A DNA stretch of 37,203 bases from an uncultured Lachnospiraceae bacterium (GTDB lineage Bacteria; Bacillota; Clostridia; Lachnospirales; Lachnospiraceae): positions 1 to 37,203 of the forward strand of contig CANOLA010000025.1 in assembly GCA_947566705.1 (NCBI GenBank), given 5' to 3'. The translations under genes were made by a program, and so were the position numbers. Below, piece after piece: positions 1-37,203 of this stretch (within the stretch, counting starts at the first letter, position 1; every line of letters starts with the position of its first letter). Below the pieces are notes generated by a model. It did no database searches. It was not told where the DNA came from and saw only the letters and a program-made list of their open reading frames with translations.

Positions 1-93
1 TTCCTTTGGTTTAAAAAACATCTTAATTACTATACCATAAAACCTGCTTATTTCCGGCGTGCTAACTATATCCTTTCCATTCATAACGTTCTT

Positions 94-372
94 TTAATCA
101 ACATACCACCATTTGCCAGGAAATACAATTATTTTTTGTTCCGGATAGATTTCTCTGGCCAACGCAATTTTCCATGCTTCTTCCCAATCCCAGTGAATAC
201 TGCTCCTTTTTATAGGAAGAGCAGTGCATGAACCAAGTATAGCATAAACCTGAATCCGTGAGCCTAACCTCAAAACTATTTTGGATAAAACTGTTTGATG
301 TAAATGAAAGCACAATGTCTGTTTTTTGCAAAACAATACCCAATAATCCTGTAAAAATGGCACGGTTTGCAA
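94..372 (-). other. Unassigned ORF fragment at the left edge
   Basis: An open frame of up to 92 codons ends in TAA at 94-96. The last 50 residues (rich in Trp, ending FPGKWWYVD) look protein-like, but I do not recognise a family and no convincing ribosome site precedes the first ATG. A second frame (98-343) overlaps it on the same strand. It lies beside a transposase remnant and is probably the tail of a broken gene; a chance frame is also possible. Confidence 0.2.
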
Positions 373-423
373 GAGTTCCTTTATACAGAAACCCGCAGTT
401 CAGATATTCTGCTGTCGGATGCC

Positions 424-640
424 CTACAGGACAAAATCTTCAAAGGCATAGTATACATGTTGGAATACTTCCCGCCAGACATTACATTGCTCTTTCCCAG
501 TCCTGTGACCAGTTTTCGCGCGTGTTCCGTTATGTGGCACGCCATGTTGACCAGGTTATTGATCACCGTCCTGTGACTGCGGCGTTTTACCGTCCGTTTC
601 AGACGGGGATTTCTTTTCCCATTAGGCAAACTCACTTGTC
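424..640 (-). pseudogene. Decayed DDE transposase, C-terminal remnant
   Basis: The minus strand first reads a basic stretch (KRTVKRRSHRTVINNLVNMA, then CHITEHARKLVTGLGKSN). After a frameshift near 478 it continues in another frame as WREVFQHVYYAFEDFVL and a stop at 424-426. A basic helix followed by an aromatic tail is typical of the extreme C-terminus of DDE transposases of the IS1380/DDE group 1 kind. The family name is from memory and not certain. The piece is more GC-rich than its surroundings. The catalytic part is absent, so this is only a scar of an insertion sequence next to the NACHT gene. Confidence 0.5.
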
Positions 641-679
641 TATTTGTCCATTGAACTGCGTTGGCTTCAATGCGGAATT

Positions 680-3600
680 TTAGTATAGCTGAGCATTCTC
701 AATAATTCCGCCGCTCATCCGGACTAATTCCATTAAATCCGAATCTTCAAAGTGTGCATTGCGGAAATCTGCGTCAACAAGAAGAATATTAGGAATCAAT
801 CGTAAGGGCGGTTCTATATCCAACGAATTTACATTATCGATGTATAAACCTCCCTCTGCTGTGATATACGCTATTTTAGAATCTGATGAAAAAAACAAAG
901 CATATAGGATAGCCTTTGAGGGCAAAGGAATATACTTTTTATCAATCTTTTCTATGATGCCTTCTTCATCAGATCTGATTGTCAGAAGACAAAGAGTGTT
1001 TTCTCCATCTGTATCAACTTTTCCAGCTAAAATATGGTGTCCATCATTTGAAATGGCTACATAATTCCAAAAAGCTTCTTCCATCTTAATTTTGCAACGA
1101 CTGCGATGGCAGAAATCTTTCAGCTTCCAATAAAAAAGATAACCATCACTTGAAATACTTACCATGAACTGCCTATCTCCAGAAATTGCAAGTTCCATTA
1201 TATCCTCCATGCGAAACTCTGTCCCTTCCAATCTTGTCCCTTCCGGAATTTTCCATCGGTAAATTATCCCATTCGTTGCACCACCTAGCAGAAAATCGTC
1301 TGAAAGAAATACCAGTGACAAAATTCGAATTTTCTCTTCCAAAGAAATCGAAAAAAGGGAACTAAAGTTCGTTGTGTCCCAACCATATACATGGGAATCA
1401 TCGCAAGCACAGCAAAAAACAGTCCCTTTCGGAGAAAATACCAGATCTTTAATAGTATCGGATAATTTAATTGGTTCGTTTTTATTATTAAGAGATTCCA
1501 CATCCCAAAAATTCAGTATATTATCTATCCCTGCTGTAACAAGCAATTTTTTATCGGGCGATATCGCCAATTGAGATATAGACACATTGAGCAGTTTTTC
1601 ACATCGAAAACATCGCCGTTGTTCAATATTCCACCATGTCAAATAACCATTACCAAACGCACATAAAAAAGTTGTATCTGAAAGCATAACAAACTTTTTC
1701 AATTCTCCATCAGCCGCCTTAATAATACAAAACGGCTCATCTTTATATTCAGCTTCTGTCTCTGGTTCTTTCGCACTCCAAACAAGCAGAGAACTATCAT
1801 CTAAACCGCAAAGAATCTTTTGTCCGTCTATTGAAAATGATATCAGTATACACTGCTTATCACGTAAATCTTCAGGAAATAAAGGCTCCTTATAGCTGCT
1901 GCCATCAAAAGCATTTAGCAACTTTAACCCATCTTTCCCATAGGCAGCAAGCACCGTATTATCAGGAGAAAAAGCTGCTGCTTTCCACAAGATTCCTTCC
2001 TGTCCCCATTGCAGACTGGGTTCACAGTTATGGTTATTTGTGTTTATCCTAAAAACAGTTCCATCCTCAACTGCATACAATAGAGCCGTACCATGACGTT
2101 CGAAATTTATATCGAGCACTTTTCCTCCTGCCTTTTGCATCCCTAACAACTGCGAATTCCCAGCTCCCCCAATCCGCCACAGCAACAAGATATCTTTCCC
2201 TACCAGAGCAGATAAATACCGTCCACTATCATCGAATCGAAGCATCTTGACCTTTTCATTTGGGACTTCTTCGTTGGCAGGAATTTCTCGCAAAAATTCG
2301 CCTGTATCGCTGCATAGGAAAACCTTTCCCGTTTTATCACCGACTGCTAAAAATGAATCGTTCGGAGAAAATGTTACTGCAGACAGCTCTTCGTTTGCCT
2401 CATATGCCTCAGGTGCCTCGTCCAATTGAGGTGTAAGATAAATCAGCAGTTTTTTATCATGTGATGTTGTGGCAAATTTTGATCCATCCCAAGATGTAGC
2501 AATGCATGTAATTCCAGAGTCATGTGACTTCCATTGCCTCTGGCTCTCGCCTGTTCTAACATTCCATAGCCTAAGGTCTCGTCCAGCACTTAGGAAAAAA
2601 TCACTGCTTTTATGCCCTGACACAGGTAGCCATGTTAGAAAGCTGAGCGTACTATCGTGGTTTTGCGGCAACAATGTCCTGCGGCTAATCTTTGCTCCCC
2701 GAAAACAAATTTCATTCGAATATAAATTTCGATTTTGCAAGGAAACAAACCTTAAGTCCTGCTCACTAAAATCTAACTTGGAAAGTTTCTTCTCTTTTCG
2801 CCGATACAATTCCAGCAAATGGAACATGGTAAAACTATTGTTGTGCGCTTGGACTCCACGTTGATTCCACCAGAATTTATTAAACTGTGCAGGTGTGACA
2901 AAAGTATCTAATAAGTCCAACACTTCTGAATTTGCTGCATAGGAGCACCAGGAATGGCAATCCTCCGGAGTCTTTTGTGCACCATATTTTGATAGCTGAC
3001 TGCGCATATATAGTGCAGCATAACAATCTCGAAACTTTTGATGAATAAAATGAACTAATCCGACATCAGTTACATTATCACGCTCTTCTTGTCTCCCATT
3101 ATATAATAGAAGCGTTTCATCACAAAGAATATGTCGAATTTGTTCCGTGTTCCACTGCCAATCTACAGCAGACAATTGCTCTTGCAGATTCTTCAAATAA
3201 GGACTGTCCAACCACCATATCGAATAATTTTCTCCAGCCTTATCCAGAAGATCCGCCAACTCCTTCTGGGTCAATGTATACAACTGTCCCTGCTCCATAT
3301 TCCATCCGACCCAGGATGCGGCATAATTAATTGCAATAAAATAGCTGTAAGGATCGCTTCCTTTCTGACAAACAAATTTTCCAACCTGGCACTGTAGAAA
3401 ATTCCAAATTACAGCCGCCTGAGAACTATGTTCCGCTCCTGAGATAAATTCAATTCCAGGCATGCGAACAAACTGCTTCTTTTGACCGGCTGTGTTCACA
3501 TAGAGCACCAACATCAAAGGATTACTAATCGTTTGCCAAATAGAATCCTCTGCATCTGGCAATGCAATCCCACAAGTACGCAGGTAGGTTTCAATTTGAG

Positions 3601-4438
3601 ACTTTGGGAGAGGCATTACATCCAGATATGATAATAAACTATTCCATTCAACATTTTTGTCGGCATACTCACGCCCTGCCATAACAATCTGGGCGCCCGG
3701 AAGAGACATCCACTTTTGTTTAATCTCTACTCTAAGAAGGTCTGTAAACCAATCTTGTTCAATTTTTTCCTCCCTGACTTCATTCAAACCATCAAGGAAT
3801 ACAACAAGGGATGGTTGTCCATTTTTTTCCCCATTATAACAAGCCTGATACAAACTCTCCCAGAGCATTGAGTTACGATTAAGTATATATTCCCGAATAT
3901 ATTTTTCAATACTACCGTCTTCTGGCTTTAAATCATGCATCGGGATATAAATTGCCAAAATTTTATGTTCTATTAAAGTCCGGGCTGTCTGCTGCATTGC
4001 AATCGTTTTTCCGCATCCGCCCGCACCTACCAGCATATAGTGTAAACGTTCAGAACGCTCCCAGTCTTCCTTTAGACATTGCCAAAGTGGTGTCCTTTTA
4101 TCTGTGCTTACACCCTGAAATGAAGTCTCACACCTCATCCCCTTCAAACCCGGGTATAATTCAGCCGTTATTTTTTCCAAATGATAACCACCACTATTCT
4201 GCAAAATGTTCTCAAGCTGTTTACTTAAAATACCCAGCAACTCTTTTTTGACACGCATATCAGGAATAATTAAAAGTCCTGCCAATACAATCAAAATGAT
4301 AAAAAAAAACAGTTTTATATAACAAGGTACATCTATATCCACAATTTGCAAAGTAGCCCCAATCAATACTGGTAAAATAGTTAACATAGTAGTTCGAAAG
4401 TCTTTATTATTAAACATCTTTTGCATATTAATCTCCAT
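680..4438 (-). CDS. Membrane-anchored NACHT-WD40 STAND NTPase
   Basis: A 1252-residue protein when started at the ATG at 4438; the ATG at 4426 has an even better GGAG spacing of six bases, and the frame is open back to 4495. Residues about 18-32 and 39-58 are hydrophobic and form two likely membrane segments. A NACHT-type P-loop NTPase follows, with Walker A GAGGCGKT at about 138-145 and Walker B VVFLDGLNEV at about 212-221. A pentapeptide-like linker (DFSEQDLRFVSLQNRNL) leads into a long beta-propeller region with repeated WD40-like endings (LRLWNVRTG, LNFWDVES, VYGWDTTN). The protein ends with a short DFRNAHFEDSDL tail. STAND proteins of this type bind a trigger with the C-terminal repeats, oligomerise through NACHT and activate an N-terminal effector. 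Related bacterial NACHT proteins include anti-phage systems. Here the effector would be the membrane segments; that function is inferred. A hairpin (CCACC/GGTGG) overlaps the start region. It stands alone between insertion-sequence remnants. Confidence 0.85.
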   Translation of the reverse strand: MEINMQKMFNNKDFRTTMLTILPVLIGATLQIVDIDVPCYIKLFFFIILIVLAGLLIIPDMRVKKELLGILSKQLENILQNSGGYHLEKITAELYPGLKGMRCETSFQGVSTDKRTPLWQCLKEDWERSERLHYMLVGAGGCGKTIAMQQTARTLIEHKILAIYIPMHDLKPEDGSIEKYIREYILNRNSMLWESLYQACYNGEKNGQPSLVVFLDGLNEVREEKIEQDWFTDLLRVEIKQKWMSLPGAQIVMAGREYADKNVEWNSLLSYLDVMPLPKSQIETYLRTCGIALPDAEDSIWQTISNPLMLVLYVNTAGQKKQFVRMPGIEFISGAEHSSQAAVIWNFLQCQVGKFVCQKGSDPYSYFIAINYAASWVGWNMEQGQLYTLTQKELADLLDKAGENYSIWWLDSPYLKNLQEQLSAVDWQWNTEQIRHILCDETLLLYNGRQEERDNVTDVGLVHFIHQKFRDCYAALYMRSQLSKYGAQKTPEDCHSWCSYAANSEVLDLLDTFVTPAQFNKFWWNQRGVQAHNNSFTMFHLLELYRRKEKKLSKLDFSEQDLRFVSLQNRNLYSNEICFRGAKISRRTLLPQNHDSTLSFLTWLPVSGHKSSDFFLSAGRDLRLWNVRTGESQRQWKSHDSGITCIATSWDGSKFATTSHDKKLLIYLTPQLDEAPEAYEANEELSAVTFSPNDSFLAVGDKTGKVFLCSDTGEFLREIPANEEVPNEKVKMLRFDDSGRYLSALVGKDILLLWRIGGAGNSQLLGMQKAGGKVLDINFERHGTALLYAVEDGTVFRINTNNHNCEPSLQWGQEGILWKAAAFSPDNTVLAAYGKDGLKLLNAFDGSSYKEPLFPEDLRDKQCILISFSIDGQKILCGLDDSSLLVWSAKEPETEAEYKDEPFCIIKAADGELKKFVMLSDTTFLCAFGNGYLTWWNIEQRRCFRCEKLLNVSISQLAISPDKKLLVTAGIDNILNFWDVESLNNKNEPIKLSDTIKDLVFSPKGTVFCCACDDSHVYGWDTTNFSSLFSISLEEKIRILSLVFLSDDFLLGGATNGIIYRWKIPEGTRLEGTEFRMEDIMELAISGDRQFMVSISSDGYLFYWKLKDFCHRSRCKIKMEEAFWNYVAISNDGHHILAGKVDTDGENTLCLLTIRSDEEGIIEKIDKKYIPLPSKAILYALFFSSDSKIAYITAEGGLYIDNVNSLDIEPPLRLIPNILLVDADFRNAHFEDSDLMELVRMSGGIIENAQLY

Positions 4439-4646
4439 TCCGCCACCTTCGGCTGGTGGTACAAATAGTAATAAAAGTGTTCCAACGCTCCACATTGTGC
4501 TGTAAAATGGCTTGTAAGAAGCTACACTTCAAAGCACGAAAGGAGGAGTTGTAATAACTTTCTTCGTTTTAGACAGTATATTAATCAGTGTAAGTTCTGT
4601 CTTTTCAAGCACAAATAAGTGGTACTACGAGTCCGCACACTAAGAA

Positions 4647-4916
4647 TTGTTCAAACGCCATAATTTAATTGTGTGGCAGTTCAGTCAATGCCTTCTTGAC
4701 AACGATTGCCATGATGTCTGTAATGTTGCATTGGCTTCTGTTGTTTCCGATATCTTTGAGAAGTCATCCACATCCATTATTGACTATCTGCTTGAACAAC
4801 CAGGTGCATCCATTAACCGCGAAGAAATCGCATCCAAACTTCTAAGGACCCTCAAATTCAAAGAAGATGCTGTCCAATCATCTTTTGACACGCGTTTCAC
4901 ACGTATTCTTCCTTGA
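4647..4916 (+). pseudogene. IS110-like transposase fragment
   Basis: A plus-strand frame of 89 codons, one of very few plausible rightward coding stretches here. The segment VVSDIFEKSSTSIIDYLLEQ resembles the middle of IS110-family transposases (pattern SDIFGKS-x-x-x-IIDYLL). The N-terminal RuvC-like DEDD part and the C-terminal domain are missing, so it cannot be functional. It lies upstream of the NACHT gene and touches an IS3-type fragment read from the other strand. The family call rests on one motif. Confidence 0.45.
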
Positions 4917-4917
4917 T

Positions 4918-5061
4918 TTAGTCCAAAATTGCAAAGAGGGTATATTTGAGTTTTTTGGCTTGTGGGCTTATCTGGCATTCTTCACGGAACTGTTTACACC
5001 ACGCAGAAATAGCAACTTTGGATACACCATATTCTGCCGTAATGCTTTTGTAAGTGTGTCC
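4918..5061 (-). pseudogene. IS3-type OrfA (helix-turn-helix) fragment
   Basis: The minus strand reads GHTYKSITAEYGVSKVAISA followed by WCKQFREECQISPQAKK and stops at 4918-4920. This matches the helix-turn-helix core of IS3-family OrfA transposases (pattern SITAEYGVS-x-x-x-IS-x-W-x-KQFREEC). A stop codon lies just upstream and the leucine-zipper part that normally follows is replaced by unrelated residues, so this is a truncated relic. Together with the IS110-like piece it separates the NACHT gene from the polysaccharide operon. Confidence 0.55.
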
Positions 5062-5145
5062 CTATTTGAAATGCATTGTTGCAATTCATATAAAAATTTT
5101 ATTTAAGACTTAACTTTTATTAGTCAATCTTTTAACATTTAAATT

Positions 5146-6894
5146 CTACTTTTCCATAACAATGCCTCGATTCTCCACCCTGAACACATGATCACAGGAT
5201 TCTATCGTTGAAAGTCTGTGCGCTATAATTATCATTGTCTTTTTCCCCTGCAGGTTATTTATGGACTCCATAATTGCAGATTCAGTATCATTATCAAGGG
5301 CGGATGTGGCCTCATCAAAAATAAGAATTTCCGGATTCCGGTATAATGCCCTTGCAATTCCTATGCGCTGTTTCTGCCCTCCGGAAAGCCGCATACCCCG
5401 CTCCCCGATTTCAGTATCCAGCCCGTCCGGCAGACTTCGTACAAAATCATCCAATGCAGCCTCTTTTAAGGAACGCCAGACATCATCCTCTGAAACTGCA
5501 TCTTCCGGTTCTCCAAAAGCCACATTTGCCCTGATGGTGTCATCCAGCATAAAAATCATCTGGGGAATATAGCCAATCTGTCCAAGCCACCCCTGTAAGT
5601 CCAGCCGGATATCAACACCATCTGTTTTCACCTTTCCCTTCTGTGGCTGCAGCAGCCCCAGAATAATATCAACAGCGGTCGTTTTGCCCGCACCTGATGC
5701 CCCGACAATACCTATTGATTCACCTTTATATATTTTCATGCTGGAATCCGTCAAAACATCCTCCCCTGTATTCGGATAGTGGTAACTGATATCCTCGAAT
5801 TCAAGTTGCTTTTTTAATACCCCAACAGAAGTTTCTGCTTCCATGGAATCCTCCGGCATAATTTTTTCAACTTTTTCCATATCCTCCAGATTTTCAATCA
5901 TTTTATCAAGCATTGGTTCATTATATGTAACCTGCGCCAGTGCCGAGGAAATCCGGTTGACTGAAGGTAGAAGCCTGATTGCTGCCATCGCAACAGCCGT
6001 AAGTATAGGAATAACTGTTTCTAACTCTGTCCCATTGTATATCAGTACTGCAACGGCAATGAACATCGCAGCCATACAGATTCCTTCTATCAGGAATCTG
6101 GGAAACTGGCTTAATGTCTGATTCCAGCGGAGTGACCTTATATACATCTGTCCGTAAGCATTATAATTATTTTCAAAAAATTCCTCCCTGTTCATTACTT
6201 TCAGTTCCTTGATTCCCTGAACTGACTGAAGCAGCCACTTATTCATTCCTGCTGATGAATTTTGCAAATCCACTCCGGCCTGTCTGAGTACAGGCTTGAT
6301 AAAGAAATTTATAATGAGTACCAGAGCAATTAAAAGAACCGCTATACTGACTGTTAAAACCGGTGTCATAATAAAAATGCTGGCTACAAGCATTAAGGAA
6401 ACCACAAGTTCCGTAAACAGCGATAACATTGTCATCAGCAGGGAAAACGCATTAACTGTGTCCGTATTTACAATCCGCATAATTTCACCCGAATTTAATT
6501 CCAGAAAATATTCATATGGTCTTCGGATAATTGTTTCCAACAGTTTCCTCTGCATGGCAAACATATTACCGTATACAAACCGGCTTTGTATATGATACTG
6601 AAACATCAGGTATCCATTCTTAACGATATACAAAATTGCCAAAATAACTGCCAGAAAAACGATAAAATCCTTTGTCGAATGTAAATTCAGTACCTCGCAG
6701 ATTTTTTTCACATACCATTTTGCCATAATCTTATCCGGATTCATCACGACATCCATAAAAGGAAGCATAAGGGATACGGAGCATGTTTCCAGCAGGCCTC
6801 CTATGATCATCAGAATTGCAAGCTGGAATATACGGAGTTTCTGGTGTGATGATAAAATTGATTTAAATTTTTTTATAATTTTAATAACTGACAT
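5146..6894 (-). CDS. PglK-like ABC transporter (probable lipid-linked glycan flippase)
   Basis: A 582-residue fused permease-ATPase. About six hydrophobic segments span residues 20-310. The ATPase domain has Walker A GASGAGKT at 398-405, the signature LSGGQKQR at 503-510, Walker B ILIFDE at 523-528 with the D-loop SALD, and the H-loop AHRLS. The length and domain order match homodimeric exporters, including PglK, which flips lipid-linked oligosaccharide in Campylobacter. This is the last gene of the polysaccharide operon and no Wzx-type flippase is visible in the window, so a flippase role is the best inference; export of another lipid cannot be excluded. It follows rfbA after 26 bases. The Shine-Dalgarno site (AAGGA) is spaced rather far from the ATG. 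No clear intrinsic terminator follows the stop. Confidence 0.85.
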   Translation of the reverse strand: MSVIKIIKKFKSILSSHQKLRIFQLAILMIIGGLLETCSVSLMLPFMDVVMNPDKIMAKWYVKKICEVLNLHSTKDFIVFLAVILAILYIVKNGYLMFQYHIQSRFVYGNMFAMQRKLLETIIRRPYEYFLELNSGEIMRIVNTDTVNAFSLLMTMLSLFTELVVSLMLVASIFIMTPVLTVSIAVLLIALVLIINFFIKPVLRQAGVDLQNSSAGMNKWLLQSVQGIKELKVMNREEFFENNYNAYGQMYIRSLRWNQTLSQFPRFLIEGICMAAMFIAVAVLIYNGTELETVIPILTAVAMAAIRLLPSVNRISSALAQVTYNEPMLDKMIENLEDMEKVEKIMPEDSMEAETSVGVLKKQLEFEDISYHYPNTGEDVLTDSSMKIYKGESIGIVGASGAGKTTAVDIILGLLQPQKGKVKTDGVDIRLDLQGWLGQIGYIPQMIFMLDDTIRANVAFGEPEDAVSEDDVWRSLKEAALDDFVRSLPDGLDTEIGERGMRLSGGQKQRIGIARALYRNPEILIFDEATSALDNDTESAIMESINNLQGKKTMIIIAHRLSTIESCDHVFRVENRGIVMEK

Positions 6895-6920
6895 TTTTTG
6901 ATTACATTCCTTATTTTTTA

Positions 6921-7805
6921 CTAATACATTATCTTTTTGTCTGCAACCCTCATCAGATGCTCCCCATAAGGTGAATTGTTATACATTTCCGCTGATTCAA
7001 TCAGTTGTTTCTTTGTAATCCATTTCTCCAAGTACGCAATTTCCTCCGGTGCTGAAATCACCATTCCTTGTCGTTTCTGTATAGTCTGAACAAATAGTGC
7101 TGCATCCATTAGGCTGTCCATTGTTCCTGTATCAAGCCATGCAAATCCTCTCCCCAAAATCTGAACCTTCAGACGCTGCCCGTTCAGATACAGCCGGTTC
7201 AAATCCGTAATCTCCAGCTCATTACGGGCAGATGGCATTACCTTTTTAGCCATTGTACTAACACCAGGCGGATAAAAATATAATCCGGTAATACAGTAAT
7301 TTGACTTTGGCTGTTCCGGCTTTTCTTCCACTGAAATAACATTTCTGTTTTGGTCAAACTCCACGATGCCAAATCTTTCTGGATCTGTCACATAATAACC
7401 AAAAATAGTAGCATTTCCCTCTTCTGTATTCTTTACAGCTTCTGCAAGATTTCGTCTGAACCAGCCTCCGTAAAAAATATTATCGCCAAGAATCATAGCA
7501 CAAGCAGCGTCTCCAATAAAATCCTCTGCAATCAGAAATGCCTGGGCAAGACCATCTGGAGATTTCTGTACCGTATAACTTAAGCTTATGCCAAAATGAC
7601 TGCCGTCGCCCAGCAGTTCTTTGAATCTAGGTGTATCCTCCGGAGTGGAAATAATCAGGATTTCACGTACGCCTGCCAGCATCAGGGTGGACAGCGGATA
7701 ATAAATCATCGGTTTGTCATAAACCGGAAGCAACTGTTTTGATGTCACCCGTGTGAGTGGATACAGTCTTGTCCCTGATCCTCCGGCAAGTATAATACCT
7801 TTCAT
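6921..7805 (-). CDS. rfbA: Glucose-1-phosphate thymidylyltransferase (RmlA/RfbA)
   Basis: A 294-residue enzyme of the usual family length. It joins dTTP and glucose-1-phosphate to give dTDP-glucose, the entry to dTDP-6-deoxysugars, in the cytoplasm. The N-terminus carries the nucleotidyltransferase signature [11 protein letters not shown], then [17 protein letters not shown]. Further family motifs are [27 protein letters not shown] and the late [13 protein letters not shown] ribosome site sits eight bases before the ATG. It is directly downstream of a sugar aminotransferase and an acetyltransferase, which suggests that its product feeds a dTDP-amino-dideoxyhexose. The next enzyme needed, dTDP-glucose 4,6-dehydratase (RmlB), is not in the window. 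Confidence 0.95.
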
Positions 7806-7815
7806 TTTAAAAACC

Positions 7816-8913
7816 TCATTTCAGAATAATGTCGCAGATACGATCCACCTCTTCTAGTGAAAGGTCTGCATACAGCGGCAGTGTCAGAACTCTCAGTGCA
7901 AGGTACTGTGCAACCGGCGTTTTTTCCGCCCCGGCTGTCGGATAACTCCTGTAACATTCAAAACTGTTCGTAAGCGGGAAAAAATATTTCCTGGCTGATA
8001 TGCCATGCTGCTGAAGCCGTATATACACCTCATTACGTGTGTATTTGTAATCTTCAAATATAACCGGAAAATAGGCATAATTGAGTTCTGTGTCTTCTTG
8101 TACTGCATTCAGTCTTATCCCCTCCACGCCTTCCAGTCTTTCACGGTATTTTTCCACCACTTTTTTTCTCTTTGCAATCTCGCTGTCAATATGCCTCAGG
8201 TTGCAGATTCCCATTGCTGCACAGAACTCATTCATTTTGGCATTTGCCCCTACTGCTGCAACCTCTTCCTCACCGTGAATACCAAAATTCTTCAGATCCC
8301 AGAGTACTCTCCCAAGTTCTCTGTCCTGAAAGCAGACTGAACCGCCCTCAATAGAATGAAACACTTTGGTTGCATGAAAGCTAAAAATGGAAGCATCTCC
8401 ATATCGTCCAATCCCCTTGCCTTTATAGGTTTCACCAAAGGCATGTGCCGCATCGTAAATAACCTTCAGACCATATTTTCTGGCAATCCTCTCTATTTCT
8501 TCCACATTGCATATATTTCCATACACGTGTACCGGCAGGATTGCGCAGGTACGGTCCGTAACCAGAGATTCAAGTTTCTCCACATCCAACGTGTATGTAA
8601 CCGGGTCTATGTCACAGAATACCGGTACAAGGTTGTTTCTGACTATTGCGTGGGTTGTCGAGGCAAAAGTAAAAGGGGTGGTAATAACCTCCCCCTGTAA
8701 ATTCATTGCCTGCAGCACCATTTCCAGCGCCATGTGCCCGTTGACCAGCAAATCAATATGTTCCACGCCAAGGTATTCTTTTAGCATGTGCCGAAATTCG
8801 TTATGCTTCGGTCCCATATTTGTTAGCCAGTGGCTGTCCCACAGTTCTTTGATTTCGTTTATATATTCATCCATGGGCGGCATGGATGAACGCGTCACCA
8901 GTATTCTGTCCAT
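7816..8913 (-). CDS. vioA: DegT/DnrJ/EryC1 sugar aminotransferase, VioA-like
   Basis: A 365-residue PLP-dependent aminotransferase. Start chosen at the ATG at 8913, preceded by GGAG at good spacing; a GTG at 8922 overlapping the upstream stop is the alternative. The PLP lysine is in [14 protein letters not shown], the aspartate in [10 protein letters not shown], and the N-terminus has WLTNMGPKH. The combination [30 protein letters not shown] and YDAAHAFG is close to what I recall of VioA, which converts dTDP-4-keto-6-deoxyglucose to dTDP-4-amino-4,6-dideoxyglucose (viosamine, Qui4N). WecE (Fuc4N) or FdtB/QdtB (3-amino) specificity is possible. The neighbours rfbA and a hexapeptide acetyltransferase support a dTDP-N-acylamino-dideoxyhexose pathway. 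Confidence 0.85.
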
Positions 8914-8918
8914 ATATC

Positions 8919-9512
8919 TCACTCTCCATGTATATAGGTGCTTTCCTTTTCAATTTCCAGTAATTTTTCTTTTAATTCTAAACAAACATTATTCCTTTCT
9001 TTAATCCTTTTGCACGGAATACCAGCGTATATCCCCCAAGGCTTCAAACTTTCTTTGACCAGGGACATACTGCCAACTGCTGTTCCCTCTCCTATCACCA
9101 CAGAGGGCAGAACTGTACAGCCGCTTCCTAATAAGGCACATTCCTCCAAGATTACCTGTCCCCCGCTAACTCCCCGATACTCGTCTGGTATTACCGGTCC
9201 AATTAAATGTGCACCGGAATAATCATCATTAATGGCAAATATTGTACACCTGACTGAGCAACATGCAAAATCACTGATGACAATTCCTGCTTTCCCTGCA
9301 AACAATGCACTATACGCCGATATATGAGAATGGTTCCCTATGGTAATATTCCCACTAAGAATACAGAAATCATCAATGCGAACATGACTTCCAAGTGAAA
9401 TATTCTCAGCCCCGTAAATGCTGGCTTTCCTACTGACTAATACATTTTCTGTTCCAATTTTCTTAAATCCAATCTTCTTTAATTCTTCAGCAGAATAAAA
9501 ACTGTTAGTCAT
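8919..9512 (-). CDS. Left-handed beta-helix (hexapeptide) acyltransferase, VioB-like
   Basis: A 197-residue protein starting at the ATG at 9512, which overlaps the preceding stop by four bases (ATGA); the frame is open back to 9575. Hexapeptide-type repeats run through the middle (ISLGSHVRIDDFCILSG, ITIGNHSHISAYSALFAG, CALLGSGCTVLPSVVIGEG), with the family ending WGIYAGIPCKRIKER. Because it is coupled to the VioA-like aminotransferase, it probably acetylates or otherwise acylates the new 4-amino group of the dTDP-sugar; that substrate is inferred. A second, frameshifted copy of the same family lies at 12950-13558 beside the WecF-like glycosyltransferase, indicating duplication or replacement within the locus. 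Confidence 0.85.
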   Translation of the reverse strand: MTNSFYSAEELKKIGFKKIGTENVLVSRKASIYGAENISLGSHVRIDDFCILSGNITIGNHSHISAYSALFAGKAGIVISDFACCSVRCTIFAINDDYSGAHLIGPVIPDEYRGVSGGQVILEECALLGSGCTVLPSVVIGEGTAVGSMSLVKESLKPWGIYAGIPCKRIKERNNVCLELKEKLLEIEKESTYIHGE

Positions 9513-9757
9513 TCCTTCTCGTTTTCCTTTTCTAAATAAAATATTACTGGTCTCCACTTCCAGCCTTCTCCCCACCGGAGATACGGTTTTTCAAATAATA
9601 ATATTCTAACCTGGTCAATAACAACTCCCACAACAAATATACCAGCCACACTTAACAATGCATGAAGCAAAAGCAGTTTACTTCCATACATTGCTGTAAC
9701 ATGGAGCAAATTATTCCACAACCACTGTACCAGATTTGGAAACAAAAAATGGGTCAT
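9509..9757 (-). pseudogene. C-terminal fragment of a membrane acyltransferase (family 3-like)
   Basis: Only 82 codons. The residues ALLSVAGIFVVGVVIDQVR followed by ILLFEKPYLR look like the last membrane helix and exit motif (E-K/R-P-x-L/F) of acyltransferase-3 (OafA-type) O-acetyltransferases, which normally have about 350 residues and ten helices. The rest is missing: an in-frame TGA lies five codons before the ATG. Its stop overlaps the start of the acyltransferase gene by four bases, so it may survive only as a translational lead-in. A sequence resembling the end of an ISL3-type element lies just upstream (9797-9815), a possible cause of the truncation. The family call is tentative. Confidence 0.45.
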
Positions 9758-9899
9758 AGCTGTGTCCTGTCACGCTACTGGCAAACCACATTTTTAGCTA
9801 TTTTGACAGAGGAACCCTAAAAATGAGAACCGCCTAATAACAATATTTTTTTCATGTCTTACCACCTTTATTTTCCACATACAGTTTCCTGTATATCTA

Positions 9900-11402
9900 T
9901 TACAAAGAAATTGTATATTTTATATTTATCCCTTCATCCTGTTCTATCAGAATACGGTATTTCCGATTTCTAACCAGTTCCACTGTCTCATCATGATTTG
10001 AGCTCGTCTCACAAATTGTGCTCTGATCTATTGTATCAATAATTGTAAAATAATATATAGCATCAATATTATTAATTCCACAATGAAACGTATACTCTCC
10101 TGTACGGGTAGGAACAAACGTATAAATATTGCACTGATCTTTATACTTCAAAGTCCCTTTTACCGGAAAACTTGTTATCTTCTTTGTTTTCAGCGGAACA
10201 CCAATTTTCCCTTTATACCACTTCTGTAAACCTTCATACTGTTCTACTACAATACGGTATTTTTTACCCTTATCGAGATCAACTGTCGCTCCATGTTCGC
10301 AAGACACACCATCCACAAGAACATCATTTTTTGAATCGTATAAAAAAAATTGAAGTCCGCTATTTACATCACTGACATCAAAATCAAAACGGTAAACACC
10401 CTTTCTTGGTGCCGTATAATAATATGTATCTTCCTGATCCTCATACCTGATTTTTCCTGAAAATGATTTACTTGTAACAGTTACCGGTTCATTGGGAACA
10501 TTTATACTAACCTGATATTTTTCCAGCAGTCCCTCATACTCAGACACTACTATCGTATATATTTCCCCCTTATCAAATTCAACTGTTATCCCTTCATTAG
10601 ATGATACTCCTTCCCCTATCCCTTTATTTTTTGAATCCCAGACATTAACATTAAATGGACAGTTTACATCGCTGACATCAAAATCCAAGCGATAAACACC
10701 TGAAACCGGTGCCTCATAGTAATATGTATCCTCCTGATCCTTATACGTAATGGCACCCTCTATCAGATTGTCTGTAACTGTCTGCTCCTCATTTGGAATC
10801 CCAATATTTACGTGATAATAATCAAGTAGTCCATTACATTCCTGAATTTGTATGTCATAAGCCTGACCCGCTTCCAGGTATACACTGCAACCCGAATCAG
10901 GATATCCATATGTATCAACAATCGCGTTTCCCACAGAATCACTCATATAAAATGAAAAATAATTGTTTACATCACTTATGTCAAAATCAAAATGATACAT
11001 TCCAGTTCTTGAAGCATAATACTGGTAATCGTTCTCCTGATCCTCATATGTGATGGAACCGGAAAAACCATCTTTGTTTTCATATTCCACTGCCTCAATT
11101 TCAGATTCATCATTTACAGTCTCATCATTTATAGTTTCATCATTCTCATCACTCCCAATATCCTCCTCTGATTCCGAAATAAATATGTTATCATTATCCA
11201 TATCTTTCTTTTCTGAATTTTGTTTTGTTACCTGCTCTACCTTTCCATTAAAACTAATTTGGGAAGCGAAGGGCAATAAAATAAATGAAATTACTGTAAT
11301 TACAAATGATATAAGAGTAAACTGTCTTTCATTTTTATTTATCCAAAAATATATACCCATTCCCAAAGAAATAATACCCACTATGACAATTATAAGAAAC
11401 AT
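9900..11402 (-). CDS. Membrane-anchored protein with four PPC-like repeats, function unknown
   Basis: A 500-residue protein with a good GGGAGG site before the ATG. Two hydrophobic segments occupy residues about 1-18 and 28-46 (VIVGIISLGMGIYFWI; LISFVITVISFILLPFAS). A very acidic linker follows to about residue 112. Then come four tandem repeats of about 95-100 residues. Repeats 1-3 each contain YEDQE/YKDQE, a Tyr-rich strand, YRFDFDVSDVN-type, and YxIxVxEYEGL; the fourth is more diverged. The pattern resembles pre-peptidase C-terminal (PPC) beta-sandwich domains found on surface proteins. No catalytic motif is seen. It sits inside the polysaccharide operon on the same strand, so a role in glycan attachment, surface binding or envelope architecture is possible but unproven. 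A decayed GT4 fragment lies immediately upstream. Confidence 0.75.
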   Translation of the reverse strand: MFLIIVIVGIISLGMGIYFWINKNERQFTLISFVITVISFILLPFASQISFNGKVEQVTKQNSEKKDMDNDNIFISESEEDIGSDENDETINDETVNDESEIEAVEYENKDGFSGSITYEDQENDYQYYASRTGMYHFDFDISDVNNYFSFYMSDSVGNAIVDTYGYPDSGCSVYLEAGQAYDIQIQECNGLLDYYHVNIGIPNEEQTVTDNLIEGAITYKDQEDTYYYEAPVSGVYRLDFDVSDVNCPFNVNVWDSKNKGIGEGVSSNEGITVEFDKGEIYTIVVSEYEGLLEKYQVSINVPNEPVTVTSKSFSGKIRYEDQEDTYYYTAPRKGVYRFDFDVSDVNSGLQFFLYDSKNDVLVDGVSCEHGATVDLDKGKKYRIVVEQYEGLQKWYKGKIGVPLKTKKITSFPVKGTLKYKDQCNIYTFVPTRTGEYTFHCGINNIDAIYYFTIIDTIDQSTICETSSNHDETVELVRNRKYRILIEQDEGINIKYTISL

Positions 11403-11446
11403 TTTTCCTTCCTCCCTTCATTTAGTTCTGCCTTTATAATAATTTA

Positions 11447-11800
11447 TATTGATTGATATATCTCCATCATATCTTTTACCCAATGTTCCAATCCATATCT
11501 TTGAATTATATACTTTTTTGAATATTTTTAATATGCTTTATTTTTCTTCATCTTATTGTAATAATTCTAACAGTACCTGCATTAACTTCTTGACATTATT
11601 TGATTCAAATACTCTGCACTCTGGTATATCCAGTCTATATTCTGGTATATTACTTTGGATAATATCGCAGCCACAATATACCGTCTCTATTACAGAAAAA
11701 CAAAAGCCTTCTGAACGAGACGCAGATAAAAATATTTTTGCTGAATTGTAATATACCACTACATCATTACAAAATAGAGGCCAATTATGCCAGCATTACC
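11447..11800 (-). pseudogene. GT4 glycosyltransferase, C-terminal remnant
   Basis: The minus strand reads NWPLFCNDVVVYYNSAKIFL, then SASRSEGFCFSVIETVYCGC and PEYRLDIPECRVFES. This closely parallels the C-terminal half of the intact GT4 protein encoded at 15966-17060 (SASRSEGFCLAVLEATYCGC; LDIPECKTFES). A stop after LLELLQ and then a frameshift break it; the last part continues in another frame as IIQRYGLEHWVKDMMEIYQS and ends near 11447. The N-terminal domain is absent here, although a matching N-terminus (MNILQIVNIVPDNPGDL) appears 2.1 kb upstream at 13960. It is a dead paralogue. Confidence 0.8.
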
Positions 11801-11852
11801 TTACAGTATTACAATATCAGATAAGGATTACTAAAAACCCGCTCGTGTGCTA

Positions 11853-12938
11853 TCACGATACCCGTCTGCTCTCCAAATAATCCAGTAATGCATGCCAGCT
11901 TTCACAAGCTGAATGATAGTCATGCATGGTCATGCTCAGTTTTTTGTCCACCTGATATACCGTGGTTTGTTTCAATTCGTCATATTCTATATACCTCATT
12001 TCTTCTGTTGTCCTATACGGAATCCCTTCCGCATCAAGTCCCTGCCTTATCACCCCAGAGCCATTGATATAGAGCTGTATTCCAAAATATAATAACATTT
12101 GGAGATTGCCCAGTGCATATGAACCTGTCCCATCCAAAACGGCAATATCCATGGAACTGACTAGTTCTGCATACTGCTCGTATGACAATTTTTTTTCAAC
12201 AAATACCGCCTTCCCTCCCAGATATTTTTTTGCAAATTGTTTTACCTCGTCAATATATTCGAAATCCCCATATGAGAGTATAAAATATACCTTTATATTC
12301 TGGTCTACAAACCGCTTTAACAATCTGATAACTTCCAAATGATTATCATTCTGAAACCCAGAATGACCTACCATAATATTTATATTTCCGCCGCCTGACG
12401 CTTTTCCCCTCCGCCTGATTTTTTCAAGAATTTCATACTCATTTGTAGAGTATGGCATCGTAAACATTATGACATCCCCATACATTTTTGAGAGATTAAT
12501 TGAATCCACAACATTTGCCACCCCTACTGCAGCAAGCTTATGAACATATCTGCCATAGTAAAGGTTCAGTACTTTTTTTATAATGTTCTTTATTATCTCC
12601 CCGTCTTTAATCCCATATCCTGCATCAGAACCCCATGTACGCCAGACCACCTTTCCAAGATACCTTTTCTTTACCTTACACAGGGAACTCACCCCCTGAA
12701 TACCATGCACAATAATCCAGTCCGTACTGTCAGCATATTTATTAATCAATTGCACATCTTCTGTATCTAGTACCACATTTCCATATTTCTTTAATACGTC
12801 ATATTCCTCCGGCGAACGTGAAATAAACAAATGTTCTTCTGGCAAGAATCCACTTTCCTTGTCATTAAGTATTTTTACAACACTATCGTCAAATCCTATA
12901 CTTGAAAAATTAAATATATGTATATATTTGTATTTCAT
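11853..12938 (-). CDS. WecF-like glycosyltransferase (GT56, 4-acetamido-dideoxyhexosyl transferase)
   Basis: A 361-residue protein when started at the ATG at 12938, preceded by AAAGGAG; the frame opens at 12953, but that start lies within the ribosome site. The N-terminus (YKYIHIFNFSS; LPEEHLFIS) and the VHGIQG, VWRTWGSDAGYG segment resemble WecF, the dTDP-Fuc4NAc:lipid-linked-oligosaccharide transferase of enterobacterial common antigen. Also similar is the late LGNLQMLLYFGIQLYING. The family call is by pattern memory. It fits the context well, because the same operon encodes RmlA, a 4-aminotransferase and an acyltransferase that would make a dTDP-4-acylamino-dideoxyhexose donor. It is flanked by pseudogenes on both sides. 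Confidence 0.65.
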   Translation of the reverse strand: MKYKYIHIFNFSSIGFDDSVVKILNDKESGFLPEEHLFISRSPEEYDVLKKYGNVVLDTEDVQLINKYADSTDWIIVHGIQGVSSLCKVKKRYLGKVVWRTWGSDAGYGIKDGEIIKNIIKKVLNLYYGRYVHKLAAVGVANVVDSINLSKMYGDVIMFTMPYSTNEYEILEKIRRRGKASGGGNINIMVGHSGFQNDNHLEVIRLLKRFVDQNIKVYFILSYGDFEYIDEVKQFAKKYLGGKAVFVEKKLSYEQYAELVSSMDIAVLDGTGSYALGNLQMLLYFGIQLYINGSGVIRQGLDAEGIPYRTTEEMRYIEYDELKQTTVYQVDKKLSMTMHDYHSACESWHALLDYLESRRVS

Positions 12939-12949
12939 CTTTCTCCTTT

Positions 12950-13558
12950 TCATATGTTCAAGATATGTATTATATATACTATAAGACTATCTATCAAAAC
13001 CACTTGTATTTTCCAGCATTTTCTGTTCCATTTCCAGTACCCCCTATTTCTATCCCGTATCTTCTTAAACGGAATACCCACATTGATACTCCATGTCTCC
13101 GAATCATGGTTGTTAAATGAAAACGCGCCAAAAGAACTCCCTTCTCCAATGCTCACCCTGGCAGAACAACGCTTGTAGAACCTATCAACACATATTTCCT
13201 GATATAAACTGGAGCAGAATATACCTTTTTATACTGTTCCGGAACCATGGGATTAGATATGTTTTCTTCAGAATAATCATCTGCAAAACTATATATACAT
13301 ATCCTTGAAGATGTGCCTGAAAAATAATCTATATATCCCTTCATTTTCTCCATACAATGCCGAAAATGCCGCGATATGAATAAAGTTCTTTAAAACAATC
13401 TTTCCACTGAGGATACAGAAATCATCCATCCGCACATGATTACCTATCTCCATATTCCCAGTCCCATAAATACTGCATTTACGACTAATCAGTACATTTT
13501 TCCCGTAAGACTTTAACCCGATTTCTTTCAGTTCATCTTTCGAATAAAAATTTGACAC
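12950..13558 (-). pseudogene. Frameshifted hexapeptide acyltransferase
   Basis: Three consecutive frames together rebuild a protein collinear with the intact acyltransferase at 8919-9512. The first, from a GTG at 13558, reads SIYGTGNMEIGNHVRMDDFC. After a shift near 13340 it continues as FADDYSEENISNPMVPEQYK and ends LIGSTSVVLPG. After a second shift near 13155 it continues as SIGEGSSFGAFSFNNHD and INVGIPFKKIRDRN. Both breaks look like single-base changes (the second like loss of one G in a GGG run), so inactivation is recent. The intact copy elsewhere may have replaced it. A sequencing error in two places cannot be excluded from the sequence alone. Confidence 0.8.
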
Positions 13559-13796
13559 TCCAAATTCATCTCCTGCAGTTTAAGTGTGCTCTCGGAAACT
13601 CCCAAGCCTTTATTTTACTGGCTTTTTTCCTTTCCAAAATTTCACTCTCACCTCTATTTTTCTGTAACATTTACAATTTTTTCTATCAGACGAAATTTGT
13701 TTTTTCTTCGAAACAATTCAGCCTTTCGGCTGAGCGAAATGAAAAAGTTACCCACCGTCATTCTGCGAAAACCGTAAACCTCTGAAATTTGCTTTA

Positions 13797-13880
13797 AATC
13801 AATTTTCCTATTAACATTCAATTTATCCAGTGACTGGCAGCATATTCCGCCCTCCCCATATTTTAGTGAAGTCCCCCTCC
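13797..13880. repeat. Direct repeat, copy 1 (FkbM segment)
   Basis: About 84 bp that match 15291-15374 at the DNA level with only scattered substitutions (shared blocks include TTTCCTATTAA, CAATTTATCCAGTG and CCCTCCCCATATTTTA). This copy lies in the chimeric remnant. The other lies inside the intact FkbM gene. Confidence 0.8.
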
Positions 13881-13960
13881 ACTTTTTCCACTTCCCAAAT
13901 CCCCAATATAAGATCACCTGGATTATCGGGTACTATATTTACAATTTGTAATATATTCAT
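13797..13960 (-). pseudogene. Chimeric remnant: GT4 N-terminus joined to FkbM fragment
   Basis: A well-placed GGGGATG site precedes an ATG at 13960 that reads MNILQIVNIVPDNPGDLILG, like the start of the intact GT4 gene at 17060 (MNILQIVNVSSVYPGNL). After about 22 codons the sequence changes, in another frame, to GTSLKYGEGGICCQSLDKLN, which matches the interior of the FkbM methyltransferase at 15079-15969. The GT4 reading frame then ends at a TAA. This is a recombination junction between two gene families that are neighbours elsewhere in the locus. Whatever follows (13654-13796) contains a GAAA-loop hairpin (TCAGCC/GGCTGA) and no recognisable protein. Confidence 0.75.
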
Positions 13961-13981
13961 TTCACATCCCCTTTGATTTTT

Positions 13982-15046
13982 TCATTTTTCCTGTTCTGGT
14001 TTTCCCATTCTTTTTATTTTGCCCATCAACTTCCGGAACATGATTTTGCCGTCTCCGTAATACAGTCTTTTGCATATACCAACAATTCTACGGTATTTTG
14101 CAACCAAGGGATGATGCCATGCTGTTTCACGTTTCATTCTTTTTTCATATGTCAAATCTGGAAAAATATATTCCGGATGCTGGATTGTGTTCTCCAGCTC
14201 ATATGTCTTCATATTAAAAAACTGTGCATCTCCTTTTGCCATTTTTTTCAAATTATCCACCGCATGTGTTGAACCGGAAGTAGCTCCATAACAGCTAATC
14301 ATGTTTTTCTTCGGAACAATATATAGCTGATTCTGCGCGTACATATTTAAAACAAGAAAAAACTCCCAGCCCGGTACATGACCACCTATCAGTTTATTAT
14401 TTGCATATCCTCTCATTGATTTGCAAAAGAAGGTATCTTTCTTTGCAATCTTACATACCTCATTTATAACATAAGAATCATTCTGATAATTGAGATTGAA
14501 GGATTCAAATGTTCTCTTCCACGTTGCGATACCCCAAATGGAACCCACGTGCGAAAAAAAATAATCCTTTGTTGGAGAATCATATATTCCCAGATGGTTC
14601 ATTCCACAAATAGCGGTTATCCGCAAATCATCTTTATATTTCTCCAGCATTTCTGCACAAAACCTGAAAAAACTGACGGAAGGAATAATATCGTCCTCCA
14701 TGAATATACAGCGGTCAACATGCTGCCATACGTATTCACTGGCAATTCTTCCCATCCCATACAGACCATTATTTTCATCTGCATAAATAAGATGTACCGT
14801 ACATTCCCAGTCTATACCCTTCTCCACAAGTTCCCTGTTCTGCCTGATTAGTTGCCATTCTTTTTCATTTCTTCCCCCGTCTGACTGAATAAACAGAATA
14901 CTTGGCCTTGCTTTCTTAAGAACTTCCAGTTGCACTTTCTGACAGTCAGGCCTTGCCCATATATTTGTTTGCACCGGCACATCAACCAAAAATGGTCTTA
15001 CACCCTTATTTAGCTTTCTAGTATTATATACTTTAATATCTGTCAT
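13982..15046 (-). CDS. GT-A fold glycosyltransferase (HlpA-like)
   Basis: A 354-residue protein with a GAGGG site before its ATG. The N-terminal half is a nucleotide-sugar binding fold: VPVQTNIWARPDC, then the acidic metal-binding motif CIFMEDDIIPSVSFF, typical of GT-A enzymes that act on an incoming NDP-sugar. The aromatic stretch GSIWGIATWKRTFESFN is also characteristic of the proteins annotated as hemolytic-protein HlpA-like nucleotide-diphospho-sugar transferases. No membrane segment is seen. It should add one sugar of the repeat unit at the cytoplasmic face; the sugar is unknown. It lies 33 bases after the FkbM gene and is followed by the pseudogene zone. Confidence 0.7.
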   Translation of the reverse strand: MTDIKVYNTRKLNKGVRPFLVDVPVQTNIWARPDCQKVQLEVLKKARPSILFIQSDGGRNEKEWQLIRQNRELVEKGIDWECTVHLIYADENNGLYGMGRIASEYVWQHVDRCIFMEDDIIPSVSFFRFCAEMLEKYKDDLRITAICGMNHLGIYDSPTKDYFFSHVGSIWGIATWKRTFESFNLNYQNDSYVINEVCKIAKKDTFFCKSMRGYANNKLIGGHVPGWEFFLVLNMYAQNQLYIVPKKNMISCYGATSGSTHAVDNLKKMAKGDAQFFNMKTYELENTIQHPEYIFPDLTYEKRMKRETAWHHPLVAKYRRIVGICKRLYYGDGKIMFRKLMGKIKRMGKPEQEK

Positions 15047-15078
15047 ATATCCCTCAAAATAAATATGAAGCTTTTCTG

Positions 15079-15969
15079 TTATTCTGCATTGCTTTTACCT
15101 TCTGGAACATACAAATAATCGTCATTCCACTTTTTCTTATTTACATATCCCATTTTCTTCAAAGTTGCGTCCACAGCATTTTTATTTTCCTCAAAAATTT
15201 CTATATAAATCTGTGGTTTGTCCCTTTTTATCAATTCAACTCCACCAAGGAGTACTTCATTTTCAAAGCCTTCCACGTCTATCTTAATAAAATCAATTTT
15301 CCTATTAATATCCAATTTATCCAGTGGCTGGCAGTGTATTCCACCCTCCCCATATTTTAATGATGTACCCCCCCAATTTTCTTCATCGAAGTTTTTTATC
15401 CCAACAGTTGTTCTTTCTCTTCCAAGGGCATAATTATTTAGCAAAACATTATCCAGTCCGTTTATTTGGCAGTTTTTACTTAAAATTTCAAAAGTTTTCG
15501 GCATTGGTTCAAATGTATACACATAATTCGCTTTACAAACTTTAGTAAAATATAGCGTATGATTTCCTATGTTTGCACCAATATCCAGAATGTTCATCCC
15601 ACTTTTTACAATCCCACTATCTTTAAGCATTTCCAGCTGATTAATATCAAAAAAAGATTGGGACTTAAAAATAGTCCTTTGGATCAAATCTCCTTTCATT
15701 CTTTTTCTTTCAACTTTTACAAATGGCAGATAAAATTTTATATCTGAATATCCGTCTTTTAATGCCATGATGTATCCCCTGCCAGTCAGCTGCCTGTATC
15801 GTTCTTCATATTCCTTCCATTCATTCAATATGTTTCTAAAATTTTTAATAATCCATCCTGACATCCAGATTCCTCTTTTAACTGTCCGTTGAATCTTTCT
15901 ATCCTGATATGTCTTCTTCATATATTCTAATACTTCCGGATATGATAATAATTCTATTTTTGAAATCAT
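15079..15969 (-). CDS. FkbM-family methyltransferase
   Basis: A 296-residue protein whose ATG overlaps the stop of the upstream GT4 gene by four bases. After an N-terminal region of about 120 residues, the SAM-binding motif I is NILDIGANIGNHTLYF, followed by YTFEPMPKTFEIL and the FkbM hallmark IDFIKIDVEGFENEVLLGG. FkbM enzymes O-methylate sugars or polyketides; here the likely target is a hydroxyl of the glycan repeat unit. An 84-bp piece of this gene is repeated in the chimeric remnant at 13.8 kb. Confidence 0.88.
   Translation of the reverse strand: MISKIELLSYPEVLEYMKKTYQDRKIQRTVKRGIWMSGWIIKNFRNILNEWKEYEERYRQLTGRGYIMALKDGYSDIKFYLPFVKVERKRMKGDLIQRTIFKSQSFFDINQLEMLKDSGIVKSGMNILDIGANIGNHTLYFTKVCKANYVYTFEPMPKTFEILSKNCQINGLDNVLLNNYALGRERTTVGIKNFDEENWGGTSLKYGEGGIHCQPLDKLDINRKIDFIKIDVEGFENEVLLGGVELIKRDKPQIYIEIFEENKNAVDATLKKMGYVNKKKWNDDYLYVPEGKSNAE
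15291..15374. repeat. Direct repeat, copy 2 (inside FkbM gene)
   Basis: Partner of 13797-13880, in the same orientation and about 1.5 kb away. Recombination between the two would delete the GT-A gene. Confidence 0.8.
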
Positions 15970-17060
15970 TTTTTTCTTTCTCCTGATATTTCTCTGTATA
16001 CGCCCATAATCCCATGTACCCAGTGCTCCACTCCATAATGTCGGATTACATATTCCCTTTGCAGTTTGTGAATACGCTCTGCCTCGTCCTTATCTTCGTG
16101 TAGTAACTCCAGAATTACCTTCTTCAGTTCCCCCACGTTTTCAGATTCAAAAGTTTTGCATTCAGGGATATCCAGCCTATGCTGTGGTATTCTGCTTTGT
16201 ATTGTCTGGCATCCACAATATGTTGCTTCCAATACTGCAAGGCAAAACCCTTCCGACCGGGAAGCAGACAAGAACGCTGTTGCGGCATCATAATAAGTTG
16301 CAATATCATTTCTTGGCGGCATAAAACGAATCCAGTCCGGTATATCATCTGTCTGCAAAATTTTCCTGATATACTCTTCATCTTCATCTTGGTTATAGCC
16401 ACTAACAATTACAAGATTTATACTTATTCCTTTTTCTATTAACTCTTTCATTGCCAGACAAGCTATATCAATTCCTTTCCTGACACATCCAATCCCAGAA
16501 AAAATTAATATATTATTTCCATTCCATTTTATCTGTTGTTTATGTTCCAGTCTGGAAAAATCCACACCATTATCAATATGAAATATACTATTTTTTGCAA
16601 ATCCTGCATTTAGCAGCTCATTATATACAGCCCTCCCACATGCGATATGATAATTTCTATCTAAAATCCACATTTTAATTTTCTCATTTAATTGTTGTTC
16701 ACTCACATGATAACTATTATGATGGTGAATTATAGATTTCGTATTCCGGCGCATCTTCAAAACCCATTTAATTGCCAGACAGTCCGGTATATCCCAGAAA
16801 TGCAGGTGTATGATATCAATATCATGTATCACGCATATCTTATATATCATACGGAAATCCTTCAGTTTACTTCCTGATTTAAAATAGATTCTCTCACTAT
16901 TTTTTTGCATATCCTTAATCCAGTCACACTCTTTTGTTTCTCGGGGAAATAAATACACACATACCCCACTCTTTTTAATCTCTTCTTCAAGTCTCCAGAT
17001 ACTCTCCATCAAATTACCAGGATATACACTCGACACATTTACAATCTGCAGTATATTCAT
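15966..17060 (-). CDS. GT4-family glycosyltransferase
   Basis: A 364-residue GT-B enzyme. The N-terminal acceptor domain starts MNILQIVNVSSVYPGNL and contains DIIHLHFWDIPDC. The C-terminal donor domain has NNILIFSGIGCVRKGIDIA and the family E-x7-E-type region SASRSEGFCLAVLEATYCGC. It lacks a signal peptide and should act in the cytoplasm on lipid-linked intermediates. It overlaps GT32 upstream and FkbM downstream by four bases each, so the three genes are translationally coupled. Decayed paralogous pieces occur at 13960 (N-terminus) and 11447-11800 (C-terminus). Confidence 0.88.
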   Translation of the reverse strand: MNILQIVNVSSVYPGNLMESIWRLEEEIKKSGVCVYLFPRETKECDWIKDMQKNSERIYFKSGSKLKDFRMIYKICVIHDIDIIHLHFWDIPDCLAIKWVLKMRRNTKSIIHHHNSYHVSEQQLNEKIKMWILDRNYHIACGRAVYNELLNAGFAKNSIFHIDNGVDFSRLEHKQQIKWNGNNILIFSGIGCVRKGIDIACLAMKELIEKGISINLVIVSGYNQDEDEEYIRKILQTDDIPDWIRFMPPRNDIATYYDAATAFLSASRSEGFCLAVLEATYCGCQTIQSRIPQHRLDIPECKTFESENVGELKKVILELLHEDKDEAERIHKLQREYVIRHYGVEHWVHGIMGVYREISGERKK

Positions 17061-17809
17061 CCTGATCTCCTCCCATTTTTATCAAATAATTTGTGTTTTA
17101 ATCCAGACAAACATTCCACCATGTTTTTCCCCAGTAATTTATAGAACAATTTTGCTCTTTTATATTTCTTGACATCACGTTTTTCCCACCATGATTTAGC
17201 GAACCAGTGAATTGTATATGTGTTATTTGTTTTGTTCATCTTCCCTGTCGCATCTTCCAGTGGGCAGAAATATTCCTTGGGATAAAGGGCAAAACCGTCT
17301 ATAATCTGAAAAGTATTATTACGTTTCAGTCCCCTTCTTTCCAGTTCTTCCGTTATAATGAACACATTCGTTATATCATTAAAACTTCCATCCTCATTAA
17401 TAAAATGCTTGTTCTGGTAATAATTTAAAAACTCACCAAACAAACCATATCCCTTTTCGCATCCCATAATTCCCGTTGGAACATTTTTATCTGACTCAAA
17501 ACCAGAAAAACCCTGGTGCTTCAAAAACTCCTCATTTAAAGGTCTTACAACTTCCACATCGGAATCCAGATAAACGCCGCCTAAATCATACAAAACCTTC
17601 AATCTGGCATAATCAGCCACAAACGCATATTTTTTATTGTCATATGCCTCTTTTACATACTGGTTGCAGTAAATATTGAAATTATCCTCATTCCACTCTA
17701 TTATTTCATAATCATCCAGATATTTTTTCCAGCTCGCAATACAGTTCTTGATTAACGCAGACTTTTCCCCCCTGCCGAACCAGCAGTAATGTATCACTTT
17801 CGGTATCAT
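17057..17809 (-). CDS. GT32-type glycosyltransferase (DXD sugar-binding)
   Basis: A 250-residue protein with the compact layout of bacterial capsular GT32 enzymes. It begins IPKVIHYCWFGRGEKS, has ADYARLKVLYDLGGVYLDSD with the metal-binding DSD motif, and ends with the conserved HWFAKSWWEK near residue 215. It starts three bases after the UDP-GlcNAc 2-epimerase stop and overlaps the following GT4 gene by four bases. It should transfer one hexose or hexosamine to the growing repeat unit; the donor is not evident. Confidence 0.9.
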   Translation of the reverse strand: MIPKVIHYCWFGRGEKSALIKNCIASWKKYLDDYEIIEWNEDNFNIYCNQYVKEAYDNKKYAFVADYARLKVLYDLGGVYLDSDVEVVRPLNEEFLKHQGFSGFESDKNVPTGIMGCEKGYGLFGEFLNYYQNKHFINEDGSFNDITNVFIITEELERRGLKRNNTFQIIDGFALYPKEYFCPLEDATGKMNKTNNTYTIHWFAKSWWEKRDVKKYKRAKLFYKLLGKNMVECLSGLKHKLFDKNGRRSG

Positions 17810-17812
17810 AAA

Positions 17813-18922
17813 TTATCTCTCTTCCCTGCAGTATGCTTCCACTATATCCGCAATTTTTTTTGATGCAAATCCATCTCCATATGGATTATTTGCCTGACTC
17901 ATCTTTTCATATTCATGCACGTCTTCCAGCAGCAGTTTAACATTGCAATAAATTGTATTCTCATCTGTCCCCACAAGTTTTAATGTTCCTGCTTCCACGC
18001 CTTCCGGTCTTTCCGTAGATTCCCGCATCACCAGTACTGGTTTTCCAAGCGACGGGGCTTCCTCCTGTATTCCACCACTGTCTGTCAGAACAAGAAAACT
18101 TCGTGATAAAATGTTATGAAAATCCAGAACATCCAGTGGTTCAGTAATCCTGATCCTTTTATGGCTTCCCAGTTCTTCCGCTGCTATTTTCCTTACTTTC
18201 GGATTCATGTGAATTGGATATATCATTTTAATATCTTCATATTCATCACAGATTCTTTTAACTGCCCGGAACATATGTCTCATCGGTTCTCCAATATTTT
18301 CCCTTCTGTGTGCGGTGAACAGTATTAACCTGCTTCCTTTTGCCCATTCCAGCACTGAATGGCTGTAATCTTCCTGTACTGTGGTTTTTAACGCATCAAT
18401 TGCAGTATTTCCTGTCACATATATGTTCATCGGTTTTTTCCCCTCACGCAGCAGATTCTGTTTTGCCCGCTCCGTTGGTGAAAAATGCACCTCTGCAATA
18501 ATTCCAACCGCCTGACGGTTAAATTCCTCCGGAAAAGGATTCCATATATCATTAGTTCGTAACCCCGCTTCCACATGCCCCACCGGTATCTGCAAATAAA
18601 AACCTGCCAGTGCAGTAACAAAAGCTGTGGAAGTGTCACCATGCACCAGTATCATGTCCGGTTTTTCTTCTGTAAGCACTGCCCGGATTTTTTCCAATAT
18701 ACCCATCGTAATATCAAACAAAGTCTGGCTGTCCTTCATGACTGATAAATCATACTCAGGTTTTATATTAAACGCCCTTAAAACCTGATCCAGCATCTGT
18801 CGGTGCTGTCCTGTAACACATACTACAGTTTCTATTTCTGTCCTTTTTTTTAATTCATTTACCAGTGGACACATTTTTATTGCCTCCGGTCTTGTACCAA
18901 AAACTATTAATATCTTATTCAT
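17813..18922 (-). CDS. wecB: UDP-N-acetylglucosamine 2-epimerase (non-hydrolysing)
   Basis: A 369-residue enzyme starting at the ATG at 18922 (NKILIVFGTRPEAIKMCPLV); the frame opens upstream at a TTG that overlaps the previous stop, but the ATG start matches the family. Characteristic segments are VTGQHRQMLDQVL, VHGDTSTAF, GHVEAGLRT, LFTAHRRENIGEP and DSGGIQEEAPSLGKPVLVMR. It interconverts UDP-GlcNAc and UDP-ManNAc in the cytoplasm. No WecC-type dehydrogenase is visible, so ManNAc itself, rather than ManNAcA, is the more likely sugar incorporated. The middle position among glycosyltransferases implies a ManNAc residue in the repeat unit. Confidence 0.95.
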   Translation of the reverse strand: MNKILIVFGTRPEAIKMCPLVNELKKRTEIETVVCVTGQHRQMLDQVLRAFNIKPEYDLSVMKDSQTLFDITMGILEKIRAVLTEEKPDMILVHGDTSTAFVTALAGFYLQIPVGHVEAGLRTNDIWNPFPEEFNRQAVGIIAEVHFSPTERAKQNLLREGKKPMNIYVTGNTAIDALKTTVQEDYSHSVLEWAKGSRLILFTAHRRENIGEPMRHMFRAVKRICDEYEDIKMIYPIHMNPKVRKIAAEELGSHKRIRITEPLDVLDFHNILSRSFLVLTDSGGIQEEAPSLGKPVLVMRESTERPEGVEAGTLKLVGTDENTIYCNVKLLLEDVHEYEKMSQANNPYGDGFASKKIADIVEAYCREER

Positions 18923-18948
18923 ATTCTCTTGTTCTTTCTGCACAAAAA

Positions 18949-20181
18949 TCAAATATTCTTATACAAATCAATATATTCTAAATACCTGTCCCACTGATTA
19001 AAATGCATCTTCCCATATTCAGAGCATGCATTTCTATCCAGACTGTTGCTCTTTACCTCATCAATACACTTCTTCAGTTTCTGCCAGTTCCCTTGTTCTA
19101 CAACATATCCGGTTACATTTTCTTCTATCATTTCAGGACTGCCACCAGTATCATAAGTAATTACCGGAGTTCCACAGCAGATGGACTCCATATTCACTGT
19201 CGGGTAATTATCCTCAAGGGTAAGGTTGACAAACACATCCGCTGCTGCATAATATTCTGCCAGTTCCTTTGTATTATGAACGTACAAAACCGGCATAATC
19301 TGCCGGTCAGTAAATTTTCTGTTAATCAGAGTCTCTTCTTTTTTTGTACAGCCAATTAATATAATTGTCGAATCCGGATATGTGTCCACAATTTTTCCCA
19401 TTATTTCAGGATTGTTTTCATACAGCCACTTGTTTGCAAAGCCCAGAATCACAAATCTCCTGGACAATCCAAACTTTCTTTTCATCTTGTCATGGTCAAG
19501 ATTCCGAAAAAGTTCAGTATCTACACCATTCGTTATGGTTCTTATATCTGCTTCCTTTAACAGTGGGGATTCCGCTGCCAGATCGCTGATCCACTGGCTG
19601 CATCCTACTACATATAGTTTTTTTATCATTTCATAATATTTCTTTTTATCATAAAATACACTTCTGGAATTATCCATAAAAAGGCTTTTTACTTCTTTTT
19701 TATTTTTGGGACAGTTATTACATTCCTTTCTCCATTTTTTACAGTTTATTATATCGAAATATGTGCATTTTCCTGTAAAAAACCAGCAGTCATGCAGCGT
19801 CAGAACCGTTGCAATATTATGTTCTGCCAGATATTCAAAAAGCAGATTTAAATTAATATAGTTAGAATGCAGGTTATGTAAATGGACTATGTCCGGTTTT
19901 TCATAATCCATCATCTTTAGCAGCTTCTTTGTCTGTATCCTGCTTCCGTATGCCTGGCGTCCTCCTATTCTCGTCATTAAAGCATGGATTTTTTCATCTA
20001 CAGCATTACCCATCCTGTATCCGCTTTCCGGTTCTTCATTCCCTATCTGACTATACGCACAAACTGATTCATAACCATTCTGAACCAGCATATGGTCAAT
20101 ATCATGCATAATCCTTCCCGTGCTTCCAATTCCGTAGGTGGCATTTATCTGTATCACTTTCTTTCCTTTTTGCACTATCAC
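18949..20181 (-). CDS. GT4-family glycosyltransferase
   Basis: A 410-residue GT-B enzyme. The start is a GTG after AAGGAGG; a second GTG eight codons in is an alternative. The N-terminal domain has the glycine-rich loop ATYGIGSTGRIMHDI and VHLHNLHSNYIN, then a cysteine-rich insertion (CTYFDIINCKKWRKECNNCP) that is common in this GT4 subgroup. The donor domain contains ITNGVDTELF, AADVFVNLTLEDNYP and VNMESICCGTPVITYDTGGS. It is cytoplasmic, possibly membrane-associated. It ends 27 bases before the wecB ATG. Confidence 0.88.
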   Translation of the reverse strand: MIVQKGKKVIQINATYGIGSTGRIMHDIDHMLVQNGYESVCAYSQIGNEEPESGYRMGNAVDEKIHALMTRIGGRQAYGSRIQTKKLLKMMDYEKPDIVHLHNLHSNYINLNLLFEYLAEHNIATVLTLHDCWFFTGKCTYFDIINCKKWRKECNNCPKNKKEVKSLFMDNSRSVFYDKKKYYEMIKKLYVVGCSQWISDLAAESPLLKEADIRTITNGVDTELFRNLDHDKMKRKFGLSRRFVILGFANKWLYENNPEIMGKIVDTYPDSTIILIGCTKKEETLINRKFTDRQIMPVLYVHNTKELAEYYAAADVFVNLTLEDNYPTVNMESICCGTPVITYDTGGSPEMIEENVTGYVVEQGNWQKLKKCIDEVKSNSLDRNACSEYGKMHFNQWDRYLEYIDLYKNI

Positions 20182-20193
20182 CGTACCTCCTTA

Positions 20194-21228
20194 TTATGCC
20201 TGCCAGAAAAAATACCAGCTGTGTAAATCTACATTGGGAATATACATTAACAACAACATGCCTATCGCCATATATTTCACCAGTCTTTTTTCTTTAAAAG
20301 AGGAAATGATAACCGGTATTGCGAGGCTGATAAACATTCCCGGATACCATGCCAGTCGAACCATTACTCCCCCTCCCAATGCAAGCAATGCAAGCATCCA
20401 GAATACAGCGGCGTAATACACTCCGCACGTAGGATATTGTTCATGCATCTGTTTTCTTAAAACCAGCATGATAAACAAAATAATAAATACCATGGCAATC
20501 AGGGTAATTGGCTGCTGCTCCCAGAACGTTTCATACAAGTTCCGCCCAAAAAGACTTCCCACTTTGTTTACCAGAATCAGAAAATAGCTTCTGAATATAT
20601 GAAATCCTGCACAAACCACGGTGAACAATGCAAGTATAAAATCATTAAAAGGCAGGCTTCCCGCTATCAGAATCGGAAGGAAACATATGGCCGTAGTGTG
20701 AAATCCCATTGCCACCAGGAATAATAGAACCCCCCACTTTCGTCGCTCTGTCTGGAACATACGGTAACACCATAATAAACAGGCCATCGCCATAGCCTGC
20801 CTCAAAGAACCCTGCCATACGTTCAAAAACAAACACTCAAATATTAGCATTGAAACAACTACATCTTCTGAATTGCAGTATATCCAATAAACAAAACTAC
20901 CTATCACAAACAAAGACACCATCGTCAGATATAACTGCCACGGAACACCAGCTCTGGCAAAAAGCCAGTTCGTCATATAATACAAGGTATCATGCGTTTT
21001 TGTATAATTCAAATAATCAGTGAATGAATAATTTTGAGTTTCAAACCGATATGTCGAATAATATGCCTCTGTGTCACTTAACGCATTTAATCCCCGAAAA
21101 CCTGCCACCAGAGACAGACAAACCCAGATGGTAATCAAATATATTTTTTTCCACTTTGGATCTTTAAGCCGGTCTCCCAGTCCCATACCAAGTATAAGGG
21201 TAATGAAAACATTTATAAGATTTGGCAT
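20194..21228 (-). CDS. EpsG-family polysaccharide polymerase (Wzy-like)
   Basis: A 344-residue polytopic membrane protein with about ten hydrophobic segments. The family hallmark is near the N-terminus: LSLVAGFRGLNALSDTEAYY. Typical EpsG proteins (about 340-370 residues) are believed to polymerise repeat units outside the membrane. The segments NVWQGSLRQAMAMACLL and GFHTTAICFLPILI are also usual for the family. It is the only polymerase candidate in the window. It is spaced three bases from the preceding glycosyltransferase stop and 12 bases from the next gene, as expected for one operon. Confidence 0.88.
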   Translation of the reverse strand: MPNLINVFITLILGMGLGDRLKDPKWKKIYLITIWVCLSLVAGFRGLNALSDTEAYYSTYRFETQNYSFTDYLNYTKTHDTLYYMTNWLFARAGVPWQLYLTMVSLFVIGSFVYWIYCNSEDVVVSMLIFECLFLNVWQGSLRQAMAMACLLWCYRMFQTERRKWGVLLFLVAMGFHTTAICFLPILIAGSLPFNDFILALFTVVCAGFHIFRSYFLILVNKVGSLFGRNLYETFWEQQPITLIAMVFIILFIMLVLRKQMHEQYPTCGVYYAAVFWMLALLALGGGVMVRLAWYPGMFISLAIPVIISSFKEKRLVKYMAIGMLLLMYIPNVDLHSWYFFWQA

Positions 21229-21231
21229 CTT

Positions 21232-22530
21232 CTATATATTCTCCGAAATAACATATTTAAAATCCTCCATCAACCCTTCCTGAACCTTCTTCCTCTGATG
21301 ATTCCTCATACCACATTCATATGCATTCACTGCATACTCCTGTATCAGTTCCGGTCTGTTGCAAATTTCTTTTAATTCCCGTTTTAATTCATCAGCAGAA
21401 CTAATACATATGGCAGTATTTTCCCTTTTCAGATATGTCCAGCCGGAATGCTGGTTCCAGCAGTATGCCAGTACGGCACACCCCGAAAAAAGACAGTCTA
21501 TGATTTTAGTTGAAAAAGATAAACGTGTTGCCAGCCGGTTTTTAATGTCCTGTGCCTCAACATGGACTGCAATATCAGCATTCTGGTAAATTTCACAAAG
21601 CTCCTCTTGGGAAACACCACCCATTATGAAGGAATTTCTTCTGTCATCCAGAAGTTTTTTCTGCTTCCTGTTTGGTATGTCTCTTGTATATATCTCTAGA
21701 ATCATTTTCACACCAGATCCATTTATCTCCTTAAGCATCTCCACAATTTCCCCAAGTACTTTCCAGCGGTTACAGTAAAACTTGCCCGCATAAATTAATT
21801 TTATAGGTTTATGCACCTGGCGTTGTTCAAAACCGTTTTCAAATTCTCCGCACTTTTGCAGAATTTTGCACTGGCATCCAAAACGTTTTTCATAGTCATT
21901 TTTCTGCTCTAGCGACAATGTATAATAAATCTTATATTTTTTAACCATCTCCCTGAGCCTTTTTCTTACCATAAAGCGTTTTATCCAAAAAAACGGAGAA
22001 AATTTAAACTGCCGCAGCGAATATTCATCATCACCGGTAAATGCAACAAACGGAGCATCCGTTAGATCTGAAACCAGCTTTTCCAACCTAAGCATTTTAC
22101 AAGATGCCATCCTTTCTGAAAAAATAATGTCTGGTTGAAAGTCTCTGATAAATTTTCCCATTTCCTGAATATCATATCTCCCCCATAACCATATCAACTC
22201 CCTGACAAGTCTTAAGAAATCACCGCTTATCTTTTTCAGAAAACCATACAGCTTCTCAGGTTTTTCTTCTGCCTCACCACAAACAACCAGATTATTACCT
22301 GAAATGTTTATATCTAAACTTTTTCCCGCTTTTTTTTTGGAAAAGATGCTCTTTGCCATCATTTTATCTGTAATCTGGAAATATTTCTGGCAACAGTTAT
22401 TATATGGTTCTCCCGGACTGGCATATATATTTGCAAATTCTGCATCCATACCCTCAAACCAGTTACTTGTAACATTATTTCCATTTATTCTATCATTCCA
22501 CACTTCGCTAGATAAAACTAGTATTTTCAT
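21232..22530 (-). CDS. GT-B glycosyltransferase, divergent
   Basis: A 432-residue protein starting MKILVLSSEVWNDRINGNNV. The first half includes QPDIIFSERMASCKMLRLEK and VAFTGDDEYSLRQF; the second half contains KLIYAGKFYCNRWKVLGEIV, EIYQNADIAVHVEAQD and FSTKIIDCLFSGCAVLAYCW, which fit the donor domain of a GT-B fold, GT4-like enzyme. Sequence similarity to named families is weak, so the sugar and linkage are unknown. The 129 bases between it and the upstream CDP-glycerol gene are very AT-rich and show no gene or clear hairpin. Confidence 0.75.
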   Translation of the reverse strand: MKILVLSSEVWNDRINGNNVTSNWFEGMDAEFANIYASPGEPYNNCCQKYFQITDKMMAKSIFSKKKAGKSLDINISGNNLVVCGEAEEKPEKLYGFLKKISGDFLRLVRELIWLWGRYDIQEMGKFIRDFQPDIIFSERMASCKMLRLEKLVSDLTDAPFVAFTGDDEYSLRQFKFSPFFWIKRFMVRKRLREMVKKYKIYYTLSLEQKNDYEKRFGCQCKILQKCGEFENGFEQRQVHKPIKLIYAGKFYCNRWKVLGEIVEMLKEINGSGVKMILEIYTRDIPNRKQKKLLDDRRNSFIMGGVSQEELCEIYQNADIAVHVEAQDIKNRLATRLSFSTKIIDCLFSGCAVLAYCWNQHSGWTYLKRENTAICISSADELKRELKEICNRPELIQEYAVNAYECGMRNHQRKKVQEGLMEDFKYVISENI

Positions 22531-22659
22531 TATATATTTATCCTTTATCTTATTTCTTTCCTAAATAAGTATCTCTTTAAACACCATAGACACTGAATGT
22601 ACTTTATTCTTCTTATAATATTATGTATTATCTTTATTTACTTATCTTCCAGCTTTCCC

Positions 22660-23865
22660 CTATTGATACCTTTTCAAACGCTTTATCATCTCATCAACCA
22701 CCGCATTACATGAATTTCCAGCATATGGGGCATACTTCAAGTGAAAGGCACGACTTTTTTTAACACACTTGTCATAATCCATATGTACTATATCCTCCAG
22801 AAGCGAATCTTCTTTTTCATGTACAGTACATGGAAGTTCCTTCTTTAAGTCCATATACAGGCCTCTTTCGCTCTCATACTCTTCCAGATCATATGCAAAA
22901 CAGAACATGGGACGTTCCAGTATTGAATAATCAATATATACACTTGAATAATCTGATATCAGCACATCAGAAACAGCATAAAGATCGTTCAAATATGGAT
23001 ATTCTGAAACATCCCTGACAAATTCGTCATCTTTAATACCCATTGCTTCTGAAACAGCATAATGAGCCCTTACCAACAGAACATAATCACTGCAAAGCAT
23101 ATCCTTCCATTTTTTTAGACTAATTGGTGGTGTCAAAAAGGTTTTTCCCATTCTGTTAACCAGATATTCGCGGTACGTTGGTGCATATAATATTATACTT
23201 TTGTCTTCTGGAATCTTCAGTCTGCTCCTGATATCCTCCCGTTCCTTTTCTGTATATCTTAAAAGCCCGTCATTTCTTGGCAGGTCACACATCAAAAAAG
23301 AATCCTCTGTAGCATGGAAAATTCGTTCAAAAATCATTCTGTCATATTCACTTTGGGCACACCGTATTGTTTCGCTATCCAGCTTTCCTCTGTTTTTCTT
23401 TTTCACCAGCATAGATGTTTTATTCTCATCTCCACCTATCTTTTTTAGCGGAGTACCATGCCAAGTATCAACCTCTATTATCTTCCCATACTTTGAAAAT
23501 CCTATTCCACGGTCAATACCTGAATTTCCAACCCATACTCTGCTGGATAAAAGTTCGTAAAAAAACTTTAGGGTGTCAATTTTTACTTTCCTTCCTTCCG
23601 GAATCTCATGTTTCCCAGGTTCAGTAAATGCCCATACAAAATCCCATTTTTTGAATTCCCCCCTGTTTCTTAACTCGTCATAGATTGCTTTCGGACTGTC
23701 ATCAAATTTCCGTCCTCCAAAGGAATTAAAAATAACTTTTTTTTGTTTAGGTATAAAGATAGTACACACATTGCCAATTCCACGGATAATCTTCCAGCAA
23801 CAAGCCAAAATATGAGGATGTCTTTTTAAATAAACAAGCAGCCTCCGTTTTATATTTTTGAACAC
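22660..23865 (-). CDS. CDP-glycerol glycerophosphotransferase family protein
   Basis: A 401-residue protein with a GTG start; its 5' end overlaps the upstream GT4 gene by 16 bases. The N-terminus is basic with a hydrophobic patch for membrane association. Family signatures are clear: KVIFNSFGGRKFDDSPKAIY, VDTWHGTPLKKIGGD, LYAPTYREY and VLISDYSSVYIDYSILERPM followed by FCFAYDLEEYESERGLYMD. Relatives (TagB/TagF) transfer glycerol-phosphate from CDP-glycerol to lipid-linked teichoic acid intermediates. Here it could add phosphoglycerol, or a related polyol phosphate, to the glycan and give it charge. No CDP-glycerol synthase is seen, so the donor must be made elsewhere. Confidence 0.9.
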   Translation of the reverse strand: MFKNIKRRLLVYLKRHPHILACCWKIIRGIGNVCTIFIPKQKKVIFNSFGGRKFDDSPKAIYDELRNRGEFKKWDFVWAFTEPGKHEIPEGRKVKIDTLKFFYELLSSRVWVGNSGIDRGIGFSKYGKIIEVDTWHGTPLKKIGGDENKTSMLVKKKNRGKLDSETIRCAQSEYDRMIFERIFHATEDSFLMCDLPRNDGLLRYTEKEREDIRSRLKIPEDKSIILYAPTYREYLVNRMGKTFLTPPISLKKWKDMLCSDYVLLVRAHYAVSEAMGIKDDEFVRDVSEYPYLNDLYAVSDVLISDYSSVYIDYSILERPMFCFAYDLEEYESERGLYMDLKKELPCTVHEKEDSLLEDIVHMDYDKCVKKSRAFHLKYAPYAGNSCNAVVDEMIKRLKRYQ

Positions 23866-24998
23866 AGTAAATATATCCGTTTCATTTTTTTATTTGTCTT
23901 ATCCATACTGAATTTCTCCGAAATAACAAGATTTCTTTCTCCAAACTTTGCCCTCATATTCCGATCCTTCAATGCCACAATTGCATTTACAAATTCGCTG
24001 ACGGACTGCGGATTGCATACCAATGCATTTTTCATATTCACTGCAAAATCATGCGCCCCCCTATTATCAGACACAATCAGCGGCAGACCTGCCGCCATTC
24101 CTTCAATTGCAGCAAGCCCAAGTCCTTCCCTAATGGATGGAAAGACACAGATATCTGAAGCTGCATATATTTTTTCAATGTCATTTCTGTATCCCAGCAG
24201 GTGAATCTGGCTGGTGATTCCAAGTTCTTCCGAAAGATTTTTCAAATTACCATATTCACTGCCCTTCCCTGCAATCACATAATGAATTTTTTCATCATTC
24301 AACTTTGCAATAGCCCTGATAACAACCTGGTGATTTTTATTTAAATTGAGTTCACCAACAGATACAAGTAACAGTGCATCTTCCGGCACTCCCAGTTCTT
24401 TCTTTCCATTTTCTTTCTGGTATTCCAGCTTTATCTTAAAACGGCTGATGTCAGCTCCCACACCGGGAATATAGCAAACCTGCCCTGCATGAAATCCCTT
24501 TTTTGCCCGGCTGTAATCTTCTCTATTAATTGTTATAAGTACGTCCGTCCACCACGAGCAAAGCCATTCCACGGGATAATACAGAAGCCAGTTTTTTAAT
24601 GGCGCGCCGCTGTAAAAATGGAAGCCATGGGCGGTGTAAATTACTTTCATGTGGTTCCTGTGGCAGACCACCCTGCCGACTGCAGCAGCTACGGGCGTAT
24701 GACAGTGTACAAACTGGAAACCTTCTTTTTTCACCAGACTATCCATTTGCCTGAAAGACTGAAAAAGGCTTTTTACATCCCCAGGACTCCGGCTAAATCC
24801 TATCTGGTGGCAGTGTACTTTCAGTGCTTTCATCCGGGATATGAATTCTGATATCTTTTCTTTTGACCATACGGATGTATCGTAGAAATTACATGCCACA
24901 TGTACTTCATATCCCATTGCAAGAAGCAGTCGGATATTTTCCATATTAAATTGTCCTATCATGCTTGGCACTACCGCCAGCATCAAAACTTTTTTCAC
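23850..24998 (-). CDS. GT4-family glycosyltransferase, EpsD-like
   Basis: A 382-residue GT-B enzyme with a GTG start overlapping the PglD-like stop (GTGA). The N-terminus, KVLMLAVVPSMIGQFNMENI, and the HCHTPVAAAVGR and YTAHGFHFYSGAP segments are typical of the EpsD/Cps-type subgroup. The donor domain has VSVGELNLNKNHQVVIRAIA, YAASDICVFPSIREGLGLAA and EGMAAGLPLIVSDNRGAHDF. As the first glycosyltransferase after the initiating phosphoglycosyl transferase and the PglD-like enzyme, it is a good candidate to add the second sugar; this is inferred from order only. Confidence 0.9.
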   Translation of the reverse strand: MKKVLMLAVVPSMIGQFNMENIRLLLAMGYEVHVACNFYDTSVWSKEKISEFISRMKALKVHCHQIGFSRSPGDVKSLFQSFRQMDSLVKKEGFQFVHCHTPVAAAVGRVVCHRNHMKVIYTAHGFHFYSGAPLKNWLLYYPVEWLCSWWTDVLITINREDYSRAKKGFHAGQVCYIPGVGADISRFKIKLEYQKENGKKELGVPEDALLLVSVGELNLNKNHQVVIRAIAKLNDEKIHYVIAGKGSEYGNLKNLSEELGITSQIHLLGYRNDIEKIYAASDICVFPSIREGLGLAAIEGMAAGLPLIVSDNRGAHDFAVNMKNALVCNPQSVSEFVNAIVALKDRNMRAKFGERNLVISEKFSMDKTNKKMKRIYLLCSKI

Positions 24999-25627
24999 TG
25001 CCCTGCCTTCCTGCCGAAGCTGTCTGTCCGGATTTTCCCCGCGGGAACCCCTACGTAGGTTCCCGACTCCTTAATATCCTTTACCACTACTGCCCCTGCA
25101 CCAATCATGCAGTCACTGCAAATATTTATGTTGTTACTTATCGTTGCGCCAGCACCAATCCATGTCCTATCCCCGATACACACTGTTCCTGCCACATGTG
25201 CCCCAACGGCAATATGTACAAAATCCCCCAGTACGCAGTCATGATCAACGGAAGAGGACGTGTTAACGATGCAGCCTTTTCCGGTCCGTGTTCCTGAATT
25301 AACGACTGTACCTGCCATGACGACGGTTCCTGCGCCAAATACTACATCATCCGCAACTACGGCATCCGGATGGATAAGCGTCACCAACCTTTTTTCATCT
25401 ACACTGTCTGATATCCGCTGCCTGCTATCCGAATTCCCGATGGCAACTACGACATCACTATCTATATCACCAACTCTGCAACTTGTCCCTGCCACGAGGT
25501 ATTTCCCACAGTTTTTTATGTTTTCATCATCATCCAGAAAAACGATTTCATGGTATCCGCATAATTCCGCTATGTCTGCTATTACTCTGCCGTGTCCGGA
25601 TGCCCCGATAATGACCAGTTTTTTCAT
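24995..25627 (-). CDS. PglD/NeuD-like sugar O/N-acetyltransferase
   Basis: A 210-residue protein. The N-terminal Rossmann-like part begins KKLVIIGASGHGRVIADIAE, which is diagnostic of the PglD/NeuD family. A left-handed beta-helix follows (VVFGAGTVVMAGTVVNSGTR, VNTSSSVDHDCVLGDFVHIA, WIGAGATISNNINI) and a GVPAGKIR ending. PglD acetylates the 4-amino group of UDP-4-amino sugars to give UDP-diNAcBac. A PglE-like aminotransferase and a PglC-like initiating transferase are encoded in the same operon, so a bacillosamine-like first sugar is plausible. The dehydratase PglF is not in the window. A toxin-antitoxin pair now separates this gene from pglC-like. Confidence 0.9.
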   Translation of the reverse strand: MKKLVIIGASGHGRVIADIAELCGYHEIVFLDDDENIKNCGKYLVAGTSCRVGDIDSDVVVAIGNSDSRQRISDSVDEKRLVTLIHPDAVVADDVVFGAGTVVMAGTVVNSGTRTGKGCIVNTSSSVDHDCVLGDFVHIAVGAHVAGTVCIGDRTWIGAGATISNNINICSDCMIGAGAVVVKDIKESGTYVGVPAGKIRTDSFGRKAGQ

Positions 25628-25653
25628 GCCTCTTCCTTATTTTTAGACAAATT

Positions 25654-25674
25654 AAAAAGACACCTTGCGGTGTC
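25654..25674 (-). terminator. Intrinsic terminator between yoeB and the PglD-like gene
   Basis: Perfect 6-bp stem GACACC/GGTGTC with a GCAA loop (25659-25674), followed on the minus strand by TTTTT (25654-25658). It would end toxin-antitoxin transcripts and also stop the long polysaccharide transcript unless polymerase is antiterminated. Confidence 0.85.
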
Positions 25675-25702
25675 CTTCAAATGCAAATCCAGTGTTTATT
25701 TT

Positions 25703-25963
25703 TTAATCATCATAATGCCCCCTGCAGGCTATAATCCAGAGGTTTCCATTTTCATCCATATCATAAACAAGCCTGTTCTCATGGTCAATCCGTCTGCTCC
25801 ACGCTTTCCGGTACTTAAGCGGCTCCGGCTTACCAGTTCCTTTTGACAATCCGTTCCGCTCTATGTCCCTGACCAGTTCATTAATCTTTCTGAGGGTCTT
25901 TTTATCCTGCATCTGCCAGTACAGGTAGTCGTCCCATGCCCGGTCCGACCATAATTTATTCAT
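25703..25963 (-). CDS. yoeB: Toxin YoeB (ribosome-dependent mRNA endonuclease)
   Basis: An 86-residue protein starting at the ATG at 25963, which overlaps the antitoxin stop; an upstream ATG five codons earlier is less likely. The sequence NKLWSDRAWDDYLYWQMQDK, then RDIERNGLSKGTGKPEPLKY, WSRRIDHENRLVYD and the C-terminal CRGHYDD is classic YoeB, with the Glu, Arg and His used for RNA cleavage in place. YoeB cuts mRNA in the ribosomal A site and is held inactive by YefM. The pair is embedded in the polysaccharide operon, between the initiating transferase and the acetyltransferase genes. Confidence 0.95.
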   Translation of the reverse strand: MNKLWSDRAWDDYLYWQMQDKKTLRKINELVRDIERNGLSKGTGKPEPLKYRKAWSRRIDHENRLVYDMDENGNLWIIACRGHYDD

Positions 25964-26213
25964 CCTCTTCCACCTCAATCAGTTCATGCTGCTGCCCGTT
26001 ACCGGAAGACAGCTGGGCAATTCCCCTGTCAAGCATTGCAAGATATTCCTCATTCTGAGCGGCCTTTATCATCCGGTTGTACTTCTCCAGACTTAAAATA
26101 ACGACATTCTTTTCATCCTTACGTGTAACAATGACTGTCTCATTATTTTCTGTTGCCTCATCACAGTATGTTTTCAGGTTGTTTCTGATTGTGGAATAAT
26201 TTACAGCAAGCAT
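25956..26213 (-). CDS. yefM: Antitoxin YefM (Phd/YefM family)
   Basis: An 85-residue protein with a strong GGAGGG ribosome site. The N-terminal DNA-binding half is AVNYSTIRNNLKTYCDEATE, TVIVTRKDEKNVVILSLEKY, and the C-terminal half is acidic and should wrap the toxin. It represses its own promoter with YoeB. The gene overlaps yoeB by eight bases, as usual for this module. Its promoter and operator lie just upstream at 26245-26294. Confidence 0.95.
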   Translation of the reverse strand: MLAVNYSTIRNNLKTYCDEATENNETVIVTRKDEKNVVILSLEKYNRMIKAAQNEEYLAMLDRGIAQLSSGNGQQHELIEVEEDE

Positions 26214-26244
26214 AATGCCGCCCTCCTTTTTCTGTGCAGATAAC

Positions 26245-26294
26245 TGTTCAATTTATTGTACAATTATTATATGAAATTGTTCAGGTTATGTCAA
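26245..26294 (-). promoter_or_regulatory. Consensus promoter and operator of yefM-yoeB
   Basis: On the minus strand TTGACA (26289-26294) and TATAAT (26266-26271) are separated by exactly 17 bases, a perfect sigma-A promoter. Just downstream is the palindrome ATTGTACAAT (26255-26264), whose TGTACA core is the known YefM operator core. TGTTCA half-site-like sequences occur at 26245-26250 and 26278-26283. The arrangement predicts autorepression by YefM-YoeB. Confidence 0.85.
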
Positions 26295-26319
26295 TGATTT
26301 TCAGCCAGCCAATTTCTTT

Positions 26320-27066
26320 TCAGCCCCCAGCTGCACCTTCTTCTCCCGTAAATTCTTCCATCGTTGCAGATGTCGCGCTGCTTATTCCTTCCTTTTTCAG
26401 TACGGCTTCCACCGTTTTTAACAGTACCCTGACATCCCCCAGAAATGTAATCTTTTCCGCATATCTGACATCATCCGCAAACTTCTCCTCCCACGAAATC
26501 CCATTCCGCCCGGAAACTTGTGCAAGCCCGGTCAGTCCCGGACGCACGTCATGCCGGTGTTTCTGCTCCTTACTATAACGCGGCAGATATTCCACAAGAA
26601 GCGGCCGCGGTCCCACAAGGGACATATCACCTTTTAGGATATTAAAAAGTTCGGGAAGCTCGTCAAGGCTCGTACTCCTTAACATCTTCCCGAACTTTGT
26701 CAGCCGTTTTTCATCCGGCAGAAATTCTCCATTTTCGTCTATTTCATCCGTCATGGTGCGGAACTTGTACAAGGTGAAGATTTTTTCATCCAGCCCCGGA
26801 CGCTCCTGCTTAAACAGGACGGGCGAGCCAAGTTTCAGCCTGACAAGCAGTGCGATGATTCCCATAACCGGAAGCAGCGGGACAAGTGCCATTGCAGAGA
26901 TAATGACGTCCAGCGGACGTTTGATGGCAGCCTCGTACGGTCCGTATGGGATATGGTGCCCTTTTTTGCACGACATCTGTTGTATTTTCTTTGTTTTTTT
27001 GCACACAAAAACGGCAGTTGTTACAACTGCCGCAATAAAAAGATAAATTTTTGTTTTTTTCTTCAT
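26320..27066 (-). CDS. Initiating phosphoglycosyl transferase (PglC/WcaJ-type)
   Basis: A 248-residue enzyme that transfers a sugar-1-phosphate from UDP-sugar to undecaprenyl phosphate, the first membrane step. A hydrophobic segment at residues 7-22 is additional to the re-entrant helix of the catalytic domain (KRPLDVIISAMALVPLLPVM). Family motifs are LYKFRTMTD, the catalytic Asp-Glu in TSLDELPEL, NILKGDMSLVGPRP and RPGLTGLAQVSGRNGISWEE. The C-terminus EGISSATSATMEEFTGEEG resembles PglC, which uses UDP-diNAcBac. The ATG at 27066 lacks a clear ribosome site; a start at the ATG at 26973 (MSCKKG) is possible. A terminator-like hairpin lies between these two starts. Confidence 0.92.
   Translation of the reverse strand: MKKKTKIYLFIAAVVTTAVFVCKKTKKIQQMSCKKGHHIPYGPYEAAIKRPLDVIISAMALVPLLPVMGIIALLVRLKLGSPVLFKQERPGLDEKIFTLYKFRTMTDEIDENGEFLPDEKRLTKFGKMLRSTSLDELPELFNILKGDMSLVGPRPLLVEYLPRYSKEQKHRHDVRPGLTGLAQVSGRNGISWEEKFADDVRYAEKITFLGDVRVLLKTVEAVLKKEGISSATSATMEEFTGEEGAAGG
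27007..27032 (-). terminator. Terminator-like hairpin at the 5' end of the sugar-transferase gene
   Basis: Inverted repeat CGGCAGTTGT/ACAACTGCCG (27012-27032), giving a stem of 8-10 bp, followed on the minus strand by TTTTT (27007-27011). It lies inside the reading frame if the ATG at 27066 is used, or in the leader if the ATG at 26973 is used. Sequence alone shows the structure; activity is inferred. Confidence 0.55.
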
Positions 27067-27126
27067 TTTTATCTATAAAATAATTAAAACTCTACGGATT
27101 AATTATATTTAACCATTTTATATATC

Positions 27127-27256
27127 TTAACAGTAATATCTAATTTCCCCAAACTGTTCACTCCACTTGTCAATTATCAGACTACTGTTAGTGAACATGG
27201 ACAAGTTCTGTGGGATTATTTTCATTTGACCAGAAATAAACCACAAACGAACCGAC
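27127..27256 (-). pseudogene. Decayed DUF4160-type gene
   Basis: Directly after the small gene at 27258-27530 the minus strand reads VGSFVVYFWSNENNPTELVH and VH, then a stop. Further on, in another frame, it reads NSSLIIDKWSEQFGEIRYYC and ends in TAA at 27127. These two pieces correspond to the beginning and the end of DUF4160 proteins (pattern FVVYFWSNENNPTE-x-VHVH ... WKSFFGEVKFYC). The middle is missing and the frame is shifted, so the gene is dead. DUF4160 proteins commonly sit in two-gene modules resembling toxin-antitoxin pairs. Confidence 0.6.
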
Positions 27257-27257
27257 C

Positions 27258-27530
27258 CTAAAAATTTGAGGCATTCGTGATACCCCCTTCTTGTGAAAAC
27301 TCCATGATTAAATGCGCGTTATTTCGGATAATCTTTTTCAGGTATTCCATTTCTGCATCTGTATATGCATAGATTTCTTCCCATTTATATTCCGGCAGCC
27401 AGCATACGGCATGGCGAAAACACACATTTTCATCCGGTGTTTCAATATATACCTTTACTCTGCCATCCATTTTCATTTCGGAATGTGTAATCTCTGTATC
27501 ATCATTCAGCGTCATATATGGATACATCAT
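27258..27530 (-). CDS. Small hypothetical protein, partner of a decayed DUF4160 gene
   Basis: 90 residues from the ATG at 27530, which has AGGGAG ten bases upstream; the frame opens at 27554 but without a ribosome site. The sequence (YPYMTLNDDTEITHSEM ... HAVCWLPEYKWEEIYAYTD ... NNAHLIMEFSQEGG) is a soluble alpha/beta protein with no catalytic motif that I recognise. I have an impression that such proteins precede DUF4160 genes in Clostridia, and remnants of one follow immediately. It has its own promoter-like sequence upstream. It may be the surviving half of a toxin-antitoxin-like or mobile two-gene module inserted in the operon. Confidence 0.65.
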   Translation of the reverse strand: MMYPYMTLNDDTEITHSEMKMDGRVKVYIETPDENVCFRHAVCWLPEYKWEEIYAYTDAEMEYLKKIIRNNAHLIMEFSQEGGITNASNF

Positions 27531-27579
27531 AAAGCCAACTCTCCCTTTTTGCATTAGATATTTGTTTCATTCTATTTAT

Positions 27580-27607
27580 AGTATAACCGATTTCTTTTTT
27601 ATTACAA
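27580..27607 (-). promoter_or_regulatory. Promoter-like sequence upstream of the small hypothetical gene
   Basis: Minus strand TTGTAA (27602-27607), 16-base spacer, TATACT (27580-27585). It lies in the gap after the aminotransferase gene and would drive only the small module or boost the downstream operon. Confidence 0.4.
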
Positions 27608-27629
27608 CTTGTTTTTCGGTTTTTTGGCA

Positions 27630-28967
27630 TTATTTCCCATGAAAGCAGGCAGCTATAATATCAATCACTTTATCCTGTTCTTCCTCCGTCATTTTTATAT
27701 CACTCGGCAAACATAGCCCACGGTAAAAAATATCCGCACTGATATCGGCAGGCTCCATTTTTTTCATATAAAAATATTCATTACAGTTCCTGCACCCTCC
27801 CACAGTCACAAACATGTGATTCCGGTACAGCGGCTGCAGGTGCATCGGCTTCCAGATTGGACGGCTTTCTATATTAAAAGCTGCAAGTGCGTCATATATT
27901 TCCATCGGACAGGTGCGCCCATGACTGTGGCGGTAGAGGTATTCTTTATCGGCACACAGTGTTTCGCACATGTAATTTTCATCTATGATTATACTGGAAA
28001 GCCAGAAATTTGGTTCACTGTTTTTTCCGTCATACGGATTCATCTGGATTCCATAGTCTTTCAGCGCATTTTCATAACGCATGTATATTTTCTTTTTTGC
28101 CTTTATATGTTCATCCAGATGCTCCCACTGTCCCCTGACAACGCCGGCAATGACATTGCTCATCCGGTAATTGTACCCTGTTTCTTCATGCTGGTACCAC
28201 GGGGCAGATTCACGGCTCTGGGTGGACCATTTTCTCGCCTTTTCGGCGCTGTATCTGTCGTTTACGAGAAGCATTCCGCCGGAACTTCCGGTAATAATTT
28301 TATTGCCGTTAAAGCTGATGACACCATAATCCCCGATGCTTCCGGTCTGTCTGCCTTTATATAATGCACCAAGGGATTCTGCTGCGTCCTCGATTAAAAG
28401 CGCGCCGTGCCTGTCACAGATTTTTCTGATTTCGTCTGCCTGCGCGGGAACGCCGTACAGGTGGACCAGAATAACAAGCTTCACGTCCGGATAACTTTCA
28501 AATGCAAGTTCGAGCGCCTGCGGGTCCATGTTCCAGTCTTCTGGTGATGAATCAATAAATACCGGCTCACCGCCTTCGTAAACCACGGGATTAACAGTTG
28601 CGGCAAAGGTAAGGCTGGAACAGAATACCCGCTTCCCATAAAGACTTCCGCCTTTTCCCAGTCCCTGCGGTGTGGATGTTCCGGTACTGCTTCCGTAAAG
28701 GCGTTCCGCTGCAAGTTTTACTGCAAGATGAAGCGCTGCCGTTCCGCAGGAAACAGCAACTGCATGTTTAACGCCAGTATATGCTGCAGCTGTCTGCTCC
28801 AGTTTTTCAATATTTTCCCCGACCGTGGACATCCAGTTTGTTTCATACGCTTCTTTTATATAGTCCATCTCTTCCCCGTGCATGGTGGGGGAGGAAAGCC
28901 AGAGCCTGTCCGCTGACGGTTGTATGCCATGAAACCTTTTGTCTTCCCTGAAACTGTATCCAGTCAT
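27630..28967 (-). CDS. DegT/DnrJ/EryC1 aminotransferase, PglE-like
   Basis: 445 residues from the ATG at 28967. The frame stays open to 29132, but that extension runs through a terminator hairpin and is not family sequence, so the later start is chosen; its GCAGGA ribosome site is weak and distant. Family motifs are WLSSPTMHGEEMDYIKEAYE, NWMSTVGENIEKLE, CGTAALHLA, FCSSLTFAATVNPVVYEGGE, the aspartate in LIEDAAESLGALYKG and the PLP lysine in ISFNGNKIITGSSGGML. The layout resembles PglE-type UDP-4-keto-6-deoxy-HexNAc aminotransferases. About 20 residues (GSSTGTSTPQGLGKGG) form a low-complexity insertion. It is the first enzyme gene of the polysaccharide operon. Confidence 0.9.
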   Translation of the reverse strand: MTGYSFREDKRFHGIQPSADRLWLSSPTMHGEEMDYIKEAYETNWMSTVGENIEKLEQTAAAYTGVKHAVAVSCGTAALHLAVKLAAERLYGSSTGTSTPQGLGKGGSLYGKRVFCSSLTFAATVNPVVYEGGEPVFIDSSPEDWNMDPQALELAFESYPDVKLVILVHLYGVPAQADEIRKICDRHGALLIEDAAESLGALYKGRQTGSIGDYGVISFNGNKIITGSSGGMLLVNDRYSAEKARKWSTQSRESAPWYQHEETGYNYRMSNVIAGVVRGQWEHLDEHIKAKKKIYMRYENALKDYGIQMNPYDGKNSEPNFWLSSIIIDENYMCETLCADKEYLYRHSHGRTCPMEIYDALAAFNIESRPIWKPMHLQPLYRNHMFVTVGGCRNCNEYFYMKKMEPADISADIFYRGLCLPSDIKMTEEEQDKVIDIIAACFHGK

Positions 28968-29056
28968 TATTTTAACGTTTTCCTGCTTTCTTTCATATAA
29001 TGCCTTTTTAAAAATATTTTCTAATGCGGGTTCTGTTTGCACAGCCCATTTCACAC

Positions 29057-29109
29057 AAAAAAGGGCAGGCTTCGCCACCCGCGCCTTTACACGCGGTTTT
29101 TGCCTGTCC
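29057..29109 (-). terminator. Leader terminator after the NusG paralogues
   Basis: On the minus strand an outer stem GGACAGGC/GCCTGCCC (29102-29109 with 29063-29070; one mismatch) encloses an inner stem CCGCG/CGCGG, and TTTTTT follows (29057-29062). It lies between the second NusG paralogue and the first polysaccharide gene, which is the position of an attenuator that a LoaP/UpxY-type protein would overcome. A small CGCT/AGCG hairpin precedes it. Confidence 0.8.
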
Positions 29110-29164
29110 TTATGTCCGCCGTCTTCCTGCACTGCGCTCTAAGCGTCAACTGCATTCTGAAGGT

Positions 29165-29674
29165 TTAATTTTCTATTCTCTTAACAACGCCAAGCCCCAG
29201 CTGGACCTCCACAAGATGCCCCAGAAGCGGAACCTCAATTGTCACCAGTCTGTGGTGCCTGTCGAGCCGTTTTACTTTTCCTTCGTATCCCTGCATGGCA
29301 CCGTCTATGACAACCAGCCGCTCACCCTCAAGATATCCTTCCGAATATCCCGCAATATGGTTTTCCCCGCCGAGCTGTCTTAAAAATTCTTCTTCCTCAG
29401 GCCAGACGGGAACTACATCCTCTCCGGTCTTTAAAACCTTTGTCATGGCTTTTATCTCATGCAGCCGGATACGGAAATCATCAATATCTTTTGTGTCAAT
29501 AAATACATAACCAGGAAAAAGCAGATAACGTTTCAGTTTCCATTCACCCCGGAAACGGCATTTTTTCTCGCCGTACATGGTGAACACTTCCTCGTTTTCC
29601 TGCATAATCCTGCCACGGCACTGCCTGACAATATCTGTTTCCTGTCCGGTTTTCACCTGCAGAACATACCACAT
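29165..29674 (-). CDS. NusG-paralogue antiterminator (LoaP/UpxY-like), second copy
   Basis: A 169-residue protein with a GGAAAGGA ribosome site. The NGN domain begins MWYVLQVKTGQETDIVRQCR and has the hallmark KRYLLFPGYVFIDTKD. The C-terminal KOW domain contains RLVVIDGAMQGYEGKVKRLD. Housekeeping NusG is similar in size, but location at the head of a polysaccharide operon, next to a second paralogue, marks a specialised NusG. LoaP in Firmicutes and UpxY in Bacteroides bind RNA polymerase at a leader sequence and let it pass terminators in long biosynthetic operons. The gene lies 20 bases after the first paralogue and directly before a terminator. Confidence 0.9.
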   Translation of the reverse strand: MWYVLQVKTGQETDIVRQCRGRIMQENEEVFTMYGEKKCRFRGEWKLKRYLLFPGYVFIDTKDIDDFRIRLHEIKAMTKVLKTGEDVVPVWPEEEEFLRQLGGENHIAGYSEGYLEGERLVVIDGAMQGYEGKVKRLDRHHRLVTIEVPLLGHLVEVQLGLGVVKRIEN

Positions 29675-29694
29675 GCTATTCCTTTCCCAGATGC

Positions 29695-30189
29695 CTAAAA
29701 CCGGATTCCCAGACGCAGGGTTTCTCTTCTGCCGGAAAAATTCATATCTATTTCTGCAAATCTGTTGTGCAGATTCACTTTTTTTACCCTCTCAGACACC
29801 TTTGCAAGCGGTCCGGACAAGTATGTGACTTTTTTGTCTTCTCCGATACTGACATCCGAAAGACCTACTGTACCGCTGCTGTCTGTAATAAGCTCCAAAA
29901 GTGCAGCTTCATCCGAATCCATCACACTGACCTTCCGGCTGTCTGAAAACAGCAGGCTTTTGGAGGTCTCCTCCAGCTTTTTGTATATCATTTCCGGTTC
30001 ATCTGTCTCAATGAATACATAACCTGGGAGAAACCTTTCATTTACGGTGTGCCAGACTCCGCCGTTTTTGTACAGGCGGTTTCTTGTCAGGGAAAAACAC
30101 CTTGCAGGAATATTTCCCTGCAGGAGATGTGATACGAATGCTTTTGTTTTCTGCTCGTTTTTGTCACCTGCGTAAATCACACACCACAT
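29695..30189 (-). CDS. NusG-paralogue antiterminator (LoaP/UpxY-like), first copy
   Basis: A 164-residue protein with CAGGAG six bases before the ATG. The NGN domain starts MWCVIYAGDKNEQKTKAFVS and has ERFLPGYVFIETDEPEMIYK. The C-terminal part VTYLSGPLAKVSERVKKVNL followed by HNRFAEIDMNF is a KOW-like domain. It is only distantly similar to the second paralogue, so the pair is not a recent duplication and may have distinct roles, for example antitermination and its modulation. Its start codon is only about 16 bases downstream of the left recombination site, so it is the first gene read from the invertible promoter. Confidence 0.88.
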   Translation of the reverse strand: MWCVIYAGDKNEQKTKAFVSHLLQGNIPARCFSLTRNRLYKNGGVWHTVNERFLPGYVFIETDEPEMIYKKLEETSKSLLFSDSRKVSVMDSDEAALLELITDSSGTVGLSDVSIGEDKKVTYLSGPLAKVSERVKKVNLHNRFAEIDMNFSGRRETLRLGIRF

Positions 30190-30205
30190 AGAAAACTCCT
30201 GCGCT

Positions 30206-30241
30206 CAGGTGGGGATTAATTCTTGAATTTATCCCCATCTG
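30206..30241. repeat. Left recombination site of the putative invertible promoter
   Basis: A 36-bp dyad: half-sites CAGGTGGGGATTAATTC and GAATTTATCCCCATCTG around a central TT (30223-30224). The halves are reverse complements apart from two positions. A dyad with a two-base non-palindromic centre is what small serine recombinases use (2-bp staggered cut). It matches the right site in inverted orientation. In RNA the same sequence would fold into a long hairpin in the leader of the first NusG gene. Confidence 0.75.
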
Positions 30242-30331
30242 CAATGAAATCACTGTATATCACAGTTTTATGCAAATTTTACAAAAAATAACCCGGAACC
30301 AGATAGTAACCTTTTGATTCCGTCCTAAAAC

Positions 30332-30360
30332 AAAATAACATATGGAGATATTTTTTGCAA
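30332..30360 (-). promoter_or_regulatory. Candidate leftward promoter inside the invertible segment
   Basis: Minus strand TTGCAA (30355-30360), 17-base spacer, TATTTT (30332-30337). In the orientation present it points to the NusG genes (ON). Another -10-like TACTAT lies further left with a poor -35. The segment is AT-rich and carries no gene. Confidence 0.45.
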
Positions 30361-30367
30361 TACCGTG

Positions 30368-30400
30368 TGGGGATTTTTTCAAGAATTTATCCTCACCTGA
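30368..30400. repeat. Right recombination site of the putative invertible promoter
   Basis: The reverse complement of this 33-bp stretch matches 30205-30237 at 28 of 33 positions, including TCAGGTG, AATTCTTGA and ATCCCCA. The central dinucleotide is AA (30381-30382) on the plus strand, that is TT in opposite polarity to the left site, which predicts inversion and not deletion. The recombinase stop codon (30393-30395) lies in the outer half-site, outside the crossover point, so inversion would not alter the protein. Its own dyad symmetry is weaker than in the left site. Confidence 0.75.
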
Positions 30401-31325
30401 TCCATTTCATGGCAGCACATCCTGCGCCTGAATCCATTTGCCAAAGCGTACTGCTGTCTTCTTTTTCATGTAAAACTGTTTCATTCCTTATTTTATCCCC
30501 GTTTTCATGGCTGCGTCCGCCAGTGGTAACGTTTACCTTCACGGCTCTGTCCTTCTTTGGCACAGTTTCTCCTGTACGGCAGTCCATGCCGCCCTCCGTT
30601 TCCCCCAAGTTTTCTGTCTGAACAGACGGTGCGTATACTGTTTGCTCTTTCGTTTTCTCCAGCCATTTTTTAAATGTTTTCCGGTCCACGCCAAGCTGTC
30701 CTGCTGCGCTTCTCTGTGAAATTTTTCCTTCTATATATTCTTTTTTTATTATTTCAAAATTTTCCGGAACTGCCATTTCCTTTCTGCCGGGGCGCACTCC
30801 CCGTTCGCGCCTTGCAACGAGAAGCCCCTCCTGCAGTCGCTGGTAAATGGACTGCCGGTCAAAATCCGCAATCATGGAAAATATGGCAAAAATAATATCT
30901 GAAAGCGCCTGCCCCAGGGGACCGAGTTCTTTTCCCGCATTTAAAACAGGCGTATCAATTACCACAATACTGACATGTTTTTCCTGTGTGATAATGCGCC
31001 ACTGCTCCTTGACCTCTTTCGTGTTCCTGCCCAGCCGGTCAATATTTTTTATGACAAGAAGGTCATTTTCTTTCAGGTTTTCCAGCAGCTTCCGGTAACC
31101 CGGACGGTCAAAATCTTTTCCTGACTGTTTGTCAAAAAACATATTGGTTTCCTTTACTCCGAGCTCTTTCATGGCGTCCGTCTGCCTGTCGTGCTTCTGT
31201 GCCGCCGTGCTCACCCTGAGATAGCCGTACACGGTCCCCCTGCATTCTGCAATCATCTCTGCACTGTTTGCAAAAATCCCTGAAATATCCGTAAATTCTT
31301 CCATTCCTATCATCTTTTGTACCAT
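30393..31325 (-). CDS. Small serine recombinase (resolvase/invertase), probable promoter invertase
   Basis: 310 residues from the first ATG at 31325; ribosome sites are weak, and later ATGs (codons 5 and 8) are possible starts. The resolvase domain is complete: YGYLRVSTAAQKHDRQTD with catalytic Ser39, the conserved DRLGRN at about 96-101, and the long E-helix region (SDIIFAIFSMIADFDRQSIY). A DNA-binding helix-turn-helix lies at about 201-223 (KISQRSAAGQLGVDRKTFKK). About 85 extra hydrophilic residues follow, longer than usual for Hin/Pin-type enzymes. The gene ends inside the right recombination site and is separated by only about 200 bases from the NusG gene. This is the layout of a dedicated invertase. 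It is preceded by a terminator and three dyads. Confidence 0.9.
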   Translation of the reverse strand: MVQKMIGMEEFTDISGIFANSAEMIAECRGTVYGYLRVSTAAQKHDRQTDAMKELGVKETNMFFDKQSGKDFDRPGYRKLLENLKENDLLVIKNIDRLGRNTKEVKEQWRIITQEKHVSIVVIDTPVLNAGKELGPLGQALSDIIFAIFSMIADFDRQSIYQRLQEGLLVARRERGVRPGRKEMAVPENFEIIKKEYIEGKISQRSAAGQLGVDRKTFKKWLEKTKEQTVYAPSVQTENLGETEGGMDCRTGETVPKKDRAVKVNVTTGGRSHENGDKIRNETVLHEKEDSSTLWQMDSGAGCAAMKWIR

Positions 31326-31391
31326 GCCGCACGCTCTGCCTGCAGCTTTTTCCTTTCCTTAATTTGCTCTTCTCAATTTTAAGTCTTTTAC

Positions 31392-31435
31392 AAAGCGCTT
31401 TCCACAAAAGGAAATGGAAAAATTTTGTACAAAAT
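31392..31435. promoter_or_regulatory. Cluster of palindromes upstream of the recombinase gene
   Basis: Three perfect or near-perfect dyads in 44 bases: AAAGCGCTTT (31392-31401), TTTCC/GGAAA (31399-31414) and ATTTTGTACAAAAT (31422-31435). They precede the recombinase start by 70-110 bases and may be operators or accessory recombinase sites. No clear -35/-10 pair is seen. Confidence 0.4.
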
Positions 31436-31455
31436 CTTTCCTAGAATAGGGAATA

Positions 31456-31496
31456 AAAAAGGAATGTCAGCCGATACGGCATGAACATTCCTTTTT
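31456..31496. terminator. Strong bidirectional terminator downstream of the HAD gene
   Basis: Perfect 12-bp arms AAAAAGGAATGT (31456-31467) and ACATTCCTTTTT (31485-31496), with an inner hairpin GCCG-ATA-CGGC in the loop. It has a T-run on both strands. It closes the DUF1538-HAD operon and insulates the recombinase gene. Confidence 0.9.
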
Positions 31497-31538
31497 CTAT
31501 ATAAATAATCTGAGTATTTTATGATATACCTGCTGATA

Positions 31539-32222
31539 TCAGGAATTTAGTTTCTGTATTATTTCGCGGATATCCAGAAGCTTTTCCCGGCAGGCATATA
31601 TCACCGGAACAAGCTCATACTCCAGTGGCGTCTGGTCCGGAATATAGACAACCGGGCACCCCGCCGCTGCTGCACTTTTGGCACCGTTTGGTGAGTCCTC
31701 AACAGCAAGGCATTCCTTCGGCGCAAAGCCAGTCTGCTCACAGGCATACCGGTAAATATCAGGCGCAGGCTTGCCGTATTCCACCATATCCGCACAGATA
31801 ATTTTATCAAGATAATCATACAAACCGATTTGTTTTAAGTAACGTCCGGCACGCTGCCTGTCCGTTGCCGTTGCAAGTGCTGTTACAATACCCTGGCTGC
31901 GCAGAAACGTAAGAAGCTCTACCACCCCCGGTTTCAGGTTAATTCCATTTTTTTCAAGACATTCTTCCATCAGCTGTTTGCGGTATGCACGGATGCCCTC
32001 ATAATCACAGTCTTCCCCGAACATTTCCCTGAAACGTTTTTTTGCATACGGTCTTCCAAGGGAACGCAGGGAAAGCGCCTGCTCATCCGTCATATGGTAT
32101 CCGGCTTTTTTTGCGGCAAGCGGCCAGCATTTCCGGTAATATTTTTCTGTGTCAATCAGCGTTCCGTCCAAGTCGAAAATCACTGCTTTTACATGGAATC
32201 CATGTTTAGAAATTTGTCCCAT
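31539..32222 (-). CDS. HAD-superfamily phosphatase/phosphomutase (beta-PGM-like subfamily)
   Basis: A 227-residue soluble enzyme. All four HAD motifs are visible: I FDLDGTLIDTEKYY (nucleophile and acid Asp), II ALATATD, III EYGKPAPDIY (Lys) and IV LAVEDSPNGAKSAAAAGCP. The helical cap at residues about 25-85 is of the C1 type, as in beta-phosphoglucomutase and sugar phosphatases. The physiological substrate cannot be told. The start overlaps the end of the preceding gene by 34 bases; the first ATG has a GGGGAAAAAGAG ribosome-like site. It is the last gene before a strong terminator. Confidence 0.9.
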   Translation of the reverse strand: MGQISKHGFHVKAVIFDLDGTLIDTEKYYRKCWPLAAKKAGYHMTDEQALSLRSLGRPYAKKRFREMFGEDCDYEGIRAYRKQLMEECLEKNGINLKPGVVELLTFLRSQGIVTALATATDRQRAGRYLKQIGLYDYLDKIICADMVEYGKPAPDIYRYACEQTGFAPKECLAVEDSPNGAKSAAAAGCPVVYIPDQTPLEYELVPVIYACREKLLDIREIIQKLNS

Positions 32223-32656
32223 GACTCTTTTTCCCCGCTTCCTGTTATCTTTATCTCGTAGGTTTCCCCTTCGTCTGTATCCACAATTAAAGTGTATAAA
32301 GCTGTTTCATTATTTTCCTTTTCCAGGGAATACACGCATCCTTCCAGAAATAGCGGCCAGACTTCCATATATTTTTCACTGGCAATCAGTTCGTCAGGGC
32401 GCTCTCCTTTTGGATTTCCGTCTGCATCATATATTTTCACGCCCTCATGAACCATGGAAACGATATCCGCATTCTGAATGGCAAGCATCAGCCCGTTGGT
32501 CCGCATTGTCCGGATATCACGGTTACAGCTGTTTTCCGGCAGAATTTTTACATTGTCCAGCCAGATATGAAAATATCCGTTTCCCGGTTCGATATCTTTT
32601 ATATATGTTTCGTGAAAATCAAAGTTTTCAAATTCGTTTTCAGTTGTGTATTTCAT
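32189..32656 (-). CDS. Hypothetical protein, 155 residues
   Basis: Start chosen at the second ATG of an ATGATG pair (32656), six bases after AAGGAG; the frame opens at 32680 within the remnant of the previous gene. The protein is soluble and acidic, with alternating strand-like stretches (NGYFHIWLDNVKIL, TALYTLIVDTDEGETYEIKI), suggesting a small beta-rich fold. I do not recognise the family. It lies between the P-II-like pseudogene and the HAD gene and overlaps the latter, so it is co-transcribed and perhaps coupled to it. Confidence 0.7.
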   Translation of the reverse strand: MKYTTENEFENFDFHETYIKDIEPGNGYFHIWLDNVKILPENSCNRDIRTMRTNGLMLAIQNADIVSMVHEGVKIYDADGNPKGERPDELIASEKYMEVWPLFLEGCVYSLEKENNETALYTLIVDTDEGETYEIKITGSGEKESWDKFLNMDSM

Positions 32657-32672
32657 CATCTGCTCCTTTTTT

Positions 32673-33205
32673 CTATCCATTCAGCCCGGTAATTCCGTCT
32701 ACGGGAAGCGATAAAACAATTCCGTTTGCCTCACTCTGCATTCCGAATTTTTTCCCGACTGTCTGCATGATGGACAGTTTATTTTCTTTTTTTGCAATAA
32801 TAAGAACGATTTCCCGCTCAGGCTGTATTCACTTTCCATCATTTCCACCTCATCCCTTTCCAAAACCATTCTGCCATTTTCCGGCTGCAGGGTTTCAATC
32901 AGTTTTATCATATGGGAACTGCATCCGGACATTGCAATGGTAAATGCAATTCCGCTGTCCGGCATTCCCAGATGCAGTTTTCTGTAAAGCTTTACGAGCA
33001 TTTCATCTGCAAACATTTTTGGCATCATGCTCATTAAAATGATTTTTTCTCCTCCGTCCAGCCCGAGCATATTCATAATCTCACTGGATGCCGTTCCCTG
33101 CGCACGCAAATGGTACTGTACCGGAACGTTTCCTTCTTTGAACAATTGAACTGCCTTGTTTTCCAGCTTTGGCGCCGCAATGAGAAACAACATGCGAAAA
33201 ACCAT
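32673..33205 (-). pseudogene. P-II-like regulator broken by an internal deletion
   Basis: The first P-II-like domain is intact from the ATG at 33205 (LFLIAAPKLENKAVQLFKEG; QGTASSEIMNMLGLDGGEK; SGIAFTIAMSG). At EMMESEYSL the frame leaves the family. In the next frame the sequence PEREIVLIIAKKENKLSIMQ and GIVLSLPVDGITGLNG runs to a TAG at 32673; this is the end of the second P-II domain. The first half of the second domain, with its T-loop, is missing. Family-like text before and after would share TACAGCCTGA at the junction (near 32817-32830), so a microhomology deletion is likely. The frame as it stands gives a 168-residue protein ending at 32699. Such proteins accompany DUF1538 genes. Confidence 0.75.
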
Positions 33206-34569
33206 TTTATTATGGCTGTTTCCATTTTATTTAATCTGTACTGGTACTGCAGCCCCATAATCTGTATTGCAATTAGCGGCGTCAGCGCAACCAGTGCCAC
33301 CACGCCAAACGCATCTGTCATGATATTTCCCCCAACAGCCTCGCAGGCTCCTATACTTAAGGGAAGAAGAAATGTTGTTGTCATAGGTCCGCTGGCAACC
33401 CCGCCGGAATCAAATGCAATTCCCACAAACATTTTCGGAACAAATTTCGTGAGAACCAGTGCCATGAGATATCCCGGTATCATAATCCACTGTATCGGAA
33501 TCTGGGCCAGTACCCGCAGCATGGACAGCCCCACACTGACGGACACACCAATGGATAAACAGCGGTTCATTGATTTTGCGGACACCGCACCGTTTGTTAC
33601 TCCTTCCACCTGGTGGTTTAAAACCTGTATCGCAGGCTCCGCCTTTACTATATAATATCCAATCAGCATGCCAATTGGCACCAGCAGCCACTCCCATGTT
33701 TCAATTGCAATCTCTTTTCCGAGATACGAGCCAACCGGGGCAAACCCTGCGTTTACCCCGCCAAGAAACAAAACCAGCCCTATGTAAGTATAAGCAAATC
33801 CGACCACAATACGTTTCATCTGTTTTTTCTGGTAACGCCTGCTGATAAGCTGGAAAAGAACAAACACCAGCGCAACCGGAACAAGCGAAAGGAACACCTC
33901 TTTTGCATATAACGGCAGGCAGGAAAGAAACTCGCGCACCACATCACGCGTTGTATCTACCTCTGCAACTTTCGTCTGTGTATATGATGCTTCCTCCGGT
34001 TTAAAAAACCATCCCAGAAGCATGACCGCCAGGCTCGGTCCGATACTGGAAAGCGCAACCAGACCGAAGCTGTCATCCGCTGCATTTTTATCACTTCTTA
34101 CCAGGGCAAGACCGACACCCATTGCCATAATAAAAGGAACGGTCATCGGACCTGTGGTCACACCGCCGGAATCAAATGCAACTGCAAGAAACAGACCAAC
34201 GCCTGCCGCTACGGTAAATATCAGAAGCTGGTTGGGAACGGACGGAACCTGTTCTGCCAGTACCTGCAGATCCGGCTCCGATATCGTGATAATCGCACCC
34301 ATGGAAAAACCAATGAATAAAATCAATGGAATCCGTCTGGTTTTTGATATCTGGACACCGATTCCTTCTCCCAGAGGGGTCATTGCCATTTCTGCACCAA
34401 GCTGGAAAAAACCCATTCCAATTACCAGCATAACCGCACCGGTCAGAAACATGACCAGTGTGCCGAGCTCTATGGGAACAAGGAGGATACTGATTAACAG
34501 GACGATTCCTGTAATGGGCAAAACTGCTGAAAGGGATTCCATGATTTTTTCTTTCAGTTTTATATTCAC
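33073..34569 (-). CDS. DUF1538 multi-pass membrane protein
   Basis: 498 residues from a GTG after GGGAGGTGA. There are about twelve hydrophobic segments in two homologous halves, each with the family signature: AFDSGGVTTGPMTVPFIMA in the first and AFDSGGVASGPMTTTFLLP in the second. DUF1538 proteins are predicted transporters of unknown substrate, usually encoded beside a P-II-like regulator, as here. The last 45-50 residues (from about METAIIKWFF) overlap the P-II gene by 133 bases, are basic and look like a wrong-frame reading. Loss of one A from the AAAA run near 33232 would end the protein at TAATAA, just before the P-II ATG, so a one-base insertion is suspected. Confidence 0.85.
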   Translation of the reverse strand: MNIKLKEKIMESLSAVLPITGIVLLISILLVPIELGTLVMFLTGAVMLVIGMGFFQLGAEMAMTPLGEGIGVQISKTRRIPLILFIGFSMGAIITISEPDLQVLAEQVPSVPNQLLIFTVAAGVGLFLAVAFDSGGVTTGPMTVPFIMAMGVGLALVRSDKNAADDSFGLVALSSIGPSLAVMLLGWFFKPEEASYTQTKVAEVDTTRDVVREFLSCLPLYAKEVFLSLVPVALVFVLFQLISRRYQKKQMKRIVVGFAYTYIGLVLFLGGVNAGFAPVGSYLGKEIAIETWEWLLVPIGMLIGYYIVKAEPAIQVLNHQVEGVTNGAVSAKSMNRCLSIGVSVSVGLSMLRVLAQIPIQWIMIPGYLMALVLTKFVPKMFVGIAFDSGGVASGPMTTTFLLPLSIGACEAVGGNIMTDAFGVVALVALTPLIAIQIMGLQYQYRLNKMETAIIKWFFACCFSLRRQSWKTRQFNCSKKETFRYSTICVRRERHPVRL

Positions 34570-34612
34570 ACACTGTCACCTCCCTGAATTTACTTATTCA
34601 TCTGTTATCACA

Positions 34613-34641
34613 ATTATAATCTATTTCCTGTCTGGATACAA
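34613..34641 (-). promoter_or_regulatory. Promoter of the DUF1538 operon
   Basis: Minus strand TTGTAT (34636-34641), 17-base spacer, TATAAT (34613-34618), about 45 bases before the GTG start. The rest of the 213-base gap holds no gene. Confidence 0.7.
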
Positions 34642-34782
34642 TTCCCTGAAAGGAGCCATTTCAAAAAAGAATGGATAATTTTTACAGACTATTTTCCTTA
34701 TAAAACCATAATTCACATCGTTTTATGAAACAGGTTTTCATGCAGATATGCCTGATTCATTCTTTTTGATGACATTAAAATT

Positions 34783-35247
34783 TCAATAATTCAGATAATC
34801 CAGAAATGCTTCCAGTCCCTTCAGAATATCTTCATAGGTTTTGTCAAAGTTTCCCGTATACCAAGGGTCTGCCACGTCCCGTTTTTCCTCTGTAAAGTCA
34901 AGCAGACGGTATATTTTTCCATCCCTGTCTTTTCCGCAAATCCGTTCTGCATTTCTTACATTCTGGCTGTCCATGCAGATGAGATAATCGTATTCTTTGT
35001 AATCTGATTTTTTAAGCTGTACGGCACGTTTGTCATCGCAGGAAATACCGGCTTCTGCGAGTTTTTGTTTTGTTCCGGGATGAACCGGGTTGCCAGTGCC
35101 GTTCCAGATTTCTTCGGTGCTGGTGGCGCAGGATTGGATGTGAAACTGAGTGGCAATGCCTCTTTTTTTTACTATGTCTTTTAGCAGGTATTCTGCCATG
35201 GGGGAACGGCAGATGTTGCCGTGGCAGATGAATAATATTTTTATCAT
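34783..35247 (-). CDS. Low-molecular-weight protein tyrosine phosphatase
   Basis: 154 residues from the ATG at 35247, nine bases after GGAGG; the frame is open upstream to 35307, but without family sequence. The active-site loop is ILFICHGNICRSPMAEYLL (Cys8, Arg14, Ser15), and the catalytic acid lies in DVADPWYTGNFDKTYEDI. Such enzymes dephosphorylate tyrosine; in capsule loci they often reset BY-kinases that control polymer length. No kinase gene is in this window, and the gene is separated from the polysaccharide operon by the DUF1538 operon, so a link with the polysaccharide is speculative. The integrative element is inserted just upstream. Confidence 0.93.
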   Translation of the reverse strand: MIKILFICHGNICRSPMAEYLLKDIVKKRGIATQFHIQSCATSTEEIWNGTGNPVHPGTKQKLAEAGISCDDKRAVQLKKSDYKEYDYLICMDSQNVRNAERICGKDRDGKIYRLLDFTEEKRDVADPWYTGNFDKTYEDILKGLEAFLDYLNY

Positions 35248-35384
35248 GTTGCTAAAACCTCCGTAAATTCTTGATTTTGCTATGTTTTCAAGGTTTTCTG
35301 GCTTCACTACATTTTATTTATGGCAGAGATATTTTTGCTTTTTTTGGCATAATTGGGTATAACTCGGCATAGATTTTCAATCGT

Positions 35385-35424
35385 TTGGTCTATAAATTGG
35401 TCTAAATTCAATATTAGTAGACCA
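35385..35424. repeat. Putative integrase arm-binding repeats at the element end
   Basis: Two direct copies of TTGGTCTA (35385-35392 and 35397-35404, period 12 bp), and an inverted TAGACCA at 35418-35424, immediately after the integrase stop. This matches the position of DR-2-type arm sites bound by the N-terminal domain of Tn916-type integrases. The chromosome junction should lie between here and 35247 but cannot be fixed without the other end. Confidence 0.55.
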
Positions 35425-35426
35425 CG

Positions 35427-36629
35427 CTATCCTTCACATACCTTTTCCATCTCTTCACCCAAATCTTCAAACTGCAAATGGGTATATGTATTGAGCGTTA
35501 CACCAATATCCGAATGTCCCATAATGTATTGTAGCTTCTTAGGATTGACACCTGACTTTGCCATATTGCTGCAAAATGTATGCCTTGCTACATGAGGCGT
35601 AATCACTGGAAGCTGTTTCTTGTAAATCTTATTGTAGTTCTCCCGGATATGCTGAAAGTATTTCTCCCAATGCAGGGCAACCATAGGCATATTATTTTTG
35701 TCCAGATAAAGAAATCCGCATTTACCATCAATCATTGGTTCTATCTTAGGCTTCTTACGATTCTCCAGAATATGTTTAAAGCATTCCTTTACTTCATCGG
35801 ACATAGGCACATATCTCACGCCCTTTTCTGTCTTAGGCGTTTCTATGACATATTCCATATCCCTTTTTCTCTGTAGCTGATGATCAATCCTGATTTTATT
35901 ATCCACAAAATCAATATCATCTCTTGTTAGTCCACAAAATTCAGAAATACGCAGTCCTGTTTTGAATAAGATAAAAATGCCCTCATAATATTTTGAAAAG
36001 TGCTTATCAGCTTTGACAAAGTTTAAAAATGCTCTTTCCTGTTCTCTGGTGATTGCTTCTCTTGTCACACTGTCATTCACTACAACAGTGGCAAGCTGAA
36101 ACTCAAACGGATTCTTACGGATCAAATCATCCTCTACCGCCATCTGAAAAGCTGGTCTGACTACTCCCCTTATGGTATGGATAGAACTATATCCCCTACC
36201 ATCTTTTTCCTGCAGCTTTATCAGCCATTCCTTGGCATCTGATATCCTGACAGTATCAATCCGTTTCCTTCCAAAGTCCTCTTTCTTTATGATATTGATC
36301 ACAAAGTTATAATTGGCTTTGGTATTATGCTTTACACCACGCTTCTGTAAAACATACTTTTCTACTAATTCAAGTACCGTAGTGTTCCCACCATTCGGCA
36401 TAATATAATCATCTAAAGCCTTTTGAATCTGCTTTTCTTTTTCTCTCAGGGAAATATCCTTACGTCTGCCTTTTGGCACTGCATCTGATTCAGTCAGTTT
36501 CCAACTGTATACAGATTTTCTTTCTCCTGACTTATCAAGATATCTGTATTTATATCTCCCGTCTTTTTCCTGGCTCTCTCCTGTCCATAGTTTTCGACCT
36601 TTATGATCCCGTCTAACTACGTCTGACAA
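35427..36629 (-). CDS. int: Tn916-type tyrosine integrase
   Basis: 400 residues when started at the TTG at 36629, which follows AAAGGAG at ideal spacing; this gives the length of Tn916 Int (405). The open frame back to 36689 has no ribosome site. The N-terminal arm-binding domain (DHKGRKLWTGESQEKDGRYK) parallels Tn916. Catalytic residues are present: Arg in LLKTGLRISEFCGL-type (FKTGLRISEFCG), His-x-x-Arg in TPHVARHTFCSN, His in YIMGHSDIGVTL and the nucleophile Tyr in NTYTHLQF. It excises and integrates the element with Xis. Transcription runs towards the element end, so the rest of the element lies to the right, outside the window. Confidence 0.95.
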   Translation of the reverse strand: MSDVVRRDHKGRKLWTGESQEKDGRYKYRYLDKSGERKSVYSWKLTESDAVPKGRRKDISLREKEKQIQKALDDYIMPNGGNTTVLELVEKYVLQKRGVKHNTKANYNFVINIIKKEDFGRKRIDTVRISDAKEWLIKLQEKDGRGYSSIHTIRGVVRPAFQMAVEDDLIRKNPFEFQLATVVVNDSVTREAITREQERAFLNFVKADKHFSKYYEGIFILFKTGLRISEFCGLTRDDIDFVDNKIRIDHQLQRKRDMEYVIETPKTEKGVRYVPMSDEVKECFKHILENRKKPKIEPMIDGKCGFLYLDKNNMPMVALHWEKYFQHIRENYNKIYKKQLPVITPHVARHTFCSNMAKSGVNPKKLQYIMGHSDIGVTLNTYTHLQFEDLGEEMEKVCEG

Positions 36630-36741
36630 TATTCTCTCGCTCCTTTCATATAACAAGAGCCATCTGTATGATACTTCCCATAATACCACACATCTGGCTC
36701 AAAATCCATTATTCATTCTTCTATTATCATCAATACAAATA

Positions 36742-36963
36742 TTAAATAGCGTCCATATGCTCATTAACATATTGTTCAAACATGATACGTTTAATCTGCG
36801 CTCTTGTACCATTCCATAAAATAAATTTCTCATCCTTGTGTTCATCCACGAATTTTGCAAGTTTCTTATATCCAATCCCGAAATACTCTGCTGATTCTGT
36901 AAGACTAAGCGTGTATTTCTGCCACCAGGGAAGCTGTAATCTATTCTCTTTACTTATAATCAA
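36742..36963 (-). CDS. xis: Tn916-type excisionase (Xis)
   Basis: A 73-residue basic protein like Tn916 Xis: PWWQKYTLSLTESAEYFGIG, then YKKLAKFVDEHKDEKFILWN and GTRAQIKRIMFEQYV. The winged-helix core and length fit. A GGAGG lies only two bases before the TTG at 36963, which is too close; initiation a few codons later at a rare codon is possible, so the exact start is uncertain. It sits 112 bases before the integrase TTG, the usual order. Upstream to the window edge (36964-37203) there is AT-rich sequence without a gene, holding a 12-bp palindrome. Confidence 0.9.
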   Translation of the reverse strand: MIISKENRLQLPWWQKYTLSLTESAEYFGIGYKKLAKFVDEHKDEKFILWNGTRAQIKRIMFEQYVNEHMDAI

Positions 36964-37004
36964 TTCCTCCGTTTTGTCTTAAAATTCTATAATATGAGAA
37001 AATA

Positions 37005-37016
37005 CCTAAATTTAGG
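37005..37016. promoter_or_regulatory. 12-bp palindrome upstream of xis
   Basis: CCTAAATTTAGG is a perfect palindrome about 45 bases before the xis frame. It could be an operator for an element regulator, but AT-rich palindromes of this size also occur by chance. Confidence 0.25.
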
Positions 37017-37203
37017 CATCATGATATTCAATATTCACTATCCAAATCAATCACACAATATTAATAGAAAGGACACGATTAAGCAACCATGCCCTTTCCA
37101 GCAAATAATTAACATGTTATTTTATTATATATTTTCACCAGTTGACTACCTTAACTTGTTAAACGAATTCTTTCCAAGCGCATTTCCAAGTGTCATGTTC
37201 TGA

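Follow-up and report, generated by a model that had tools for sequence, protein, structure and literature searches.

The window analysed here, a 37,203-bp stretch of DNA from an uncultured Lachnospiraceae bacterium, carries approximately 25 kb of co-directional glycan genes on the reverse strand (5146–29132), recognized by their Pfam and NCBIfam matches. These include genes for an aminotransferase, a sugar-phosphate transferase, glycosyltransferases, an EpsG-type polymerase, a UDP-GlcNAc 2-epimerase, and an ABC transporter, the family searches having covered the cluster apart from the genes at 6921–15969. By inference, the glycan genes form one operon. Within it lies a YefM/YoeB-type toxin–antitoxin pair (25655–26294, reverse strand) with its own 12/12 consensus promoter (26294–26266) and a terminator-like site behind it (25678–25655). 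Upstream of the glycan genes, on the same strand, are two NusG-related genes, loaP2 (29165–29674) and loaP1 (29695–30189), then a short segment between two inverted sites, and then a gene for a serine recombinase of 310 amino acids (30393–31325). A Tn916-type integrase gene (35427–36689, reverse strand) is located close to the contig's right end, 4 kb from the recombinase. The window yielded no tRNA with ARAGORN. The glycan locus is possibly adjacent to an integrative element.

A preliminary description of this DNA had reported a 33-bp inverted pair with 28 identical positions. We confirmed this pair at 30205–30237 and 30368–30400, with arms of 33 nt that are complementary at 28/33 positions (85%) and separated by 130 nt. 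It was the sole pair reported by a seeded inverted-repeat scan of the window (seeds of 9 bases, 18 or more matching bases, no more than 600 bp apart). The dyad architecture expected of a serine-recombinase crossover site held for the left arm but was poor in the right one. The left site (30206–30241) is a 36-bp dyad around a TT centre at 30223–30224, symmetric at 15/17 positions, and no other even-centred 17+2+17 dyad in the window scored as high, the runner-up score being 12, at eight positions. The right site (30364–30399), an inverted 28/33 match to the left site with an AA centre at 30381–30382, is symmetric at 11/17 positions. As this score is common, occurring at 38 positions in the window (the right site and 37 others), the outstanding dyad is confined to the left arm.

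From centre to centre, the two sites enclose 158 bp (30224–30381). Since one centre reads TT and the other AA, recombination between them is predicted to produce inversion and not deletion, as the preliminary description had argued from their polarity. The neighbouring genes also lie where it had placed them. The recombinase gene ends within the right site, with its stop codon (30393–30395) inside the right arm on the outer side of the crossover point, so that inversion would leave the recombinase protein unaltered. The first NusG paralogue begins just past the left site, the start of loaP1 at 30189 being 15 bases from the left arm. The AGGAG of loaP1 lies outside the segment; with this translation signal beyond the left site, the switch would act on transcription only. 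In the source genome, which is 84% complete, no further copies of the sites were found at three or fewer mismatches, and a role as a master switch was rejected on this ground. A site-pattern search of the same genome detected no separate contig with the opposite orientation.

The opposite orientation was found in another genome, an 'uncultured Eubacterium sp.' MAG (locus L007), whose recombinase is 81% identical to that of the window over residues 1–222. L007 was the only relative recovered by a scan of genome contigs with the recombinase, and the viral contigs yielded none. Genome searches for close orthologues, covering overlapping sets of 62 genus-level, 397 family-level, 394 relative, and 391 class-level genomes (with at most five candidates per genome scored in the family, relative, and class sets), returned only genome G196 below E 1e-70 besides the window. 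In both the window and L007, the order of recombinase, loaP2 (71% identical in L007), and aminotransferase is co-linear and the intervening segment measures 158 bp between centres, yet this segment aligns in the opposite direction. The whole-segment alignment scored 140 when flipped versus 105.5 in the same direction. For the inner 122 bp, from which the sites had been removed, the flipped alignment scored 21 (local) and 24.5 (global), whereas the maxima among 2000 dinucleotide shuffles were 17 and 14 (0/2000 in each case); the same-direction score was equalled by 1919/2000 (local) and 239/2000 (global) shuffles, which is chance level. Because the flipped alignment exceeded every shuffle, the window and L007 carry the same element in two orientations. 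The comparison among related genomes that the preliminary description had suggested thus revealed a segment reversed between conserved, co-linear flanks. We read the orientation as ON in the window and OFF in L007. With a single reversed orthologue, located in another genome, one old inversion looks the same as frequent switching.

The preliminary description had also placed a leftward promoter in the segment, and this claim was sustained by conservation but not by score. The candidate, TTGCAA-17-TATTTT with a TG before the -10 (30360–30332, reverse strand), falls within the block GTATTGCAA...TATTTTGTTTTA, which is conserved, in reversed orientation, in L007. Against a sigma-A matrix, it gave p = 0.23 toward LoaP and the best match in the opposite direction gave p = 0.45, each p being derived from 300 mononucleotide shuffles; the best L007 match toward LoaP was poor (p = 0.78). 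A simple consensus promoter scan did not list the candidate, and its one site in the segment, TTTACA-18-GATAGT (30278–30307, forward strand), faces the recombinase. With an unremarkable matrix score and a silent consensus scan, the argument for the promoter comes mainly from conservation in L007. As a matrix match alone it is a weak candidate, and it is the weak point in reading the segment as an invertible promoter. The segment also contains a weak hairpin followed by a short T-run (30252–30269, forward strand; -3.9 kcal/mol here and -5.9 in L007), which the terminator scan of the window did not list. When the segment is reversed, this hairpin would sit directly behind the recombinase gene, an arrangement that is suggestive only. 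Another terminator-like hairpin, with a T-rich tail, lies within the start of loaP1 (30103–30122, reverse strand).

The recombinase combines a Resolvase domain (PF00239, 1.6e-26) with a helix-turn-helix. It aligns with the Tn3 and gamma-delta resolvase chains, keeping the YxRVST and DRLGR stretches. The catalytic residues Ser39, Arg37, Arg97, and Arg100 do not vary among the three switch recombinases, those of the window, L007, and a further locus, L051. These three proteins and a homologue from genome G059 are extended at the N terminus by about 30 residues, an extension missing from the proteins of L058, L061, and L067; the L052 sequence was cut by the coordinates used in this comparison. 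The length of the C-terminal tail is very variable, the protein having 310 amino acids here, 399 in L007 (L007:5001–6200), and 255 in L051 (L051:4776–5543). Against the Mpi family model (NCBIfam NF009949), the recombinase scored 53.5 bits, far under the 272-bit cut-off. We infer that this adjacent recombinase does the flipping.

A similar layout was observed in L051, which lies in genome G196 and represents the same place as L022. Here a recombinase 67% identical to that of the window is followed by an inverted pair (26/27), a NusG/LoaP-like gene, and an aminotransferase-like gene. The NusG/LoaP-like protein scored 31.5 bits with Pfam NusG, over the cut-off, and 85.4 with the LoaP model, under its cut-off of 125. 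The L051/L022 segment contains a near-consensus promoter match, TTGACA-15-GATAAT with TG, aimed at the LoaP-like gene (p = 0.017). The TTCTTGAA core and the inverted polarity are common to the window, L007, and L051, while the outer bases of L051 differ. Downstream of the switch, both L007 and L051 have a LoaP-like gene and then an aminotransferase-like gene, and the inverted pair lies between recombinase and LoaP-like gene at all three loci.

Of 51 related recombinase loci, 17 carried an inverted pair no more than 900 bp downstream; among 255 mononucleotide shuffles, one did. As L007 and L069 are one place, 17/51 becomes 16/50. The spans were 106–207 bp in 16 of the 17 rows and 560 bp in the remaining one, and the site sequences differed between loci. 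No downstream pair was found in the other 34 loci, in at least five of which (L006, L012, L025, L030, and L045) the sequence stops no more than 200 bp beyond the gene. Promoters were scored in 16 segments; the better match faced the downstream gene in some and the recombinase in others. The G059 homologue, from the same genus, has the N-terminal extension, and the seeded scan reported no inverted pair beside it. The source genome itself encodes a second recombinase on contig C13 (L005/L052) with its own inverted pair (28/29, 184-bp span); this pair differs from that of the window, so C13 represents a separate switch. A 129-amino-acid ORF behind the C13 recombinase had no NCBIfam match. A third recombinase match in this genome lies on contig C96 and is truncated where that contig stops.

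The two genes beyond the left site had been described as NusG paralogues. They are indeed NusG-related, but are better described as LoaP-like. LoaP2 matched the LoaP antiterminator model NF033641 with 141.7 bits, over the cut-off of 125, whereas LoaP1 scored 95.5 bits, under it, had no Pfam match, and is a divergent NusG/LoaP-like protein. The third match in the genome adjoins ribosomal-protein-type genes and an L10 leader, and we read it as the housekeeping nusG. Directly after loaP2, the terminator scan reported a terminator-like RNA with a U-run (29063–29155, reverse strand), whose GGCGAAGC core makes it a candidate LoaP target. A similar sequence is present in L007, and one similar in outline in L051. 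The RNA matched RAGATH-28 (RF03052) with 26.4 bits, under the gathering threshold of 45.3; under stricter filters the source genome gave no RAGATH-28 match, and neither L007 nor L051 gave one up to E 1. Across 200 genomes, RAGATH-28 had two matches. The one over the cut-off (L082) lies directly behind a LoaP-like gene, and the other (L083) has no LoaP-like gene by BLAST. We rejected RAGATH-28 as a general LoaP marker on these results, and such sparse matches indicate that the Rfam family covers a subset at best. RAGATH-28 may be one form of a leader RNA with this core beside LoaP genes. A GGCG[A/T]AGC core was found near loaP (up to 250 bp upstream or 200 bp downstream) in 17 of 29 LoaP loci (L084–L112), 14 times upstream and 3 times downstream; the background was 18 occurrences in 534,414 strand-bases of L051–L068, one LoaP locus being among them.

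We also searched for inverted pairs at 49 LoaP loci chosen without regard to recombinase, namely 47 wide loci, a set from which the places G279:C50 and G090:C85 were left out, together with L109 and L160 from the RAGATH search. An upstream pair (within 2.5 kb, contig permitting) was present in five (L128, L130, L133, L146, and L151), compared with 2 of 156 mononucleotide shuffles over all 52 loci. The pairs of L133 (18/21) and L146 (about 1.9 kb from loaP) may be chance. Those of L128 (25/26), L130 (30/32), and L151 (21/21) lie close to loaP and are convincing, and promoters facing LoaP were recognized by eye in L128 (TTGACT-17-TATAAT) and L130 (TTGACA-17-TAATAT). When the fetched stretches of L128, L130, and L151 were searched by BLAST, using three serine recombinases and one Tn916-type integrase as queries, there was no match, so that another recombinase would be needed there. 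In 30 narrow LoaP loci with 1.5-kb flanks, a pair occurred only in L099 and L102, the places of L128 and L133, respectively. With an upstream pair in only 5 of 49 loci, we rejected the combination of LoaP and switch as a general rule.

We consider it very likely that the 158-bp segment is an invertible promoter which, together with the recombinase, forms a switch, followed by LoaP antitermination of the 25-kb glycan operon. The adjacent serine recombinase would bind the two 36-bp sites, cut at the TT/AA centres, and flip the segment. In the ON orientation of this assembly, the promoter, presumed to be functional, would read leftward into loaP1-loaP2 and the polysaccharide operon; in the OFF orientation, as in L007, it would point into the recombinase gene at the 3' end, leaving the operon without this promoter. 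In a second stage, LoaP produced from the ON promoter would probably load at the structured RNA just past loaP2 and carry RNA polymerase through the operon, past the terminators within it. Because a relative carries the same stretch reversed, random ON/OFF switching of the coat is probable, which would make glycan expression phase-variable. The toxin–antitoxin pair may remain expressed when the switch is OFF, and passage through its terminator would need LoaP.

Other explanations of these data appear less satisfactory. That the inversion is real and acts mainly on the recombinase, through an antisense promoter, or through a terminator, with the operon driven from elsewhere, is unlikely, and this account overlaps with our preferred one. 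In its favour, the OFF promoter would be aimed at the recombinase gene, the consensus scan lists a segment site that already faces the recombinase here, and the hairpin with its T-run is stronger in L007. The 12/12 promoter within the operon could also give expression in OFF, but it precedes the toxin–antitoxin pair, which has its own terminator-like site, and loaP1 begins only 15 bases from the left site.

It is decidedly improbable that the pair is a relic of a mobile element's recombinase sites and the L007 reversal one past event without a regulatory role. Related small serine recombinases do occur on two plasmid and three phage records (42–48% identity), a Tn916-type integrase lies 4 kb off, and just one reversal was observed. 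However, the sites have an inverted arrangement and matching polarity, the segment is free of cargo genes and shares a conserved block with L007, the layout recurs at 17/51 recombinase loci with differing sites, and in three loci the pair falls between recombinase and LoaP-like gene. The strong dyad of the left arm and the helix-turn-helix of the recombinase could also be explained if the arms were operators, bound by a dimeric repressor or an autoregulating recombinase, and not crossover sites. We regard this as highly implausible, as it leaves the reversed L007 segment and the kept TT/AA asymmetry unexplained.

Phase-variable capsules are best known from Bacteroides. In Bacteroides fragilis, Mpi controls invertible capsule promoters that occur with UpxY antiterminators; UpxY is a NusG paralogue, and Mpi acts on many distant promoters. 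The locus described here resembles this system in having a probable invertible promoter, a serine recombinase, and a NusG-paralogue antiterminator at the head of a whole capsule operon. It differs in that the recombinase is local and adjacent and not a master invertase, with one site pair in the genome (three or fewer mismatches, 84% complete), and in that LoaP takes the place of UpxY. The preliminary description had called the system analogous to Mpi but built from different parts. The arrangement does differ, but "different parts" was too strong, since Mpi is also a serine recombinase according to its NCBIfam name and UpxY is also a NusG paralogue. Like Hin/Gin-type invertases and Tn3/gamma-delta resolvases, the recombinase has a Resolvase domain, a catalytic serine, and dyad sites with a two-base centre; unlike them, it is extended by about 30 residues at the N terminus and has a long C-terminal tail. 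Clostridioides difficile, also a member of the Clostridia, likewise has recombinase-flipped regulatory segments, which control other genes than here; the recombinase of these switches, RecV, is of the tyrosine type and acts on several loci.

According to a study of Bacillus velezensis (PMC12691694), which reports a UNCG hairpin, LoaP there depends on a hairpin in the leader and counteracts NusA at a terminator. Our locus shares the LoaP-type protein and has a candidate structured leader RNA and terminator, but differs in that LoaP would serve a glycan operon behind a probable invertible promoter. In Eggerthella lenta, a preprint describes megabase capsule inversions at a 16-bp repeat that move capsule genes relative to loaP (PMC13174815). 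There, too, inversion is tied to capsule genes and loaP, but on a megabase scale and without an adjacent recombinase, whereas here a 158-bp segment lies beside a serine recombinase. A gut-community inverton profile puts the median for Firmicutes_A at three invertons per genome and connects a Clostridia group with tyrosine-type recombinases (PMC11892184), and a phase-variable Akkermansia capsule has been reported (PMC13343947). We found no description of a system like the present one in the literature on invertible promoters, LoaP/NusG, and Firmicutes capsules, as represented in partial texts and mostly without subscription journals, which is weak evidence.

We lean towards the broader view that Lachnospiraceae have repeatedly evolved glycan operons with a two-stage lock, convergent with Mpi/UpxY of Bacteroides. 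In such operons, an invertible promoter, turned by a dedicated local serine invertase or by other recombinases, would drive LoaP. LoaP would load at its own leader RNA, and passage of the internal terminators would be reserved for transcripts that begin at the switch. If true, a compact cis-encoded switch before LoaP operons would add a large Gram-positive family to the bacteria with capsule phase variation, which affects encounters with phages and the immune system, and would link LoaP antitermination to phase variation. The locus would also provide an easily testable unit, made up of a single recombinase, two 36-bp sites, and a promoter segment of 158 bp.

Two further observations concern the glycan cluster. 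Short ORFs at 13289–13917 (reverse strand) repeat, by eye, parts of the genes at 8919–9575 and 15079–15969 and are possible remnants of gene shuffling in the cluster. At the end of the cluster, a gene at 680–4495 (reverse strand) encodes a protein of 1271 amino acids whose C-terminal half contains WD40 repeats, preceded by a part that looks NTPase-like by eye.
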